Below, one piece after another: positions 1-64,000 of a DNA stretch of 64,000 nt. Numbering within the stretch: position 1 is the first letter of the stretch; each line of letters opens with the position of its first letter. The notes beneath the pieces are model-generated. The model was given only the letters and a program-made list of their open reading frames with translations, was not told the origin of the DNA and did no database searches. Location of the stretch: the NCBI RefSeq assembly GCF_017875315.1, contig NZ_JAGGMM010000001.1:930001-994000 (forward strand), read 5' to 3'. Source of the stretch: Methanomicrobium sp. W14 (GTDB lineage: Archaea; Halobacteriota; Methanomicrobia; Methanomicrobiales; Methanomicrobiaceae). The translations under genes were made by a program, and so were the position numbers.

Positions 1-681
1 ATATACCAGATACAGGGCGACGGGTTTACTGCATATGACTACTTGTACTCGACTTCCCTCTTTTTCCTTACAAGTGCTGTTATGTTCTTCCTTGCTGCGA
101 GAAATTTTAACGAAGAAAGGCTTTTTAATTACCACAGGTTTATCCCGAGGCTCACGGAGTTCATCGGGTCGGTTATCTCTGAAAAAAGGACGAACCTTTC
201 GTTATTCGCCATAAGTATCTGCTGCGTTCCTTTCGTCTTTATGGTCCAGATGATGCTGCTTGTCCTTTTGTTCAACTTTCCCATGCCTTATTCGGTTGTT
301 ATGCTCCTGGTTTCTGCGGCATTTGTAGAGGAATTAGCGAAATCCGTCGGCATATATACTCTTTTTTCAAAAAGACCGGGTTACATGACCTGGAAGAACA
401 TACTTGCAGGGTCTTTTTTTGTGGCTGCAGGATTTTTAACCGGGGAAAAACTGCTTTTATTTGCAACTCTCTCGGAAATTTCAGACTCCGTATTCGGAAC
501 GGTCATGTTTGCAAGCCTTCAGGTTTTATGGCTTCCGTTTCTTCTTCACCTGGCAGGTGTTCTGACCACATCATCGGTACTGAAATTTGGGGGCAGAAGG
601 ATGTACATACCTGCCCTGATTCTTGCAACGATTGTGCACAGCCTGTATAACCTTTATTTTATTCTCGGATGGTCAGGGTGA
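1..681 (+). CDS. ABC-2 type permease C-terminus with PrsW-like motifs (5' partial)
   Basis: The reading frame is open from base 1, so the gene begins upstream; the TTG at 43 is only the first start-like codon in the window. The visible part is a polytopic membrane protein of several hydrophobic segments. It carries the spaced PrsW-type signature: an EELAK motif (about base 335), a lone Glu in GFLTGEK (about 435), a His in LLHLAG (about 545) and a His in ATIVHSLYN (about 635). These are the putative active-site residues of PrsW-type membrane proteases. The segment before them (FLAARNFNEERLF) resembles the end of NatB-like ABC-2 permeases, so the full gene may be a permease-PrsW fusion; that part is inferred. 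The stop is 4 nt before the next permease start, suggesting one efflux operon. Confidence 0.6.
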   Translation: MYQIQGDGFTAYDYLYSTSLFFLTSAVMFFLAARNFNEERLFNYHRFIPRLTEFIGSVISEKRTNLSLFAISICCVPFVFMVQMMLLVLLFNFPMPYSVVMLLVSAAFVEELAKSVGIYTLFSKRPGYMTWKNILAGSFFVAAGFLTGEKLLLFATLSEISDSVFGTVMFASLQVLWLPFLLHLAGVLTTSSVLKFGGRRMYIPALILATIVHSLYNLYFILGWSG

Positions 682-685
682 GGAA

Positions 686-1759
686 ATGAATCTTAAAAAC
701 GTTGAAATAATAGCTAAAAAAGAACTTAAGAGCCTTGCCGACGAGAAGACCATAATCCTTGCAATTGTCCTTCAGCTTTTTATCGCAATGTTCTCATCGT
801 TTCTTCTCATAGGACTTGCGTCAATGTACAACCCTGACTCCATAAGCAGTTACTCGAACGTAAAATACCCGGTTGCATACACAGGCGAGCCGTCGGAAGT
901 CCTTACATACCTTCGGGACAGCAGTGATTTCGTCGTATACGAAATGGACCTTTCGACAGCGGTTGAAGCACTGAAGGAAAGAAAACTTTCCGCAGTACTG
1001 TGGATGCCCGATACAGCTCCGGATTATGAATACCCTGTAAAAATTACTCTTTACACAATTGGAAACGATATTCAGTCAAGTCTTGTAAACGTCAAATTAA
1101 AGCAGATTTTACTGAAATATGAGGATAAACTCCGTGAAATAAGAAGTGACAGGCTGAACGGAGAAATTGTGGACATAAAAATTCCCGCATCAGACCCGTC
1201 GGGAGACTTCTACGAGTTTGTATACGGCCTTCTGATACCACTTCTCCTGTTTATGCCGGCGATTATATCCGGGGCACTGATAATCGATATGATAACTGAA
1301 GAATACCAGGAGAGTACCCTTGAAACCCTTCTTTCAACGCCCATAGGATTTTCCGAAGTTGTCTGGGGAAAAACAGCCGCATGCTTTATTCTGGTTCCGG
1401 TCCAAGCGGCTGCGTGGCTTACGCTTTTAATGGTAAACGGAATTGCAGTTGCGGGCTTTATACCAATACTTCTGCATATATCAGTAGCTTCCCTTGTAAT
1501 TATCCTTGCAGGTGCAATTATCGCACTCAAGTATCACGAAAGGACAAACGCACAGTTTGTATTTTCAGCCGCAATAGTAGCCGTCATACTCATATTTCTT
1601 GCCTTTCCGATGAACACCGCAAATATCATTGTCAGGCTCTCTGTCGGTTCAATCGGAAGTGAGCACTGGTTAATACTTGGAATAATATTGGCCATTGCAG
1701 CAGCACTGGCATATATAGTTACAGGGTACTCGGAAAAGATGCGGGCAAAATTTATATAA
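686..1759 (+). CDS. ABC-2 type transporter permease
   Basis: A 357-residue membrane protein with the ABC-2 permease layout: one N-terminal TM segment (about residues 20-45), a long extracytoplasmic domain (about 50-180), then five or six TM helices to the C-terminus. The motif TEEYQESTLETLLSTPIGFSEVVWGK (here cited for its pattern of a short amphipathic stretch before a helix) is characteristic of NatB/YhaP-type sodium or drug efflux permeases. I chose the ATG at 686, preceded by GGTGAGG, over the GTG/TTG-type starts from 623 that overlap the previous gene. It lies 4 nt after the PrsW-like permease stop, so the two probably form a heterodimeric pore. No ATPase is visible; it is probably upstream of the window. 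Confidence 0.8.
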   Translation: MNLKNVEIIAKKELKSLADEKTIILAIVLQLFIAMFSSFLLIGLASMYNPDSISSYSNVKYPVAYTGEPSEVLTYLRDSSDFVVYEMDLSTAVEALKERKLSAVLWMPDTAPDYEYPVKITLYTIGNDIQSSLVNVKLKQILLKYEDKLREIRSDRLNGEIVDIKIPASDPSGDFYEFVYGLLIPLLLFMPAIISGALIIDMITEEYQESTLETLLSTPIGFSEVVWGKTAACFILVPVQAAAWLTLLMVNGIAVAGFIPILLHISVASLVIILAGAIIALKYHERTNAQFVFSAAIVAVILIFLAFPMNTANIIVRLSVGSIGSEHWLILGIILAIAAALAYIVTGYSEKMRAKFI

Positions 1760-1966
1760 TATATATGAACCAAAAAAGTCGTTACTTCAGATATTTCTCA
1801 ACCGGCTCAAAATGCATTAAAGTATATTGGAATTAATAAACTCAATATATATTTTTGGAAAACTGTTTTAAATTAGATTCACTATTTTTTTATAAAATGC
1901 ATCCCATGATCGCAAATCAAAGACAAAACATTAATAGTGAGGAAGTTATATTCTGGTCTGATAAAA
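1760..1966 (+). promoter_or_regulatory. AT-rich leader with TATA box for the PEGA protein gene
   Basis: Intergenic region of 207 bases with no gene. A TATA-box-like stretch (TTTATAAAA, about 1889-1897) lies roughly 70 nt before the ATG at 1967. Archaeal spacing would put the transcription start near 1917-1922, leaving a leader of about 45-50 nt. Confidence 0.4.
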
Positions 1967-3295
1967 ATGTCACATAAGATTCTTTTCAGATTTGGTCTTC
2001 TTTTAGTAGCTGTCCTGGCTGTAATCTCCATTCCGGCCGGAGCAGAGCAGATAGTCGGAAACCAGGTCGGATGGATTGCATTCCATACAAATGTCGACGG
2101 AGTGACAATCTACGTGGACGGGAATGCCGTAGGAACAACAACAGATCAGGTATATACGTACACCGTGTCCCTTGACGGAAGCCCGAGCAGCATGCCGAAA
2201 ACAGCATATGCCACAAAATCAGGGTATTCAAACAGTAACACACAGAGCCTTGCCGTGCCTGATGTAGGTGAGACACTAAACTATTATTTCACACTGAACC
2301 CATCAGGACCTAAAACAGGCTCAATATACGTAACTTCAGTGCCCAACAATGCAATGGTATACATTGACGGCTCATACGTTGGAAATACGCCACAACTGTC
2401 ATCAGGCATATCACCCGGAAACCACAATGTCCAGATCACAAAAACAGGGTATCAGGAGTGGGGATCAACAGCTTACGTATCAGCCGGAAACACGGCCTCG
2501 CTGCAGGCGTCTCTTACTGCAGTAAGCCAATACGGAAGCATATCTGTAAAATCCTCACCGTCAGGTGCAAGCGTATACCTTGACGGAAACTATCAGGGAC
2601 AGACACCAACGGTAATATCAGGTGTCATCAAAGGTTCCCATACACTGGAACTGAACAAAGCAGGTTATTACGAGTGGAGCGGGTATGTAACCGTATCTGT
2701 AGGACAGACATCATCAGTCTACCCGACCCTTGACCCTATTCCTTCACCACAGGCAGGTACACTTTACATATCATCAACGCCCGGAAATGCCTACATCTAC
2801 CTTGACGGAAGTTACCAGGGCGTTACACCGTCCTCAGGAAGCTACGTCATAGATAATGTAAACTCAGGTTCACACACAGTAAAACTGACTCTGTCAGGAT
2901 ACCAGGATTCGACAACATCAGTATCTGTTCCGCCCGGAGGCACTGCAACGGTTTCAATTCCAATGACCGCAAAAGGTTCTTCCGTAACAACCGGGACACT
3001 TGAAATATCCTCCAGTCCTACAAAAGCAAATGTCTACATTGACAACCAGTACAAAGGCATAACGCCGCTTACATTGTCACTTGATGCAGGACAGTACTCC
3101 GTTACCTTCAGACTCACAGGATATACTGATTCGACAACAACTGCAACTGTTAATGCAGGAGCAAGCTCTACAATACAGGGTTCACTTGTCCCGGCATCAG
3201 AGCCGACCCAGTCGGGAACCCTCCCATTTGCCGTCATAGGCGGCATACTGGCAGCAGCACTTATACTTGCAGTCGGAATGAAAAAGAAGGACTAA
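1967..3295 (+). CDS. Secreted PEGA-repeat surface protein with C-terminal membrane anchor
   Basis: A 442-residue exported protein: N-terminal signal peptide (about 1-27, ending near IPAGAEQ), five PEGA-type repeats, and a C-terminal TM helix followed by KKKD. Each repeat follows the pattern G-[ST]-[IL]-x-[IV]-x-S-x-P-x-x-A-x-[VI]-Y-[IL]-D-G-x-Y-x-G-x-T-P. The first copy is the most divergent (VDGVTIYVDGNAVG). PEGA domains are small beta-sandwiches common on archaeal S-layer-associated proteins. I chose the ATG at 1967 over the GTG at 1937 because the hydrophobic signal core then starts at the usual distance. It appears monocistronic with its own TATA box. The role is probably a cell-surface scaffold; the ligand is unknown. 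Confidence 0.85.
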   Translation: MSHKILFRFGLLLVAVLAVISIPAGAEQIVGNQVGWIAFHTNVDGVTIYVDGNAVGTTTDQVYTYTVSLDGSPSSMPKTAYATKSGYSNSNTQSLAVPDVGETLNYYFTLNPSGPKTGSIYVTSVPNNAMVYIDGSYVGNTPQLSSGISPGNHNVQITKTGYQEWGSTAYVSAGNTASLQASLTAVSQYGSISVKSSPSGASVYLDGNYQGQTPTVISGVIKGSHTLELNKAGYYEWSGYVTVSVGQTSSVYPTLDPIPSPQAGTLYISSTPGNAYIYLDGSYQGVTPSSGSYVIDNVNSGSHTVKLTLSGYQDSTTSVSVPPGGTATVSIPMTAKGSSVTTGTLEISSSPTKANVYIDNQYKGITPLTLSLDAGQYSVTFRLTGYTDSTTTATVNAGASSTIQGSLVPASEPTQSGTLPFAVIGGILAAALILAVGMKKKD

Positions 3296-3386
3296 ATTAA
3301 TTCAAAACTTCCTTTTTTTGTCGCTTCATTTTACTGCAAAAAAACTTTAATCGGATGCTTTTTTGCTTTTACACCATATAGATATT

Positions 3387-4706
3387 ATGAGTCGCATGAA
3401 ATTCACCGTTATATCTCCTGAAGTATACACATACGGGGCAATGCTTGTCGCAGGAATTCTAAAGGACAACGGGTATGAAGTGACTTTAAAAAGAAGACTT
3501 TCAGCGGAAAAAAAGAGTACGGTTATGCTGAGTCTTTATTCAACGCAGCACCTCCTTTCAGACGAGATTAAAGAATTCATATCAAAGCACAGAAAAAACG
3601 GTGGAACTGTATATATAGGCGGTCCGGTATCAGCGTACCCTGAGATGGTATTAGGTGAACTAAAACCCGATGCCGTAATTGCAGGGGAAGGAGAAAATTC
3701 CGTGCCTTATGTCGCGAAACTCGGCATATCATCCGGTACACCCGGACTTGCATACACAGGCCCGGATGGTAATATTATAAGAACAAAAGCAGTAGCGCCT
3801 GCGTCCATGAAACGCCCGCTTCCGCTGATTCCCGATGATATATCATCCCAGAGCATCAGGGGGGCATCAGCGTACATTGAGACTCACAGGGGATGCACAG
3901 GTGCATGCACATTCTGCCAGGTCCCCAGATATTTTGGAAGGGAGATCAGAAGCAGAGATCTTCCGGACATTCTTGAAGAAGTAAAAGAATTCAAAAAGCA
4001 CGGTGCAACGAGAATTTCCGTATCCGGCGGAACCGGCTCACTATACCAGTACAGGAACGGAAAAATAAACGAGGATGCATTCATTGAACTTCTCAGGGGA
4101 ATGGCAAAAATTATGGGGAAAAACAATGTCTCATCCCCTGATATCAGAGTAGACTGCATAAATGAAAGAATAGCACAGGCAATAAGGGAATACACAATAG
4201 GCTGGGTGTTTTTCGGCCTTGAGTCGGGAAGCGACAAAATACTTAAGGTGATGGGAAAAGGCGTATCCGTCAGCCAGGCGTCGGATGCCGTATACAGGTG
4301 CAGGGACTTTGGACTTAAAGTTGCGGGAAGTTTCATCGTCGGTCACCCTCTTGAGACTGCAGAGGACTTCGAAAAGACTAAGGATTTCATAACAGAACAC
4401 TGCCTTGACGATGTCTTCGTATCCATCGCAGAACCAATCCCAAAAACTCCGCTTGCAGAACTCGTCCTAAATACACCTAAAGAAAAGAGTCCTCTTTATA
4501 TGCCGCACAAAGGTGAATACATGGCGTTAAAGCTTACCGAAAGCGAAGCAAGGTCTTTTGACCTGCAGATGCACGCTGACATGTTCAAGCCGAATCTTCA
4601 TGTAGTGACTGACGAGATATTCAATGCATACCTTTTTGGAGTCAGAAAGGACGGAAAAGAGATAAGAGCCGCAACAGAGCTTCTTTTCAAATATTACGGG
4701 AAGTGA
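3387..4706 (+). CDS. B12-binding-type radical SAM protein
   Basis: A 439-residue protein with an N-terminal cobalamin-binding-like Rossmann domain (about 1-130; TYGAMLVAGILKDNGYEV, then VYIGGPVSAYP and AVIAGEGE, as in B12-binding radical SAM families) followed by a radical SAM barrel. The cluster motif is CTGACTFC (CxxxCxxC, about residue 170), followed by SVSGGTGSLY and FFGLESGSDKILKVMGKG, typical of SAM-binding and barrel strands. This architecture is known from conserved methanogen proteins (MJ_0865-like families); the substrate cannot be read from sequence. I prefer the ATG at 3387 over the TTG at 3363; the ATG at 3396 is also possible. The next gene follows after only 22 nt, so co-transcription is likely. 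Confidence 0.8.
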   Translation: MSRMKFTVISPEVYTYGAMLVAGILKDNGYEVTLKRRLSAEKKSTVMLSLYSTQHLLSDEIKEFISKHRKNGGTVYIGGPVSAYPEMVLGELKPDAVIAGEGENSVPYVAKLGISSGTPGLAYTGPDGNIIRTKAVAPASMKRPLPLIPDDISSQSIRGASAYIETHRGCTGACTFCQVPRYFGREIRSRDLPDILEEVKEFKKHGATRISVSGGTGSLYQYRNGKINEDAFIELLRGMAKIMGKNNVSSPDIRVDCINERIAQAIREYTIGWVFFGLESGSDKILKVMGKGVSVSQASDAVYRCRDFGLKVAGSFIVGHPLETAEDFEKTKDFITEHCLDDVFVSIAEPIPKTPLAELVLNTPKEKSPLYMPHKGEYMALKLTESEARSFDLQMHADMFKPNLHVVTDEIFNAYLFGVRKDGKEIRAATELLFKYYGK

Positions 4707-4728
4707 ATTGTATAAACCAGGGTCTAAA

Positions 4729-6636
4729 ATGGATTTCAAGATAAAAACCAAAATTCCTGAATTCCTCTCCGGCAGGATGAAATTTATCGGCCCTGGTCTT
4801 CTCCTTGCAATAGCAGCAGCAGGTGAAAGCGGGATCTCCGAAGCGCTGGAAATAGGTGCGCATTATCATTTTGCACTGATTTGGGTCATAGTTCTCACTC
4901 TTGTTTTTAAATTTGCATTCACAAACGGAATTGCAAGGTATACTCTTTCAACCGGAGATACTATCTTTGAGGGCCTTAAGACAATTCCCGGACCAAAAAA
5001 CTGGACTGTGGTCTTTGTAACGCTGATTTTCCTTCTTGAAATGTTTGCATTCGGGGGAATGCTTCTTTTTGGTGCGATATTTCTCGATTACTACCTTCCC
5101 GGTGTATACCTTGAAAATCTTCTTGCACTTCTGACTCTTGCAGTCACCCTGTTTCTTTTGTGGAAAGACTCATACGAAAGGGTGGAAAAGGTCGTTATAG
5201 CAATTGCAATCTGCCTGTTTGTCGGAATCGGCTACTGTCTTCTTGAATTCAGCCTGCCTTTCGGGTCCATCGCCCTGGGTCTTATCCCTAAAATCCCTCA
5301 CGGCTCTGTTCTATCCATAATGGCCCTTATGGGAGCAGTAGGTTCGGGCCTGAACCTCTTACTGTATTCGGTCTGGCTTTCGGAGAAAAGCCGGGGTGAA
5401 CACGGACCTGCATACTTCAGGCGCTATATAAGCATTGTAAACCTTGACATAGCATTCGCCTTTGTCATCGTGGCACTTATAACCATACTCTTTCTGACAC
5501 TCGGCGTAAGCGGTTTTGTCGTGTCATTCATAGGTCAGGGAGAAGAGCTGACCCTTGACGCAATTATTGTTCAGGTCCTCTATGTCCTATCAAACATACC
5601 ATTTGGGGACTCTTTTTTCCTGATATTCGGTTATCTCATAATGTTCGGTGCCACTATAACAGGAATGGACGGTCGTGCACGTGCAATATCCTCGGTCATA
5701 AAAAGCTCATCAAAAACGAAACTTTCTGAAATTCAGCTTTACAGGATAATTCTCGGGGTATTTACGGTCATTATTGCTTCGGCAATTTTCTGGGGTGAGC
5801 CTTCCGCAGTCATACATACAGTTTCAGCGGTCGCTGCGATAATGTTTGCACTTCTCGGGTTTATGCTGATATACATTGACCTGAATCTTCCGGAATACGC
5901 CCGCGGAAACAGGGTCTGGCTTCTTGTGATGACACTTGGAAGCTCGGTCTTCCTTTTGATGGCACTTATAATGGAAGGTTCTTTCATATCAGTAGGTCTT
6001 CCTTTAATCGAACGTCTTGTTCTTCTAATAGTCCCGGTATACATATTCATGAAGACAGACCTCTTTAAAAAATGCATCAACAAAAATCACGATATTTACG
6101 ACCTGCTCTGGGTCATACTGATATTCGGGGCAATATCTGTATACGGAACGTTCCGGGGCATTCCGGTTGACAACATAACAATAAACGTGGGACATGTCGG
6201 CCCGATGATTGCAGGATTTATATGCGGACCGTTTGCGGGCTTTATGGCAGGCGCTATAGGCGGTGCATACATTCTCAGCACAGGAGAAATGTATTCCGAA
6301 ATATTTGCCGCAGGAACTATATTTGCAGGCATATTTCCGGTACTTATGCTTAGACTCTGGAAGGAAAATCTCACATATTCCAGGGCGGCAGTTGTAGTAG
6401 TCATAGCAGAGGTCTTTAACTTTATCGTCATCCCGCTTTTATTCGGTGTCGGACTTACTGACACCACAGCACTTGTCAGGAAAAGTTTCCTTCCTACCCT
6501 TATTGCAAACATGACCGGCGTTTTAATATTTGTATATTTCCTTAAGGAAGGCCGCCACAGTAACTCCTTCGTGAGAGGTGAAAAGGGAAACCTGTTTAAA
6601 AAGAACAGCGAATGCCGGGGTGACTTAGAGAAATGA
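4729..6636 (+). CDS. NRAMP-like carrier fused to a LytS-type 5TM domain
   Basis: A 635-residue polytopic protein. Residues about 15-410 match the NRAMP (SLC11) fold by pattern: FIGPGLLLAIAAAGESG at TM1 and ALMGAVGSGLNLLLYS at TM6. The metal-binding TM1 motif DPGN is replaced by GESG and the TM6 MPH-type motif is absent, so Mn/Fe transport cannot be assumed. Residues about 455-605 form a second membrane module (GIPVDNITINVGHVGPMIAG, GPFAGFMAGAIGGAY) resembling the five-helix ligand-sensing domain of LytS-type kinases (5TMR_LYT). I chose the ATG at 4729 over the TTG at 4708. The stop overlaps the start of the downstream binding-protein gene (ATGA), so the two products probably act together. Confidence 0.65.
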   Translation: MDFKIKTKIPEFLSGRMKFIGPGLLLAIAAAGESGISEALEIGAHYHFALIWVIVLTLVFKFAFTNGIARYTLSTGDTIFEGLKTIPGPKNWTVVFVTLIFLLEMFAFGGMLLFGAIFLDYYLPGVYLENLLALLTLAVTLFLLWKDSYERVEKVVIAIAICLFVGIGYCLLEFSLPFGSIALGLIPKIPHGSVLSIMALMGAVGSGLNLLLYSVWLSEKSRGEHGPAYFRRYISIVNLDIAFAFVIVALITILFLTLGVSGFVVSFIGQGEELTLDAIIVQVLYVLSNIPFGDSFFLIFGYLIMFGATITGMDGRARAISSVIKSSSKTKLSEIQLYRIILGVFTVIIASAIFWGEPSAVIHTVSAVAAIMFALLGFMLIYIDLNLPEYARGNRVWLLVMTLGSSVFLLMALIMEGSFISVGLPLIERLVLLIVPVYIFMKTDLFKKCINKNHDIYDLLWVILIFGAISVYGTFRGIPVDNITINVGHVGPMIAGFICGPFAGFMAGAIGGAYILSTGEMYSEIFAAGTIFAGIFPVLMLRLWKENLTYSRAAVVVVIAEVFNFIVIPLLFGVGLTDTTALVRKSFLPTLIANMTGVLIFVYFLKEGRHSNSFVRGEKGNLFKKNSECRGDLEK

Positions 6637-7880
6637 GAACAAAATCCGTTCTGTTCTGTTTAAAAAATTCTGCTCCGACGGTACTGTTTCTCCTGATAAT
6701 CATGTCCGGATTTCTGTATTTGTACCTGTACAACTTCGGGCCCCCGCCGGAAAGCTACCCTGAAGGGAACAATTTGACCGTAGGTGCCATAGTTCCACTT
6801 TCGGGAAGCATGAAAACATACGGGACTGAAGTCAGACAGGGAATTGAAATGGCAGTATCGGACATCAACAAAGAAGGCGGCATAAAGGGCAAAAATGTCA
6901 CGGTTGAATATTTCGACAACCTCGGAAGTTCAAACCTCGCCATATTCGGGTTCAAAAAATTCTGCGAAGACGGCATACCTGTTGTAATCGGACCTGTTTC
7001 AAGTTCGGCGGCACTGGCTGTCGCCCCGGTTGCAGAAGAAGAAAAAACGGTCATGATATCTCCTTCAGCAACAAACCCCGGCCTTACAAAATATCCGGAT
7101 TATGTTTTCAGGACAATCTCATCCGATGCCTACCAGGGCAAAGGAATAGCAAAAGTGCTTATGACCGTACACCCTGAAGTAAAGACCGCGGCTGTAATTT
7201 ATATTAACACATCATACGGAAAGAGCCTCAACAGCTCATTCTGCACATGGTTTCCAAAAGCAGGCGGGCAGGTGATATTCTGTGAAAGCTACGAGGAGGG
7301 AGGGACTGATTACTACTACCTTGTCGATGAAATTTCAGAAGCAAATCCCGATGCGGTGGTGGTGCTCGGAACTTTGCAGGATGCAGAGACTATCCTCAAA
7401 GATGCTTCTGAAAAAAAGCTTGACGTGGTCTGGTTCGGATCGGAGGGACTCATAAACGACGGACTGTACGAATATGCAGGCGAATATGTCAACGGAATGT
7501 ACGCACTCATGCAGTCAAGCCAGATACAGTCCGGGACATTCATTAAAAGATACGAGTCTTTGTACAATACAACCACAATTGACTGGCCTGTGTCATACGG
7601 CTACGACACCATGCAGATTATCGCGGAAGCTCTCAGGGCCTCGGATTACAACGGAAAAAGTATAAGCGGGTCACTGAAAAGAATCAGGCACATGGGGCTC
7701 TGCGGCCCGAAAGTATTCGATGAAAACGGAGACATCCCTCCTGCATATGATATTATGAGGATAGAAGACGGAAAATGGGTACGCGTAAAATGGAACGAAG
7801 TTGTATTCAGCGATGATGACGAGGATGAAGAAGAAATCCTTGGAAATGTCCTCAAATCGTATTCATCAGAGAATGTGTAA
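6633..7880 (+). CDS. Membrane-anchored LivJ-type ligand-binding protein
   Basis: A 415-residue protein with an N-terminal TM anchor (about 12-31) and a type I periplasmic-binding fold of the branched-chain amino acid/amide family. The family opening is clear (TVGAIVPLSGSMKTYG, then GIEMAVSDINKEGGIKGKNVTVEYFDN), with later VVIGPVSSSAALAVAP and MISPSATNPGLT. No Liv permease or ATPase genes are nearby. The start overlaps the stop of the NRAMP-like/5TM gene by 4 nt, so translation is coupled. It may deliver or sense a ligand for that membrane protein rather than serve an ABC transporter; that is inferred. The C-terminus has an unusual acidic run (SDDDEDEEE). Confidence 0.8.
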   Translation: MRTKSVLFCLKNSAPTVLFLLIIMSGFLYLYLYNFGPPPESYPEGNNLTVGAIVPLSGSMKTYGTEVRQGIEMAVSDINKEGGIKGKNVTVEYFDNLGSSNLAIFGFKKFCEDGIPVVIGPVSSSAALAVAPVAEEEKTVMISPSATNPGLTKYPDYVFRTISSDAYQGKGIAKVLMTVHPEVKTAAVIYINTSYGKSLNSSFCTWFPKAGGQVIFCESYEEGGTDYYYLVDEISEANPDAVVVLGTLQDAETILKDASEKKLDVVWFGSEGLINDGLYEYAGEYVNGMYALMQSSQIQSGTFIKRYESLYNTTTIDWPVSYGYDTMQIIAEALRASDYNGKSISGSLKRIRHMGLCGPKVFDENGDIPPAYDIMRIEDGKWVRVKWNEVVFSDDDEDEEEILGNVLKSYSSENV

Positions 7881-7983
7881 ATATTTCAATAGTATAGTCA
7901 AAAGAAAAAAATCGTGTTTTTTAGAGACCAGATGAGATAAACAACCCTTTTCTGAAAATTATAAAAAACAGGTTTTCCTGAAA

Positions 7984-8865
7984 TCATACATCCACGCCGA
8001 AAACAATTTTTACAACTGCACCGAGTATAAACGACAGGGCCGCAACACCCAGGCTTATTGCTGCCATCTCCAAAAACCTCCTCCTAAACTCAAGCTCTTT
8101 TGCAACGGCAATGTAGAAGTTGAATATGAATATAACAGCAATTCCTATCGCAAGGGTTGCACCGAGTGCAACGATATAGTTTTTGAATAAAAAGTACGGC
8201 AATATAAGAAGAAAGACAGTTACGATATACGCTGCACCTGTATATGTCGCGGCCCGGAGAGGGTCTTTTTCAGCGCTTCCTTCAGCCTTTTCAGAGAGAT
8301 ATTCGGATGTTGCCATTGAAAGGGCTGCGGCAATACCGGTGATAAGCCCTATAGCACCTATAAGAGTTGTATCCTGCAAAGCAAACGAAAATCCGGCAAG
8401 AGCACCTGTGAGCTCTACAAGGGCGTCGTTTAACCCCAGCACTACAGAACCTGCATAATTCAGCCTCTCTTCATTTATCATCGCGGCAAGTTCAAGCTCG
8501 TGCTTCTCTTCGTCGGCAATAATTTGTCCTGTTTCAGGATATTCATTTTTTATTAAAGTATAATCGGAATAGGCTTTATTTTCACCATTTTCCATAAGTT
8601 TGATAGTGAAGGTAAGGCCGAACACTCCTGCCATCACCGAATACCAGAATATTTTTATCCTGTCAGGTTCCTCGGTTTTTCCGGTTATGCCCATAAAACT
8701 TTTGTAATGGACCATCTCCTCTTCAGCAATCCTGTTTAGTATTTCTCTGTTGTGCCCGTCCCTTTCCCTTGCGGCAAGTATCCTGTAAATGTGGTGTTCA
8801 GTTATTTCATTTTTCTGAAACTTTGCAACAACAGGTGATACATCATTAAATCCGGCACTCTGCAT
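7984..8865 (-). CDS. Ferritin-like/VIT1 family iron transporter
   Basis: A 293-residue protein in two parts. Residues 1-130 are a ferritin/rubrerythrin-like four-helix region with metal-ligand patterns (EITEHHIYRILAARE, EEEMVHYK, DEEKHE). Residues about 135-293 form a VIT1/CCC1-type membrane domain (NYAGSVVLGLNDALVELTGALAGF, MATSEYLSEKAEG). This arrangement is known as erythrin-VIT (MbfA-like) and exports or sequesters Fe2+ or Mn2+ when the ferritin-like domain senses iron. The gene is monocistronic and divergent from the cardiolipin-synthase gene. A TATA-like ATAAATAAA lies about 25 nt upstream of the ATG on the minus strand. Confidence 0.88.
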   Translation of the reverse strand: MQSAGFNDVSPVVAKFQKNEITEHHIYRILAARERDGHNREILNRIAEEEMVHYKSFMGITGKTEEPDRIKIFWYSVMAGVFGLTFTIKLMENGENKAYSDYTLIKNEYPETGQIIADEEKHELELAAMINEERLNYAGSVVLGLNDALVELTGALAGFSFALQDTTLIGAIGLITGIAAALSMATSEYLSEKAEGSAEKDPLRAATYTGAAYIVTVFLLILPYFLFKNYIVALGATLAIGIAVIFIFNFYIAVAKELEFRRRFLEMAAISLGVAALSFILGAVVKIVFGVDV

Positions 8866-9240
8866 ATTCTCAAATCTTCTCCGTTTTATTTATCCAGACA
8901 TGAAAATTATTTGTATCTCATACTTTGTCAGGCTTACTGGTCAGGATAAAAAAGCAAAACAGCCTGCGGGACGACGCAGGTGCACAGAGTGCATAAAATC
9001 CCATCCGACCAAAAAAAACGGTATTCTCTGGACACCGCGGGGAGGATTTTTCCTGACCCCCAGATAAACAATGGATTCGTTTTTTGGGGGGGAAAGAGGA
9101 AAAGTTACCTGCAGCCTTCCTGTATTTTATTAAATAACCAGACAAAGACACAACCTGATTTTATTAAACGTGAGAAAAAGAATACCTGAAACTGAAAAGT
9201 TTTTCTATAACCCGGGTGAAATTCATCACTACGGAAAACA
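8866..9240. other. 375-base divergent intergenic region with a small hairpin
   Basis: No convincing gene. The region should hold the promoters of the leftward VIT gene and the rightward cardiolipin-synthase gene. A GC-rich imperfect hairpin is visible at 9039-9060 (GGGG-AGGA, loop TTTT, TCCT, GA bulge, CCCC), and a G7 run lies near 9086-9093. Short frames across it on both strands lack codon bias and recognisable motifs. Confidence 0.4.
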
Positions 9241-10722
9241 ATGATGTCCTTTATTCTTGACTATATCCTTTCATCAGGAACAGGTCTGATTTCAGATATT
9301 CATGTTTTGATACTTATCATCAATTTCTTCTTTGCGGTCTCAATCATATTCATCGAGAGAAGAGACCCGACTTCAGCACTATTATGGGTTACAATACTGG
9401 CTCTTATTCCCATTGCAGGAATTATCGCTTACCTTATATTCGGGCAGAACCTCTACAAGGCAAAAATATTCAGGATAAAGGAAGAAGACGACAGAAAAAT
9501 TCAGGAGATAATTTCCAGGCAGAAAGAATTCGTCGATAATATCAGGATTCCATGGGACGACAAGGCAGGAGACTACATAGGCCTTGTAAGAATGCTCCTT
9601 GAAACGAACTATGCGGAGGTGACGGACAACAACGAAGTCGAGATTTATACAGACGGCCGGAAAAAATTCGAAGCCCTTATTGAAGCAATAAAATCCGCGA
9701 AAGAATCCGTCAATATTCAGTACTACGTTATAAGAAACGATGAAATTTCAAAGAAAATCATCTCCATTCTGGCTGAAAAGGCACGCCAGGGTGTAAAGGT
9801 GCGTGTACTCGGCGATGCCGTAGGATGCCACCAGCTGCCGCGTAATTTTTTTGATGAACTCAAAAAGGCCGGCGGTGAGACCGCATTTTTCTTCAGGTCA
9901 AAATACCTCCACATCAACATAAGGATAAACTACAGGAATCACCGTAAAATCGCTGTCATCGACGGAAAAACCGGGTTTATAGGCGGATTCAACCTGGGCG
10001 ACGAGTACCTCGGGAAAGGTCCTCTAGGATACTGGAGAGATACGCACCTGAAAATAACGGGCGGTGCCGTTTACTCACTTCAGTCACGCTTTTTCCTCGA
10101 CTGGAACCACGCTGCAGAAAAGGACATAGGCTTTTTTGACGGGATGTATTTCCCACGTGCACCGTTTAAAAGGGGTACATTTATGCAAATTGCGTCAAGC
10201 GGTCCGGATTCACAGGGGGAGAGCATAAAGATGGGCTATATAAAGCTAATAAACAACGCCCGTGAAAGCATCCTTATCCAGACGCCATATTTTATTCCCG
10301 ACAAAAGTATCCTGGACTCATTGAAAATTGCCGCAGGTTCCGGTGTTGATGTGAAAATAATGTTTCCGTGCAGACCTGACCATCCCTTCGTCTACTGGGC
10401 AGGATTTTCATATCTCTGGGAGCTGATGGAGTCTGGTGTCCGCGTATTCACTTACAACAGGGGATTTATTCATGCAAAAACCATCGTCGTCGACGGGATG
10501 GCGTCATCGGTCGGAAGCGCCAACTGGGATATAAGAAGTTTCAGCTTAAACTTTGAATCAAATGCCTTCATTTACGATGAAACGGTCTCAGGAAAGCTTA
10601 AAAATATATTTGAAGAGGACCTTAAGTACTGTTCCGAAAAAACAAATGATGACTACAACAACAGGACCGTTGCCGTGAGATTTAAGGAGTCCATATCAAG
10701 ACTGTTCTCGCAGGTCCTATAA
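9241..10722 (+). CDS. cls: Cardiolipin synthase-type phospholipase D enzyme
   Basis: A 493-residue protein with two N-terminal TM helices (about 18-38 and 46-68, with the typical ERRDPTSALLWV between) and two phospholipase D domains. The HKD motifs are NHRKIAVIDGKTGFIGG (about residue 235) and HAKTIVVDGMASSVGSANWD (about 415). The bacterial ClsA family condenses phosphatidyl groups into cardiolipin; archaeal homologues join archaeal phospholipids to form glycerol-bridged dimeric lipids. Length and architecture are complete. Either of the first two Met codons could be the start. It is monocistronic, with a convergent gene 22 nt downstream. Confidence 0.9.
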   Translation: MMSFILDYILSSGTGLISDIHVLILIINFFFAVSIIFIERRDPTSALLWVTILALIPIAGIIAYLIFGQNLYKAKIFRIKEEDDRKIQEIISRQKEFVDNIRIPWDDKAGDYIGLVRMLLETNYAEVTDNNEVEIYTDGRKKFEALIEAIKSAKESVNIQYYVIRNDEISKKIISILAEKARQGVKVRVLGDAVGCHQLPRNFFDELKKAGGETAFFFRSKYLHINIRINYRNHRKIAVIDGKTGFIGGFNLGDEYLGKGPLGYWRDTHLKITGGAVYSLQSRFFLDWNHAAEKDIGFFDGMYFPRAPFKRGTFMQIASSGPDSQGESIKMGYIKLINNARESILIQTPYFIPDKSILDSLKIAAGSGVDVKIMFPCRPDHPFVYWAGFSYLWELMESGVRVFTYNRGFIHAKTIVVDGMASSVGSANWDIRSFSLNFESNAFIYDETVSGKLKNIFEEDLKYCSEKTNDDYNNRTVAVRFKESISRLFSQVL

Positions 10723-10744
10723 TTCACTTTCACAGTGCCGAATA

Positions 10745-11638
10745 TTACGGCTGCCTCTTCCTGCCAAATGTTTTCTCTTCGAAAGACTTCAGCCTGGGGA
10801 TATTCTGCCTGTAATGAATCTGAAGCGATGGTATGGTGTACCTGAAATATTTCGGAAGAATTGCGGTTGCCATTACCCCTTTTCTGATTAAACCGTTCTC
10901 CTGGCCGATAACACTGTTTCTTTTGCGAATTACCTCTTCAAGAAATTCCCCGGCGTCTTCGGCATAAGAACATGTCAGGACATTTCCGAGGTCATGAAGA
11001 AGGTGACCGTCTGTCCCGCCTGTCATTGAAAGATTTTTTTCTGACGCAAGCTTTACCGCCTTAATGTTGAGCTTTCTTGTCATACCCCCTGAAATTACTT
11101 CAAGACCGGAAAACCTGCTGATTATTTCAGGACTCATACAGTCACGCTCTATGCATTTTCCAAGTCCTTTGTTGAACAGGAGATACCCAAACGGGTGAGC
11201 AGCCACAGGGACCGCGTTGTAATCGTCAGAAGGCTCAACAATATCTTCGGTGTTCAGTTTCGTCGCAAGATAAGGGCTTTTGCTTTTTTTTCTCTCGACT
11301 ATTTTTTTGTAGTACTCCGTAAGGTCGCCGACGGAAAAGAAGTACATGAGAATATGCGGGCCGTCCCATGCACTGATCTCGATCCCTGGAACGTTTAAAA
11401 CCGATTTATCGGTTTTTCCTGCCTCGATGACCCCCCTTATTTCGTTGTGGTCAGTTATTGAAAGACCGATACCTCTTGAGCGTGCAAGCTTCAGCGCATC
11501 CTTAACGCGGGTATGCGAGTCGGAGTGATTAGTATGAAAATGCATGTCAACTCCGGTGGCACCGCTTTTTTTCAGGTCTTCAAAATCAGGACGACCAAAA
11601 ATAACTTTTGAAGGCCCGTATTTTTCATCTGAGTCCAT
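10745..11638 (-). CDS. PHP-domain metal-dependent phosphoesterase
   Basis: A 297-residue protein with PHP motifs in order: DMHFHTNHSD (about residue 31, metal-binding HxH and D), GLSITDHNEIRG (about 56), PGIEIS (about 84), VAAHPFG (about 143) and TGGTDGHLLHDLG (about 210). The family hydrolyses phosphate mono- or diesters using a metal cluster. The nearest well-studied relatives are RNase AM-like phosphoesterases, but the substrate here is not known. The upstream region has a TATA-like CTATATAG and a TCGTAAAA repeat, suggesting its own regulated promoter. Confidence 0.8.
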   Translation of the reverse strand: MDSDEKYGPSKVIFGRPDFEDLKKSGATGVDMHFHTNHSDSHTRVKDALKLARSRGIGLSITDHNEIRGVIEAGKTDKSVLNVPGIEISAWDGPHILMYFFSVGDLTEYYKKIVERKKSKSPYLATKLNTEDIVEPSDDYNAVPVAAHPFGYLLFNKGLGKCIERDCMSPEIISRFSGLEVISGGMTRKLNIKAVKLASEKNLSMTGGTDGHLLHDLGNVLTCSYAEDAGEFLEEVIRKRNSVIGQENGLIRKGVMATAILPKYFRYTIPSLQIHYRQNIPRLKSFEEKTFGRKRQP

Positions 11639-11799
11639 ATTTTTTCCCTTGCATCTTAAAAACCTTATTTACTTTCGTAAAAGTATTATCGTAAAATACT
11701 ATATAGGGATTTTTCAGAAGTCTTCTTTGTTTTCGTCTGCCAATGCCACTCTGCTTACACTGGATTATTTACAAAAAGTCCGGCAAAATCACCTGAAAC
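11639..11799 (-). promoter_or_regulatory. Promoter region of the PHP gene with repeated TCGTAAAA
   Basis: Upstream of the leftward PHP gene, TCGTAAAA occurs twice on the plus strand (11675-11682 and 11689-11696), 14 bp apart. AGTATT (1182-87 of this block, i.e. 11682-11687) and AATACT (11695-11700) form an overlapping inverted repeat, next to a TATA-like CTATATAG at about 11698-11706. This could be an operator covering the promoter; no regulator can be assigned. Confidence 0.3.
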
Positions 11800-11828
11800 A
11801 AACCTGATTTTTCATTTTTTTCAGGTTT
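11800..11828. repeat. Inverted repeat with 8-bp arms
   Basis: AAACCTGA at 11800-11807 and TCAGGTTT at 11821-11828 are perfect complements separated by a T-rich 13-nt loop. It lies in the gap between the znu operon end and the PHP promoter, and may be a secondary terminator for leftward transcripts. Confidence 0.35.
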
Positions 11829-11845
11829 TATAAGGCAATAAAAAA

Positions 11846-11908
11846 GGAAGTGTCATCAGGCCCCTGTATTTTTCAGATTTCAGTATTAACACGGCGCTGA
11901 ATACAGGG
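11846..11908 (-). terminator. Terminator hairpin of the znu operon
   Basis: AATACAGGG (11900-11908) pairs perfectly with CCCTGTATT (11862-11870). CTG/CAG extends the stem inside across a TTT bulge. On the minus strand this hairpin begins about 45 nt after the znuB stop and is followed some 15 nt later by a T6 run (11841-11846 as A6 on plus), as expected for a transcription terminator of the leftward metal-import operon. Confidence 0.55.
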
Positions 11909-11953
11909 ACATCTCAGGCCTGCAAAAACATGAAATCCGAAACTTAAAAACTT

Positions 11954-12775
11954 TCACGCTGCCTCATGCGGCCTGAACCTGAAATGTTTCAGAAAAACCG
12001 CACATACATATACGGCTACACTTATGAGAATAATCGTTGCGCCTGAAGGAACGTCCAGATAATACGAGAGAAATATCCCGGACGTCGTGAAAAATATCCC
12101 TGTCAGAGACGACAGGTAAAACATCTTTTTCAGATCACGTGTAAATTCACGCGATATCGCGGCAGGAAGCGTCAAAAGCGCTATTACCAGAATTATTCCA
12201 ACGACCTGGATAAGCATGACGACGGTCACTGCAACAAGAACGAGAAGAAGGGCCATCATCTTCTCAGAGGGTATGTTCATGACCTTCGAATACTCTTCGT
12301 CGAATGTGACAGACAAAAGCTGGTTGTAAAACAGCCAGATAACGGTAAGAATCAGCACGAGAAGAAGGGCCATAAGAAAGAGATCGCTAACCGGAACGAG
12401 CAGTATGTTCCCGAACAGATAACCGAGAAGATCAGGGGCAAAACCCGGGGTCAGGTAAACGAACATCACTCCGAGGGCCATCCCGAACGCCCAGACCGCA
12501 CCTACCAGGGTATCCAGGTGCTGGTGCGCCACTCTTCTTATTCTGGATATGACGGCAGCCGTTGCAACCGAGAATATCATCGCTCCTGCAATCGGATCGA
12601 AGCCAAAGAAATACCCAAGACCGATTCCACCGAATGCAGCGTGCGAAATTCCTCCAGACATGGACACCATCCGCTTTACAACAACGAAGCTGCCTATAAT
12701 ACCGCATGCAATACTCGCCATAACTCCTGCGAGAAGTGCGTTTCTGAAGAACTCATAATAAAGAAGGGACAGCAC
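11954..12775 (-). CDS. znuB: Zinc/manganese-type ABC transporter permease
   Basis: A 273-residue ABC-3 family permease with about eight TM helices. The family pattern is clear: MASIACGIIGSFVVVKRMVSMSGGISHAAFGG near the N-terminus (quoted as pattern only), QVVGIILVIALLTLPAAISREF near residue 195, and a C-terminal SYYLDVPSGATIILISV. It is the pore of a metal importer and the last gene of a znuA-znuC-znuB operon, separated from the ATPase gene by 2 nt. The distinction between Zn2+ and Mn2+ cannot be made from the permease. Confidence 0.9.
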   Translation of the reverse strand: MLSLLYYEFFRNALLAGVMASIACGIIGSFVVVKRMVSMSGGISHAAFGGIGLGYFFGFDPIAGAMIFSVATAAVISRIRRVAHQHLDTLVGAVWAFGMALGVMFVYLTPGFAPDLLGYLFGNILLVPVSDLFLMALLLVLILTVIWLFYNQLLSVTFDEEYSKVMNIPSEKMMALLLVLVAVTVVMLIQVVGIILVIALLTLPAAISREFTRDLKKMFYLSSLTGIFFTTSGIFLSYYLDVPSGATIILISVAVYVCAVFLKHFRFRPHEAA

Positions 12776-12777
12776 CG

Positions 12778-13575
12778 CTACTCATCCTCCTTCGCGCTTT
12801 TTACTTTCAGATTCTCGTGCTTCTCCAGAACCCTATGGGGGAGACCATGTGCAATCAGATCGACAGGGCACTTGTAAGCGTCAAGGATCATGTCGCTTGT
12901 AATTTCGTTGTCGTTGTGCGTATACAGTTTCCTGTTAAGGCAGGCTACGACATCGACTCCCGATGACAATACTCCTATGTCGTGGGTTATAAGAACTACA
13001 GTCATTTTCCTCTGCAGCTCTGTTAATATGTCGTTAAACTTCTCCTCGGTAGGTGAGTCGACATATACGGTCGGCTCGTCCAGAATAAGAACCCGGGGAT
13101 TTCCTACGATCGCTCGGGCGATAATCGCCCTCTGCTGCTCTCCTCCGGAAAGTTCCCCAAGACCTCTTTTCGAAAGGTCAGATATCCCGAGCTTCTCCAT
13201 TGCCTCCGCTGCAAGTTTACGGTCGTTTTCCGAGAATCTTTTCCTGATTCCACCAATATGCCCAAGTCTTCCCGTAAGAACCATGTCTCCTACGGTTACC
13301 GGATAGCTGAAATCGAAGGTGTGGAACTGCGGGACATATCCCAAAAGAAAACGGTTTTTTTCGGGGGGGTCACCGTAGATTTCAACCCTGCCTTTATCAG
13401 GTTTTAAAAGGCCGAGAATCACCTTTATAAGGGTGGTTTTACCCCCGCCGTTAGGTCCTATAACAGCGTAGAACTTTCCGTCATCCACTTTCATGGAGAT
13501 GTCGTCAAGCACTTTCTGTCCTTCACGGTAAACGGTTATATTTCGCAAATCTATTGCGGGTACTTCCATCCGCAC
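12778..13575 (-). CDS. znuC: Zinc/manganese-type ABC transporter ATPase
   Basis: A 265-residue ATPase with Walker A GPNGGGKTTL (about residue 41), Q-loop YVPQFHTFDF, signature LSGGEQQRAIIARA (about 142), Walker B VLILDEPTVYVD (about 164) and switch His in LITHDIG. FDFSYPVTVGDMVLTGRLG after the Q-loop is typical of metal-uptake (ZnuC/MntB-like) ATPases. The ATG directly abuts the znuA stop; an in-frame ATG two codons later is an alternative. It energises the ZnuB pore. Confidence 0.92.
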   Translation of the reverse strand: MRMEVPAIDLRNITVYREGQKVLDDISMKVDDGKFYAVIGPNGGGKTTLIKVILGLLKPDKGRVEIYGDPPEKNRFLLGYVPQFHTFDFSYPVTVGDMVLTGRLGHIGGIRKRFSENDRKLAAEAMEKLGISDLSKRGLGELSGGEQQRAIIARAIVGNPRVLILDEPTVYVDSPTEEKFNDILTELQRKMTVVLITHDIGVLSSGVDVVACLNRKLYTHNDNEITSDMILDAYKCPVDLIAHGLPHRVLEKHENLKVKSAKEDE

Positions 13576-14499
13576 TTACTCCGATGCAAAGGCCTTTGCA
13601 ACAGATTTCATGTTTTCAAGATATTCCTCTGCAAGAGGATCTATCATAATTACTTTTCCGCCGATTGCATCCGCAATAACTTCAGCACTCTTTGTGCTGT
13701 ACTCCGGAGACGCAAACACAACCGTCACGTTGTTTTCTTCCGCCTGATCAATAATCTGTTTCAGTGCCGCAGGAGACGGCTCCTTTCCCTCACTCTCTAT
13801 TGAGATCTGGTTAAGCGAATAGTCTCTTGCAAAGTAAGACCATGCCGGATGGTAGACCATTACCGTTTTGCCTGAACTGTTCGAAAGCTCTTCGGATATG
13901 TTTTCATCCAGAGCATCAAGTTTTGACTCATAGTTCTGAAGGTTTTCCCTGAAATAGTCCGCATTCTCAGGGCTTATCTCACAAAGACCGTCACATATGT
14001 TATCAGCCATTACTTTTGCGTTTTTAAGCGACAGCCATATGTGCGGGTTTCCGGACTGTTCGGTCCCGTTGCCTTCATTTATAAGCTCTATTCCGTCACA
14101 GCAGTCGACTATCTTCATACCTGAATTAACGCCTTTTATTTTGTCCATCCACGCCTGTTCAAACTCGATTCCAGAACCGAGTTCCGCATACATGTCAGCA
14201 TCAGAAAGTGAAACGAGCTGCCCCGAGGTAAGTTCATACGTATGCGGACTTGAACCCGGCGGGACCATCACCGTCACGTTGACAAGGTCTTTTCCGATTG
14301 CCTCTACGAATTCCTTTTCAGGAAGAATTGATACTGCAACAGAAATTGCAGACTCATTTTCGACATTAAGATTCTCTCCGGTCTGATCAGGACCGGTTAC
14401 ATTGCCTGAAACATTGCCGGTGCATCCACAGGATACGGTCATTAAAGTCAATGTAACAAGCAAAAAAGCCAAAAAGCCAGTTTTAACAGAATTCTGCAT
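13576..14499 (-). CDS. znuA: Zinc/manganese-binding lipoprotein of ABC transporter
   Basis: A 307-residue cluster A-I metal-binding protein. An N-terminal hydrophobic signal ends in a lipobox-like TVSCGC (about 21-26), so it is probably lipid-anchored. The expected metal ligands are present: His in PPGSSPHTYELT, His in NPHIWLSLKNAKVMA, His in MVYHPAWSYFARDY, and a late Asp in IMIDPL. There is no His-rich loop, so it may be either a Zn or an Mn protein. The start has GAGG about 9 nt upstream and a TATA-like ATATAG about 65-75 nt upstream on the minus strand. Confidence 0.9.
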   Translation of the reverse strand: MQNSVKTGFLAFLLVTLTLMTVSCGCTGNVSGNVTGPDQTGENLNVENESAISVAVSILPEKEFVEAIGKDLVNVTVMVPPGSSPHTYELTSGQLVSLSDADMYAELGSGIEFEQAWMDKIKGVNSGMKIVDCCDGIELINEGNGTEQSGNPHIWLSLKNAKVMADNICDGLCEISPENADYFRENLQNYESKLDALDENISEELSNSSGKTVMVYHPAWSYFARDYSLNQISIESEGKEPSPAALKQIIDQAEENNVTVVFASPEYSTKSAEVIADAIGGKVIMIDPLAEEYLENMKSVAKAFASE

Positions 14500-14926
14500 T
14501 ATGTTTTTCCTCGTAACAGAAATTTCTCATCTCAAAAATTTTCAGTTTTTACATTATATTCTCTACTATATTTTGTTTTCCCAGTTTTCGGAAATTTCCT
14601 GAATCCTATAAAATTCTGGCAGTTACAAAGAATTACGATATAACCTGAAATTCATAAACCCCAATGGTTACAGACATCAGAAACAGAACTTTCAGACTTT
14701 ATCTCAGGTGATGAAGATTTTAAACCAGCATTTTTTAGGATACGTTCAAATTTTTACACTTTTCATGTTATTGATAATTAAAAAAAGCTTATTTTCCTGT
14801 TATAAACTATGATATTTTATAAAATTTGTAATAGCAAATTTACATAAAATACATATATTGACTTTTTATTAATACGTAATTGGAAATTATTATCACCGAG
14901 GATTACAAAATTATTATTTGGTGAGA
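14500..14926. promoter_or_regulatory. 427-base divergent control region (znuA / Fe-type importer)
   Basis: No gene seen; the region is very AT-rich. It holds a leftward TATA-like element near 14566-14574 for znuA and a rightward one (ACATATATTG, 14851-14860) for the binding-protein gene at 14927. A perfect inverted repeat AAATTTG-N6-CAAATTT (14822-14828 and 14835-14841) sits just upstream of the rightward TATA box, a good place for a metal-responsive regulator. The PadR-type operator found further right is absent here. Confidence 0.45.
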
Positions 14927-16069
14927 ATGGATTTGACAAAAAGATACATTAATTTGGCTGTGCTTCTGGCAGTGGTTTTTGCAGCTGCGATGATATGCGG
15001 CTGTACAGGGCAAAGCAACACAGACAACCCGTCTTCAGGATCTGTTGACGAAAATGACACAATTACTGTTACAGACTCTCTCGGAAGAGAAGTAACTGTT
15101 CCTAAAGATCCTGACAGCGTGGTCTGTTCAGGTTCAGGGTGCCTGAGATATCTCACATATCTTGGAGCTCAGGACAAAATTGTCGGTGTTGATGACATCG
15201 AAATCAAGGATCAGGAGATGGATGCACGCCCTTACGCACTTGCAAACACGCAGTTTAAGAATTATCCTCTTATCGGCGAATACCGCGGAAACGATGATCC
15301 TGAAAAGATTGTCGCCTTAAACCCTGAAGTTATATTCAAGGCAGGGATGACATCAGCGGATGAAGCTGACGAACTTTCAGAAAAGACCGGAATCCCTGTT
15401 GTCGGAATTGATGTAGGGTCGCTGAGCACTTACCGCGACGATATGTATTACTCCTTCCGCCTGATGGGTAAAGTGATAGGAAAGGAGGACAGGGCTGAGG
15501 AGCTCATAAACTACTTCAACGCTTCGATAGCTGATCTCAACGACAGGACCGCAGGTGTTTCGAATTCTGATAAAATATCAACATATGTAGGTGGAATTGC
15601 ATACCGCGGCCCACACGGATTCCAGTCCACAGAACCTGCTTATCCCCCGTTTGTTTTCGTAAATGCGAATAATGTTGCTGCATCAATGGGAACGGATCAT
15701 GCAGATGTCGCAAAGGAAAAGATCCTGGAATGGGACCCGGAGGTAATCTTTGTTGATCTCTCAACCCTTCAGACAACGGACTCAAACGCTGTTACGGAAC
15801 TGCGTAACGACGATTCATACAGTCTTTTAAGCGCTGTAAAGGCTGACAGGGTTTACGGTGTTCTCCCGTATAACTGGTACAGCCAGAACCAGGGAAGCAT
15901 TCTTGCAGACGCCTACTATGTAGGAAAAGTTCTGTATCCCGAAAAATTCAGCGATATCAACCCTGATGAAAAAGCGGACGAGATCTACACATTCCTTGTG
16001 GGAGGTCCCGTATTCGACGAACTTAACGAAACTTTCGGCGGCATGGCGTTTTCGAAAATAAGTGTCTGA
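14927..16069 (+). CDS. FecB/BtuF-type metal-chelate-binding lipoprotein
   Basis: A 380-residue type III periplasmic-binding protein. The signal ends in a lipobox (MICGC, about 19-23). The family opening ITVTDSLGREVTVPKDPDSVV is followed by YLGAQDKIVGVDD and by VALNPEVIFKAG. It should capture an iron chelate, cobamide or similar ligand outside the membrane. I chose the ATG at 14927; GTG at 14921 and TTG at 14918 are in frame and close. It is the first gene of an operon with permease, ATPase and FmdE-like genes. The protein has large insertions relative to BtuF (TYVGGIAYRGPHGFQST), resembling archaeal iron/tungsten-region binding proteins, so the substrate is open. Confidence 0.85.
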   Translation: MDLTKRYINLAVLLAVVFAAAMICGCTGQSNTDNPSSGSVDENDTITVTDSLGREVTVPKDPDSVVCSGSGCLRYLTYLGAQDKIVGVDDIEIKDQEMDARPYALANTQFKNYPLIGEYRGNDDPEKIVALNPEVIFKAGMTSADEADELSEKTGIPVVGIDVGSLSTYRDDMYYSFRLMGKVIGKEDRAEELINYFNASIADLNDRTAGVSNSDKISTYVGGIAYRGPHGFQSTEPAYPPFVFVNANNVAASMGTDHADVAKEKILEWDPEVIFVDLSTLQTTDSNAVTELRNDDSYSLLSAVKADRVYGVLPYNWYSQNQGSILADAYYVGKVLYPEKFSDINPDEKADEIYTFLVGGPVFDELNETFGGMAFSKISV

Positions 16070-16174
16070 AAAATCTGAATGAACCAACAATTCATACAGA
16101 TTTTAAGCCACAATATTCCCCGCAAAAACACTTCAGACGGACAGAAGAACAGTTAAAACACAGGAATCAAAAAA

Positions 16175-17245
16175 ATGCATCTTAACGGCGGAGAGGTCCC
16201 AAAAGACTACAAAACATACACAGGAAAAAAAGTTTCAATTATAATTTCCGGGATCGTAGTTTTATTTCTGCTCCTGATTTTATCAATTTCAGTAGGAGCC
16301 GTAAACATTCCATTCTATGACGTATTCCAGACAATATTTTTCCAGCACGAATCAGACCAGTGGTACGCTATCATATGGAACATACGCCTCCCCCAGGCCC
16401 TTACAGGAATAGTGGCAGGTGCAGGCCTTGCTGTCGCAGGTGTAGCAATGCAGTCAATATTAAGAAATCCCCTCGGGTCTCCATATACTCTGGGAATTTC
16501 AAACGCTGCTGCTTTCGGGGCTGCATTTTCTGTCATCATTCTCGGTACGGGAACAATGCACAGTACGGGCAGTGATGCAATTGTTCTAAACAACCCCTAT
16601 GTCACAACGATTATGGCTTTTATTTTCTGCCTTATCGCAACGGCAATAATTCTGATGATCTCAAAAGTAAGAGGGTCTTCTCCTGAAGTAATGGTCCTTG
16701 CGGGTGTTGCGATAGGTTCTCTTTTTACTGCCGGGACAATGTTTCTGCAGTATTTCGCGGACGACAACCAGCTTGCAGCCGTTGTCTTCTGGTCTTTCGG
16801 GGATGTCAGCAGGGCCGACTGGGGTGAACTTACTTTAATGGCCATTGTAACAATCCTCTGCTCTGCATATTTCATCTATAATATGTGGAACTACAATGCA
16901 ATTGATGCAGGCGATGAAACAGCAAAAGGTCTTGGCGTGAATGTGGAGAGGATAAGACTTGTGGGAATGGTTGTCTCATCCTTTCTTTCGGCTATAATAG
17001 TCTCATTCCTTGGTGTAATAGGATTTGTAGGGCTTGTATGCCCGCACATTACAAGAAGAATTATCGGAGACGACAACAGGTTTCTGATCCCGGGCACAAT
17101 CGTTGCAGGCGGGATACTTCTTCTGGCATCAGACACGGTAGCAAGGCTTATTCTTGCACCCCATGTCCTGCCGGTTGCGATACTTACAGCGTTTATGGGT
17201 GCTCCGGTCTTCATATATCTTCTGATTAAGGGGTATGCCAGATGA
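16175..17245 (+). CDS. FecCD-type ABC transporter permease
   Basis: A 356-residue permease with about ten TM helices. FecCD hallmarks are present: WNIRLPQALTGIVAGAGLAVAG (pattern near residue 70), AMQSILRNPLGSPYTLGIS, GDETAKGLGVNVERIR (coupling region, about 245) and GVIGFVGLVCPHITRRIIGDDNR (about 275). It forms the membrane channel for the ligand captured by the product of the gene 105 nt upstream. The ATPase start overlaps its stop by 4 nt (ATGA). Confidence 0.92.
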   Translation: MHLNGGEVPKDYKTYTGKKVSIIISGIVVLFLLLILSISVGAVNIPFYDVFQTIFFQHESDQWYAIIWNIRLPQALTGIVAGAGLAVAGVAMQSILRNPLGSPYTLGISNAAAFGAAFSVIILGTGTMHSTGSDAIVLNNPYVTTIMAFIFCLIATAIILMISKVRGSSPEVMVLAGVAIGSLFTAGTMFLQYFADDNQLAAVVFWSFGDVSRADWGELTLMAIVTILCSAYFIYNMWNYNAIDAGDETAKGLGVNVERIRLVGMVVSSFLSAIIVSFLGVIGFVGLVCPHITRRIIGDDNRFLIPGTIVAGGILLLASDTVARLILAPHVLPVAILTAFMGAPVFIYLLIKGYAR

Positions 17246-18006
17246 TTCTTGATATAAACGGAGTAAAATTTCAGTACAAAAGCAGGGAAGTATTAAATGA
17301 TATCTCATTTTCCGTAGACAAGAATGAGATCCTCACAATCATGGGCCCGAACGGCGTCGGAAAAACGACACTTCTAAAATGCATCAACAGGATTCATCAC
17401 CCTAAATCGGGGTCTATCCTTGTCGGGGACGAGGACATCATGAAGATGAGTCTTCCTGACATTGCAAAAAAAGTAGGATATGTTGCCCAGCATACGCAGA
17501 AAGGAAGACTTACGGCTTACGATGCAATTCTTCTGGGAAGAAAGCCGCACATATCATGGAGTGTCTCCGAAAAAGACATAAAAATGGTTGATGCGGTTGT
17601 ACGTAAGCTTCACATGACAGACCTTGCCATGCGTTACATCGATGAAATGAGCGGAGGAGAACTTCAGAAAGTATCCATCGCAAGAGCGATTGTGCAGGAA
17701 CCAAGCCTTCTTCTGCTTGACGAACCGACAAGCAGTCTTGACCTTAAAAACCAGCAGGAAATCCTGCACATAATATCAGAGGTCGTAAAGGGTCACGAGG
17801 TCTCGGCCGTTATGACTATGCATGACATAAATACTGCCTTAAGGTTTTCAGACAGGTTCATAATGCTTAAGAGCAACAGGATTTTTGCTGCGGGCGGACC
17901 TGAGATTATAACGCCTGAAAATATAAAACAGGTATACGAAGTGGACGTTGAAGTCGAATTCCTGAAAACCGGACCCGTCGTAATTCCGGTTATGGCCCAT
18001 GCATAA
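17242..18006 (+). CDS. FecE-type ABC transporter ATPase
   Basis: A 254-residue ATPase: Walker A GPNGVGKTTL (about residue 35), Q-loop YVAQHTQ, signature MSGGELQKVSIARA (about 137), Walker B LLLLDEPTSSLD (about 157), switch His in MTMHDIN. It is complete and translationally coupled to the FecCD permease. The C-terminal extension EVDVEVEFLKTGPVVIPVM is the regulatory tail typical of siderophore/cobamide ATPases. Confidence 0.92.
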   Translation: MILDINGVKFQYKSREVLNDISFSVDKNEILTIMGPNGVGKTTLLKCINRIHHPKSGSILVGDEDIMKMSLPDIAKKVGYVAQHTQKGRLTAYDAILLGRKPHISWSVSEKDIKMVDAVVRKLHMTDLAMRYIDEMSGGELQKVSIARAIVQEPSLLLLDEPTSSLDLKNQQEILHIISEVVKGHEVSAVMTMHDINTALRFSDRFIMLKSNRIFAAGGPEIITPENIKQVYEVDVEVEFLKTGPVVIPVMAHA

Positions 18007-18092
18007 GAAAGGGATCACAAACATATAAGTCTCAAAGTTTCAACATTTACTTTAAAACGGAATGACCTCCAAAAATACATCCAGGTTAAAAC

Positions 18093-18707
18093 ATGACACA
18101 GTCCATAAAATCCTTTGATGAGGCGGCCGAATTTCACGGCCACAAATGCCCCGGGCTTGCATACGGCTACAAGGCTGCCGAATACGCATTAAAAGAGCTT
18201 TCACACGGAAGAAGCGAGGACGAGGAGCTCGTGGCGATTGTCGAAAACGACGCCTGCGGAATTGATGCTATACAGTTTCTGACAGGGTGCACAATAGGAA
18301 AGGGCAACCTCATCTTCAGGGACTACGGAAAGCAGGTATACACATTCATCAAAAGGGACAACAGCGATGCAGTACGCCTTTCACAGAAGGAAGGGACGTC
18401 CATGGGCGACTTCGACGCGAGAACCGGTGAACTCTCGGAGAAGGTGTTCGGAAGTTCTGCAAACGATGAAGAAAGAAAGGAGTTTTTCGAAAGGAGAAAA
18501 GTTGTCATTCAAAAGATTCTTGACATGCCCTCAGAAGACCTTTACAGGCTTGAGCATGTAAAACCCGAAATACCGGAAAGGGCAAGGCTTTTCAAATCCT
18601 ACAAATGCGCAAAATGCGGCGAGACCGTATCGGAGTCAAGGGCACGTGTCCAGAACGGGGAAATCGTCTGCATTCCGTGCTTTGAGGAGTATTCCCGCGG
18701 CTGGTAG
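18093..18707 (+). CDS. FmdE-type protein with C-terminal zinc ribbon
   Basis: A 204-residue protein. The FmdE domain (about 5-150) shows EFHGHKCPGLAYGYKAAEYAL with Cys and His ligands, then ENDACGIDAIQFLTGCTIGKGNLI (pattern cited in part). The C-terminal ribbon is CAKCGE-x15-CIPC (about 172-196). FmdE domains were first seen as subunit E of molybdenum formylmethanofuran dehydrogenase, but free-standing copies are frequently found beside metal transporters and have no proven function. It lies 86 nt after the FecE ATPase gene and probably belongs to that operon. A role in handling the imported metal or cofactor is inferred. Confidence 0.85.
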   Translation: MTQSIKSFDEAAEFHGHKCPGLAYGYKAAEYALKELSHGRSEDEELVAIVENDACGIDAIQFLTGCTIGKGNLIFRDYGKQVYTFIKRDNSDAVRLSQKEGTSMGDFDARTGELSEKVFGSSANDEERKEFFERRKVVIQKILDMPSEDLYRLEHVKPEIPERARLFKSYKCAKCGETVSESRARVQNGEIVCIPCFEEYSRGW

Positions 18708-18784
18708 TCTTTTTGGGTATATTCTCTGAATATCTACTGAATCCTTAAAAATATTTTCAAAAAATTTTTTCGTTTTCAGCCGGT

Positions 18785-19774
18785 TCAGGCATCTCCTGAA
18801 AGTATTGTTTTTTTTCCGGCCTTTAAGTCCTTCCACAACCAGTAGCCGGCAAGCCCCCCTGATACAAGCGTCTGCACGATGATGTATGCAATTATCATGA
18901 TGACTACTTCAGATATCATTGACATGCCGCTAACGGCTATTAAAAAGGCCACACCTGCGTTCCTGTTCACAGAACTTATTGCCATGGACTTCTTTTCACC
19001 GGTATTTTCCCCGCCGAAGAAGTAACCGATAAAAACGGATATTATAACGGCCAGTATAATTGCAGGAACACCAAGAGTCCCTGTTATCTGCGAGAAAAAT
19101 CCCCCGTTTGATTCTGATAAAAATATTATCACAAGCGATACTACTACAACGACAAGTGCCGATATATTTGAAGCCCAGAAAGCCGGTGCAGACAGTTTTT
19201 TTCCAAGAAGAGGCCTGTATGACCTGATGAACATACCAAGAAAGAGAGGTATCATCTGTATTACGGCAAGCGTTTCTATGACAGGCCAGGGGTCGATTCC
19301 GTATGTTTCAGGAAGGGCCAGCATAAGCGTGAAGGGAGCGGAGAACACGGCGATTGTACACAAAAAAAACATAAGACCTGTTGAGTGTCCGACGTCACCG
19401 TTTGCAAACTCGGTAATTCTGGGTGCATAAGATGCCCCGGGTGCACATGCCATAAACAGAAACCCGAAAAGAACAGCACCTGAAAGGCCTAGAAGATATG
19501 CTATAAAAATCGCTGCTGCCGGTATTGCGACAAGGTTTATGACAACCGACCGCAAAAGCATCCAGTGTTTTTCAAGGGATGCGATGACATCCTTTAACGA
19601 CAGCCCGAACCCTATCGAGAGCATTGACGTGACTATAAAGACGTATATCAGACCTAGAAGAACAGTCCTAAACAACACAAAATAAATGGTTTGGGTAATT
19701 ATATAAACCAAATGCTTTTTTAGGAGAAAATCCCGACCCTTATTTAAAAAGTCAGAATTTAATCCATTTTGCAT
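18785..19774 (-). CDS. BASS-family (bile acid:sodium symporter-like) transporter
   Basis: A 329-residue protein with about nine or ten TM helices. MACAPGASYAPRITEFANGD (about residue 110) matches the conserved ACAPGG-type crossover motif of the BASS family, and a late SVNRNAGVAFLIA matches the second (RNxxxA). The family moves organic acids, pantothenate or arsenite with Na+. The ACR3 arsenite signature Cys is not evident, so the substrate is open. I chose the ATG at 19774; the TTG at 19786 would add four residues. It is divergent from the paralogous-importer operon, and the shared 103-bp gap contains operator copy A, so it may be co-regulated. Confidence 0.8.
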   Translation of the reverse strand: MQNGLNSDFLNKGRDFLLKKHLVYIITQTIYFVLFRTVLLGLIYVFIVTSMLSIGFGLSLKDVIASLEKHWMLLRSVVINLVAIPAAAIFIAYLLGLSGAVLFGFLFMACAPGASYAPRITEFANGDVGHSTGLMFFLCTIAVFSAPFTLMLALPETYGIDPWPVIETLAVIQMIPLFLGMFIRSYRPLLGKKLSAPAFWASNISALVVVVVSLVIIFLSESNGGFFSQITGTLGVPAIILAVIISVFIGYFFGGENTGEKKSMAISSVNRNAGVAFLIAVSGMSMISEVVIMIIAYIIVQTLVSGGLAGYWLWKDLKAGKKTILSGDA

Positions 19775-19834
19775 GAAAAAACTCAACCAGTGTTTTCAGG
19801 AGACTGGTGCAGAAAAAATTAACTTAGTTAAATA

Positions 19835-19869
19835 GGAATAGATCAACTTTTAACCGTTTGAAAACAAAC
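19835..19869 (+). promoter_or_regulatory. Candidate PadR operator, copy A
   Basis: The element has AATAGATCAA, then AACCGTTTGAA, then AAAC at fixed spacing. Over 35 positions it matches copy C (upstream of padR) at 26. It ends 8 nt before the ATG at 19878 and lies just after a TATA-like stretch (about 19824-19834), so it would cover the transcription start. It also sits in the divergent promoter of the BASS carrier. Confidence 0.55.
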
Positions 19870-19877
19870 CATCACTG

Positions 19878-21011
19878 ATGAAAAAAAGAGCACAAATTTG
19901 CATCGCCGCAGGACTGCTACTGGTCATTGCATGTTTTTGCCTGGTAAGTTTTTTCTGCCTTAATACTGAACCACCGGAAAATAAAACAGCTGAAGAAAAA
20001 ATTGTAATCACAGATGCTCTCGGCAGGGTGGTTACGCTTGAAAGACCCGCTCAAAGAATTGCATGTACCCACTACTCCGTGTCTGAAGCGGTTCAGCTTG
20101 CCGGAGCATGGGATAAAGTCGTTGCAAGAGACGGATATTTATCAAATGAAAAATTTTACCCCGGAGTAGATAAACTTCCGATAATCTGCCCCGCACGCAA
20201 TCCGCTGGATATCAATTATGAAGAGGTTGTAAAAATACACCCTGATGTACTGATACTTCCAAATTTCAGCTGGTTAGGAGACCCCGACGAAATAACTGGC
20301 AAACTTGAACCTGATGTGCCTGTTGTGTTTGTCGATACATTAAACCCTGAAACATTCTGCAATACGATTGATATTCTCGGAAAGATTGCAGGAACCGAAA
20401 AAGAAGCCGGTGAATATATCGACTTTTACAGGAGCATATATTGTCCTGTCACAAATATTACATCAAATATTCCCGGAGAAAACCGTCCCAATGTATTTTT
20501 CAAAGCTTTTTCAGACGAAATTGATGATATCAAGACATACGGCAGTGAATTTCCCGGAGGAAATGAATTCTTTAATGCCGCAGGTGTCCGAAATATCGCA
20601 GAAGACCTTCCGATAAACTGTGCGGATGTAGATAAAGAATGGCTCATTGGACAGGATATTGATGCTATTGCAGCCATATGCTGGGATAAAAAATATCCAG
20701 ATACATTCGGGTACAATGTATCCGACCCTTCTTTTGCAAGAACACGTGCAGAAGAAATAAGGACGCAAATAGGTGGACTTGATGTCTTTTTAAATTCAAA
20801 AGCTGTAGAAAACAATGAAATCTACCTCCTGAACAACGAGATGACCTCCACTCCAAGGTATATCATTACAATAGCCTACATGGCAAAATGGTTCCACCCT
20901 GACCTTTTTGAAGATCTTGACCCGAAGGCACTTCACCAGGAATATCTTGACAGGTTCATACCAGGTGACTATAATCTGACAAACTGCGGACTGATGATAT
21001 ATCCTGAATAA
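19878..21011 (+). CDS. FecB-type binding protein, membrane-anchored (paralogue 1)
   Basis: A 377-residue type III binding protein with one N-terminal hydrophobic segment (about 5-28; a Cys at VSFFC could be a lipobox). The family start is IVITDALGRVVTLERPAQRIACTHYSV (pattern), followed by NYEEVVKIHPDVLILPNFSW. It is a clear paralogue of the protein at 22178: both share SV-[SD], GAW-x-x-VV-x-RD, NYEE[VI]VKIHPDV and EDLPI-x-x-x-DVD-[KR]-EWL. Both would feed the single permease/ATPase pair downstream. It is the first gene after operator copy A. Confidence 0.85.
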   Translation: MKKRAQICIAAGLLLVIACFCLVSFFCLNTEPPENKTAEEKIVITDALGRVVTLERPAQRIACTHYSVSEAVQLAGAWDKVVARDGYLSNEKFYPGVDKLPIICPARNPLDINYEEVVKIHPDVLILPNFSWLGDPDEITGKLEPDVPVVFVDTLNPETFCNTIDILGKIAGTEKEAGEYIDFYRSIYCPVTNITSNIPGENRPNVFFKAFSDEIDDIKTYGSEFPGGNEFFNAAGVRNIAEDLPINCADVDKEWLIGQDIDAIAAICWDKKYPDTFGYNVSDPSFARTRAEEIRTQIGGLDVFLNSKAVENNEIYLLNNEMTSTPRYIITIAYMAKWFHPDLFEDLDPKALHQEYLDRFIPGDYNLTNCGLMIYPE

Positions 21012-21025
21012 AGAGGTGAAATTAA

Positions 21026-22051
21026 ATGAAAGAATTACCTGAAATAAATGAATCACTGACAAAAATTTATGATCTTTCACTGTCTCCGGTAAGGGCAAAC
21101 GCCCTTGCAGCCGGAGTGAAAATGCTTGTATTCGATTACCTGACAAAACCTGCAACGTCAAAATCTGTTGCCGAAAGATGCGGCTACAATGCCAATATGA
21201 CAGAAGAGTTTCTCAATGTCCTGACTGCATGCGGTCTGCTCGAAAAAAAAGACGGTAAATTCGTCGACCGCCCGGACACCGGACAGTTTCTGGTATCAGA
21301 AAGCCCCACCTATTACGGCAAAATTCTGCTGCGTGAATACCGTAGAATATCCATGAGTCCTGAGGAGATTATTGAAGCAGTTAAAAACGGACCTGTCAGC
21401 CAGAAAGAAGATGACAATATGTGCCTGGAAGACTTCTGGACTAGTTACGCACGTTCAGTTGCCAACTGGGAACGTTCCGGCTCTGCACAAAAGCTGGGAG
21501 AAATAGTCTCAGAACTTCCGCAATTTGATTCCTTTAAGCATATGCTGGACTTGGGGGGAGGACCCGGACTTATGGGAATGGCGGTTTTAAGCCGTCATAA
21601 ATCGATGACCGGAGTAGTATTCGACCAGCCGGCAGTTGCAAAGGTGGCAGAGGAATTCATTGCCGGGTATGACATGTCCAAACGTATGACTGCTGCAGGA
21701 GGCGATTATATCAGGGACGATTTCGGAGACGGCTATGACCTTATTCTATGTAGCTGTACATTAAATTTTGCTCTGTGGTGTATGGATGAGATAGTAGAAA
21801 AGATATATAATGCCCTGAATCCGGGGGGAGTATTCGTAAGTCTTCATGATGGCATCTGCGACGAGGGAACGGCACCAGAATATCATGTGCTTAATATGAT
21901 GTCAAGTGCACTTTCCGGATTTAACTGCGGAATAAAAAAAGGTCTTATTGCATCGTCCATGAAAAAGGCGGGATTTAAAGAGGTTAACTCAAGGGAAGTT
22001 TCACTTGACGTCGGACCGTTTGATCTTGACATAGCTGTTAAAGGGCCGTAA
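21026..22051 (+). CDS. SAM-dependent O-methyltransferase-like protein with winged-helix N-domain
   Basis: A 341-residue protein. The N-terminal about 90 residues look like the helical dimerisation/winged-helix domain of plant-type and antibiotic O-methyltransferases (SVAERCGYNANMTEEFLNVL, LLEKKDGKFVDRP). The class I SAM fold follows with motif I MLDLGGGPGLMG (about residue 173), the acidic VVFDQPAV, and YDLILCSCTLNF. SD-like GAGGTGA precedes the ATG at 21026, 14 nt after the binding-protein stop. Its place between two paralogous binding-protein genes suggests it modifies the imported molecule; the acceptor is unknown. Confidence 0.82.
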   Translation: MKELPEINESLTKIYDLSLSPVRANALAAGVKMLVFDYLTKPATSKSVAERCGYNANMTEEFLNVLTACGLLEKKDGKFVDRPDTGQFLVSESPTYYGKILLREYRRISMSPEEIIEAVKNGPVSQKEDDNMCLEDFWTSYARSVANWERSGSAQKLGEIVSELPQFDSFKHMLDLGGGPGLMGMAVLSRHKSMTGVVFDQPAVAKVAEEFIAGYDMSKRMTAAGGDYIRDDFGDGYDLILCSCTLNFALWCMDEIVEKIYNALNPGGVFVSLHDGICDEGTAPEYHVLNMMSSALSGFNCGIKKGLIASSMKKAGFKEVNSREVSLDVGPFDLDIAVKGP

Positions 22052-22177
22052 ATAAACCGGAAAATAAGCTGCATGATATCTAAAAATTTAGGAATTAAAA
22101 CCAAAACCAAAGAAGGTTGACAATGGTTAAAATCCTTAGGATATCGTTTATAGCGGCCTAACAGCTAATAAAAACAG

Positions 22178-23323
22178 GTGTTTCAGAAATATTGGATATA
22201 TATAGTAATTATTTTGGCAGCCGTTACAATGACTACAACTATACTGTTGTTAAATGTAAATGAAGACAATGGCAAAAAAGAAGTCCCGGCGGAAAACCAG
22301 ATTACAATTACTGATGCATACGGAAGAGAAGTAACTCTTAAAGGCCCTGCTAAAAGAGTTGCCTATTCTCATCATTCAGTAAGCGATTCCATCAGGATTA
22401 TCGGAGCCTGGGAACAGGTAGTCGGAAGGGATGCAAACGTGGACGACGGGCATCTTTTCCCCGGATATGAAGAAATTCCGGTAATCTCCCAGGCCATGAA
22501 TGCAATGGACCTTAATTACGAGGAAATTGTAAAAATTCATCCTGATGTAGTTATCCTGCCAAAATTTGACTGGTACACCGGATCAGACGATATCATACAG
22601 ATGCTTGAACCTGATATCCCGGTCATTTTTCTTAATACTCTTGACCCAGATCCTGAAGTTGTCAATGACACAATTCAAAAACTTGGGATTATTACAGGAA
22701 ATGAAGAAAGAGCAGAAGAATATCTGGATTTTTACAACAGTGTGTATAGCAATATAACTTCAAAAACCTCCCTTGTCAGTCCCGATGACCAGCCGCGTAT
22801 CTTTTTCAGGGCAGTAGGAAAGACCTCTCCTGAACAGATTACGACTTACGGAAAGGATATGAACTGGTTTAAAAATTTTACCAGCGCAGCAGGCGCAAAG
22901 AACGTCGCAGAAGACCTGCCCATATCTTACGGCGATGTTGACAGGGAATGGCTTTTGGAGCTGGATATAGATTATATTGTCGTCAAATGCTGGAAAGAGC
23001 GTTACCCAGGTGTTTTTGGATATTCTGTAACCAATAGAGAAGAGGCAATAAAAAATGCGGAAGATATTCGCGAAAATATCATGAAACAGGATGTCTTTTC
23101 AAACACAGATGCGGTAAAAAACAAAAATGTGTACCTTTTTGACAGTTCAATGGACGCCACCCAGAGAAATATAATAGGAATAGCCTACCTTGCAAAATGG
23201 CTTTACCCTGACGAACTCACCGATTTAGACCCGGAGGCAATACACCAGGAGTATATAACCCGGTTTATGGAAGCGGATTATTCTCTTGAAGATTCGGGTC
23301 TGTTTGCATATCCTTTCAGGTGA
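22178..23323 (+). CDS. FecB-type binding protein, membrane-anchored (paralogue 2)
   Basis: A 381-residue binding protein with an N-terminal TM helix (about 5-26) and no lipobox Cys, so probably held by an uncleaved anchor. ITITDAYGREVTLKGPAKRV opens the domain. It is homologous throughout to the protein at 19878. The only start that keeps the anchor helix is the GTG at 22178, which has no obvious SD; translation may depend on coupling or an alternative start. It sits 126 nt after the methyltransferase, and its permease begins about 50 nt downstream. Confidence 0.85.
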   Translation: MFQKYWIYIVIILAAVTMTTTILLLNVNEDNGKKEVPAENQITITDAYGREVTLKGPAKRVAYSHHSVSDSIRIIGAWEQVVGRDANVDDGHLFPGYEEIPVISQAMNAMDLNYEEIVKIHPDVVILPKFDWYTGSDDIIQMLEPDIPVIFLNTLDPDPEVVNDTIQKLGIITGNEERAEEYLDFYNSVYSNITSKTSLVSPDDQPRIFFRAVGKTSPEQITTYGKDMNWFKNFTSAAGAKNVAEDLPISYGDVDREWLLELDIDYIVVKCWKERYPGVFGYSVTNREEAIKNAEDIRENIMKQDVFSNTDAVKNKNVYLFDSSMDATQRNIIGIAYLAKWLYPDELTDLDPEAIHQEYITRFMEADYSLEDSGLFAYPFR

Positions 23324-23372
23324 CAAAACCTTCTGTGACCAATGCCAGGATAAAATTTTAATGGAGGAAATA

Positions 23373-24449
23373 ATGGAAATCAATTCGCATACAACAGACG
23401 CTTCATGTGACATCTGTGATGAGTATTACAGTTATACCAGAAAAAAAACGGTTTTTATCATCGCACTGGTAATAGTTATAATATTATGTATAGGAATCGC
23501 CGCATCAAGCGGTTCTGCCGACGTGACACTGCCAGATGCCTATAATTCAATCCTCGGAAAAATTTTTCCGGAAAGTTCGGAAAGTTCATGGACTGCAGAC
23601 GTATGCTTGTGGAAACTCCGCTTCCCGAGAATATTTATGGCACTGTTTACAGGCATAGCCCTTGGCGTTGCAGGCTGCGCAATGCAGGGAGCACTGAAAA
23701 ACCCGCTTGCCGACCCTTATATGCTTGGTGTTGCATCTGCTGCAGGACTTGGGGCAACAATTGCAATTGTGTTCGGAGCGGGAATACTTGCCGGAACTTA
23801 CCTTATTATTGGAAATGCATTCCTTTTTTCACTGGCAGCAGCCGGAGTAATTATACTGATAGGTGAAAAAAAGGACGGCTCTGCCGAAGCGATGATACTG
23901 ACAGGTATTGCATTAATGTTCTTTTTTCAGGCTGTAACGACATTTATAGCATATTTTGCTGATTCTGAGGCCGTAAAAAGTGCAATGTTCTGGATGGTCG
24001 GAGACCTCGGCAAAACATCATGGGGGGACTTCTATTATGTCATCCCGATAGTTGCAGTTGTAGTCCCTTTTATTATCTGGAAATCGTGGGACCTGAATAT
24101 TGTAGGCGGAGGCGATGAAAGTGCAATGAGCCTGGGAATCAACGTAAAGCATTTTCGAATTATGATTGTCGGCCTGTCCTCGCTTCTTGTAGCGGGAGTT
24201 GTAAGTTTTGTCGGTGCTATAGGCTTTATCGGCCTTGTTTCCCCGCATATATGCCGCCTTATTATAGGGGGGGACAACAGGTTTTTAATACCGGCATCAG
24301 GCCTTATGGGAGCTGTTTTTCTGATTATATCGGATACTATCGCACGGACTGCCCTTTCACCTGTAATTATTCCGGTAGGAGTGATTACGGCCTTTATAGG
24401 TGTTCCTTTCTTTGTTTATCTTATTCTATTCGGGAGGGCAAAATGCTGA
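23373..24449 (+). CDS. FecCD-type ABC transporter permease (second set)
   Basis: A 358-residue permease. The hallmarks are LWKLRFPRIFMALFTGIALGVAG (pattern), AMQGALKNPLADPYMLGVASAAG, GDESAMSLGINVKHFR (coupling region) and GAIGFIGLVSPHICRLIIGGDNR. I chose the ATG at 23373 because a perfect GGAGG (23363-23367) precedes it by 5 nt; the frame is open back to 23286 but those extra residues are not conserved-looking. An unusual Cys-rich cytosolic N-terminus (DASCDICDEYY) precedes TM1. The ATPase gene overlaps its 3' end by 7 nt. Confidence 0.92.
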   Translation: MEINSHTTDASCDICDEYYSYTRKKTVFIIALVIVIILCIGIAASSGSADVTLPDAYNSILGKIFPESSESSWTADVCLWKLRFPRIFMALFTGIALGVAGCAMQGALKNPLADPYMLGVASAAGLGATIAIVFGAGILAGTYLIIGNAFLFSLAAAGVIILIGEKKDGSAEAMILTGIALMFFFQAVTTFIAYFADSEAVKSAMFWMVGDLGKTSWGDFYYVIPIVAVVVPFIIWKSWDLNIVGGGDESAMSLGINVKHFRIMIVGLSSLLVAGVVSFVGAIGFIGLVSPHICRLIIGGDNRFLIPASGLMGAVFLIISDTIARTALSPVIIPVGVITAFIGVPFFVYLILFGRAKC

Positions 24450-25213
24450 ACCTGAAAGTTGAAAACATATCGCTTTCATATGGCACAACAGAAGTTCTGA
24501 AAAATATTTCGATGGAGTTCAAAAAACCCGGAGTTGTTGGCATCATAGGTCCAAACGGTGCCGGAAAAAGCACTCTTCTCAAATGTATCAACAACATCCT
24601 CAGACCGCAGAGAGGAAAGGTGCTCATTGACGGGAATGATACCAGCGGGATGGATGCGGTCGGGATAGCCAGAAAAATTGGCTATGTACCGCAGGAATTT
24701 CCTGTGTCATTCCTTTCGACTGTATTTGATACCGTTCTTACCGGACGCCGCCCGTACACATCGTGGGGGGCAGGAAAAAAAGACATGAAAATTGCTGCCG
24801 GTGTTATAAAGATGCTAAGCCTTGAAGACATTGCACTCCGAAACATGTCGGAATTGTCAGGCGGTCAGCAGCAGCGTGTCATGATAGCGAGAGCTCTTGC
24901 ACAACAAAGTGGAATTATGCTGCTTGACGAGCCTACATCAAAACTTGACATCAGGCACCAGCTGGAAGTTATGAATATAATTAAAACCCTTTCCTCAGAA
25001 AAGCAGATACTTTCAATAATTGTCATGCACGACTTAAACCTTGCTTCAAGGTACACTGACAGGATAATAATGTTGAAATCAGGCAGCATCGCGTCTTCAG
25101 GCAATCCGGTAAACGTTTTGACTAAGGAAAATATCAGGGAGGTGTATGGTGTAGATGCAAAGATAGTTATCGGGGACGGCCTTTTGCATATAATGCCAAT
25201 AAGACCGGTTTAA
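24443..25213 (+). CDS. FecE-type ABC transporter ATPase (second set)
   Basis: A 256-residue ATPase: Walker A GPNGAGKSTL (about residue 35), Q-loop YVPQEFPVSF, signature LSGGQQQRVMIARA (about 138), Walker B IMLLDEPTSKLD (about 158), switch His IVMHDLN. The ATG at 24443 was chosen over the frame's upstream extension because that extension lies inside the permease gene and the domain starts exactly here. It completes the importer of the operon that begins at 19878. Confidence 0.92.
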   Translation: MLNLKVENISLSYGTTEVLKNISMEFKKPGVVGIIGPNGAGKSTLLKCINNILRPQRGKVLIDGNDTSGMDAVGIARKIGYVPQEFPVSFLSTVFDTVLTGRRPYTSWGAGKKDMKIAAGVIKMLSLEDIALRNMSELSGGQQQRVMIARALAQQSGIMLLDEPTSKLDIRHQLEVMNIIKTLSSEKQILSIIVMHDLNLASRYTDRIIMLKSGSIASSGNPVNVLTKENIREVYGVDAKIVIGDGLLHIMPIRPV

Positions 25214-25365
25214 CGAAAATATCAGGAAAAAACCTGAAACATCATTATTTAACTGCAAAATTGTTTTTAATCTCGTTTTATAAGTGTTGACACCGTCTGT
25301 TTTGACTTTAGGTAATCTTTTTTTTATCTAATTTTTTTTGGACTATCTTTTTACAAACCTAAACT

Positions 25366-25417
25366 GCTATATAAGTACAATAGTTTGTTATTAAACCGTT
25401 TTAAAATAAACTATTGT
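25366..25417 (+). promoter_or_regulatory. TATA box and candidate PadR operator, copy B
   Basis: A TATA box (CTATATAAG, 25366-25374) is followed at once by a 41-bp near-palindrome (25377-25417). ACAATAGTTT and AAACTATTGT are perfect outer arms, and the two 20-nt halves around the central C at 25397 match at 17 of 20 positions. The core AAACCGTTT is shared with copies A and C. The site would cover the transcription start, the layout expected for repression. Confidence 0.6.
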
Positions 25418-25477
25418 GCCTGGAAATCTATTCCAAAAGACACGAATTCCAGGTTAAAATGAAAAAAATATGCTAAA

Positions 25478-25711
25478 ATGTTTGTTATGTTCAAATTCAA
25501 AGAAAAAAACATCGGAAAGAATGTTACAGGATACAAAAACGAACTGAATGTTGCTGAAATCTGCAGCACAGCAAAAATCAGGACCGTGCCAGAACATACC
25601 AGTAAAATAATCTTATTGTACCGGCAGGAGACTGCAGCATTGTCAGATCTTCTGAAACAGTCAGTTAAACTGTGGAATCAGGATGTTAAGATGAAGTTTG
25701 GACAGAGGTGA
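25478..25711 (+). CDS. Small protein of unknown function upstream of the activase
   Basis: A 77-residue basic protein with no recognisable family. It has two Met candidates at the start (25478 and 25487), one Cys, and a C-terminal helical stretch (ETAALSDLLKQSVKLWNQDVK). It is the first frame after operator copy B. Its stop is 5 nt before the activase ATG and overlaps that gene's GAGGTGA ribosome-binding site, which supports coupled translation. It could be a small subunit or regulator, or only a leader peptide. Confidence 0.5.
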   Translation: MFVMFKFKEKNIGKNVTGYKNELNVAEICSTAKIRTVPEHTSKIILLYRQETAALSDLLKQSVKLWNQDVKMKFGQR

Positions 25712-25716
25712 AATAA

Positions 25717-28700
25717 ATGGAGCAGACAATTACAAAATACAAAATCAATGAAATGCCGTGTGATGAAAAAAACGTTGTTTCAGGGTTGAATCCGACATAC
25801 AGCCTAGGAATAGATATTGGCTATTCATCCGTGAAAATCGCCCTTACAGATGATTACAACGATGTTGTATATTCAGACTATATACTGCATAAAGGAAAAA
25901 TAGGAGAAGCTGTTAAAGCTACTCTAAAAAGGCTTTTGGAAAAATACCAGAATGAAGATATTATATACGGAGGTATAACCGGAGGCGAGAGCAGACTATT
26001 GTCGCACATCTGCACGAAAAACCGTGTCAGGGATGTACCGGCGTTAATTGAAGGAAGCTCACTGCATAATAATGTCCGATCGATTATTGAAATCGGGGGT
26101 GAGAGTTCAAAATATATTACCGGTTTTTCAAAAAACGATGATTCGTCTCTTGAAATTTCAATGAATTCAAACTGCTCGGCAGGGACAGGGTCTTTTCTTG
26201 AGGAGCAGGTTTCAAGACTCAACCTCAATATCGAGGACTATTCGGCATGTGCAGCCAAAAGCAGCACTATCCCAAGAATTGCAGGGAGATGCAGTGTATT
26301 TGCAAAAACGGACATCATACACCACCAGCAGGAGGGTACCCCGGTTGAGGATATTCTTCAGGGCCTTGCTTATGCACTTGTCAGGAATTACCGGGGATCA
26401 GTTGTCAGAAAACTGCCGCTTGAAACTCCTATTTTATTTGCAGGGGGGGTGGCCCTAAACGAAGCGATTGTAAATGCTATAAGAGACATTTTTAATTTAG
26501 AAACAGACGATCTGGTAGTCCCTGATTTGTGTGCAAATATCCAGGCGACAGGAGCGGCTTTAATCGCAAAAAAGGAGAATATAAAGCTTAATCCAAAAAC
26601 CCTGCTAAATAATCTTGAATCAAAAGGAAACTTGTGTATCAGTGATGAAACGAATGCAAAACTTCCATCACTGCAATCTTTTGGAGATAATGACAGTTTA
26701 AACAAACATATCTGCAAAACCTGTAATGGAAGTACTGAAAAGATCAACTGTTTTCTCGGAGTGGACATAGGCTCTACGAGTACCGATCTTGTAGTAATAA
26801 ACGACGAGAATGAGATTGTCGCATACAGGTACTTACGTACACTCGGTGATCCCGTAAAAGCGGTTTTTAAAGGTCTAAGAGAACTCGGTGAAGAACTGGG
26901 AGACCGTGCCGAGGTTCACGGTGCAGGGACAACGGGTTCAGGCAGGTACATGATTGCAAAAATAATCGGAGCTGATACAGTAAAGGACGAGATTACCGCC
27001 CAGGCAAAGGCATCTTTTACAATAGACGATACTATAGACACAATATTTGAGATAGGAGGGCAGGATTCAAAATATGTCAGTCTTAAAGAAGGCCGGGTAA
27101 CGGATTTTCAGATGAACAAGATCTGTGCTGCAGGTACAGGGTCATTTATTGAAGAGCAGTCGAAAAAATTCGGTATCCCTCTTGATAAATTTGGAGAAAT
27201 AGCACTAAAAAGCAAAAAACCGGTAAACCTTGGCGAAAGGTGCACGGTTTTTATAGAGACAAGCGTTGCATCCCATATAGCCGGCGGTACCGCTACTGAG
27301 GATATTATATCCGGTCTGTGCTTTTCTATTGCAAAAAATTATCTCAACAGGGTCGTCGGCCATAAAAAAATAGGTGACAGAATTTTCCTTCAGGGTGGTA
27401 TTGCCTACAATCAGGGGGTTGTAAACGCCTTCAGGGCACTTACAGGAAAAGAAGTTATTGTTCCCCCTTTCTTCAGCGTTACCGGGGCCTACGGGGCTGC
27501 ACTTCTTGCAAAAGAAGAAGCCAAATCTTATAAATCAGAATTTAAAGGGTTTAAACCGGATGAATACATAATTTTGGATGACAACATAAAAGAGTTTGGT
27601 CCGAAACAGGAAAACGAACCGGAATTCAGCGATATAGTAAATGACATAATCTTTGAAGGATATGACGGAATAACTGATCCCGAAAAAAAGACTATTGGAA
27701 TGCCCCGAGCTCTTTTCACGTATGGAATGTATCCAATGTTCAGTGCCTTCTTCAGGGAGCTCGGGTTTAACGTTATCCTCTCAGACCCCACAAATGAAGA
27801 GACTGTAAGGCTGGGCCAGGAGTATTCACTGGATGAGACCTGCTACCCGGTAAAACTTGTGAACGGTCATGTTGCAGAACTTGTAAACAAAAAGGTGGAC
27901 TATATCTTCTTTCCTGATTTGTATACTGTCCTTCACCCGGGTTCCAACTCCAGGCAGGATTTCGGCTGCCCGTATATGCAGCTCGCCTTTAAACTTGTAA
28001 ACAGGGCAATGGAGCTTGACAAAAAAGGAATAAAACTTCTTTCTCCGACTATAGGCTTTAGTCTCGGAGAAGAGTTCATGAAAAAAGGGTTCATAAATCT
28101 TGGCATGCAGCTTGAGAAAAGCCCTGAAGAGACTTTAAAAGCCCTGCAGGTGGGTATGAAGGCTTTCACTGCATTTGAAAAAAGAGTAAGTGAGAAAGGA
28201 AAAAATATTGTCCAGGACCTAAAACCTGATGAAAAAGCCTTTGTGCTGATATCAAAGACATACGGAGTAGCTGATCCGGCTTTAAATCTCGAGATTCCCG
28301 GGATACTTAATAAAATGGGATACAAAACCCTTGCTTTCTACAACCTGCCTGAAAGTGACGTTTCAGTAGAACATCCTAATATGTTCTGGCCGTTCGGACA
28401 GCATATCCTCGAGGCCGCCCAGGTTGTCCGCCAGCACCCGAACCTGTATGCAATATTCCTGACCCATCACGGGTGCGGACCTGACACTGTGTTCACTCAT
28501 TATTTCAGGGAAATTATGGGCGATAAGCCGTACCTGAACATAGAGGTAGACGAGCATTCCTCGGGTGTAGGCGTAATAACCAGACTTGAAGCGTTTGTAA
28601 ACAGCCTGAAGGGTATCCCCGAAGAGAAGGCCGAAGACATTTCAGTATACCCGAAACGTGTAGTCCACACTGATACATACATCAAAACCGGAACCAGTGA

Positions 28701-29793
28701 CATTTTAGAAAACGCCAAAATTCATATTCCAAATCTCTACCCGTATTCACAAATAATCTGCGAATTCCTGAAGACTTCAGGAGCGGACTGTACGGTCATC
28801 CCAAAGACAAACGAAAATTCACTTGACGAAGGCAGAAAACACACTATGACAAATGAATATTTCTCCATGACCGCTCTTATCGGAGACGCTCTAAGTATTC
28901 CGGGGATACGTAAACCCAAAACAAAACCTGAATTTGTATTAATTCCTCAGTCCGAAGGGGCGGAAGTAGACGGACAGTATAACCGGATGATAAGGACGAT
29001 TTTTGATATGGAAGGGCTTGAAAAAACAGGAATTTTCGCCCCTTATATTGAGGACATAATCTTTGGCGACAGATATAGTCTCGACAGATTTTTCCTAGTC
29101 CTTATTGCAGGAGACCTCATCAGGACTGCATACTACACCTCAAGAGATAATTACCTCAAAAAAGTAACCCAGGTTATAAAAGACAATGATCTGAATATTG
29201 AATCTTTGCTTAAACTCTCAAATACTGTAGTTTCAGAACTCAGAGAAAAAAGACCTAAAAATACAGTATTTGCCACGGGTGAAATCTCCATACTGTATAA
29301 CGACTACCTGAACGGATTTACATTTGAAAAAATTGAGAATAAAGGTTACAGGGTTGTTTTTGAACCTTTAAGCGAGTGTTTATGGCAGTTCTGGACTGAT
29401 TACATAAACCAGAAGGACAAAGCTGAAAAAGAACGTATCCAGCCCATAATCGATGTTTTTGAGAGCTACATTTCCGAGATAAACGCTTCACTGGAAGAAA
29501 TGAGTCCCTTTGAAAGCGATTTAAGGTCTCTGATTAAAAGAGCGGACGCATCTACAGGTTATTATGCAGGTGCCTTCGGAAGATACAGGGAATCAAAGAT
29601 TCTCGGTGAGATGAGGGGCATTGACGGAATAATAAATGTCTCTTCGTTGTACGAGAATACAGGGATTACTCTAAGTAACCTCCACAAGGATTTCAACGCT
29701 CAAAACCCCTGTCCTGTGCTAAACCTGACATTTGACGGGAATGCAAATGAAAATGATGAAACCAGAATAGAATCGTTCCTTTATTATCTCTAA
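25717..29793 (+). CDS. Large two-domain acyl-CoA-dehydratase-activase-like ATPase with DUF2229 and HGD-like regions
   Basis: A 1358-residue cytosolic protein. Two BcrAD/BadFG ASKHA ATPase domains come first: residues about 28-300 (GIDIGYSSVKIALTD, GGESSKYI, SNCSAGTGSFLEEQ) and about 347-620 (GVDIGSTSTDLVV, GGQDSKYVS, KICAAGTGSFIEEQ). Each has the cluster-ligand Cys between domains (GRCSVFAKTD, GERCTVF). DUF2229 follows (about 660-880; DETCYPVKL, DFGCPYMQ), then a region with HHGCGPD (about 916) like the dehydratase-D/double-cubane families. Such proteins use ATP to push electrons to low-potential centres; this subfamily's substrate is unknown. No separate dehydratase subunits are nearby. Neighbours suggest reduction of an imported cofactor or metal centre (inferred). 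Confidence 0.85.
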   Translation: MEQTITKYKINEMPCDEKNVVSGLNPTYSLGIDIGYSSVKIALTDDYNDVVYSDYILHKGKIGEAVKATLKRLLEKYQNEDIIYGGITGGESRLLSHICTKNRVRDVPALIEGSSLHNNVRSIIEIGGESSKYITGFSKNDDSSLEISMNSNCSAGTGSFLEEQVSRLNLNIEDYSACAAKSSTIPRIAGRCSVFAKTDIIHHQQEGTPVEDILQGLAYALVRNYRGSVVRKLPLETPILFAGGVALNEAIVNAIRDIFNLETDDLVVPDLCANIQATGAALIAKKENIKLNPKTLLNNLESKGNLCISDETNAKLPSLQSFGDNDSLNKHICKTCNGSTEKINCFLGVDIGSTSTDLVVINDENEIVAYRYLRTLGDPVKAVFKGLRELGEELGDRAEVHGAGTTGSGRYMIAKIIGADTVKDEITAQAKASFTIDDTIDTIFEIGGQDSKYVSLKEGRVTDFQMNKICAAGTGSFIEEQSKKFGIPLDKFGEIALKSKKPVNLGERCTVFIETSVASHIAGGTATEDIISGLCFSIAKNYLNRVVGHKKIGDRIFLQGGIAYNQGVVNAFRALTGKEVIVPPFFSVTGAYGAALLAKEEAKSYKSEFKGFKPDEYIILDDNIKEFGPKQENEPEFSDIVNDIIFEGYDGITDPEKKTIGMPRALFTYGMYPMFSAFFRELGFNVILSDPTNEETVRLGQEYSLDETCYPVKLVNGHVAELVNKKVDYIFFPDLYTVLHPGSNSRQDFGCPYMQLAFKLVNRAMELDKKGIKLLSPTIGFSLGEEFMKKGFINLGMQLEKSPEETLKALQVGMKAFTAFEKRVSEKGKNIVQDLKPDEKAFVLISKTYGVADPALNLEIPGILNKMGYKTLAFYNLPESDVSVEHPNMFWPFGQHILEAAQVVRQHPNLYAIFLTHHGCGPDTVFTHYFREIMGDKPYLNIEVDEHSSGVGVITRLEAFVNSLKGIPEEKAEDISVYPKRVVHTDTYIKTGTSDILENAKIHIPNLYPYSQIICEFLKTSGADCTVIPKTNENSLDEGRKHTMTNEYFSMTALIGDALSIPGIRKPKTKPEFVLIPQSEGAEVDGQYNRMIRTIFDMEGLEKTGIFAPYIEDIIFGDRYSLDRFFLVLIAGDLIRTAYYTSRDNYLKKVTQVIKDNDLNIESLLKLSNTVVSELREKRPKNTVFATGEISILYNDYLNGFTFEKIENKGYRVVFEPLSECLWQFWTDYINQKDKAEKERIQPIIDVFESYISEINASLEEMSPFESDLRSLIKRADASTGYYAGAFGRYRESKILGEMRGIDGIINVSSLYENTGITLSNLHKDFNAQNPCPVLNLTFDGNANENDETRIESFLYYL

Positions 29794-29815
29794 ACGTCAC
29801 GGAGCTGAAAAGTCA

Positions 29816-30067
29816 ATGAAGAAAAATCTTGTCCAATCCGATAATGAACAGATTTCCAAAGAGATTAAAGAAGGAAATGAAACTGTTTCAATTGAAGGAT
29901 GCAAAAGGACATGCACAAAGAGGGTGATTAACCATACAGGAACTTTGGTAAAAAGAATGATATCAATAACAGATCTGGGAGTCCAGAAGAAAAACGGCCA
30001 TTTTTACCGGATATATGACATAAAAGAGACTGAATCGGTGGTGGATGAAAAAACAGAAAGACAATGA
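29816..30067 (+). CDS. Minimal DGC-type putative zinc-binding protein
   Basis: An 83-residue protein that looks like only the C-terminal half of the DGC (DUF1847-like, putative zinc-binding) family: VSIEGCKRTCTKRVI corresponds to the family's IDGCPxxCAKK, and SITDLGVQKKNGHF to its VTDLGIKK motif. The family's N-terminal Cys-containing half is missing. It lies 22 nt after the activase stop, so it belongs to the same operon. The CxxxC pair could bind Zn or another metal. Family assignment rests on these two motifs alone. Confidence 0.55.
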   Translation: MKKNLVQSDNEQISKEIKEGNETVSIEGCKRTCTKRVINHTGTLVKRMISITDLGVQKKNGHFYRIYDIKETESVVDEKTERQ

Positions 30068-30081
30068 AATTTGAAAAGGAC

Positions 30082-30102
30082 TGCTCATTAATCTAATGAG
30101 CA
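30082..30102 (+). terminator. Perfect 9-bp hairpin after the activase operon
   Basis: TGCTCATTA and TAATGAGCA are perfect complements separated by ATC, starting 15 nt after the stop at 30067. It is not followed by a strong T-tract, so it may be a transcript-end stabilising hairpin as much as a terminator. Confidence 0.5.
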
Positions 30103-30329
30103 TTAACCTGTGCCCTTCCCCGCATACCTAAAGAAAATATTTAAATAAATATTATTTTTGAGTAAGATAAGTGAAAATTCTGTAATGTCCAGGAAAAGGC
30201 TTTTTTTGAACCGGTAAATACGGCAATGTTTTTGGATTTATCTTTTTTTAATTCAGGATACTACACATGGAGGTATGAAAAAAAACAGATTCGTGCGGTA
30301 CAATTCATAACTTTTATTACAATTGTAAG

Positions 30330-30370
30330 ACAATAGATCAATATCAAACCGTTTGAATTTAAACAGTACT
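30330..30370 (+). promoter_or_regulatory. Candidate PadR operator, copy C (autoregulatory)
   Basis: This shares AATAGATCAA-x5-AAACCGTTTGAA-x3-AAAC with copy A, and 27 of 35 positions with copy B. The core TCAAAC-C-GTTTGA is a perfect 6-bp-arm palindrome. It sits 36 nt before the padR ATG and shortly after an AT-rich TATA-like stretch (about 30311-30320), consistent with repression of its own gene. The rest of the gap 30103-30329 shows no gene. Confidence 0.6.
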
Positions 30371-30406
30371 GTATTACTACATTGATCCCAAAAAGAAAAT
30401 ATTACT

Positions 30407-30901
30407 ATGCACAGTTTATGGAAATTCTCCCCTGAAAAGGGAAAAGAAAGAGGGCTTCTTACGATTCTGGTTCTCCATTTCCTGGAAAAAGAACCGAAAT
30501 CAGGGTACGACCTGTTAAAGGAGATCGCAGAAAAAACCGAGGGCACATGGGTCCCGAACAAAGGGACAATGTATCCGCTGTTAAAGTCCCTTGAAAAAGA
30601 GGGGCTTATCAGGATAAAAGAAATCGGGAAACGCTCAAAAACGATATACGAACTGACAGATGCAGGAAAAATTACACTTTCCCGTTTTAAAACCGAGAGA
30701 GAGGAATCCGAGGAAAGAGTCAATTTTTTCAAAAAAATGCATCTCGAAATTTTCGGAGAAGAGAACATTTCGCTGATTTATCTCATGATGGACATCAGGT
30801 TCTGCATCGAAAAGCTTCCCAAAGAAAGAAAAGAGCAGGCAAAAGAGATTCTGCGCCAAAGCTTCGAAAAAATAAAGGAGCTTGAAAAAGAGCCCGAATA
30901 A
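30407..30901 (+). CDS. PadR-family transcriptional regulator
   Basis: A 164-residue protein with the PadR winged-helix domain (about 15-95): LTILVLHFLEKEPKSGYDLLKEI, then GTWVPNKGTMYPLLKSLEKEGLI and KTIYELTDAGK (pattern cited in parts). A C-terminal helical region (about 100-164) fits the coiled-coil dimerisation arm. PadR proteins are usually ligand-relieved repressors that often control their own operon. It is first in an operon with TrmO/FmdE, methyltransferase and importer genes, and a palindrome shared with two other operons lies just upstream. That makes it the prime candidate for controlling all three. Confidence 0.9.
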   Translation: MHSLWKFSPEKGKERGLLTILVLHFLEKEPKSGYDLLKEIAEKTEGTWVPNKGTMYPLLKSLEKEGLIRIKEIGKRSKTIYELTDAGKITLSRFKTEREESEERVNFFKKMHLEIFGEENISLIYLMMDIRFCIEKLPKERKEQAKEILRQSFEKIKELEKEPE

Positions 30902-30929
30902 ACACCTTATTTAAAGAGACTGAAAAATA

Positions 30930-32255
30930 ATGAAAACAGAACTCCAAAAAGACATAACTCTGACACCTGTGGGCATCATCAGAAACAGGGTAGTAAAACC
31001 ACAGCTGGTTGCCAGCAAAGACGGCCTTAAAATGAACGGCAATTATGACAGCACAATGAAAAAACTTCATGATGATTCTTATGCTGACTCTGAAATCCTC
31101 ATACGCAATGATATGGCCGATCTCCTTGACGGCATAGAGGATTATTCCCATATTATAGTGCTCTACTGGGGTCATGAGATTACGGATGACGGCAGGTCAC
31201 TGAAAAAAGTTCATCCTGCCGGCCGCAACGATTACCAGTTAGAAGGAATTTTCTCCACATGCAGTCCGGCCCGCCCAAACCCTGTTCTGATGACGGTCGT
31301 CAGGCTTTTGAAAAAAGAAAAATGCAGGCTTCTGGTCTCAGGTCTAGATGCAATCGACAAAAGTCCCGTAATTGACCTGAAACCTTATGTATGCGGGCAG
31401 TTCCCGCAAAAAGAGACTTTTGTTCCCCGATGGATGGAATCGATGATGAAAGAATTCAATGAGAGCAATACAATGAAAGAAACTGATGTTAAAAATCCAG
31501 ACCAGATGTTCTGTTCCAGAGTTCTGGACAACTCAAGGATTGAAAAGCTGAAAGAAAACCCGCGTGCAGAGTTTGGAGAGGCGGTTAAAAATAAAGATGT
31601 ACAGACCTGCCTGATAAAAACAGCGGAAATCCACGGTCATTACTGCCCCGGCAGTGCCCTGGGTGTCATGGCTTCAATTTACGGCCTGCACCTCCTTGGC
31701 CCGGAGTGTATGAACTCCGACGGTGTTATGGAGAACCTGCTTGCAATTGTCGAGATCAACGCCTGTTTCGCCGACGGTGTCCAGGCCGTATCAGGCTGTA
31801 CACTTGGAAACAACGCTCTTATCTACAGGGACCTTGGAAAACTTGCCGTTACATTTGCTGTCCGCGGAAAAAAAGAGGGAGTCCGCATACGGGCCCGCCC
31901 GGAGTTCAAGGAATATGTAGATGAAAACGTTCCGGAATTCTACCCCATGATGGAAAAAGTCATCATGAAACGTGATGGGACAGCAGAAGAAGAAAAACTT
32001 TTCAGAAAAAACGGACTAAAAGCTGCATTTTCACTGTCTCAGCTTCCTTTTGAAAAATTGTTTTCCGCAGAGACTGTCATTCCTGATATCCCGGATTATG
32101 CACCCATATCAGCAAGCGCTTTCTGCCCCAAATGCGGGGAGATGGTGATGGCCTCAAAGATAATCAAAGATACCGGTGAATGCTTAATGTGCAGTGGAAA
32201 ATACCGGGAAGTTGAAGGCAGGGGCATTGTGGAAAAAGAAGCCTCAAAACAGTGA
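30930..32255 (+). CDS. TrmO/TsaA-like domain fused to an FmdE domain and zinc ribbon
   Basis: A 441-residue three-part protein. Residues about 10-165 are a TrmO/TsaA beta-barrel (TPVGIIRNRV, LLDGIEDYSHIIVLYW, STCSPARPNPVLMTVVRLL, SGLDAIDKSPVIDLKPY), a family whose bacterial member N6-methylates t6A37 in tRNA using SAM. Residues about 225-370 are an FmdE domain (EIHGHYCPGSALGVMA, NACFADGVQAVSGCTLGNNALIYRD cited in part). Residues about 393-412 form a zinc ribbon CPKCG-x15-CLMC. The joining of the two is unusual. With a free methyltransferase next door, the TrmO-like part may act on a small molecule instead of tRNA (inferred). It lies 28 nt after padR. Confidence 0.82.
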   Translation: MKTELQKDITLTPVGIIRNRVVKPQLVASKDGLKMNGNYDSTMKKLHDDSYADSEILIRNDMADLLDGIEDYSHIIVLYWGHEITDDGRSLKKVHPAGRNDYQLEGIFSTCSPARPNPVLMTVVRLLKKEKCRLLVSGLDAIDKSPVIDLKPYVCGQFPQKETFVPRWMESMMKEFNESNTMKETDVKNPDQMFCSRVLDNSRIEKLKENPRAEFGEAVKNKDVQTCLIKTAEIHGHYCPGSALGVMASIYGLHLLGPECMNSDGVMENLLAIVEINACFADGVQAVSGCTLGNNALIYRDLGKLAVTFAVRGKKEGVRIRARPEFKEYVDENVPEFYPMMEKVIMKRDGTAEEEKLFRKNGLKAAFSLSQLPFEKLFSAETVIPDIPDYAPISASAFCPKCGEMVMASKIIKDTGECLMCSGKYREVEGRGIVEKEASKQ

Positions 32256-32277
32256 AAGAGAAGCAGGCGTTGAAACC

Positions 32278-32889
32278 ATGGAAAGCGAAGATATGCACCT
32301 GTGCAGTCATAAAAAAGGCTGTCATTCAAAGAGAGGTCCAAGCAGCTTCTGGATGCACGATCCAAAACTGGTTTTTAAGGAGTTAAACCTGAAGAAAGGT
32401 GACACTTTTCTTGACTTAGGCTGTGGGACAGGAGATTATTCCCTTTATGCAGCAGAAGAAGTAGGAGAAAGTGGCTTGGTTTTTTCAGCAGATGTCCATA
32501 AAGAGCTTACAGATGCACTGATAGAAAAAGCTGATTCTGCCGGACTGAAAAATATTAAAACGACAACTGCAGACCTCTATGAACTGCTGCCTTTCGACGA
32601 CAGCAGTATAGATGTATGTTTCATATGCACAGTCCTCCATTCAGTTGACCTCCCAAAAGCAGCAGAGACATTGTTTACTGAAATTCAGCGGATATTGAAA
32701 CCAAAAGGACGCCTTTCAATTATAGAATGCAAAGTAGGGGAGGTGCGTGTGGGTCCCCCACAAAATATGCGTATCCCACCGGGAAAACTTGAAAAAGTCC
32801 TCTCTGAATACGGTTTTGAAAAGAAGAGTCTTCTCGATCTAGGCTATAACTACATGATGACATTTTGTCTGGCCGGAGCGAATGTATGA
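32278..32889 (+). CDS. Class I SAM-dependent methyltransferase
   Basis: A 203-residue protein with motif I TFLDLGCGTGDYSLYAAEE (about residue 42), FSADVHKE, a DVCFICTVLHSV post-II motif, and ILKPKGRLSIIE, as in UbiE/Methyltransf_11 enzymes. The N-terminus has a Cys/His-rich stretch (MHLCSHKKGCHSK) that might bind metal. I chose the ATG at 32278 because it lies 22 nt after the previous stop; ATG at 32293 is also possible. Its stop overlaps the following binding-protein start (ATGA), so the two are translated together. Confidence 0.82.
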   Translation: MESEDMHLCSHKKGCHSKRGPSSFWMHDPKLVFKELNLKKGDTFLDLGCGTGDYSLYAAEEVGESGLVFSADVHKELTDALIEKADSAGLKNIKTTTADLYELLPFDDSSIDVCFICTVLHSVDLPKAAETLFTEIQRILKPKGRLSIIECKVGEVRVGPPQNMRIPPGKLEKVLSEYGFEKKSLLDLGYNYMMTFCLAGANV

Positions 32890-34106
32890 AAATCCAAATC
32901 GCGGTCGTTTTTTTTCTTTTGATGATGTTAGTATCCTTTTCCGGGTGTTTGCAGTCACAGGAGACACCTTCTATAAATACATCTTCAGATGAGCAGTTTA
33001 GGACAGTAACTGACAGCCGTGGTGTTGAAGTTGTTGTACCTGCCAAAATCGACAGGGTGGCAACAGTATCCGACGGCCTTGTAGAGGAAGTAATGTATAT
33101 TCTTGGTGTGGACAACACACTTGTCGGCCTTGGCTCAAAGGGCCTTCAGTATGAGGCTGGCAGCAGTTATTCCCTCGAAAACGGTAAAAATTTGTCAATA
33201 GAAGGTGGGAAAAACGTTGCACTGGCCCTTTCGCCGCAACTCAAAGAGCTTCCGCTGTTTATGGATTACGGCTCGGCAATGAATATCGAGACACTTGCCT
33301 CTCTGAAACCGGACGTAGTCATCATGCGTCTGGGAAGTTCTGCATACCTTTCGGGAGACGATGAAAATGCGCAAAAAAGCATCCAAATGATCGAATCTCT
33401 TGGAATTCCTGTCGTCGTCCTGTACAGCCCGGAATGTTATGAAAACTCATCACCTACCGAAATATCGGATGAAATCAGGATAATAGGCAGTGTTTTCGGA
33501 GAAGAGGAAAAAGCGGAAGATGTTATAGCAAGACTTGAATTACATGAGGAAATTATCAAAGAAAGGACACAGAACATAACTGAAGATCAAAAACCAGATG
33601 TTCTTGTTCTGGGTCTATCTCCCACGTACAGGACGGAGACCGCGGCAGGAATAGCATGGGGACTGAAAACGACCGAATCATACATTATAGAAGACGTTGT
33701 CAATGCAAAGAACGCCTACAGGTCAGATACGGGTTCTTTTCAGGTTGTAAGTACGGAGCAGATTCTTGCAATGGACCCGGATGTGATAATTCTCGGCACT
33801 GCCAGCGGCTACCACCCGCCTGATGAACTTTATTATGCACCGTATTACAAAAATCTGCGCGAGATTGATGCAGTTAAAAATCATCGCGTAACGTCGCTTC
33901 CTTATGCGCCCAGAAACGCCGCCGAACGTCTTGAATATCCTGTAGAAATGATGGTTATTGCAAAATCGGCATATCCCGAAAAATTTGAGGATGTAAATAT
34001 AAACGACTGGGTCATTTCTTTTTATCAGGACATTTACGGCGTTAATTCTACGAAGGCAGAAGAGCTTCGCACCGCCCAGCTTATAGACTGGTCTACCGGG
34101 GAATGA
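32886..34106 (+). CDS. FecB-type binding lipoprotein (third set)
   Basis: A 406-residue binding protein with a signal peptide and lipobox (VSFSGC, about 16-21). The family opening FRTVTDSRGVEVVVPAKIDRVA is followed by a long insertion (about 80-130) before NIETLASLKPDVVIMRLG. It is only distantly related to the paralogous pair at 19878/22178. The start overlaps the methyltransferase stop by 4 nt, and the permease follows after 7 nt. Substrate is unknown. Confidence 0.85.
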   Translation: MKIQIAVVFFLLMMLVSFSGCLQSQETPSINTSSDEQFRTVTDSRGVEVVVPAKIDRVATVSDGLVEEVMYILGVDNTLVGLGSKGLQYEAGSSYSLENGKNLSIEGGKNVALALSPQLKELPLFMDYGSAMNIETLASLKPDVVIMRLGSSAYLSGDDENAQKSIQMIESLGIPVVVLYSPECYENSSPTEISDEIRIIGSVFGEEEKAEDVIARLELHEEIIKERTQNITEDQKPDVLVLGLSPTYRTETAAGIAWGLKTTESYIIEDVVNAKNAYRSDTGSFQVVSTEQILAMDPDVIILGTASGYHPPDELYYAPYYKNLREIDAVKNHRVTSLPYAPRNAAERLEYPVEMMVIAKSAYPEKFEDVNINDWVISFYQDIYGVNSTKAEELRTAQLIDWSTGE

Positions 34107-34113
34107 GTCCTGC

Positions 34114-35190
34114 ATGGCGAGGATGAACCCTCTCACCCGTTTTTTTGACAAACACTGCTACGGAGCAGCCGGCGAATTGTCCGGGTACCACAAACTGATC
34201 AAACTCATTTTCATTGCCGCACTTCTTCTTTTGTCAGCTCTTGCGGCAGTGATGATAGGTGCATATACTCTTTCTGTTTCTGATATCCTTGAAATTATCT
34301 GGATGAATATCACGCCAGGTGACGTCCCGTCTCCAGGAAATATCTACGATATGATAGTCTGGAATATCCGCCTGCCCAGGATAGCACTTGCGATATGTGT
34401 CGGGGGTGCTCTTGCAATGGCAGGTGCCGTTTTTCAGAGCGTTTTTAAAAATCCTCTTGTCGAACCGTATATTCTTGGTGTATCCTCAGGTGCTGCATTT
34501 GGTGCGGCTTTGGCGATTGTATTCCCGGTGATTTTTCCCTCGATACAGCTTTCGGCCTTTTTTTTCGGTGCACTTGCAGTTATGGCAGCTTATCTGCTTG
34601 CATATGCACACGGTGAAACCCCTCTTATTACCCTTATTCTTGCAGGAGTCATCATCGGTTCCGTTTTTTCGGCGTTTGTATCACTGCTGAAATACGTCTC
34701 TGACGATTCGGCGTTAAGAGAGATTGTGTTCTGGCTGATGGGAGGTTTTTATTATGCGACATGGGATGATATCAGAATCATTGCTCCGTCTGTAATTCTT
34801 GGTTTTATTCTTTTATGTGCACTGGGCTGGAAACTGAATATTCTTTCCATGGGGGACGACGAAGCAAGGGCACTTGGCGTAAACCCTGAGGTTTACAAAT
34901 TTATTGTCATTTCAATTGCAACGTTTATTACTGCATTTGCAGTTTCTCTTGTGGGTATAATCGCATGGGTCGGCCTTATGATGCCGCATGCGGCACGGAT
35001 GATACTCGGGCCTGACAACAGGTACGTTATCCCCGCCTCGTTTATGATGGGGGGAATTTATATGATCTTTTGCGATACCATTGCAAGAACGATTACAAAC
35101 GCGGAAATCCCGGTAGGGATTATTGCGTCGATTCTCGGAGCGCCGTACCTGTGCTATCTACTCAGAAACAGGGGAAAATTTTTTGGCTAG
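34114..35190 (+). CDS. FecCD-type ABC transporter permease (third set)
   Basis: A 358-residue permease with hallmarks WNIRLPRIALAICVGGALAMAG (pattern), VFQSVFKNPLVEPYILGVSSGAAFG, GDDEARALGVNPEVYK (coupling region) and GIIAWVGLMMPHAARMILGPDNR. It has about ten TM helices and full length. The ATG at 34114 was used; the ATG at 34123 is the alternative. The ATPase gene starts 7 nt after its stop. Confidence 0.92.
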   Translation: MARMNPLTRFFDKHCYGAAGELSGYHKLIKLIFIAALLLLSALAAVMIGAYTLSVSDILEIIWMNITPGDVPSPGNIYDMIVWNIRLPRIALAICVGGALAMAGAVFQSVFKNPLVEPYILGVSSGAAFGAALAIVFPVIFPSIQLSAFFFGALAVMAAYLLAYAHGETPLITLILAGVIIGSVFSAFVSLLKYVSDDSALREIVFWLMGGFYYATWDDIRIIAPSVILGFILLCALGWKLNILSMGDDEARALGVNPEVYKFIVISIATFITAFAVSLVGIIAWVGLMMPHAARMILGPDNRYVIPASFMMGGIYMIFCDTIARTITNAEIPVGIIASILGAPYLCYLLRNRGKFFG

Positions 35191-35197
35191 GGATAAT

Positions 35198-35992
35198 ATG
35201 CTTCGCGTAGATGACGTTTATTTTGACTACGGCAGTCACCCCGTTCTTTCGGGGATCTCTTTTTCTGTAGAAAAAGGTGAGGTCTGCGGACTTTTCGGGC
35301 CCAACGGGTGCGGAAAGACCACCCTCTTCAAATGCTGCCTGAGATTTCTTAAAATCCTGAAAGGGTCGGTCTACATGGACGGCGCAAACGTCTCATCCAG
35401 GACGGTAAAAGAACTTGCAGGAACAGTATCCTATGTCCCCCAGGAGCATAATACCCCGTTTCCGTACCAGGTGATAGAAATTGTCCTGATGGGAAGAAAT
35501 CCGTCTATGGGAGGATTTTTCGGGGTAAAAAAAGAGGATAAAAAAATTGCATTCGGTGCATTAGAACGCCTTGGAATAGCAGACCTTGCCTTTTGTTCAT
35601 ATAACCAGCTTTCAGGAGGACAAAGGCAGATGGTCCTTATGGCACGTGCAATAGCACAGAATACGTCCCTTTTGTTTTTGGACGAGCCAACATCCGCACT
35701 TGATTTCCAGAATCAGGTAAAGGTCTGGGAAACGGTAAAAGAACTTGCAAGAGACGGGAAAACAATTCTTGCATGCAGTCATGACCCAAACCATGTAACC
35801 TGGTTCTGTGACAGAGTAGTTGCAATGTCTTCAGAGGGTATTATCGCCAACGGAACGCCGGAAGAGGCCATAACACCTGAGATTCTCGACAGAATGTATG
35901 GCAACGCCTGTTCAATAAAGTCAGCAGGGGGAATAAGGATGATAGTTCCGCGCTGCATTGCAGAACAAAAAACTGCACATTTTCATGGTTGA
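35198..35992 (+). CDS. FecE-type ABC transporter ATPase (third set)
   Basis: A 264-residue ATPase: Walker A GPNGCGKTTL (about residue 35), Q-loop YVPQEHNTPF, signature LSGGQRQMVLMARA (about 139), Walker B LLFLDEPTSALD (about 159), switch His in CSHDPNH. The ATG at 35198 starts the domain at its usual place; the frame upstream is the permease's 3' end. It is the last gene of the padR operon. Confidence 0.92.
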   Translation: MLRVDDVYFDYGSHPVLSGISFSVEKGEVCGLFGPNGCGKTTLFKCCLRFLKILKGSVYMDGANVSSRTVKELAGTVSYVPQEHNTPFPYQVIEIVLMGRNPSMGGFFGVKKEDKKIAFGALERLGIADLAFCSYNQLSGGQRQMVLMARAIAQNTSLLFLDEPTSALDFQNQVKVWETVKELARDGKTILACSHDPNHVTWFCDRVVAMSSEGIIANGTPEEAITPEILDRMYGNACSIKSAGGIRMIVPRCIAEQKTAHFHG

Positions 35993-36128
35993 AGACTGTC
36001 CGCATATCCCAAAGCTTTTTTTTAAATTTTTCTTCCCTATAGATTTACAAAAACGAAAATTTCAGCACTAGCTAAAATTCAGCGTTATGATACAAAAATA
36101 AAAGCACCAAGAAAAACACAACAAAAAG

Positions 36129-36200
36129 GCCGGGGCCGAGATTTGAACCCGAGTCCAGGGAGCCACAATCCCTGAGGATATCCAACTACCCTACCCCGGC
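36129..36200 (-). tRNA. tRNA-His (GTG)
   Basis: A complete cloverleaf on the minus strand: acceptor GCCGGGG/CCCCGGC, T8, A14, G18G19, anticodon stem AGGGA/TCCCT with loop TTGTGGC (anticodon GTG), and a T-arm with GGTTCAAATC. The discriminator is C73, as expected for histidine. The base before position 1 is A, so the G-1 identity base is not encoded and must be added after transcription. No CCA is encoded; a T5 run follows the 3' end. Confidence 0.95.
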
Positions 36201-36385
36201 TAAACTGCTCTATCTATTTTGATAGACATTGCTAATTAATATATCCATTTTTGTCTGCCGGAATTTTTCCGTCAGGAGACCATTAATATTGTTTTATGTG
36301 CCAATAATAGTCAGGTAATTTCTTAACGTCTGGTGATTTTTACTATACATAAAACGACAGCCAGTCATTTTTGGAGGGAATAATA

Positions 36386-38197
36386 ATGGCTAAAAAGAAA
36401 AACAAGGACTCCAGCCAGGATTCAGGCAAGAAATCCATCAGAACACCTATTGTTTGCGTTCTCGGCCATGTTGACCACGGCAAGACATCTCTTCTGGACA
36501 AAATACGCGGCTCTTCCGTCGTAAACAAAGAAGAGGGGGCGATTACACAGCATATAGGTGCAACTGTGGTTCCCCTCGAGGCGATAGAGGAGATGAGCGG
36601 GACAAAGGGAAAAATGAATTTTGATGTCCCCGGTCTTCTGTTCATAGACACTCCCGGCCACCATGCGTTCACGACGCTCAGGTCAAGAGGCGGAGCACTC
36701 GCCGACATGGCAATCCTTGTCGTAGACATAAACGAAGGTTTTCAGCCGCAGACAATCGAGGCCCTTCATATACTGAGGAACTATAAGACCCCGTTTGTCG
36801 TTGCCGCAACCAAGATAGACAGGATACACGGGTGGAGAAAGACCCCTGACGCACCTTTCATGAAATGCTACATGCAGCAGAACGAAAGGGTCAAAAACGA
36901 ACTCGAGACAAAGACATATGAGCTTGTCGGAAAACTGTCTGAAGAGGGTTTTAACTGCGAAAGATATGACAGGATAAGCGATTTCCAGAAAAACATCGCG
37001 ATAGTTCCGGTAAGCGGGATTACGGGAGAAGGTCTGCCCGACCTTTTAATGGTAATGATAGGTCTTGCACAGCGCTATATGACCGAAAACCTGAAACTTA
37101 CAGTCGAAGGCCCCGGAGTAGGGACAGTTCTGGAAGTAAAAGAGGAGCGCGGACTTGGGACGACTCTGGACGTAATACTCTTTGACGGGACTCTCGGGGT
37201 CGGCGACGAAATACTCGTCGGCGGAAATGACGAGGTAATATCCACAAAGGTGAGGTCACTTCTAAAGCCCAGGCCTATGCAGGAAATTCTTACCGAAGAC
37301 AGGTTCGAAAGAGTAAAGTCAGTGAGCGCCGCAAGCGGAATCAAGGTTGCAGCACCGGGCCTTGACGGTGTCGTAGCAGGTTCTCCCCTTATGGTAATCA
37401 AAGGCGACATAAGCGAAATTGAGGAAAAAATTCTTCATGAAATGCAGGACATACAGGTCAAACTCTCGGAGGAGGGCATATTCATAAAGGCCGACACCAT
37501 AGGCGCCCTTGAAGCCCTTTCAAAAGAGCTTGAGCAGCACAATATTCCTATTATGCGGGCAGAAGTAGGCCCTGTATCAAGGCATGACGTAATAGAGATT
37601 GCAACCGTCAAAAATCCCCTGATGTCGGTTCTCCTTGCATTCAACACCGCAAAACTTCCTGACGCATCCGAAATTCTGATGGAGAAGAACATGGACAAAG
37701 TGATGATCTTCGAGTCGGGAGTCATATATCACCTGATAGACGACTACCTCGAATGGGAGGAGAAGACCAGGCACGAGATGGAAAAACAGAGCTTTGAAAA
37801 GCTTGTCATGCCAGCCAAATTCACACTCCTTCCGGACTGCGTGTTCAGGCAGAACAACCCTGCCGTCGTAGGAATAAGGGTTCTTGGAGGAAAACTTCAG
37901 ACCGGGGTGAAACTGATACACCCTGACGGCAGAAAGGTTGGAAACATCAAACAGATTAAGCAGGGCCAGGACAACATCCAGGAAGCGTGTGAAGGTGATG
38001 AGGTCGCGATATCAATAGAAGGGCCTACCGTCGGCCGCCAGATAAATGTCGGCGACACACTCTATGTGGACATCCCCGAAAACCATGTGAAAATCCTTGA
38101 AACCGAGATGTATTCCCATTTGGACGACAGCATGAAGGAGGTTCTTGGAGAGTTCACCCGCATGAAACGCAAAGACGAACCCTTCTGGGGAAAGTAG
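36386..38197 (+). CDS. infB: Translation initiation factor aIF5B (IF-2-like)
   Basis: A 603-residue GTPase that helps join ribosomal subunits and place initiator tRNA. G motifs: G1 GHVDHGKTS (about residue 24), G3 DTPGHHAF (about 85), G4 ATKIDR (about 140). The middle and C-terminal beta-barrels are intact through the terminal helix region. It lacks the long N-terminal extension of eukaryotic eIF5B, as usual in archaea. I chose the ATG at 36386, preceded by GGAGGG; the TTG at 36371 is inside the leader. It probably heads an operon with eS6. Confidence 0.97.
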   Translation: MAKKKNKDSSQDSGKKSIRTPIVCVLGHVDHGKTSLLDKIRGSSVVNKEEGAITQHIGATVVPLEAIEEMSGTKGKMNFDVPGLLFIDTPGHHAFTTLRSRGGALADMAILVVDINEGFQPQTIEALHILRNYKTPFVVAATKIDRIHGWRKTPDAPFMKCYMQQNERVKNELETKTYELVGKLSEEGFNCERYDRISDFQKNIAIVPVSGITGEGLPDLLMVMIGLAQRYMTENLKLTVEGPGVGTVLEVKEERGLGTTLDVILFDGTLGVGDEILVGGNDEVISTKVRSLLKPRPMQEILTEDRFERVKSVSAASGIKVAAPGLDGVVAGSPLMVIKGDISEIEEKILHEMQDIQVKLSEEGIFIKADTIGALEALSKELEQHNIPIMRAEVGPVSRHDVIEIATVKNPLMSVLLAFNTAKLPDASEILMEKNMDKVMIFESGVIYHLIDDYLEWEEKTRHEMEKQSFEKLVMPAKFTLLPDCVFRQNNPAVVGIRVLGGKLQTGVKLIHPDGRKVGNIKQIKQGQDNIQEACEGDEVAISIEGPTVGRQINVGDTLYVDIPENHVKILETEMYSHLDDSMKEVLGEFTRMKRKDEPFWGK

Positions 38198-38255
38198 TCT
38201 TTTTAATGTTACAATTCAAAATTATAGAGACCTACATATTGGAGTCATAAAAAGA

Positions 38256-38660
38256 ATGGCAGACTTAAAGATAGTCCTCTCCGACCCAAAGACAGGAAAG
38301 GCATACAACATCGATGCGACCAGCAGCATTGCAGGTGCACTTATAGGAAAGAAAATAGGACAGCAGATGAGCGCTGATTCACTCGGCTTCCCCGGTTACA
38401 CAATCGAACTTACGGGCGCAACCGACAGAACGGGCATTCCGGCAAGAAAAGACCTTCCGGGTGCAGGCAAAAGAAAAATTCTTCTCTCCGACAGCACAGG
38501 GTTCCACGAAAAATACGGTGGAGAGCGCCGCAGAAAGACAATCAGGTGCGCTGAGATTACACCGGACTTTGTTCAGGTAAACGCAAAAGTTGTTGAATAT
38601 GGCGAAAAGTCACTTGACCAGTACTTTGCACCGGCAGAAACAGAAGCGGCAGCAGAGTAA
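38256..38660 (+). CDS. rps6e: 30S ribosomal protein eS6
   Basis: A 134-residue protein matching archaeal eS6 along its length: DPKTGKAYNID near the N-terminus, GYTIELTGATDRTGIPARKD in the middle and GERRRKTIRCAEI near residue 90. The start ATG at 38256 follows a GGAG about 15 nt upstream. It lies 58 nt after infB, a pairing common in euryarchaea. Confidence 0.96.
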   Translation: MADLKIVLSDPKTGKAYNIDATSSIAGALIGKKIGQQMSADSLGFPGYTIELTGATDRTGIPARKDLPGAGKRKILLSDSTGFHEKYGGERRRKTIRCAEITPDFVQVNAKVVEYGEKSLDQYFAPAETEAAAE

Positions 38661-38832
38661 ACAGATTTATATTTTCCTACAAATATTTTCTTATTCTAAC
38701 CGGATTTTAATTTAAATTTCAGATATCAGAAAAGACTGTTTTCTTACCAGGTGATTATTTATAAGAGGCGTAAGCTGTTAAAAATTTCCGCGTTATCCGG
38801 CATTATGCAGGCAGGCTCACGCGAATATATCT

Positions 38833-39300
38833 TCAGGCGCCTTTTACTGACTCCTTCAAAAGAATAGGAATTTTGTCTTCAAAGGAAACTTTGTATTTTC
38901 TTGCGGCGATGACTGCTGCAGCTTCAAAACTTATGTTGCCGTCAAATCCTTTTTTGATTATGCCGTTAATCTCGGCCACGACATCTTCGGGTCCTATGCC
39001 AAGCTTTTCTGCAATATTTTCCACAAGGACCTCAGCCGGATTTTCATCCGCTTCAAAGATATCTGACGATGGTTTGTAGCCAAGGGGTATCTCAACTTCG
39101 GAAACCGGGAACAGCGGCTTCAGATATGGTCCTGACTCCTCAAGAAGGCCCTGATTTAAAGCTATTTTTATAAGTCTTCCCGCCTGTTCCTTATTCATCC
39201 ACCTCTTGTCTATAGTAAGAAAATAGATGACTTCGGTCTTTTTCAGCTGGTCCCTCCTCATGCTTTTAAAAGGAGCAGATACGGCTGTTTTTACCGTCAA
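38833..39300 (-). CDS. DUF2240 family protein
   Basis: A 155-residue protein resembling the archaeal DUF2240 family, which is predicted to contain a winged-helix-like N-terminal half (VSAPFKSMRRDQLKKTEVIYFL, RRW-type KRWMNKEQAGRLIKIAL). The function is unknown. The likely start is the TTG at 39300, because the conserved APF segment lies before the first internal ATG; the TTG overlaps the upstream gene's stop codon, suggesting coupled translation. Confidence 0.65.
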   Translation of the reverse strand: MTVKTAVSAPFKSMRRDQLKKTEVIYFLTIDKRWMNKEQAGRLIKIALNQGLLEESGPYLKPLFPVSEVEIPLGYKPSSDIFEADENPAEVLVENIAEKLGIGPEDVVAEINGIIKKGFDGNISFEAAAVIAARKYKVSFEDKIPILLKESVKGA

Positions 39301-39719
39301 TTAAAAGCACCCGTAATAAGCCGTTTCACATCGTATGCATCTGTTGTGCCACGGGTCCCCTCACGCGAGACAATACACTCCGTAAGCATCCCCTTTTCGC
39401 TTACTCTCAGGTAGTATACCGTTTCAAAACGCGGAATTCTTCTCTCCCCGGTAAGTTTCGTCTCGTTTAATATGAGCATAAAATCGGCTGCATCCGTGAT
39501 TGTGTCCAATAAGTCAGGGACACTGTCAACGGGAACCATCCTTGTCTTCGAATCGGCTACGGAAACATGCATGTCAAGCCTTATCAGGTCATCTCCGACC
39601 CTCTGCGTAACATGCGTATTATTCATGCCGGCGACCTTTTCCACTACATCAATAAAAGGTCTTTCAACATCAAAATCGAGGTCACACCTCTGCGGAAAAC
39701 GGTGATATATCCTGCGCAT
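39297..39719 (-). CDS. Conserved archaeal hypothetical protein
   Basis: A 140-residue protein that I do not recognise. It is mixed alpha/beta with FDVERPFIDVVEKVAGMNNTHVTQ near the N-terminus and a beta-rich ETVYYLRVSEKGMLTECIVSREGTRGTTDAYD end, without TM segments or Cys pairs. I chose the ATG at 39719, which has a TATA-like TTTATAAA about 25-30 nt upstream on the minus strand, over the longer frame from 39821. It is coupled to the DUF2240 gene. Confidence 0.6.
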   Translation of the reverse strand: MRRIYHRFPQRCDLDFDVERPFIDVVEKVAGMNNTHVTQRVGDDLIRLDMHVSVADSKTRMVPVDSVPDLLDTITDAADFMLILNETKLTGERRIPRFETVYYLRVSEKGMLTECIVSREGTRGTTDAYDVKRLITGAFN

Positions 39720-39996
39720 CGGTATAATATGAATTCTGTATTTATAAAAAGTATATGCAGGACGAGACTCTACAGGTAAGTAAAAATAATCCCACGGGTT
39801 TCCCCATACGGTACAGCACAAAGACAGTTAAGCCGGTTCAAAAATCTGCATTTATAGCTCAAGTGAAAGTCTCAAAGAGGAGTATAGGTGTTACTGCAAA
39901 TAAATCAGGACAATCAAATTTTAGTTACTCTTTTCAAAAAAAATTTAAAACAAAGAAAAGCCGTAGATTCTGAAAATTTCGAAAAAGTTAAAAAAA

Positions 39997-40374
39997 TTAT
40001 TCTATCAGAACGGCGTTTATAACTCCGTCCTGACCGGGTCTTGAAACTATCTTTGCCCTTCCGATATCCGTTTTTATGACTGCGCCCTTTGTGAGAAGGT
40101 TACGGCGGACATAGTTTGGATTTGCAGTGTTTGCTTCCACAGTCTGGATTCCGACCTTCTTTGTCTCGCCGGTCTTCGGGTTTGATACGCTTGCAAAGGA
40201 TGCACGAAGTGCACGCACCTTTTCACTGCCGCCGTGAACCCTTGTAATCCTGCTACGGTCCTCACCGATATGTGTGTCTGCCGGAGCACGGCCTATTTCG
40301 ACTCTTCTCTTGCTGCGTGCGAGCTTAAGGCGACCGCCTGTCTCGCTTCTGATTGATTTTCCTTGCCAGAGCAT
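39997..40374 (-). CDS. rps8e: 30S ribosomal protein eS8
   Basis: A 125-residue protein with the eS8 pattern: WQGKSIRSETGGRLKLARSKRR at the N-terminus (cited in part), GRAPADTHIG, NPKTGETKKVGI, and a C-terminal GAVIKTDIGRAKIVSRPGQDGVINAVLIE-like beta region. Full length. It is transcribed alone from an AT-rich leader in 40375-40562. Confidence 0.96.
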   Translation of the reverse strand: MLWQGKSIRSETGGRLKLARSKRRVEIGRAPADTHIGEDRSRITRVHGGSEKVRALRASFASVSNPKTGETKKVGIQTVEANTANPNYVRRNLLTKGAVIKTDIGRAKIVSRPGQDGVINAVLIE

Positions 40375-40562
40375 TCAATTACACCTTATTTTTAAATTTT
40401 AAACGGGGGCGGGAGAGGAAAAACAAAAATTAAATATTGTTTCGCCCGATGCCCCTGAAACTTCCTCAAACCAAACTGTTTCCGGAGAGTCTCGGCTCTC
40501 CAAAAACTTCTGAAGTGCTATATATATTCCTTGTGAACTTATTTAACTTCACCGCAAAGGTG

Positions 40563-41210
40563 TCATCTGAGGATTTCATCCATAAGTTCCGAAACACCCT
40601 CTCCTGTCTTGAGATCCGTCTTAAATACCGGCATTATCGGGTTGTAACGGTGGATATCTTCCTCCATTCTGTTAATCCTGCACCCGACATACTCTGCCAG
40701 GTCGATTTTGTTTATAACGGCTATTGTACCGTTCCTAAACATCATCGGGTGCTTGTTCACAACGTCGTCACCTTCGGTTGTAGAAATGACTACAATGCGC
40801 TTTTCTGCGCCAAGGGAAAAGTCCGTCGGGCAGACCATATTCCCGACATTCTCTATAAAAAGAACGTCGATATCCTTCAGCGGAAGCGACTCTAATGAAT
40901 GCTCAACGAGGTGGGCATCAAGATGGCACTCCTTGCCGGTATTTGCATTGACCGCAGGAATTCCTGTTGCAACGATTCTCTGGAAATCGTCATCCCCCCA
41001 GACATCGCCTGCAATAGCTCCTGCATGAAGACCCTTTTCTTCAAGAAGAGGAACCAGATTTTCTATCAGGGCAGTCTTTCCCGAGCCCACAGCCCCGAGA
41101 AGATCAAATCCCCTGACATTGTTGTCCCTTAACGTGTGGTAGTTTTTGTGCGCCAGTTTATTGTTGGCATCAAAAACATCCTGCTCTATGCTGACATCGA
41201 TATGGTGCAT
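40563..41210 (-). CDS. hypB: Hydrogenase nickel-incorporation GTPase HypB
   Basis: A 215-residue GTPase that inserts nickel into NiFe hydrogenases. It has a P-loop GAVGSGKTALIENL (about residue 39), switch and metal residues typical of HypB (KECHLDAHLVEHSL, ENVGNMVCP) and G4 INKIDLAEYV. The N-terminus lacks a His-rich or CxxCGC nickel-storage motif, as in other methanogen HypB proteins. No hypA lies next to it. It is divergent from the SRP19 gene. Confidence 0.95.
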   Translation of the reverse strand: MHHIDVSIEQDVFDANNKLAHKNYHTLRDNNVRGFDLLGAVGSGKTALIENLVPLLEEKGLHAGAIAGDVWGDDDFQRIVATGIPAVNANTGKECHLDAHLVEHSLESLPLKDIDVLFIENVGNMVCPTDFSLGAEKRIVVISTTEGDDVVNKHPMMFRNGTIAVINKIDLAEYVGCRINRMEEDIHRYNPIMPVFKTDLKTGEGVSELMDEILR

Positions 41211-41259
41211 GAATATATTTATGATCAGTATCTGTTAATAGGTTCACCGGACATACTTA

Positions 41260-41532
41260 ATGTATATGAAGAGCGAGAGAATCCTCTATCCCTGCTATTT
41301 TAACGAGAGTCTTTCAAGAGCAGACGGAAGACGGGTCAGTAAGTCCTGCGCGGTAAAAAACCCTACTGCAAAGGCTGTCGCCGTCGCTGCTGAAAAACTC
41401 GGACTGAAGGCGTCCGTAGAGCAGAAAAGTCACCCTTCGAGGTGGCTTTTAAAGGAAGGGCGCGTTGTTGTCGGCTGGGAAAAGTCAAAAGAGATTCTTA
41501 TAAAAAATATTGCAGTAAAGATGAAGCAGTAA
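41260..41532 (+). CDS. srp19: Signal recognition particle protein SRP19
   Basis: A 90-residue RNA-binding protein with the SRP19 pattern: LYPCYFNESLSRADGRRVSK, then NPTAKAVAVAAEKLGL and HPSRWLLKEGRVVV. It binds 7S RNA and helps SRP54 assemble. Starts at 41260 or 41266 are both possible. It is followed 23 nt later by the PHP gene. Confidence 0.93.
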   Translation: MYMKSERILYPCYFNESLSRADGRRVSKSCAVKNPTAKAVAVAAEKLGLKASVEQKSHPSRWLLKEGRVVVGWEKSKEILIKNIAVKMKQ

Positions 41533-41555
41533 AAAGAGGAATAAGGGTAGTTTAA

Positions 41556-42203
41556 ATGTACGATCTTCATACGCATACAACAATGTCTGACGGGGAACTG
41601 CTCCCAACAGAGCTTGTGCGAAGAGCAGCAGTCCTCGGATACAGCACAGTCGCAATAACCGACCATGCAGACGCATCAAATATATACGGGCTTATAAAAG
41701 CCGTAAATGCAATAAAAAAATCAGCAAACCTGTTCGGCGTAAACCTTCTTGCAGGCGTTGAAATAACCCACGTCCCCCCGGAGGAGATTGGAGAACTTGC
41801 AAAAGAGGCAAAGAAAAACGGCGCCGATATCGTTATAGTCCACGGCGAAACTGTGGTCGAACCTGTAGCACCAGGAACAAATCTCGCCGCGTGCACATCC
41901 GACTATGTTGATATACTCGCACATCCCGGCCTTATATCTGGCGAAGAGGCAATTGAAGCAAGAAGACACAACGTCGCACTTGAAATAACTTCAAGGGGAG
42001 GCCACAACAGGACCAACGGACATGTGCTTAAATCAGCCATGAAGTCAGGGTGCAGGATAGTAGTCAACTCGGATACGCACGGACCGTCCGATTTGCTCAC
42101 AGGCAACGCGCGTAAGATGGTTGCAATGGGAGCAGGCATGACATCGGATGAGGCAGATAATATTTTATCAGATAATAACCTTGATGAGATAATCGAACTT
42201 TAA
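41556..42203 (+). CDS. PHP-domain histidinol phosphatase-like protein
   Basis: A 215-residue stand-alone PHP domain: YDLHTHTTMSDGE at the N-terminus, VAITDHADAS, LAGVEITHV, DIVIVHGETV, ILAHPGLI and NSDTHGPSDL. Archaeal members of this small PHP group are annotated as histidinol-phosphatase-like, but also resemble Rpp30 and polymerase-associated PHP domains, so substrate is not certain. It is probably co-transcribed with srp19. Confidence 0.8.
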   Translation: MYDLHTHTTMSDGELLPTELVRRAAVLGYSTVAITDHADASNIYGLIKAVNAIKKSANLFGVNLLAGVEITHVPPEEIGELAKEAKKNGADIVIVHGETVVEPVAPGTNLAACTSDYVDILAHPGLISGEEAIEARRHNVALEITSRGGHNRTNGHVLKSAMKSGCRIVVNSDTHGPSDLLTGNARKMVAMGAGMTSDEADNILSDNNLDEIIEL

Positions 42204-42300
42204 CAGATATATAAGCATTATCAAAATTTTTAAATGCGATGAGGAGCAATATATATAGGTTACGAAGTAGAAATCTTGATTTTTCAAGGAAGGTTGCCTT

Positions 42301-42528
42301 TTGAAACTTGCCGGTCAAATTCGTTCTGTTATTGGAAAGCATTTTCTCGTCATATATTGTGACGCTGCACAGCTGCCACAGCTCTACGCAGATGTAGTTG
42401 ACTGTCATCAGAAACCTGTTGGAAAACTCGTGGAAGTATTCGGGAATATCAGAAAGCCCTGCGCAACGGTGTACTGCAAAAATACAACGGAAGACCGCCT
42501 GCAGGGAGAGAAACTATATACAAAATAA
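42301..42528 (+). CDS. gar1: H/ACA ribonucleoprotein subunit Gar1
   Basis: A 75-residue beta-barrel protein with the Gar1 layout ([35 protein letters not shown]). It binds Cbf5 in H/ACA guide complexes that pseudouridylate rRNA. A TTG at 42301 preceded by GGAAGG about 9 nt upstream is the start. It lies 19 nt before the TFB gene, a linkage conserved across many euryarchaea. Confidence 0.85.
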
Positions 42529-42547
42529 ACCCTTGGTGAACACATCA

Positions 42548-43558
42548 ATGCAGGAAATTGAAAAACTAAAACAATTGCAGAGCCAGAGAGAAGCACTTAA
42601 AAAGCGTTCTGGTGAACAGGTCGAAAAGGTTCAGAAGAAACAGGAAGAGTCAACAAAAACTGTCTGTCCTGAGTGCGGGAGCCGTCAGCTTGTACACGAC
42701 TACGAACGTGCTGAACTTATCTGCCAGAACTGCGGTCTTGTATTAGAAGAAGAGTTCATTGACCGCGGTCCGGAATGGCGTGCCTTTGACCACGACCAGA
42801 GAATGAAACGTTCACGTGTCGGTGCTCCGATGACCTTTACCATACACGATAAAGGTCTTTCGACAATGATAGACTGGAGAAACCGTGACTCATACGGACG
42901 TGCAATATCCTCAAAGAACAGGGCACAGCTTTATCGTCTGCGTAAATGGCAGAGAAGGATTCGTGTCTCGAATGCAACGGAAAGAAACCTTGCTTTCGCC
43001 CTCTCGGAACTTGACCGTATGGCATCGGCTCTCGGTCTTCCGAGAAACGTCAGGGAAACGGCGGCTGTCGTATACCGTGACGCAGTCGACAAAAACCTCA
43101 TCCGCGGAAGAAGCATAGAAGGAGTTGCAGCAGCAGCACTTTATGCAGCATGCCGCCAGTGCAATGTCCCGAGAACACTGGATGAGATTGCAGAGGTTTC
43201 ACGTGTTTCAAGAAAAGAAATAGGAAGGACATACAGGTTTATCTCAAGAGAACTCGGGCTCAAACTTCTCCCGACATCCCCGATTGACTACGTCCCGCGT
43301 TTCTGCTCCGGTTTAAGCCTTAAAGGCGAGGTCCAGTCGAGAGCTGTCGAAATCCTCAGGCAGGCCGGCGAAAGGGAGCTTACAAGTGGAAGAGGCCCGA
43401 CAGGCGTTGCGGCGGCGGCAATCTATATTTCATCAATCCTCGGCGGAGAGCGCCGCACTCAGCGCGAAGTCGCGGAAGTCGCCGGAGTAACCGAGGTTAC
43501 AATCAGAAACAGGTACAAAGAGCTTGCAGAAAAGCTTGACATTGAAATTATCCTTTAA
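42548..43558 (+). CDS. tfb: Transcription initiation factor TFB
   Basis: A 336-residue TFIIB homologue. It has an N-terminal zinc ribbon CPECG-x15-CQNCG (about residues 39-61), the B-finger/linker ([14 protein letters not shown]), and two cyclin repeats (about 135-225 and 235-330) with a C-terminal recognition helix [23 protein letters not shown] cited in part. It recruits RNA polymerase to the TBP-TATA complex and reads the BRE. I chose the ATG at 42548, with GGTGA about 9 nt upstream. Confidence 0.97.
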
Positions 43559-43631
43559 ATTTCAGGCCCAGGATCAAGATCAAAATAAAACATTTTTTAA
43601 CAACCTTCACTGAATATTAGAGGAGAGTTTC

Positions 43632-43703
43632 GGGCCTGTAGATCAGGGGTAGATCGCTACGTTCGCAACGTAGAGGCCGCGGGTTCGAATCCCGCCAGGT
43701 CCA
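43632..43703 (+). tRNA. tRNA-Ala (CGC)
   Basis: Complete cloverleaf: acceptor GGGCCTG/CAGGTCC with the G3-U70 wobble pair that defines alanine identity, discriminator A73, anticodon stem CTACG/CGTAG with loop TTCGCAA (anticodon CGC), and T-arm GGTTCGAATC. No CCA is encoded. AT-rich DNA just upstream (about 43585-43620) should hold its promoter. Confidence 0.96.
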
Positions 43704-43773
43704 TGGGAAAAAAAATTTTTACTATTGTATCATTAAAAATTAAAAAATAGTTTCCAGGATTTAAACTGACAGT

Positions 43774-46650
43774 TTACATAAAATAAAGGTCGTCATCCCT
43801 GCCGGACTTAATGCCGCCCTTTTTAATATCCTTTTTTCCATCATCAAAGCTGCTATCCTTTTTTGCCCCGGGAGGGGCAGGATTTTTACCTACCTTTATT
43901 TTTTTGTCCAGCGCTTCCTTCGGTTTTACAGGATTGGAACTCACTTTAAGTTTACCGGACAGCGCCTCATTTGGCCTTGCTGAAGAGCCAACCTTTACTC
44001 CGCCTGACAAAAGCTCCTTTGGCTTTACTCCATGACCTCCGGCATTGACTTTTCCGGACATAAATTCCTTCGGCTTTATTCCAGAACTTGTCTTTATTCC
44101 CCCTGATAACAACTCGACAGGCTTTTTCGACTGGTTTTTAACCGACAGCCTGCCTCCTTCCATATTGTCTTTGGGTTTGATATTCGGATGAAGAGAGAGC
44201 TTTCCGCCTGAAAGACTTTTCTCTTTCGCACGTATATTAGGCCTTATGGATAGGCCCGAACCTCCAAACGCATTGTCATTTGGCTTTTTTACCGAACCTG
44301 CAGAGAGTTTTCCCCCTGTAAAGGCATTATCGTTCGGCCGGATGAAAGACCCTCCCGACAGTTTTTTACCGGAGAAAACATCGTCATTGCAGTGCTTGAA
44401 CGAACCGCCGATGCTTATCCTTTCACCAACTCTTGCAACGTCACTTCTCTCCCGGGGTATCCCCGGCCCCTTTATCTCCTGGGCACCGAATATAGTATCT
44501 TTAGGGGCATGACCTCCGCCTACAGACGTCATTCTGGTCATATCAAGTTCACTCCTCCGGGAGCGTCCAGGAAGATTGATACCGTTGTTGTCCTTTTTCT
44601 TCTCTTTTTTGCCTGCAATTAAAATTTTGTCGTCATGGACCTGCGGTTTCTTGTTCAAAGATTCATTTTCAGTCTTTGATTCGTTATACTCATCGATTTC
44701 GTCCTTTTTCACAAATTCAGAGGAGGTAAGAGGTATGTTTTCCTGGTTTTCGTCATCATCATCGGAAAGATAATCAAATGCTGCTTCCGAAAAACGGGCG
44801 CTTTTTGCATGACCTGAATTCCCAACATCTTCCGGTTCGCCGAAACCGCTGTTGTCCTCATCTGAAAGGTATTCAAACGCAGCCTCCGAAAAATGGGCGC
44901 TTTTTGCAGACCCGTAATTTTCAGATTCTTTTGCACCGTCAAAACCGCGGCTGTCGTCGTCATCCAGAAGCTCTATGAAGGATGTTGAAGAATCCTTCTC
45001 CTCTGTCCCGAAACTGTTGTTGTCCTCAAAAGAACCGCCACCGTTTTCCAGGAAGTCGTCTATTTCCAGTTTTTCTGCGTGATTTTCGTAACTGTTCTGT
45101 TCAAAACGGTAATTTTCGGGATTTTTATTATTGTTATACAGGGGGTATTCATTCTGCCGCCTGTCAGTATAATAGTCATTTCCATCAATTACAGGTGGGA
45201 GATTTGAATTTTTGGGCTGGCTTGGCGGGACCGAGGAACAGCCCCCTATTAATTCCCATGCCTCGTCCTCAACGGCTTTTTCATCATAACTCTCACTGTT
45301 CTGGTAAGGCACGGGGTTTTCATATTCACCGCCGGGATAATTTCCATATTGCGGTGAAGTCTGTTCATAATACCCCGCCTGATAACCGGCCACGTTTTCT
45401 GAAGCGTTTGTACCGGGAGTTTTTTCGACAGGAGCCTTCCCGGAGAGAAGAAGCATCTCCTCTTCTTCAAGAACTTTTGAATATTCTTCCGCCTTTTCGT
45501 GTTCTTCCTTTTCCAAAAGATATTCCTCTCTTAATTTTTTTATCTCCTCAAGACGCGGGATGTTGTGAATACCTGAAAGCATGATGATTATCCCGACGTA
45601 ACGGGTATTCCTGACAGGATAATCCCCGGAACGCATTTCAAGACCGGCTATGCTTGAGTCTATCCACTTTCGGACTGTCTGAAATCCCTTCATTGACAGC
45701 TCTTTTGAGGGCCCCGCAATAAGGACAAGCGCCTTGTCAGCACTTGTAAGATCACACGGAATCGATATGTCCTCGTAAACGGCCTGTTTTGCAAGCCCGA
45801 CGATACGTGTTGCACGTTTGTGAGACCCTTCGCTGAAATGAGTCTCAGGCCGCCACCTGTCAAACACTTCAAGCCAGTTCGCAGGCAGGTCTTCGATTGC
45901 ATATCCTATTGCAGTCATCCCATTTCCCTTGAGGGTGTTCAGGATTTCCCCAGCATCAAGGACTATCTCGGCTGATTCCAGACCGGCTTCGTTGAACTCC
46001 CCGGCCCTTAAGAGAAGACCGACCTGGCGGGATATCCTTTCGTTGAGCATATAATATATGTCACGCGGGTTGTCAGGGAATGACTTTCCATATGGAGAAG
46101 GCTTTACGACAGGCTTTCCGTGTTCGTCCAGGGTCGTTTCAAACGAGGCTTTAATTTTACGGTACCAGGTCTCGTTGTCAAAAAGAATTACGGCATCGGT
46201 ACTTTCTTTGATGATATCAAGGTCGTCTGCGGCTTTTTTTGCAACAGCCCTTCCCTCGCGGAGATACGGAAGTGTGCAGACCGCAAAGACAGGCTCGAAA
46301 AAGGACTTTTTTACCTCTTCTGTAAGTTCAGGGATGACGTCCCCAAGGCTTCCCCCAAGGCCAACAAAAATAATTATGGCATCGATGTCGATGTTGTCCA
46401 TCTTTTTGACCCTGGACATGACCTCCTTAACATCGACGGTCGACTTCACATCAAAATTGACGTCAGGGTCGAGAGCCGGGAAAAATATCTTTGCATCGTC
46501 AGGCAGGTTTTTTAGCTGTGACAAAAAGTTTCCGTCCATATCGATTACGACGGAAGAAAGACAGCTTACGCTGCTGCGCCTGTCCTGATAGTACAGCTGA
46601 TCCACTATCCGCGAACCTGCCCCGCCCAGACCTATAGCAAGTATCCTCAT
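43774..46650 (-). CDS. Divergent tubulin/FtsZ-like GTPase with long repetitive tail
   Basis: A 958-residue protein. Residues 1-390 are a tubulin/FtsZ-like GTPase: T1 loop IGLGGAGSRIV (about 6), T4 signature FVGLGGSLGD (about 105; FtsZ has GGGTGTG), and a T7-like VLDAGEI before LKGNGMTAIG (about 230; FtsZ has NxDxxD, so the Asp and an acidic residue are kept but the Asn is lost). Residues about 390-740 are acidic and low-complexity, with a duplicated block AKSAxFSEAAFxYLSD. Residues about 743-925 hold ten or so basic repeats of 15-19 residues (LSGG-x-x-x-x-PNDNAF type). The C-terminus is SGRDDDLYFM. It is neither canonical FtsZ nor CetZ; a cytoskeletal role is inferred. Confidence 0.75.
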   Translation of the reverse strand: MRILAIGLGGAGSRIVDQLYYQDRRSSVSCLSSVVIDMDGNFLSQLKNLPDDAKIFFPALDPDVNFDVKSTVDVKEVMSRVKKMDNIDIDAIIIFVGLGGSLGDVIPELTEEVKKSFFEPVFAVCTLPYLREGRAVAKKAADDLDIIKESTDAVILFDNETWYRKIKASFETTLDEHGKPVVKPSPYGKSFPDNPRDIYYMLNERISRQVGLLLRAGEFNEAGLESAEIVLDAGEILNTLKGNGMTAIGYAIEDLPANWLEVFDRWRPETHFSEGSHKRATRIVGLAKQAVYEDISIPCDLTSADKALVLIAGPSKELSMKGFQTVRKWIDSSIAGLEMRSGDYPVRNTRYVGIIIMLSGIHNIPRLEEIKKLREEYLLEKEEHEKAEEYSKVLEEEEMLLLSGKAPVEKTPGTNASENVAGYQAGYYEQTSPQYGNYPGGEYENPVPYQNSESYDEKAVEDEAWELIGGCSSVPPSQPKNSNLPPVIDGNDYYTDRRQNEYPLYNNNKNPENYRFEQNSYENHAEKLEIDDFLENGGGSFEDNNSFGTEEKDSSTSFIELLDDDDSRGFDGAKESENYGSAKSAHFSEAAFEYLSDEDNSGFGEPEDVGNSGHAKSARFSEAAFDYLSDDDDENQENIPLTSSEFVKKDEIDEYNESKTENESLNKKPQVHDDKILIAGKKEKKKDNNGINLPGRSRRSELDMTRMTSVGGGHAPKDTIFGAQEIKGPGIPRERSDVARVGERISIGGSFKHCNDDVFSGKKLSGGSFIRPNDNAFTGGKLSAGSVKKPNDNAFGGSGLSIRPNIRAKEKSLSGGKLSLHPNIKPKDNMEGGRLSVKNQSKKPVELLSGGIKTSSGIKPKEFMSGKVNAGGHGVKPKELLSGGVKVGSSARPNEALSGKLKVSSNPVKPKEALDKKIKVGKNPAPPGAKKDSSFDDGKKDIKKGGIKSGRDDDLYFM

Positions 46651-47078
46651 TGCTTTAAACCGCTGATTCCATACCGGAAAATCTTTTTTGGTCTTTATTT
46701 TGAAAGCATTTGTTTCTGATCTGAAAACTGTTCGGGATTATACTGTTTAAGTACAAATCCCGCAATTTTCATATACTTTCCGGTTATTAAAGCCGGAAAA
46801 GATCCTGCATTGCAGACTTGCAGGTATTGCCAGGCCAACCCTGATTATTCTTATATATTAATTTGTCTCTTAAGGCTAATAATTGTCGTTGTCGGGACAG
46901 GTTAAGACAGGCCTAAGTTACACATGCCGGTACAAGTATTTGAAACCACATTTTCTGTAATACAAACAAATAGGATTTTATGATATGCAAACACACATCC
47001 ATATGCGCAATGCAAAAGTATTGCGTTTTAAGCTAATCATTAGATTTGAATTAGTTTCATTATTGGGGGGGGCTTTAT
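46651..47078. other. 428-base intergenic region
   Basis: No gene or RNA family recognised. It separates the leftward tubulin-like gene from the rightward sugar cluster. A TATA-like TTATATATTAA lies at about 46852-46862, and a G8 run (47065-47072) serves as the probable ribosome-binding site of the acetyltransferase gene. About 200 nt between them is unexplained leader. Confidence 0.35.
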
Positions 47079-47687
47079 TTGGCAGAATTACTACAGGTGC
47101 CATACAAATATGGACTGAATACTGTCGGAGAAGGAGGACGGATTTTCAATGATGTCGTCCTCGGATTTCCGTCACGTGAACAAATAGGCAAAAACGATTT
47201 TACAGGCGTTAACATCGGAAAAAACTGTGTATTAAGGCCTGGAACAGTTATATACAGCGATGTTAAAATAGGAGACAATTTTTCGTCGGGCCATCACGTA
47301 ATGATCCGTGAAAAAACATTTATAGGTGACAACGTATCGGTTGGAAGCAACTGCATCATTGAGGGAAACTGTACCTTCGGAAACAATGTCTCTCTTCAAA
47401 GTCTCGTATACATCCCTACGAACGTCTTAATTGAAGATAACGTCTTTATAGGCCCTAATACGGTACTGACAAACGACCCTTATCCGCCGCACGGCGGAAT
47501 AAAAGGCCCGGTAATAAAAAAAGGTGCATCCATAGGTGCAAACGCAACTATTCTTCCCGGAATTACTATAGGTGAGGGATCACTTGTAGGCGCTGCTGCG
47601 GTCGTAACAAAGGATGTTCCAGCAGGAACTCTTGCAGTAGGAAATCCTGCGAGAATAAAAGAATTACCAAAGGGTGCCGGAAAATGA
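47079..47687 (+). CDS. wbpD: WbpD-like hexapeptide N-acetyltransferase
   Basis: A 202-residue left-handed beta-helix protein with many [LIV]-G-x4 hexapeptide turns ([23 protein letters not shown] and [22 protein letters not shown], cited in part). Together with the next four genes it matches the WbpD step: acetylation of the 3-amino group of a UDP-3-amino-GlcNAcA intermediate. The TTG start at 47079 has a G-rich SD (GGGGGGGG) 6 nt upstream. Its stop overlaps the aminotransferase start. Confidence 0.85.
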
Positions 47688-48766
47688 TAGAGATAGCACA
47701 CCCTGCAATCGGAAACGAGGAGATTGCTGCGGTAACAGACGTTTTAAAGTCAGGAATGCTCGCCCGGGGGAGTGTCACTGAAGAATTTGAAAGGAATTTC
47801 GCAGATTATTGTGGTGTTTCCCATGCCATAGGAGTGAATTCCGGAACGGCAGCACTTCATATGGGCCTTCTGTCACTTGGAATAGGACACGGCGATGAGG
47901 TGATCGTTCCGTCATTTACATTCATCGCAACCGCAACGTCCGTGAGTATGTGCGGGGCAAAACCCGTCATCGCAGATGTAAAAAACGACACTTATACTAT
48001 AAACCCTGATGAGGTTTCCGAAAATATTACAGACAAAACAAAGGCCGTGATAGGAGTCCACCTTTTCGGACAGCCTTTCGACATAGATGCTTTAGAAGAA
48101 ATCTGCGATGACAAAAAAATTTTTCTTGTCGAAGACGCAGCACAGTCGCACGGTGCCGTCTACAAAAGCAAAAAAGTAGGCGGATTCGGAAAAATCGGGT
48201 GTTTCTCGTTTTACCCGACAAAAAACATGACCACAATCGAAGGCGGCATGATAACAACCGATGACAAAGAGCTTGATTCAAAAATAAGACGCATTATAAA
48301 TCACGGCCAGAGCGCCAAATACCTTCACACCGAGCTTGGATATAATACGCGGATGTCCAACGTTTCGGCTGCAATAGGAAATGTCCAGCTTTCAAAACTT
48401 GACAGAATGAACAAAATAAGAGCAGAAAATGCAGAAAGGCTGTGCAATAAAATAACCGCCAAAGGCATAATAAAGCCGTTTTGCAATAAAGGCTCAAAAC
48501 ATGTCTGGCACCAGTATGTAATGGAGATTACAAAAAATTTTTCCATGGAACGCGATGAATTCAGTGGCTACCTGAAGGACAACGGTATAGGGACAGCTGT
48601 GCATTACCCGATACCTGTCCATATGCAGCCTCTCTACAAAAACCCCGGGTATAAGTGCCCGGTATCGGAGAGGCTTGCATCAGAAGTCCTGAGCCTTCCC
48701 GTCCACCCCGGTGTTTCAGCGGGAGACTGCGACTACATTGCAGAAGTCATAAACCGGGTGAAATAA
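47684..48766 (+). CDS. wbpE: WbpE-like DegT/DnrJ/EryC1 aminotransferase
   Basis: A 360-residue PLP enzyme. [11 protein letters not shown], the Asp motif [10 protein letters not shown] (about 155) and [15 protein letters not shown] with the catalytic Lys (about 185) are the family signature. In the diacetamido-uronic-acid pathway this enzyme transaminates the 3-keto sugar made by the oxidoreductase encoded next. Start ATG overlaps the acetyltransferase stop by 4 nt. Confidence 0.9.
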
Positions 48767-48767
48767 A

Positions 48768-49691
48768 ATGGACGTGGGGGTCATAGGAACAGGTGTCATG
48801 GGCAAAAACCATGCAAGAGTATATTCCGAGTTAAAGGGTATCGGTTCAGTTAAAATATTTGATATCAATGAAAAAGCAGCATCAGAGACCGCAGATAACA
48901 TTGGCGGGGAATGCATGGCCTCAATGGACAATCTTTTAAAGTCTGTAGACTGCATCAGCATGTGTGTCCCTACACAATACCATTTCAAAACCGCAAAGGA
49001 GGTTCTTGATTCAGGCGTAAGCATTCTTATTGAAAAGCCGATATGCCTCACTTCAGAAGAGGGCGGAAAACTCCTGAACTGCATACCTGAAGGTGTTACT
49101 GTCGGAGTCGGGCATATAGAACGTTTCAACCCTATTATAAAAGAGATCGAAAGAATTGTCTCAAATCCTATATATATAGAAATTCAGAGGCACAACCCTG
49201 CATCTGCAAGGGTTACAGGAAGTTCGGTTTTAGAGGATCTTATGATCCACGATATTGACCTGATAGAGAATGTATTCACGAACAAACAATGCAGAATTGT
49301 TGGTTCATCTGGCAATTTCGACGTTTTTTCAGCACTTTTTGAATCAAACGGGACTACATTATCTTTGTCTGCAAGCAGAAAGTCCTCCAAAAAAATACGT
49401 TCAATCTACGTTGAAGAGGAGGAATTTACAGTTGAAGGCGATTTCATGTCAAGAGACGTATACATTCACAGAAAACCTGAAAATTACAGTATTGAAAACG
49501 ACCGCTATGTACAGGAAAACATTGTCGAGAAAGTAATGGTGAACAAGCTCGAACCTCTGAAGGTTGAACTGTCAGCATTCACCGAATGTGTAAAGAAGGG
49601 TAAAGACTTCCCGGTGACGCCGGAACAGGCAATATATAATCTGGAAATATGTGAAGAGCTGAAAAAAAGATGCAAACTACAGGCAGCATAA
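48768..49691 (+). CDS. wbpB: WbpB-like Gfo/Idh/MocA sugar oxidoreductase
   Basis: A 307-residue NAD-dependent enzyme with Rossmann GTGVMGKNHARVY at the N-terminus, EKPICLTSEEG (about residue 92, the EKP motif) and a C-terminal substrate domain containing DLMIHDIDLIE (catalytic His/Asp). It probably oxidises UDP-GlcNAcA at C3. It begins 1 nt after the aminotransferase stop, and the next dehydrogenase gene overlaps its 3' end by 22 nt. Confidence 0.88.
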   Translation: MDVGVIGTGVMGKNHARVYSELKGIGSVKIFDINEKAASETADNIGGECMASMDNLLKSVDCISMCVPTQYHFKTAKEVLDSGVSILIEKPICLTSEEGGKLLNCIPEGVTVGVGHIERFNPIIKEIERIVSNPIYIEIQRHNPASARVTGSSVLEDLMIHDIDLIENVFTNKQCRIVGSSGNFDVFSALFESNGTTLSLSASRKSSKKIRSIYVEEEEFTVEGDFMSRDVYIHRKPENYSIENDRYVQENIVEKVMVNKLEPLKVELSAFTECVKKGKDFPVTPEQAIYNLEICEELKKRCKLQAA

Positions 49692-51157
49692 ACGATATGG
49701 TACAAAACAATGGTCCAATCAGAACCGTAGGCGTTATAGGGATGGGCTATGTCGGGGTACCGTCCGCGGTATTATTTGCAGACTCTCTACAGTTCGAAAA
49801 GGTTTACGGCTTTCAGAGAAACTCCGAATCGTCAGGTTATAAAATCAAAATGCTGAACTCGGGTGTCTGCCCTCTTAAAGGCGAGGAGCCGGGCCTTGAG
49901 AATTTGCTGAAAAAAGTTGTTGCCGAAAAAAAGTTTGAGTGTACGCCTGATTTTTCAAAGATCTCGGAGTGCGATGCGGTTACGCTTGCAATCCAGACGC
50001 CTTTCAAAAACAGCAGGGACTTGGTTCCTGATTTTACTCCTTTGACCGAGGGCCTGAAAAACACAGGAAAATATCTTAAACCTGAAATGCTCGTTGTTTT
50101 GGAATCCACAATAACCCCGGGGACAACAGAAGGCATGGCAAAAGAAATTCTTGAAGAAGAGTCAGGTCTTACTGCGGGAGAGGACTTCTTTCTGGCGCAT
50201 GCTCCTGAAAGAGTGATGGTTGGAAGGCTTGTCAAAAACATAAGAGAGCACGACAGAGTTATCGGAGGAATTAAAAGCTTTTACAGGGATAATTCCGGGA
50301 AAAAGGTAATTCTCGACGGAATAAATTCTCCAAGTACAAAACGTGCAATGGAGCTTTACGGTCCTGTCCTTACAAAGGGAAAAATAATTCCCATGAGTGC
50401 TACCGCAGCGGAAGTCACAAAAACCACCGAAAACACGTTCAGGGACCTGCAGATTGCCGCAGCAAACCAGCTCTCCCTGTATTGCGAGGCAATGGGAATA
50501 AACTTTTATGACGTCAAAAAAGGCGTTGATTCACTGAAAGGCGAAGGAATTACAAGAGCCATGCTTTGGCCCGGTGCCGGAGTGGGGGGGCACTGTTTAA
50601 CGAAAGACACATATCACCTAGAGCGGGGCGTTAAAATGCTCGGCTCTGATTATCTTGACTTTCCGGATGGGCATGAGTCCCTCTACGTTTTGTCACGGGA
50701 AATAAACGACTTCATGCCGAAACATATGCTGCACCTGACTAAGTCGGCACTAAAACAGGCAGGAAAAAGTCTGAAAGGCTCAAGGATTGCCCTTCTCGGC
50801 TGGGCGTTTCTTGCCAACTCTGACGATGCAAGAAACACTCCTTCCGGGCTGTTCTACGAAGATGCCATTGCAGCAGGGGCTGAGGTTAGAGTTCACGACC
50901 CGTGGATCGACCCGAAGAACACACCGCAAATTCCCCACGGTCTTGACAAAGACCTTTCAAAGGCTCTTAAAGGAGCAGACGCGGTCGTTGTCTTCACCGG
51001 GCACAAAGATTACTGCGAACTCATACCTTCCGGGGTTAAAAAAATCTGCGGGTCTCAACACCCGGCAATAATCGACGGACGAAACGTCCTCTTACCACAA
51101 CAATGGATTAAAGAAGGTTTCATTTACAAAGGCATCGGCAGGGGGGATATATTATAA
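49670..51157 (+). CDS. wbpA: WbpA-like nucleotide-sugar 6-dehydrogenase
   Basis: A 495-residue UDP-sugar dehydrogenase that makes the uronic acid by oxidising C6 of UDP-GlcNAc or UDP-ManNAc. It has Rossmann GVIGMGYVGVPSAVLF (about residue 24), ESTITPGTTEG (about 145), ENTFRDLQIAAANQL, the catalytic Cys in GVGGHCLTKDTYHL (about 305) and a C-terminal UDP-binding domain. The ATG at 49670 overlaps the previous gene; ATG at 49697 is an alternative. Its TAA stop overlaps the start of the epimerase gene. Confidence 0.9.
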   Translation: MQTTGSINDMVQNNGPIRTVGVIGMGYVGVPSAVLFADSLQFEKVYGFQRNSESSGYKIKMLNSGVCPLKGEEPGLENLLKKVVAEKKFECTPDFSKISECDAVTLAIQTPFKNSRDLVPDFTPLTEGLKNTGKYLKPEMLVVLESTITPGTTEGMAKEILEEESGLTAGEDFFLAHAPERVMVGRLVKNIREHDRVIGGIKSFYRDNSGKKVILDGINSPSTKRAMELYGPVLTKGKIIPMSATAAEVTKTTENTFRDLQIAAANQLSLYCEAMGINFYDVKKGVDSLKGEGITRAMLWPGAGVGGHCLTKDTYHLERGVKMLGSDYLDFPDGHESLYVLSREINDFMPKHMLHLTKSALKQAGKSLKGSRIALLGWAFLANSDDARNTPSGLFYEDAIAAGAEVRVHDPWIDPKNTPQIPHGLDKDLSKALKGADAVVVFTGHKDYCELIPSGVKKICGSQHPAIIDGRNVLLPQQWIKEGFIYKGIGRGDIL

Positions 51158-52239
51158 AAATCGTATCCGTTGTAGGTGCACGTCCGCAGTTTATCAAGTG
51201 CGCACCGGTTTCAAAGGAGCTTAGAAAAGAGCATAAGGAGATACTTGTCCATACAGGCCAGCACTATGACGCCAATATGTCCGATGTTTTTTTTAAGCAG
51301 TTAAATATCCCGAAACCGGACTACAACCTGGGAATCGGTTCAGGAAGCCATGGTGTACAGACCGGGAAGATGCTTGCCGGTATCGAGGAGGTGCTGATGA
51401 AAGAAGAGCCGGATATTGTCATGGTATATGGCGATACCAATTCGACGCTTGCAGGAGCTCTTGCGGCATCGAAGCTCAACATCCCTGTTGCACATGTTGA
51501 AGCAGGTCTCAGGAGCTATGACAGGACAATGCCTGAAGAGATTAACAGGGTAATGACTGATCACATATCCTCACTTTTATTCTGCCCGACGAAGACGGCA
51601 GTTGAAAATCTTGAAAAAGAAGGTATTACAAAAGGTGTCTGTCTCACGGGAGATGTTATGGTGGACGCACTGCAGCATAACCTGAAAATTGCAGAAAAAG
51701 AATCAACAATTCTTAAAGACCTAAAACTGGAAGGAAAAGAGTATTTTGTTGCAACCGTCCACAGGCAGTCAAACACGGATTCAAGAGAAAATCTTACAAC
51801 AATATTCAATGCTTTCTGTGAGATTACACAAATCACATCTTCACCTTTAATCTTCCCTGTACACCCGAGAACTTTAAAATACCTGAAAAAATTCGGATTA
51901 TCTGAAACAATCCCGGAAGGCCTTATATTAACAGACCCTCTGCCTTACCCTGATATGCTCATGCTGATGTCAAAGGCAAAAAAAATTCTGACGGATTCCG
52001 GAGGAATACAAAAGGAGGCATACATACTCGGTGTTCCGTGCGTTACGTTAAGGGAGAATACGGAATGGGTTGAAACTATTAACAATGGGATGAACGTTCT
52101 AACAGGTTCAAACAAAAACAAGATAATCTCTGCGTTGAAAAGGAACAGAGTAGAAATTTCCTTAAAAGATAGTATATTTAAAAAAGGAAATGCATCGTTG
52201 CTAATTGCTTCAAAAATCAGATCTAAGGAATCAATATAG
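51151..52239 (+). CDS. wbpI: WbpI/WecB-like UDP-N-acetylglucosamine 2-epimerase, non-canonical start
   Basis: A protein of about 362 residues with the 2-epimerase signature: KIVSVVGARPQFIK at the N-terminus, HTGQHYD, GDTNSTLAGALAA, HVEAGLRSYDRTMPEE and DSGGIQKEAY. The frame has no ATG, GTG or TTG before 51277, yet the obligatory GARPQFIK lies upstream of that. The likely start is ATT at 51151 or ATA at 51154, 4-7 nt after a G6 tract (51141-51146) that can act as SD. Those codons also overlap the previous stop. Otherwise complete and conserved. Confidence 0.85.
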   Translation: MIKIVSVVGARPQFIKCAPVSKELRKEHKEILVHTGQHYDANMSDVFFKQLNIPKPDYNLGIGSGSHGVQTGKMLAGIEEVLMKEEPDIVMVYGDTNSTLAGALAASKLNIPVAHVEAGLRSYDRTMPEEINRVMTDHISSLLFCPTKTAVENLEKEGITKGVCLTGDVMVDALQHNLKIAEKESTILKDLKLEGKEYFVATVHRQSNTDSRENLTTIFNAFCEITQITSSPLIFPVHPRTLKYLKKFGLSETIPEGLILTDPLPYPDMLMLMSKAKKILTDSGGIQKEAYILGVPCVTLRENTEWVETINNGMNVLTGSNKNKIISALKRNRVEISLKDSIFKKGNASLLIASKIRSKESI

Positions 52240-52267
52240 GGATATTAAAAAAATAGAGGAAAGACAA

Positions 52268-53440
52268 ATGATAAAAATTTTAGCGACAGGTGTTAAAATT
52301 GAAGATAATTTTGGTAGTCCATGCATACTCCATGGTCTTCAGGAAATCTTAAATGAGCTATATGGAAATCAGTATGAATTAGTGTATTATCAGACAACTC
52401 CATTTAATGAAATTTCATCATGCGATTTTAATTTTAAAGTAAAATATATACCATTTTCAGGAAAAGAGATTACTCTTAGTTTTTTCACAAGTAAAGATCT
52501 AAGGGTGTTAATCCATGAGATAAAGTCATCAGATATAGTTGTTGATTTACTTGGAATTTGCTTTTCTGATAATTTCGACCGAAAGCGGTATAGCTACTTT
52601 AAAATGCTAATTCAGGTTATTTATTTGTATAGATTCATAGTTCTTGCAAAATTATGTGGAAAAAAAACAGTGAAAAACACCTGCAGCTTTGGTCCGATGA
52701 AGTGTAAGATAAATCAGAAATCTGCGGCATTTGCTTGTAAACATTTGTTTAACGTGGTATCTGCACGAGAAATTAAAAGCCGCGAAGCTCTTGTAAATGA
52801 CGCAAAAGTTGGCAAAAAGATTTTTTTATCTCCTGATATCGCAAATGTCATGAATTATTCGAGAGATAACCTGAATAAGAATCTGGTCGGGGTCTCTACA
52901 AGTCACCAGATTATCAGACAATGGGACGGTCCGGAAAATTACGTTGATTGCATAACTAATCTATGCAGACACATCTCAAAGAAATATAATATATCAATTA
53001 TCTTAATCCCAAACGAAGTCCAAAAGATGACTGATTTTAATGATATTAGTGTTTCTTTAGAAATAAAAGATAAACTAGAAATTGAAGGCATCAATGTTGA
53101 AATCACCGATTCCGCACACATATCTAGTAATGCATTAAAAAATATTATTGCTTCATGCGAAGTGATTATCGCAAGCAGATACCATTCTTGTGTTGCTGCT
53201 TTGTCCTCTGGAACTCCGACACTTGTTATTGGGTGGCATTACAAGTATGAGGAACTCCTTCACTGGTATGGTCAGGATGAATGGGGAATTCCTACTTCTG
53301 AATGTAGTTCAGATAAATTGATCTCAACATTTGATTCTTTTTGGGAGAACAGATTTGAATCTAAAAAAGTAATTGCCGAGAAATTACCAGAAGTTAGAAG
53401 AGCTGTTCTAGAAACCGGAAAAATTTTGTTTTCAAAATAA
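52268..53440 (+). CDS. Polysaccharide pyruvyl transferase family protein
   Basis: A 390-residue protein with the PS_pyruv_trans layout: N-terminal GSPCILHGLQEIL, a SDIVVDLLG motif, CSFGPMKC, VSAREIKSREAL, and C-terminal SRYHSCVAALSSGTPTLVIGWHYKYEELL. The family adds pyruvate ketals to sugars or acts in related transfers. I chose the ATG at 52268, with AGAGGA about 8 nt upstream. The base composition is more AT-rich than in the sugar-nucleotide genes before it, suggesting a separately acquired block. Confidence 0.85.
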   Translation: MIKILATGVKIEDNFGSPCILHGLQEILNELYGNQYELVYYQTTPFNEISSCDFNFKVKYIPFSGKEITLSFFTSKDLRVLIHEIKSSDIVVDLLGICFSDNFDRKRYSYFKMLIQVIYLYRFIVLAKLCGKKTVKNTCSFGPMKCKINQKSAAFACKHLFNVVSAREIKSREALVNDAKVGKKIFLSPDIANVMNYSRDNLNKNLVGVSTSHQIIRQWDGPENYVDCITNLCRHISKKYNISIILIPNEVQKMTDFNDISVSLEIKDKLEIEGINVEITDSAHISSNALKNIIASCEVIIASRYHSCVAALSSGTPTLVIGWHYKYEELLHWYGQDEWGIPTSECSSDKLISTFDSFWENRFESKKVIAEKLPEVRRAVLETGKILFSK

Positions 53441-53450
53441 GGATGCACTT

Positions 53451-54743
53451 ATGCAAAAAAATAATATTTCTACGATTACACGAAATGCACTTTGTACTGC
53501 CTGTGGTGCCTGTGCCGGGATTTGTCCATCAGATGCAATAAAAATGATCACAAACACTGCGGGGTATCTCGTTGCAAGTGTCAACGGTGACTTATGTAAT
53601 AATTGCGGTAAATGTTTGGAGATATGTCCGAGTAATCCTGAAAATCTGCCCTCAATAGAGACAGGTGATCCTTTTCATGGAGTATGCATTGCAGGATATG
53701 TTGGTTATGCAAGGGATAACACACTCAGACAAATTTCACAAAGTGGCGGAATTGTAACCGCTCTTCTATGCTATCTTCTGGATCAAAATAAGATCGACGG
53801 TGCAATTGTTAACAATTTTAGTCAAGAGGAAAGAAGACCACAGGCAGTTTTTGTGTCAACAAAGCCTGAATTAATTGAGGCATGCGGCTCGTACTATGCC
53901 CAATCGTCTGTTGTTAAAACAATCCTGGAAAATTCCGATAAAAGATTAGCAGCTGTTGTTTTGGGATGCCAAGCTGAAAGTCTTAAATTGATCCGTGAAA
54001 AATATCCCAAAATTAATTTGCCAAAACTTACGATTGGTCTGATTTGTGCAGGACAATACAGCAGGAAGATGATTGATGATTTAATTGAAAAAAGCAGTTG
54101 TAATCATGAAAGAATATTAAAATTCAGGTTTCGGGACAAAGCTGTTGGATGGCCCGGGGACGTTCATATCGTATCTTCTGAAAAAGATTGTTGGATTTCA
54201 AAGCAAAATAGACTCAGACTAAAACCTGTTTATGAACTTCACCGTTGCATAGCATGTTATGACCAGATGAACATATTCTGCGATATTGTTTGTGGAGACC
54301 CGTGGGGCATTTCCAATAAGCAACAGCCTGAAGGACATACTGTTGTTATCGCACGAACCGAAGCCGGAAAGAAATTATTAGAGAATGCGATAAGAGATGG
54401 GGCAATAGTACTCGAAGAACTATCTACGAAGGATATTTTCACAGGACAGACTGTTGATGGAAGACATAAGACGAAGTTCTATACCTCACGCGATATTTTT
54501 CAAGAAAATAACTGGTTATTTCCATTTCCTAAGGACTGGTTTGATAATATTACATATACTCCGGCGAATAGGAGAACTCACCATGAGCTAGATAAAAGAT
54601 TGGAATATAGTCGTGATTTGTATCTTACTAGAGATCGAGAGGATTATTTCAGAAAAACTAATTTGAAAAAAAAGCAATTAATGGGTAATTTAATTAAGAA
54701 TCTATTTAACCGGGTTCTATATTATACCAAAACTAAAAAGTAA
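53451..54743 (+). CDS. F420-hydrogenase beta-subunit-like iron-sulfur protein
   Basis: A 430-residue protein with two ferredoxin 4Fe-4S motifs (CTACGACAGICP at about 15 and CNNCGKCLEICP at about 48) followed by the FrhB/FdhB N- and C-terminal domains (QISQSGGIVTALLCYLLD, CDIVCGDPWGI). FrhB relatives reduce F420 or flavins. Stand-alone copies like this are commonly next to pyruvyl transferases in glycan clusters, where the reaction is not established. It begins 10 nt after the pyruvyl transferase stop. Confidence 0.85.
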   Translation: MQKNNISTITRNALCTACGACAGICPSDAIKMITNTAGYLVASVNGDLCNNCGKCLEICPSNPENLPSIETGDPFHGVCIAGYVGYARDNTLRQISQSGGIVTALLCYLLDQNKIDGAIVNNFSQEERRPQAVFVSTKPELIEACGSYYAQSSVVKTILENSDKRLAAVVLGCQAESLKLIREKYPKINLPKLTIGLICAGQYSRKMIDDLIEKSSCNHERILKFRFRDKAVGWPGDVHIVSSEKDCWISKQNRLRLKPVYELHRCIACYDQMNIFCDIVCGDPWGISNKQQPEGHTVVIARTEAGKKLLENAIRDGAIVLEELSTKDIFTGQTVDGRHKTKFYTSRDIFQENNWLFPFPKDWFDNITYTPANRRTHHELDKRLEYSRDLYLTRDREDYFRKTNLKKKQLMGNLIKNLFNRVLYYTKTKK

Positions 54744-54766
54744 ATGTTTCATTTATCATCCTAAGA

Positions 54767-56227
54767 TTATCTTTTTCCTATATATTCACCTATCAGAGGC
54801 TGGGTTTTAAAAATATAACACATATAAATAAAGAATATCACTACTGCTATAACGCAGATGCCAAGCGTTGTAATAGGCAAATAGGATAAAAATAATATTA
54901 ATAATGCAAGACATATCGCGATGATAACAGGAATTTGTACCTGTCTTCGAATCTCTTTTATTGATGCTTTTGCCCATACAATTACACAAATATACCCAAT
55001 ACCAAAATACACAATAGCACCCGTCAACATAAAAAGAAACAAAGCAATATAAACACTTCCACAGATTCCTCCAATAAACAGTGAAGCAAATCGCGTGATC
55101 ACTAAGATTATATTATAGATTAAATTAATTTCTTGTTTTTCAACAACTATCGAAATAGTAGTTAAGGGACTTACTACAAACCACACCATTGCCCACAATC
55201 CCAGAATTTGAACATAAACACCTGCTTCAACCCACTGAGGGCCAAAAATAAGTCCAAAAATATCCCCTCCAAGGAGAGATAACAGAGTAAATGGCATTAC
55301 GGTTAATATAATTAGCACGGAAGTTGTATCTCTTGCTAATTCCGATAATGTATTATTATGCCTTCCACTAGACGCACGTTGTAAGAATACCTGCGATATA
55401 GAACTGCCAATTAAACTCATTGGCATTTGGATTACAGTCATTCCTAGTGCATAAAGACCAGTGACTGTTGAAGAAAAAAACGCTGTAAACATGAATATAG
55501 GTATTTGCCATGAGATTGAATTTAGAAATGCTCCCCATATATTAAAGATAGGAAATTTTTTATATCTTTTAAGCTGACGAAAAATACAACTTATTGATAC
55601 ACTCGACCTTAAAAGAGAAAAATCACATCTAATCGCCTGTATTAATAAAATTAACGTTCCTAATCCATTACCTATAATCTGTGAAGCAATGAGTGATCCT
55701 GGATTTATAAATCCTAAAGTACCCAGACCAACCTTCATCCCTGATCCAGATACAGATTGTAATGCCTGCGTGGATGCCTGAGTACCAAACCTTATGCGTC
55801 TGGTATTCCAATATCGAAGAGCCAAGTAAAGTCCATTGATAAAAACAGCTAATGGTATAAGGAAAAAGTAATCCATGACACCACTGTTACCAAGAAGTCC
55901 TGCAATCCAATCTCCAAAGAAAAAGAAAAAAGGAATACATGCGAGACTTATAAAAATAAGAATAAGGCAACAGGCCATAAACACAGCCCCTGCGTCTCTG
56001 TCATCTTCCGGCAGAACTATAGCAAGTTCATATCGAAAACATGAAATAACAGTTATTATACTTACAATAGAGAAAAATACAGATGAAATCCCATATATTT
56101 CAGGGATAAAAATACGAGTGATTATGGGGGTTAAACAGATCGCAACAACTTGGGCAACAATTGTACCACTAACAAGTTTAAATACATCTTTACCAAAAGA
56201 TTTTTTTGAGATTGCGTCTATTGCCAG
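54767..56227 (-). CDS. Wzx-type polysaccharide flippase, non-canonical start
   Basis: A membrane protein of about 486 residues with 12 or more TM helices. Reading upstream from the first canonical start (55984) adds about 80 residues that match the conserved WzxC N-terminus (FGKDVFKLVSGTIVAQV, FRYELAIVLPEDDRDA). No ATG, GTG or TTG occurs before the in-frame TAG at 56228-56230. The candidate starts are CTG (56225-56227), 6 nt after a GGGGGG SD, or ATA (56219-56221). The role is to flip lipid-linked glycan across the membrane. It converges with the plus-strand cluster. Confidence 0.82.
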   Translation of the reverse strand: MAIDAISKKSFGKDVFKLVSGTIVAQVVAICLTPIITRIFIPEIYGISSVFFSIVSIITVISCFRYELAIVLPEDDRDAGAVFMACCLILIFISLACIPFFFFFGDWIAGLLGNSGVMDYFFLIPLAVFINGLYLALRYWNTRRIRFGTQASTQALQSVSGSGMKVGLGTLGFINPGSLIASQIIGNGLGTLILLIQAIRCDFSLLRSSVSISCIFRQLKRYKKFPIFNIWGAFLNSISWQIPIFMFTAFFSSTVTGLYALGMTVIQMPMSLIGSSISQVFLQRASSGRHNNTLSELARDTTSVLIILTVMPFTLLSLLGGDIFGLIFGPQWVEAGVYVQILGLWAMVWFVVSPLTTISIVVEKQEINLIYNIILVITRFASLFIGGICGSVYIALFLFMLTGAIVYFGIGYICVIVWAKASIKEIRRQVQIPVIIAICLALLILFLSYLPITTLGICVIAVVIFFIYMCYIFKTQPLIGEYIGKR

Positions 56228-56337
56228 CTATTTCCCCCCACATTATTTATATTAGATTATAAATATTATAATATATCCAATTGCTGCATGAGTTTGAGAT
56301 ATCTTTTCCAACACTGAACAGTAGATTTTTATCATAT

Positions 56338-57549
56338 CTAATTTCTTCCACTTTCATTAAGCTCTGTCATTAACAGTTTGTATACTTCTAACTCCTGCTT
56401 TATTCGTAAATCCCAGGATCTTTCCGACAGAATGGTATTTCTTGCATTTTTCCCGAGCGTTTCTTTCAACTCCGGGTTTTCATAAAGCATATATAATTTA
56501 TCAGCAAATTCTGATGTATCACCCGGTTTTACAAGTAAACCACTGGAACCATCTTCAATTAAACGATCAAGTCTGCCGCTATTAAATGCTACAACCGCCG
56601 CCCCGGATGACATAGCCTCCTGAATCGAACGATTCATATTACTATAAACGCTTGTCCCTACAACTGCATCTGCAATCGAAAGGTAATCCTTAATTTCATC
56701 AGGTTTTAATTTTCCTGCAAATTTGACAGATTCCATAATTGAATTATTTTTTACCAGATCCATCAAAGATTCTTTGAGTTTCCCATCACCAGCAAAGATA
56801 AGATATGCTCTCCTTTCATCAATAGCTTTAATTTCTAAAAATTTTACAAATGCCTCTATCGCCAGATCAGGTCGTTTAACAGTGATCAGCGAAGATGTCG
56901 AAAGAATCAAAAAATCCGAAGCTCTAAACCCAAGTCTTTCTCTAACCATGTTAAATTGAGAATTAATGCTATAATATTCTGTGTCTATACCATGGTAGAC
57001 AATAGAAACACGATCACCCCACAATTTCAAAAATTTTTGAGGGGCAGGGGAACCGTCATCTAATATTAAAGCATGGTCCGGTTTAAATAATACTGCCAGT
57101 GTTGATTCAAACAGTCCTGATATAGGTGAATATGCTTCTGAACTGCCATGAAGCATCCCTACAACCGGAATATTCAATATTCTTCCAATAATACTCCCAA
57201 AAGCTACAGGACAAATTCCATGAGCATGAATAATATCCGGTCGCTCCATTTTCTCTAATGTCCTGTATACATTTATCATAAACAATAGATTATTAAGGGG
57301 GGTTACAGGAATACCAAATCGTTTTTTTATATCCGGTGACTTTATCCGTATAACGGGGACAGGGCATTCTCTATCAAATTCCTTATCAATATCATCAATA
57401 TCCGATGTAATAATTATTTGATCTTTAAGATATGGATTGATTTTTTCAGACAACTCCTTCACGTGGTTGCTGCATCCTCCTCCAAAATAGTAAAAGTACC
57501 TCACAATTCTAATAACAGATAATCCAGAATTTTTATATGATAAAACCAT
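56338..57549 (-). CDS. GT4-type glycosyltransferase
   Basis: A 403-residue GT-B enzyme. The N-terminal YYFGGGCSNHVKELSEKI and HAHGICPVAFG, followed by STSSLITVKRPDLAIEAF and the C-terminal nucleotide-sugar motif QEAMSSGAAVVAFNSGRL (E-x7-E region, about residue 320) place it in GT family 4. It adds a sugar to the lipid-linked glycan on the cytosolic face. It lies 110 nt upstream of the flippase on the same strand. Confidence 0.88.
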   Translation of the reverse strand: MVLSYKNSGLSVIRIVRYFYYFGGGCSNHVKELSEKINPYLKDQIIITSDIDDIDKEFDRECPVPVIRIKSPDIKKRFGIPVTPLNNLLFMINVYRTLEKMERPDIIHAHGICPVAFGSIIGRILNIPVVGMLHGSSEAYSPISGLFESTLAVLFKPDHALILDDGSPAPQKFLKLWGDRVSIVYHGIDTEYYSINSQFNMVRERLGFRASDFLILSTSSLITVKRPDLAIEAFVKFLEIKAIDERRAYLIFAGDGKLKESLMDLVKNNSIMESVKFAGKLKPDEIKDYLSIADAVVGTSVYSNMNRSIQEAMSSGAAVVAFNSGRLDRLIEDGSSGLLVKPGDTSEFADKLYMLYENPELKETLGKNARNTILSERSWDLRIKQELEVYKLLMTELNESGRN

Positions 57550-58335
57550 TATTAAATGCCCCCCGATATTAGTTGTTGAAGAAATTGTTATAGTTCATAA
57601 CCAATTTCAGATACTGATATTTTCAGCTCAATTCATTGCGAATTACATCAAAAATGCTGATGCGTCCTATTTTAATATCTACAAGTAGATGTGTTAATTC
57701 ACATATCATTTTAACTTTTCTATGAGTTTTGAGTTTCCTAACAATCATTGGAACTCTCCCCACAGTATTCTGACGTTTTTTAGGCAGTTATCCACATGTC
57801 TTTTTAATAAACAATTGAAACACTTTGAGACTCCTTTCATTACTCTTTTCCGTCATTCATGATGAAAAAAAATAATTCTTGAGCATCAATTTATTTCTTC
57901 AAAGTATTCAATGAAATTATCCAGAATGTTGTTTAATAGTAACCAATAAGAGTTAGATAAGAACCATGAAGTACTGATTATTTCTTTTGAGTATCTTAAG
58001 GCCATTAATAAATCAACAGTAAACAAGTTTTGTTTACTTCCTAAGCTATCATTCTTTCCTATAAATATAGAATATAATGTATAATCTCTTTACAAAAGAC
58101 AATATTTAATTGGGTGTACCTTTCTGCGGTTATCCTCTGTATAGCACTGGAAATTAATGATACAATAAAATTTATTCAGATAGCACTCCTAAAATAAGAT
58201 TCATTGATGATTTGCCAAACAACCATATAAATATTCCATGAGAAGATATATTTCTTATAACGCACCCCAAAATAATGAAAAATCACTGAAAAACAAGAGG
58301 TTGCTATTTTTATACATATGGTATATTTTTCAGTT
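57550..58335 (-). pseudogene. 786-base AT-rich gap with broken small frames
   Basis: No intact gene. On the minus strand there are three short frames: a 64-codon open stretch ending in NNILDNFIEYFEEIN (about 57891-58085), then MKGVSKCFNCLLKRHVDN (31 codons, about 57745-57840), whose stop overlaps by ATGA the start of MIVRKLKTHRKVKMICEL (41 codons, about 57625-57748). They could be remnants of one decayed gene with frameshifts or a few tiny genes. I do not recognise any domain. An imperfect GTAAACAAGTTTTGTTTAC inverted repeat is at about 58019-58037. Confidence 0.35.
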
Positions 58336-59754
58336 TTATTCAGATTTTCCAATGTTTTTATCAACTGTTCTATGATTACTACTAATATTATCTAATAAAA
58401 TAGCAAATTTTTTTGCCATTTCATAGTGATTATACAAATCAATTTTGGATTGAATGCCTTCATAAGAAGTATAACCATCCGTTTTGAATTTGGTATATTT
58501 TTCAATAATATACGATTTAATTTCAGTCACCGTTGAACAATGAACACCTGCATTAGTCTCTTTAAGCAACTTTGTGACAACACTTCCAGAAAGGCCCAGT
58601 GAAAGAATTGGTCTTCTTGCAGCTAGGTAATCGAAAACCTTACCAGTGTATACTCCCTTTTCCAGGGGATTATCCCAGGTCAGGAGAAGCAGTATATGAG
58701 ATTCCCATTGCTTTTTAATTGTAGTTTCACGGGACACCACCCCGTGCAACGAAACAACATCACTTAAATTGTACTTCCTGATATCATCTTCAAGCCACGA
58801 TTCACGATTACCATAGAAATCTACAGATACACTTTCTCTCTCTAATAATCCTTCATGAATCAATTCCGAAAGTGCTACAAACAATAACTCAGGGTCCCGA
58901 CGCCCTTTATATAACTGACCAGTATAAGTTATTGTAAATTTATTGGATAAAGAAACTCCGGGGTTAACATTTTCAGGATCAAATCCATTTGTGATTACAG
59001 AAATCTGCTTTCCTGAATAACGTTCAGATAACTGTTTACTTAACGGTTCAGATACAGTTGTCAGTATATCCGCAACCCCCAGAGTTTTTTTCTCCAAAGA
59101 AGTTTCTATGATTTTTCTGAAAACAGAATAAGGATAATAATGATTTTGAGTCCACAAGTCCCGTAAATCAGCAATCCAGGGGACATTATAGCGCATTTTA
59201 AGATTCTTTGCAACGAGATGACCGGTAACCGGAGATGACGAACTTATCAGCGCTTCATATTTATTTTCTTCCATTAATCTTATTCCCGCTTCCAGACTAT
59301 ACTTATACCATCCTCTTTCTGCATCCGGATAATAGAGGACTTCTTTTATAAGATTAAAACAAAAATCACAGAAAGTTTTTTTATTCTTTTTGCTTTTTAG
59401 ATTAAGTGATTCCTTTATTGATTTGCCGGAATTTATCCCCAACAATGATAATATCAGGGCTGTAATATCTGTATACTTCGTCTCAACAACATTATAACTA
59501 TCCTGACCGACCAATCTGTTCTGACCAGATTTTGTTTGTTGTGCAGTTATTATAGTCGGATCCCACCCGAATTCAGGCAAATACTTTGCAAGACCACAAA
59601 GACGAACTGACCATATACTCTCGTTTTGAAAGAAACCAAAAGTGATTATTATTACTTTTTTATTAATTGCTATTTTTGGAGATTTATCTTTCTTTAAACT
59701 TGATAATTTGGGGATGTCAGTTAATGTGTAATCTTCCGGGGAATTATTATTCAT
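58336..59754 (-). CDS. GT4-like glycosyltransferase
   Basis: A 472-residue GT-B-like enzyme. It shows FQNESIWSVRLCGLAKYLPEFGW near the N-terminus, DAERGWYKYSLEAG, SSSPVTGHLVAKNLK, WIADLRDLW, TYTGQLYKGRRDPELLF and VFDYLAARRPILSLGL, a pattern of family 4-type transferases. The ATG overlaps the upstream membrane-protein gene's stop by 1 nt (TAATG), so the two are translated together. Confidence 0.8.
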   Translation of the reverse strand: MNNNSPEDYTLTDIPKLSSLKKDKSPKIAINKKVIIITFGFFQNESIWSVRLCGLAKYLPEFGWDPTIITAQQTKSGQNRLVGQDSYNVVETKYTDITALILSLLGINSGKSIKESLNLKSKKNKKTFCDFCFNLIKEVLYYPDAERGWYKYSLEAGIRLMEENKYEALISSSSPVTGHLVAKNLKMRYNVPWIADLRDLWTQNHYYPYSVFRKIIETSLEKKTLGVADILTTVSEPLSKQLSERYSGKQISVITNGFDPENVNPGVSLSNKFTITYTGQLYKGRRDPELLFVALSELIHEGLLERESVSVDFYGNRESWLEDDIRKYNLSDVVSLHGVVSRETTIKKQWESHILLLLTWDNPLEKGVYTGKVFDYLAARRPILSLGLSGSVVTKLLKETNAGVHCSTVTEIKSYIIEKYTKFKTDGYTSYEGIQSKIDLYNHYEMAKKFAILLDNISSNHRTVDKNIGKSE

Positions 59755-61535
59755 TACAAGGCTCCATTAATAATATATACAAAAGATTCCCCATTCTGAT
59801 ACAGACGATCAACCGATTTGTCTTCATTCAATCTTATAAAATCATGTTGTTTAAACCTGCCTACAGCTGCATATGACTGTACAGAAGTGTAAATAATCTG
59901 GTCCATATAAGTGACCGGAAAACAAACCGTTTTATTGTAATACTGCTTCAAACTGATGTTACTGTTGTAACCGAAATGATCAACCACAGCAGGCACCTGT
60001 TTTCCTATTTCTATTTTTGTTTCAATCATTCCCAGAATTGCATCCGAAAATCGTGTTACCGGAGACAGTATAGTTACATATTCATATTCACCTTCAGTAT
60101 TAGCAATTACCCATCTCATTTCATCCATATCCATGTTTGTAACTCCAGGATTTGCACGGAATAGATACGGAGATGGATACAAACTGAGAATGCTTACTGT
60201 AGACGCAATTAGGATTAAAACTACAAAGATTAGAGACATAATTTTATTTCTTTCGGAAATGTAATGATTTAAAACAAATGCTGTAGATAGTGGAGTCAAA
60301 ATCATTACAAATGAAAGTATACGACCTGAACCAATAGATGCAAGGCCAGGGACCAGATTCAACTGGTAAGCCCCATAAATTGCTCCTAATAAAATCGGGA
60401 CTCCCAGAAATATAACTTCATTAGAACAGATTTTTAGGTTACCTTTTATATAACTGCGCAATACAAGGAGCAGGGCAAAAAACAGAAATATCAGGTAGAT
60501 AATCTCGTCTCCGTCCATTTTGAGGAATAATTTTATAAAATCATACACATCAAAATTTATTTTGCTTAAAGTGTCGCCCATTTGCGCAAGAGGTATTTTA
60601 CCTCCACCGGCTGAGGTTATGGAATCCCATAGTAGACCTATATTTGGTACAAACTGTTGAAAAGAGAGAACATGCCAGGCAAACAGAATTCCTGACAATA
60701 CAATAGGAATTAGAAATTGATACGAAACATCTGAAAATTTCTTTAAAATAGTGAAATTATTTTTAATATAATAAAATACACTGCAAAAAACAAGGACTGC
60801 TATTAACAATAAGTATGTTAAAGGATGAAAAAAAACCGAAATAACCAAAAGTAGTGCAAATAGTATCGAATATTCTTTACACTTTGCGGTTTGTAAAGCA
60901 ACGTAGAGTATAAAAGGAAGAAAAAAAAGAGACCACCCGTTAGGCATCACATACACATTGTACTGATCAAATAAAACTCCCCCTGCAACTGCAAAGGCCA
61001 GGCATTGCGCTTTTCCAAGAACAGATGTCGTTTTCAAAAGAAGATATATTGAAAATACATAAAAAACTGAAAACAAGGCAGTCATATAATTTAAAAAAAT
61101 TATTGGTGGCATAGAAGACAGCAGACTTATTCCGGAACCTAGTATATGAGTGACAGGATATGAGTTATCTCCGATAAAACCACTATTTAAGATATCGACC
61201 ACTGCACCCACATGTGAAATATTATCTCCCCTTAATGTAACATAACCTCGCATATAAGGGACATAAAGAAGTTCAAATCTTGCAAGTATTATTATAGTTA
61301 CACTAAGAACCCAGTATAAAAAAGAAATTTTCTCTGATGTCCAGATAAAATAAAATATCAGGCCTATACCACAGGCCATGCAATATATTAGGGCTATCCA
61401 CACAAACGCGGGTGTGCCTTCATAAATTGAAATTTCATATCCGCTAATTGGATTAAGGAATAGCAACGCACCGGAAATAGCTACAGAAATGAAAGTAGTA
61501 CATAAAAGTACTTTGATCATGATTTTAGTATTCAA
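59754..61535 (-). CDS. Large polytopic membrane protein (GT-C or Wzy-like)
   Basis: A 593-residue protein with about a dozen TM helices and a C-terminal soluble region (about 490-593). The first loop has ELLYVPYMRGYVTLRGDNISHVG, with an Asp-rich site after an early helix as in GT-C transferases, and SYPVTHILGSGISLL follows. It resembles archaeal membrane proteins of the DUF6541 type. In this cluster it is a candidate polymerase or membrane glycosyltransferase; that is inferred from topology and context. Confidence 0.65.
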   Translation of the reverse strand: MNTKIMIKVLLCTTFISVAISGALLFLNPISGYEISIYEGTPAFVWIALIYCMACGIGLIFYFIWTSEKISFLYWVLSVTIIILARFELLYVPYMRGYVTLRGDNISHVGAVVDILNSGFIGDNSYPVTHILGSGISLLSSMPPIIFLNYMTALFSVFYVFSIYLLLKTTSVLGKAQCLAFAVAGGVLFDQYNVYVMPNGWSLFFLPFILYVALQTAKCKEYSILFALLLVISVFFHPLTYLLLIAVLVFCSVFYYIKNNFTILKKFSDVSYQFLIPIVLSGILFAWHVLSFQQFVPNIGLLWDSITSAGGGKIPLAQMGDTLSKINFDVYDFIKLFLKMDGDEIIYLIFLFFALLLVLRSYIKGNLKICSNEVIFLGVPILLGAIYGAYQLNLVPGLASIGSGRILSFVMILTPLSTAFVLNHYISERNKIMSLIFVVLILIASTVSILSLYPSPYLFRANPGVTNMDMDEMRWVIANTEGEYEYVTILSPVTRFSDAILGMIETKIEIGKQVPAVVDHFGYNSNISLKQYYNKTVCFPVTYMDQIIYTSVQSYAAVGRFKQHDFIRLNEDKSVDRLYQNGESFVYIINGAL

Positions 61536-61666
61536 CTTTATCCACTCTATTTTCCGGCATTTTTTGCGTTTCCCATCTTTCCAAATTCAGATACAATGAA
61601 AAAGATATTTGAAAACTAATCTCACCCTACTCTAAGAACACCGATTAGCAATTTTAAGTCATAAAC

Positions 61667-62833
61667 TTATCCTAAAACCTGTTTGTATACATTAAAAATA
61701 TCCTTTGAGATATTTTCCCACGTAAAACTTTCTGCATATTTCAGGATTTGCTCAGAATCCCACTCCTTTTCCAGAGCCTCCAAAATTTTTTCTGTCAAGT
61801 CATCAGGGTCGGCAGGCTCAACCAGCAGACCATAATCTTCAGAGGTTATAATCTCAGGTATCCCGCCGACTTTCGTTCCAATAAATGGCTTCCCGCAACC
61901 CAGGGCTTCAAACATGACTGTTGGATTACCTTCATTGAGACTCGGCAGAACAAAAAGATCACATGCGTTCATCCAGAGTGGGATCTCCTCGTGCGGTTTG
62001 CCTCCTACAAGTAGAATATAGTCTTTTAACCCTAACTTCCGAATCAGTCGTTCAAGTGCAACCTTTAATTTTCCGGAACCAACAATCACACACAGGACAT
62101 CTTTTCTTTCCTGGACGACCTTCTGAACAGCTTCAACAAGGTATAACTGTCCCTTAACAGGTTCTAAGTTTCCCACAGTAAGAAGAATTTTCTTGTCCTG
62201 CGGGAGAACCAGCATATTTCTACATTCTAAAGCATTTCTGGGATAAAATAGATCGCTCCTGAATCCATTTGGTATGACAGTAACCGGTGTTGAAACATCC
62301 AGTCTTTTCATGCATTCAAAATTGCTCCGGCTGACGGTAATGACATGATCAGCTGTATTGAGCACATACTCAATCTTCTCCCGCCACTCATCATCTTTAA
62401 AAGGCAGGGAGTAAATATCATAGCCATGAGCAGTAACTACGAAAGGAACATTATACTCTTCCTTAAGGCGTGCACCAACGTATCCAGCTGACCAAGTAAA
62501 ATGGGAATGAATTAAATTAAATCTAGTCCCAGACTTCTGTATCTTATTTTTGACTTGACAATAGTGCTTCTCACCCAATTTTTTGTAACCCTGATCTGTA
62601 GGTAAATAAGGTATAGAAGTGGTATATACATTCACATTATTCAGTCTTTGAGAGTTGTCTATCTTAATTGAAGAAGAAAAATGATTAAGTTTCGGAATTG
62701 AGAAATATCTGCTGATCTCAGCAAAAAAATTTAATCTTACGAAGATCTCTACTGATGAAAAATGTGGTCCAATTACTTCTACAGAGTCTTTCTGAAAACT
62801 ATTATAGGAATGGCAGATCACAGCAAGATTCAT
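61667..62833 (-). CDS. GT4-type glycosyltransferase
   Basis: A 388-residue GT-B enzyme with HSHFTWSAGYVGARL, VVTAHGYDIYSLP, PNGFRSDLFYP, VGNLEPVKGQLYLVEAV and the donor-site motif FEALGCGKPFIGTKVGGIPEII (cited in part; about residue 300). It is full length. The ATG at 62833 follows an AGGAGATAAGA-like SD. A 131-nt gap separates its stop from the membrane-protein gene. Confidence 0.9.
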   Translation of the reverse strand: MNLAVICHSYNSFQKDSVEVIGPHFSSVEIFVRLNFFAEISRYFSIPKLNHFSSSIKIDNSQRLNNVNVYTTSIPYLPTDQGYKKLGEKHYCQVKNKIQKSGTRFNLIHSHFTWSAGYVGARLKEEYNVPFVVTAHGYDIYSLPFKDDEWREKIEYVLNTADHVITVSRSNFECMKRLDVSTPVTVIPNGFRSDLFYPRNALECRNMLVLPQDKKILLTVGNLEPVKGQLYLVEAVQKVVQERKDVLCVIVGSGKLKVALERLIRKLGLKDYILLVGGKPHEEIPLWMNACDLFVLPSLNEGNPTVMFEALGCGKPFIGTKVGGIPEIITSEDYGLLVEPADPDDLTEKILEALEKEWDSEQILKYAESFTWENISKDIFNVYKQVLG

Positions 62834-62966
62834 TGATCTTATCTCCTTTGAGGAAATATTTGATATTTATTAATAGTTCCTGTTCCCAATTCCAGAAGAT
62901 AGAATTTCATCTTCAAACAGATTAATTCACTAGAGAGATAAATTATGGAAGAAGATTGAACTTTCA

Positions 62967-63578
62967 TCATCTCAACTCCTCAACAGAGTGACAATCACTT
63001 CCCCTAACAAGATTCATTCTGCAACTTTTCGCTAAATTGATCCATTCACTTGGAGGAACGTTATGCTTTCTATTTATTTCAATCAAAACCTCATTTTCGT
63101 CAAGCCAATTAAATATCTGAGACAACTTCCCTTTAGTTATGTTCAATATGTTTTTTTTAAGAAACATGCTAGGATGTGCCCAAGCATTGACATAGGGATT
63201 TTTTATTACAGTATAAAGAGCATCAAGGTACTTATCTATATCATTTGGGAAAGAATGAAAAGCAAATATTGGGTAATCAACTTGTTCTAGAATATCATAA
63301 CCCACGTCCAGAGAACAATCAGGAAGAACCTTCGTCTCACATCCAGAAAGAACAATTAAATTATAATGTTCTCGTGCACTGTCTATATCTTCCAGGTAGG
63401 AATTAAAGTCATAGCTTAAGTCTTTTCTAACGTGCTCGGTAAAAGCAACCAAAGGTATGCCTAGTTCTACTGCTTTTTTACAATATTCGTCTATTGAATT
63501 CTTACCATCGGTATAACTCGTGTGGATATGCCATTCCCCAGACATAAGATATTGTGAATATTTCTTCCATATTTTCAT
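62967..63578 (-). CDS. PHP-domain phosphoesterase of the glycan cluster
   Basis: A 203-residue PHP domain with EWHIHTSYTDGKNS (about residue 16), VAFTEHVRKDLSYD, LSGCETKVLPDCS, FAFHSFPNDID, NAWAHPSMFL and GSDCHSVEEL, so the metal-binding His/Asp residues are all there. The start overlaps the ATP-grasp stop (ATGA). ATP-grasp/PHP pairs occur in archaeal surface-sugar loci; the reaction is not known. Confidence 0.82.
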   Translation of the reverse strand: MKIWKKYSQYLMSGEWHIHTSYTDGKNSIDEYCKKAVELGIPLVAFTEHVRKDLSYDFNSYLEDIDSAREHYNLIVLSGCETKVLPDCSLDVGYDILEQVDYPIFAFHSFPNDIDKYLDALYTVIKNPYVNAWAHPSMFLKKNILNITKGKLSQIFNWLDENEVLIEINRKHNVPPSEWINLAKSCRMNLVRGSDCHSVEELR

Positions 63579-64000
63579 AGAAACCCCACATTACTTTCGT
63601 TATGAACTCCTATGCCTCCCCAATAACGGAAGATTTTTGTTCCCCAATTAACTCGAAAATCGGGGATCTCTTCATTCAAAGCGCGTTTAACAGCAGCATA
63701 AATAAGATTAGCTCCTGCAAAAGTTGAAAGTACCATTGTGCCCTGAACCCTTGGATTCGATTCTAACAATTTTGGATTGCCGTGATTATCCATTTTGAAC
63801 TGGAAACCAAATACATAATCAAGTCCGGTGGCTTCGCTGAGTTTTTGCGTATTTGCAATGATATTTTCATGGTATTCAACTGTTCCATGAAATGTTATAC
63901 CTGAACGGATAGCATCCCGTTTCCTTGGAACGATTGTATATTTCCGGGCCTTTAAAACGTCAACGCTATATTCAACGCCAGGCAAGTACTCCATTACCAG
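63575..64000 (-). CDS. ATP-grasp enzyme C-terminus (5' partial)
   Basis: The frame is open to the window end, so the N-terminal part lies beyond 64000. The 140 visible residues are the C-terminal half of an ATP-grasp (CarB-like) domain: MEYLPGVEYSVDVL, FGFQFKMDNHGNPKLLESNPRVQGTM with the metal-binding ExNPR motif (cited in part), and WGGIGVHNESN at the end. Coupled to the PHP gene by a 4-nt overlap. It probably ligates an amino or carboxylic group in sugar modification (inferred). Confidence 0.8.
   Translation of the reverse strand: MVMEYLPGVEYSVDVLKARKYTIVPRKRDAIRSGITFHGTVEYHENIIANTQKLSEATGLDYVFGFQFKMDNHGNPKLLESNPRVQGTMVLSTFAGANLIYAAVKRALNEEIPDFRVNWGTKIFRYWGGIGVHNESNVGFL

Follow-up and report, generated by a model that had tools for sequence, protein, structure and literature searches.

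The carrier and binding-protein genes

In the window, which here means the whole 64,000-nucleotide stretch of Methanomicrobium sp. W14 DNA analyzed, a gene for an Nramp-like carrier overlaps the start of a gene for a LivJ-type solute-binding protein (SBP). The features referred to below are as follows.

3387 to 4706, forward strand: B12-binding radical SAM protein, methyl-coenzyme M reductase glutamine C-methyltransferase (NCBIfam TIGR04014, 650.7 bits, cut-off 360)
4729 to 6636, forward strand: Nramp-like carrier with a C-terminal 5TM-5TMR_LYT/S-component-fold domain (Pfam, NCBIfam, PDB profile, structure match); ATG start at 4729, alternative TTG start at 4708, end of the open reading frame at 6636
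4822 to 4833, forward strand: G32-E33-S34-G35 codons, TM1 core changed from the DPGN of metal Nramps (profile alignment to 10ky, carrier alignment)
5344 to 5352, forward strand: S206-G207-L208 codons, TM6 core changed from the MPH of metal Nramps (profile alignment to 10ky, alignment of 29 carriers)
6184 to 6192, forward strand: N486-V487-G488 codons, remnant of the NxR ligand motif with its Arg lost (alignment of 29 carriers)
6633 to 7880, forward strand: LivJ-type, membrane-anchored SBP (Pfam, LivJ alignment, N-terminal hydrophobic segment)

Counted from its ATG, the carrier is a protein of 635 aa, consisting of an Nramp-like part (residues 1 to about 420), a helix H0 (about 420–447) and a 5TM core (about 455–606). 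An earlier note, made from the DNA letters, had read it as an Nramp-like carrier fused to a sensor-type 5TM domain, and Pfam agrees: PF01566 (Nramp) covers residues 39–376 with 55.6 bits (cut-off 29.8), and PF07694 (5TM-5TMR_LYT) covers residues 444–606 with 88.3 bits (cut-off 24.6). The C-terminal similarity to 5TMR_LYT on which that note had staked its reading is thus present. The SLC11/NRAMP sequence profile is also seen in NCBIfam NF037982, the Nramp divalent metal transporter family (65.4 bits, cut-off 50), and in a PDB profile match that places the Nramp 10ky as the closest solved structure (E 5.3e-17). A carrier with 76% identity occurs in a Methanomicrobiaceae MAG (L031). Two structure predictions, with three sequences each, gave pLDDT values below 50 in nearly all of the carrier half, and no solved Nramp chain was among the matches listed when such a model served as the query, an absence that carries no weight with a model of this quality. 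The LeuT-type fold of the carrier half is a prediction from sequence. In the Pfam scan, the window carrier has no soluble or cytosolic output domain, and neither DctQ/DctM nor TctA/TctB appears in the carrier or the SBP.

The stop codon of the carrier overlaps the start codon of the SBP in an ATGA at 6633–6636, with GGGGTGA upstream, as read directly from the sequence. A gap of 22 bases separates the end of the radical SAM reading frame from the carrier ATG. Of 19 paired loci, 7 have the radical SAM cluster immediately upstream and the rest do not, and the protein is probably not part of the module. On the other side, a zinc/manganese-type ABC transporter is found downstream and convergent in 9 of the 19. 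The paired-locus neighbourhoods contain no recurring kinase.

Loss of the metal site

The metal site of Nramp proteins is formed by DxxN in TM1 and (A/C)xxM in TM6, with the variants DxxN-AxxT and DxxG-TxxA/T, and the Asp is retained even by the Mg2+ and Al3+ branches (DxxG and DxxN) (PMC8806188). In the profile alignment to 10ky, which is gapless in both stretches, the place of DPGN is taken by G32-E33-S34-G35 and that of MPH by S206-G207-L208, so that the window carrier reads GxxG for DxxN in TM1 and A203xxS206 for AxxM in TM6. The loss of both motifs, as claimed in the earlier note, is therefore confirmed. It is not peculiar to the window: the TM1 core is G-E-[SAH]-G in all 29 aligned carriers, with Gly at the position of the Asp in 29/29 and the Met of AxxM gone, and G32, E33 and G35 are invariant among 32 paired carriers. 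Because DxxN/AxxM has given way to GxxG/AxxS, the carrier is, by this test, Nramp-derived in sequence and outside the branches that bear the metal site.

Conservation in the 32 paired carriers is concentrated in the transport core, with column means of 0.85 for TM1, 0.81 for TM2 and 0.77 for TM6 against 0.58 for the 5TM core, and only 4 of 58 invariant positions fall in the 5TM domain. This peak fits what may be a working carrier of another substrate.

The C-terminal domain

Structure modeling refines the 5TM call of the earlier note to an S-component fold with an extra helix. With an AlphaFold2 model (three sequences) of residues 451–614, the 18 best-ranked solved chains were all ECF S-components or their complexes, with Z of 8.7–13.3 over 146–171 residues, in a part of the model whose mean pLDDT, averaged over ten-residue blocks, is about 56–83. 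Together with PF07694, this gives the domain both the profile and the fold of 5TM-5TMR_LYT; the S-component fold of 5TMR domains has already been demonstrated (PMC11109136).

The pyruvate-binding residues of BtsS are Arg72, Arg99, Cys110 and Ser113 (PMC10653868). Matching by eye in the alignment the NxR motif, the Arg that follows it and the Cys a further 11 residues along, we found the NxR in 19, the second Arg in 25 and the Cys in 20 of 29 carriers. All three are absent from the window carrier and its three nearest relatives (L053, L054 and L055). Because these positions are lost, the window domain probably no longer binds a pyruvate-type ligand, as judged from its residues. Its H0 helix retains a polar E-R pair.

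An orphan binding protein

The SBP matches PF13458 (Peripla_BP_6) with 158.3 bits (cut-off 31.7), and in a profile search it matches LivJ (1z15) with E 8.3e-47, as expected of a LivJ-type SBP. An N-terminal hydrophobic anchor is present in all 32 paired SBPs, including that of the window, and a lipobox in 3 of these 32. The ATGA overlap, PF13458 and the anchor together bear out the translational coupling to a membrane-anchored LivJ-like protein that had been proposed. LivJ residues S79, T102 and E226, which we take to hold the amino-acid backbone, align with S124, T147 and E271 of the window SBP. Among the 32 paired SBPs, the first position is S in 31, the second is T in all, and the third is E or D in all, whereas the position of LivJ Y202 varies. 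The simplest guess from these residues is that the ligand would be amino-acid-like, with another side chain.

The claim that the protein has no ABC partners also held. The window genome (99% complete) encodes a single Peripla_BP_6 SBP and has 0 matches to a LivH/LivM-type permease (PF02653, BPD_transp_2). No PF02653 permease exceeds the cut-off in any of 37 pair-bearing genomes, made up of a set of 20 (including G015, and G027 with a broken SBP) and a set of 17, with one weak sub-threshold match in G013. Such a permease is present in 14 of 40 other genomes of one comparison set, and the mutual exclusion of pair and permease has a Fisher p of 0.0024, a value that ignores relatedness and is only descriptive. 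The SBP thus looks orphaned from its ABC system.

A canonical LIV ABC import system was considered and rejected, as the PF02653 permease is missing from the window genome and from 37/37 pair-bearing genomes.

Distribution and inheritance of the pair

Conserved pairing in relatives, named in the earlier note as a check, was found in 36 of 232 Methanomicrobiales genomes from three families: 17 in the family of the window, 18 in family f6 (all of them in genus g21) and one, G182, in family f5. The SBP lies downstream in 35 of the 36, and in G182 the order is inverted, with the SBP first and a gap of 75 bases. Conversely, 32 of the 33 SBPs scoring at least 330 bits adjoin a carrier; the remaining one, in G015, lies at a contig end, as does the carrier half of that genome. 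Contig ends also cut the carrier of G026 and one of the two carriers of G431. The surroundings of the pair differ between genera, with at least two types, and the pair is retained. With starts taken at the earliest possible codon, 11 of the 25 pairs measured overlap by exactly four bases, in the ATGA manner. The SBP is therefore conserved together with a secondary carrier, to which it is also coupled in translation. No protein in the census of 232 genomes fuses an SBP to the carrier. A scan of genome contigs picked up just two loci, since the patterns it used are suited to near relatives.

In the SBP tree, the paired SBPs cluster together, separate from 15 further rows of LivJ-like SBPs from the order (14 of them different); this tree leaves out duplicates of paired SBPs above 350 bits, the SBP of G015 and the double-SBP protein of G011 (L079). 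The carrier tree, which leaves out L159, likewise places the paired carriers in one group against 12 SBP-less carriers (support 91/99). Since both paired SBPs and paired carriers group together, the pairing probably has a single origin, or else has disappeared from the other lineages, as far as these sequence trees go. Pairwise distances of carriers and SBPs, with relatedness not removed, correlate with r 0.96 over 25 pairs (0 of 2000 permutations), as co-inheritance predicts.

Relatives without a binding protein

The 12 SBP-less carriers in the tree have the same architecture as the paired ones, which implies that such a carrier can serve without an SBP. Other SBP-less relatives vary the C-terminal part: the Nramp part is followed by two 5TM domains in G458 and G459, by two 5TM domains plus some 290 aa of soluble tail in G514, G516, G520 and G523, and by three 5TM domains in G320, which lies outside Methanomicrobiales. 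Carriers free of any 5TM domain exist as well, for example in G224, G403 and G530. The multi-5TM and soluble-tail forms look like receptors. In the same order, a LivJ-like SBP is also fused to Peptidase_C13 (L141).

The soluble tail (g30 proteins) was considered as a worn-down histidine kinase, an idea that found no support in Pfam, PDB or profile comparison. In four tails no Pfam family exceeded its cut-off, the best being FAD-oxidase_C with 18.8 bits (cut-off 21.2) in one tail; a PDB search with the tail gave no credible match; and the tail profile matched 22 kinase rows over 27 columns with 4% probability.

Proposed function and alternatives

Taken together, these findings suggest that one group of methanogenic archaea has either a novel type of nutrient uptake system or a sensor. 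We give an even chance to the reading that carrier and SBP form a secondary uptake system that depends on a binding protein, uses a LeuT-fold carrier and imports an amino-acid-like solute. The surface-anchored LivJ-type SBP would capture the solute and, through contact with the carrier, hand it to a LeuT-fold, Nramp-derived protein with a dismantled divalent-metal site and an invariant Glu33 in its TM1 core. Import of the solute by the carrier would follow, presumably powered by an ion gradient. The C-terminal S-component-fold domain may be an accessory for assembly, given that the polar pair of H0 has been proposed to serve dimerization in LytS-type proteins; in relatives with an intact pocket, it might allow gating by a small carboxylate. 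More tentatively, at somewhat less than an even chance, we propose that SBP-dependent transport here runs through a LeuT-fold carrier and that three substrate-handling folds are combined in one two-gene module.

Counted against the uptake reading are the SBP-less carriers, the receptor-like multi-5TM relatives, some with a soluble tail, the lack of an SBP-carrier fusion in the census, and the view that known SBP-dependent secondary carriers are of the elevator type.

Sensing is the main rival and a serious one, which we nevertheless rate as rather unlikely. Here the pair would be a transport-free receptor (transceptor), in which carrier and S-component domains sense, the SBP acts as co-receptor, and a kinase or transporter encoded elsewhere receives the signal. 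Receptor duty is the known role of 5TM domains in LytS-type kinases (PMC10653868, PMC11109136), yet the window protein has no cytosolic domain and no kinase recurs beside the pair. The ligand-site residues kept by many carriers (NxR in 19/29, second Arg in 25/29, Cys in 20/29) would suit a receptor, but in the window lineage they are lost while the carrier core and the SBP stay. SBP-less relatives with two 5TM domains, two plus a soluble tail, or three, and the SBP fused to Peptidase_C13, speak for sensing; the conservation centered on TM1, TM2 and TM6 of the carrier speaks against it. The earlier note had suggested a new transporter or transporter-sensor. Its domain calls, motif loss, coupling and orphan SBP stand, although the fusion itself is not new (PMC11109136). 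Its sensor half is weakened for the window protein, because the 5TM ligand-site residues are gone in its lineage, and strengthened for the multi-5TM and soluble-tail relatives.

It is improbable that SBP and carrier have unrelated functions and adjoin each other for operon convenience. The pair persists in 36 genomes of three families, in differing surroundings and once in inverted order, so that the 232-genome census disfavours chance neighbours; moreover, 11 of 25 pairs share the four-base overlap and the SBP has no LivH/LivM permease. Least probable of all, and very much so, is a divalent-metal importer with SBP and 5TM domain as regulators: NF037982 names it above its cut-off and a zinc/manganese-type ABC transporter lies downstream in 9/19 paired loci, but the site residues are gone, as the Asp kept in the Mg2+ and Al3+ branches (PMC8806188) is Gly in 29/29 carriers and the Met of AxxM is missing, and the SBP is of the amino-acid-binding type.

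Comparison with known systems

The uptake reading finds its closest design precedent in TAXI-GltS of Bordetella pertussis, described in 2025, in which an SBP without its usual membrane partner is translationally coupled to a secondary carrier and the ligand class is likewise amino acids (PMC12344293). There, GltS has been modeled with an elevator mechanism and TAXI, an SBP of the TRAP type, has a measured ligand, whereas here the carrier is of the Nramp/LeuT type by its sequence, the SBP is LivJ-type with a predicted ligand class, and no fusion was found. According to the same source, the SBP-dependent secondary transporters known earlier were TRAP and TTT only. These also join an SBP to an ion-driven carrier (PMC12344293), and the window proteins differ from them in having no DctQ/DctM or TctA/TctB. 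The SBP-dependent secondary transporters known so far are regarded as elevator-type, an elevator mechanism is possibly required, and further classes are wanted as a test (PMC12344293). An SBP-dependent carrier of the LeuT fold would therefore be without precedent among them and, if true, would contradict the proposal that an SBP requires a carrier of the elevator type. With a carrier from a different family, the pair offers a test case for the question, raised in 2025, of why SBPs serve so few secondary transporters (PMC12344293).

With SLC11/NRAMP proteins (MntH, NRMT, NRAT) the window carrier shares the sequence profile and, in 10ky, its closest structure. On the other hand, it has GxxG/AxxS in place of DxxN/(A/C)xxM, an extra C-terminal domain and an SBP partner. 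Caution is thus in order with annotation, as the metal site is missing from proteins of these archaea that bear the label "Nramp family divalent metal transporter". With LytS/BtsS-type receptors it shares the 5TM-5TMR domain, with its S-component fold and H0 helix, but in the window the domain is C-terminal, there is no kinase, and the pyruvate-site residues are lost.

NRAMP-5TMR fusions were reported in 2024, mostly from archaea, as the only case in which the 5TMR fold is joined to an integral membrane transporter (PMC11109136), and the fusion alone is therefore already known. They have the same domain order as the window carrier and were interpreted as metal transport joined to sensing (PMC11109136). 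The main text of that report makes no mention of a binding protein, operon or genomic context, and our literature search found no report of the SBP pairing, orphan status, metal-site loss or variants. The paired, SBP-less, multi-5TM and soluble-tail forms allow a clean comparison of how parts are exchanged between transporters and receptors. Beyond the fusions described in PMC11109136, the system presented here adds an SBP partner, the loss of the metal site, and variants with multiple 5TM domains and soluble tails.

Genes surrounding the pair

The following genes lie near the pair in the window:

3387-4706, immediately upstream of the carrier: radical SAM/B12 enzyme of the MCR glutamine C-methyltransferase family
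11954-14499, convergent with the pair: zinc/manganese-type ABC transporter genes (permease, ATPase and binding protein)

The methyltransferase-family enzyme also precedes the carrier in 6 other paired loci, giving 7/19 with the window, and a zinc/manganese-type ABC cluster is likewise found close downstream of the pair in 8 other paired loci. Towards the far end of the window (50000-64000), GC content drops from roughly 0.45 to 0.35. The genes there resemble a set for surface polysaccharide synthesis, with apparent sugar-nucleotide enzymes, glycosyltransferases and a flippase-like protein.

Related binding proteins and 5TM proteins

Further orphan LivJ-like SBPs occur in G011, a genome without a LIV permease; they are listed here with a stand-alone 5TM protein from genome G308.

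L149:6795-9080 (G011): orphan protein with two tandem SBP domains
L150:7746-8855 (G011): orphan LivJ-like SBP with an adjoining membrane sensor-like gene
L141:7166-10204 (G308): 5TM protein standing alone, its gene divergently oriented to one for an SBP domain-Peptidase_C13 domain fusion protein

Variant carriers

At two loci, L037 (genome G032) and L140 (G321), the SBP-less carrier consists of two adjoining genes, broken at about residue 245-265. Because its two ORFs overlap by 4 bases, the L037 split may be real gene fission rather than decay.

The 5TM domain also occurs in multiple copies:

L130:7328-10708 (G320, outside the order Methanomicrobiales): Nramp-like part with three tandem 5TM domains, 1126 residues

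No SBP lies close to this gene. In the proteins of four further loci, L155 (G516), L156 (G523), L157 (G514) and L158 (G520), an Nramp-like carrier is combined with two 5TM domains and ends in a soluble C-terminal tail of ~290 residues. A gene of 327 residues adjoins the carrier in all four, assigned by Pfam to the phosphofructokinase family at L156, the one locus scanned among them. These two-domain, tailed carriers are possibly transporter-derived receptors.

Follow-up and report, generated by a model that had tools for sequence, protein, structure and literature searches.

The window analysed here, a 64,000-nucleotide stretch of the 2.54-Mb genome of Methanomicrobium sp. W14 (contig NZ_JAGGMM010000001.1, positions 930,001 to 994,000), carries on its minus strand a gene for a long protein with a tubulin-like core and an extended, repeat-rich tail (Table 1). 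The open reading frame reported in the preliminary description is real; it starts with ATG and encodes 958 amino acids followed by a stop codon. We refer to the product as the tailed CetZ. Besides it, the same genome encodes FtsZ1, FtsZ2, a canonical CetZ of 390 amino acids and a 1088-amino acid Tubulin_2 protein. The latter is of the FtsZl type (Tubulin_2, 4.8e-13) and is encoded on contig 2 (L006:1428-7054) in a likely operon with two further genes, one for a 521-amino acid membrane protein with a weak GTPase-like match, the other for a 263-amino acid protein predicted to be secreted or membrane-bound. We take this locus to resemble the gene neighbourhoods of FtsZ-like families described by Makarova and Koonin.

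Table 1. Features of the tailed CetZ gene and its product, with positions in the window.
Feature	Residues	Position	Strand	Basis or remark
Tailed CetZ paralogue gene		43774..46650	-	958 aa; stop codon included in span
Tubulin/CetZ core	1-366	45553..46650	-	Pfam Tubulin 2-165 and CetZ_C 198-372; AF2; Foldseek
Site of deleted T3 loop region	~57-72	46435..46482	-	Alignment with canonical CetZ and FtsZ
Altered T4 loop, FVGLGGSLGDVI	95-106	46333..46368	-	GGGTG absent in 92 orthologues
Retained T7 loop and start of H8, AEIVLDAGEILNTLKGN	227-243	45922..45972	-	LDxxE in 90/92; identity 0.86
Long charged helix after the core	365-402	45445..45558	-	AF2 full-length model, pLDDT ~79-85 over 371-400
Acidic low-complexity segment	409-655	44686..45426	-	58 D/E, 16 K/R
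99-bp tandem duplication (two acidic-block copies)		44759..44955	-	Tandem Repeats Finder
Conserved tail motif DMTRMT	703-708	44527..44544	-	D[ILM][TS]R across tails
Basic repeats with P[KN][DE]	716-925	43876..44505	-	40 K/R, 18 D/E
Conserved C-terminal tip RDDDLYFM	951-958	43777..43800	-	Order consensus DD[GD][IL]xW[I]

Domain searches, structure prediction and phylogeny all place the protein in the CetZ family. The match to CetZ_C (PF21011) is strong (3.6e-44, 150.8 bits vs a cut-off of 21.6), the Pfam Tubulin GTPase match is weak (1.2e-11), and the score against the NCBIfam FtsZ equivalog model TIGR00065 is 31.6 bits, below its cut-off of 295.2. When the core was modelled with AF2 (pLDDT 81.9, pTM 0.83), Foldseek ranked Haloferax volcanii CetZ1 first (4.4e-29), together with CetZ2 (2.5e-24), and the same two proteins came out on top when the PDB was searched by sequence. 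In maximum-likelihood trees, in which CetZ was sampled outside the Thermococcales, the tailed proteins group as a single clade (97/98) on a long stem branch within CetZ and apart from FtsZ1/FtsZ2; the split from FtsZ reached 100% in a quick tree. The protein is hence a divergent CetZ paralogue with a tubulin/FtsZ fold, and it represents no group outside the known families. The membership of the tubulin superfamily and the position outside FtsZ put forward in the preliminary description are borne out by the predicted fold and by the phylogeny. Its further suggestion of a separate methanogen tubulin group needs rewording: the subfamily is distinct and spans a whole order, but it nests inside CetZ. 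One Methanosarcina-like genome encodes a third tubulin-like protein (L217), which was considered as a relative and rejected; its GGGTGTG is intact and its sequence is FtsZ-like.

Alignment with CetZ and FtsZ shows where the core has changed. The tailed proteins have a deletion of the T3 loop region, which reads VKGHGVGTDN in the canonical CetZ of the host. The T4 sequence GGGTGSG is replaced by GG[STN][MVL][VIA][DE], which is one residue shorter, and the T2 Asn has become Asp. In the window protein, T4 reads GLGGSLGD (residues 97-104) and T7 reads VLDAGE (residues 230-235); the corresponding motifs are GLGGGTGSGG and VVDSSE in the host's canonical CetZ, and GGGTGTG and LDFADV in FtsZ. Both motifs were previously noted to depart from FtsZ and CetZ, and they do so, but the change in T7 is mild, with Asp and Glu kept. 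The T3 deletion, which went unmentioned, is larger than either. Among 92 distinct orthologues none has GGGTG and none has a GxGxG-type T3, and in 80 of 91 the fourth residue of T4 is acidic. By contrast, 91/92 retain the T6 Asn and 90/92 the LDxxE of T7, the T1 glycines are conserved, and the new T4 pattern, GLGG[STN][MVL]x[DE], is itself conserved. Because the canonical T3 GHGVG and T4 GGGTGSG are absent throughout, the protein is best filed, from its sequence, as a divergent CetZ paralogue and not as a canonical CetZ GTPase. The label "GTPase" given earlier is accordingly doubtful, as 92/92 lack the T3 and T4 loops by which canonical CetZ binds phosphate. Loss of the key pocket motifs, one mark of a pseudo-GTPase of the non-binding class I, is evident in the sequence. 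Some ligand binding by the core is nevertheless possible, given the retained T6 Asn and the new, conserved pattern of T4.

The nucleotide loops have drifted more than H7, T7-H8 and H10. When tailed and canonical CetZ from eight genomes were compared side by side, identity among the tailed proteins was 0.37 at T3, 0.60 at T4 and 0.62 at T2, and 0.92 at H7, 0.86 at T7-H8 and 0.91 at S8-H10-S9, whereas canonical CetZ stayed at 0.92-0.97 in all six elements (for residues 53-72, the T3 region, 0.37 vs 0.97). Columns that are invariant in canonical CetZ averaged 0.62 in the nucleotide loops of the tailed set vs 0.92 in H7/T7/H10 (Mann-Whitney p = 2e-8). In tubulin-family polymers, T7 of the next subunit completes the GTP site of its neighbour. 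Given this role of T7, the drift of the loops and the conservation of H7/T7/H10 form the pattern expected for a subunit that has been freed from holding GTP and in which selection still maintains a T7 side for contact with a neighbour. The pattern is suggestive of such a subunit; the conservation of H7 and H10 may be due in part to the stability of the fold and not to an interface.

The tailed CetZ is a constant feature of one order of methanogens. Orthologues (E below 1e-90) are present in 57 of 60 relatives, the remaining three being genomes that are at most 88% complete. The named genera are Methanomicrobium, Methanoculleus, Methanofollis, Methanogenium, Methanoregula, Methanocalculus and other Methanomicrobiales; other records are labelled Euryarchaeota only, and one metagenome record is labelled Thermoplasmata. 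In a phylum-wide search of 295 genomes, all 55 genomes of the order carry the protein with at least 302 bits each, the best match beyond Methanomicrobiales reached 171 bits, and no comparable protein was found outside the order. Each of the 55 also has at least one further CetZ match, the canonical CetZ. The two are connected by co-occurrence alone, with neither a shared operon nor co-loss found. Across the order, the conserved neighbours are, by sequence reading, a Mer-like reductase gene and a GalT-like gene on the divergent side and NrpR-like, dCTP deaminase-like and large VWA/Ig-like surface protein genes on the convergent side. None of these conserved neighbours is an operon partner of the tailed CetZ, and in the window this order-wide arrangement is disrupted.

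The tail spans 111-769 amino acids across the orthologues and is lost in part of one family: frames of at most 445 amino acids with little or no tail occur in 11 of the 55 order genomes, all in family f5, one genome has an intermediate frame of 473 amino acids, and the other 43 have frames of 543-987. Within f5, L086-L089 have lost tail and tip and kept the core that lacks T3 and T4, a natural deletion experiment; because the core persists there, not every function can require the tail. In the window the tail measures about 586-592 amino acids, so that the long tail described previously is present and somewhat exceeds the approximately 570 residues then given. The core passes directly into the E/K-rich helix (residues 365-402). 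Beyond it lie the acidic segment and then a short conserved block, and the basic repeats and the tip complete the tail. The conserved block, DMTRMTSV..APKD, is clearest in families f1 and f3, and its D[ILM][TS]R motif occurs in 33 of 88 tails, among them every tail of f1 (21) and of f3 (4).

Two earlier statements on the tail concern its acidic and basic parts. The acidic block is indeed duplicated, as a 99-bp tandem repeat; among the relatives compared, two copies occur in the window only, and close relatives, where they have the block, carry one. The basic repeats are also there, although we count about 12-13 with a spacing of 16-18 residues over residues 716-925, instead of about ten of 15-19 residues. 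The tripeptide P[KNR][DE] was found 322 times in 88 tails, compared with 77.6 expected from composition-preserving shuffles, and the repeats are therefore not due to chance. An extreme form of the array is seen in family f6 (L083:4750-7098), where the tail carries near-perfect RPKETDGHIRMSG repeats. At the C-terminus, Trp lies within the last four residues of 78 of 88 tails, while it makes up 0.2% of residues elsewhere in the tails; the window protein, ending in DDDLYFM, has Phe in place of the Trp of the consensus DD[GD][IL]xW[I]. Bundling of filaments through the acidic-then-basic order, as suggested earlier, may occur; however, it is the repeats and the tip that are conserved widely in the tail, whereas the duplicated acidic block is particular to the window. 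In close pairs, dN/dS is 0.12-0.29 for the tail and 0.02-0.11 for the core, and hence both are under purifying selection. The low pLDDT of the tail supports disorder only weakly, because the shallow alignment of the full-length AF2 run also lowered confidence in the C-terminal half of the core.

The overall layout recalls archaeal FtsZ1 and FtsZ2, which likewise have a core, a disordered linker and a short conserved C-terminal peptide, and some tailed CetZs share with them a tip of the form [GS]ID[WF]I. Unlike the tailed CetZ, FtsZ1 and FtsZ2 have intact GTP loops, and they belong to another family by both tree and C-terminal domain. The linker of bacterial FtsZ is several times shorter (tail of 68-104 amino acids, PMC9939409). 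The archaeal FtsZ tip is centred on a nearly invariant GID motif and is bound by SepF (PMC8178401). The tip of the tailed CetZ resembles it in position and pattern; some members end in GIDWI or SIDWI, but GID itself is found in few, and in most T, S or F replaces the D. SepF is encoded once in 59 of 60 order genomes, and no dedicated SepF paralogue was found in them. By analogy with FtsZ, binding of the tip to SepF is a reasonable guess, an uncertain one because most tips lack the Asp of GID.

The group nearest to the tailed CetZ in the tree is the second CetZ of Archaeoglobi (L201-L203, 313-324 amino acids; support 85/94). These proteins, too, have lost T3 and T4 and kept the T7 Asp, and they share an E[IL]SM[KE]G signature with the tailed CetZ, but they have no tail, have lost T6 as well and sit on a much longer branch. 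CetZ_C is present in them, and the one that was scanned had no recognisable Tubulin GTPase domain. The sister relation suggested by the sequences is not decisive. Branches are long here, and the AU test did not reject a tree that joins the tailed proteins to the canonical CetZ of their own order (p = 0.21). The split and the T3/T4 loss may therefore be older or younger; an order-specific duplication of canonical CetZ is not the origin that we prefer.

As to what the protein does, its sequence points to a probable role in capping or tethering the filaments of ordinary CetZ, and not to one in consuming GTP itself. The full mechanism that we favour, with confidence that stops just short of an even balance, is that of a pseudo-GTPase with one-sided assembly, which docks on canonical CetZ filaments and whose tail tethers partners. 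Canonical CetZ would make the GTP-driven filament. The eroded pocket of the tailed CetZ would no longer bind or hydrolyse GTP normally, and its retained T7 face could dock on the GTP face that a canonical CetZ subunit exposes, such that it would join the filament at one end as a cap, or as a minority subunit. The disordered tail might then act as a tether with multivalent repeats along its length, its FtsZ-like C-terminal peptide binding a membrane-anchored adaptor, with SepF as first candidate, or another envelope partner.

The same loss of the GTP loops, combined with a long multivalent tail under selection, would also fit a CetZ-derived scaffold or adaptor that works away from CetZ filaments, with the core as dimer or monomer and the tail gathering partners. 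We regard this as unlikely though credible, as the T7/H8 and H10 elements of the longitudinal contacts are strongly retained and canonical CetZ is constantly present alongside. Somewhat more doubtful is a divergent CetZ that is still active, binding and perhaps slowly hydrolysing GTP with a rebuilt T4 loop and polymerising with itself, with a tail that bundles and tethers the polymers, much as the preliminary description had it. The conserved T1 glycines, T6 Asn and T7 Asp/Glu speak for such activity, as does the new T4 pattern, whose conservation suggests a function; against it, the T3 loop region is wholly lost, an acidic residue replaces the GGGTGSG core, and the nucleotide-loop columns drift where others do not. 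That the protein is a divergent FtsZ, or belongs to some tubulin-like family other than CetZ, is hardly tenable: the weak Pfam Tubulin score and the long stem branch could hint at one, but the strong CetZ_C match, the FtsZ equivalog score, the nesting in CetZ and the best structural matches (CetZ1 and CetZ2) speak against it.

A more far-reaching version of the docking model, which we consider improbable and offer as speculation, takes the Archaeoglobi proteins into account. The tailed CetZ would be an ancient nucleotide-free subunit of the tubulin superfamily that predates the split between Archaeoglobi and Methanomicrobiales, an obligate non-hydrolysing partner of canonical CetZ that caps or spaces the filament and, through its FtsZ-like tail and SepF, tethers it to the envelope. 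Such a subunit could be likened to one half of the tubulin heterodimer or to a pseudoGTPase septin. The septins of class I, such as Spn7, provide the best mechanistic precedent, in that a filament subunit, once duplicated, has lost its nucleotide pocket and stays in hetero-oligomers (PMC10731463). They differ in belonging to an unrelated, eukaryotic GTPase family, and hetero-assembly of the tailed CetZ is our inference. ARC3 was considered as a plant analogue and dropped, the ARC3 literature examined containing no description of its GTPase motif.

Compared with canonical CetZ (H. volcanii CetZ1/CetZ2; PF00091 and PF21011), the tailed CetZ shares the fold, CetZ_C, the T6 Asn, the T7 Asp/Glu and the H7/H10 motifs. 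It differs in the absent T3 and T4, the T2 Asn to Asp change, a variable insert before H7 and, in most lineages, the long repeat tail; the canonical tip is of the [ID]EPLF type. Brown and Duggin (2023) state in their main text that each complete Methanomicrobiales genome analysed has two CetZs, one Halobacteria-like and the other deep-branching, and suggest possible functional pairs (PMC9856176). The tailed CetZs are most likely their Non-Halobacteria-like CetZ of Archaeoglobales and Methanomicrobiales. We found no mention of the loop loss, tails, repeats or tip in the main text of that study, nor of these features in the relevant passages of a family-evolution study (PMC9871819); within these texts, the T3/T4 loss, the tail, its repeats and its tip have no prior report that we found and appear to be new.

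Prokaryotic relatives of tubulin are usually seen as polymerising GTPases. Here, one methanogen order conserves a CetZ without GTP loops in which selection acts on one assembly face and, in most lineages, on a long tail. Should the protein join canonical CetZ filaments, archaea would provide an example of a subunit that became specialised by losing its GTPase function, as in alpha/beta-tubulin and the septins, and the protein would offer a handle on the attachment of CetZ filaments and on the role of CetZ outside the haloarchaea. Pairing of CetZs possibly has a parallel in two haloarchaeal genomes (G251 and G320), which carry tandem CetZ pairs (L200 and L204) whose second copy is divergent but keeps GGGTG.
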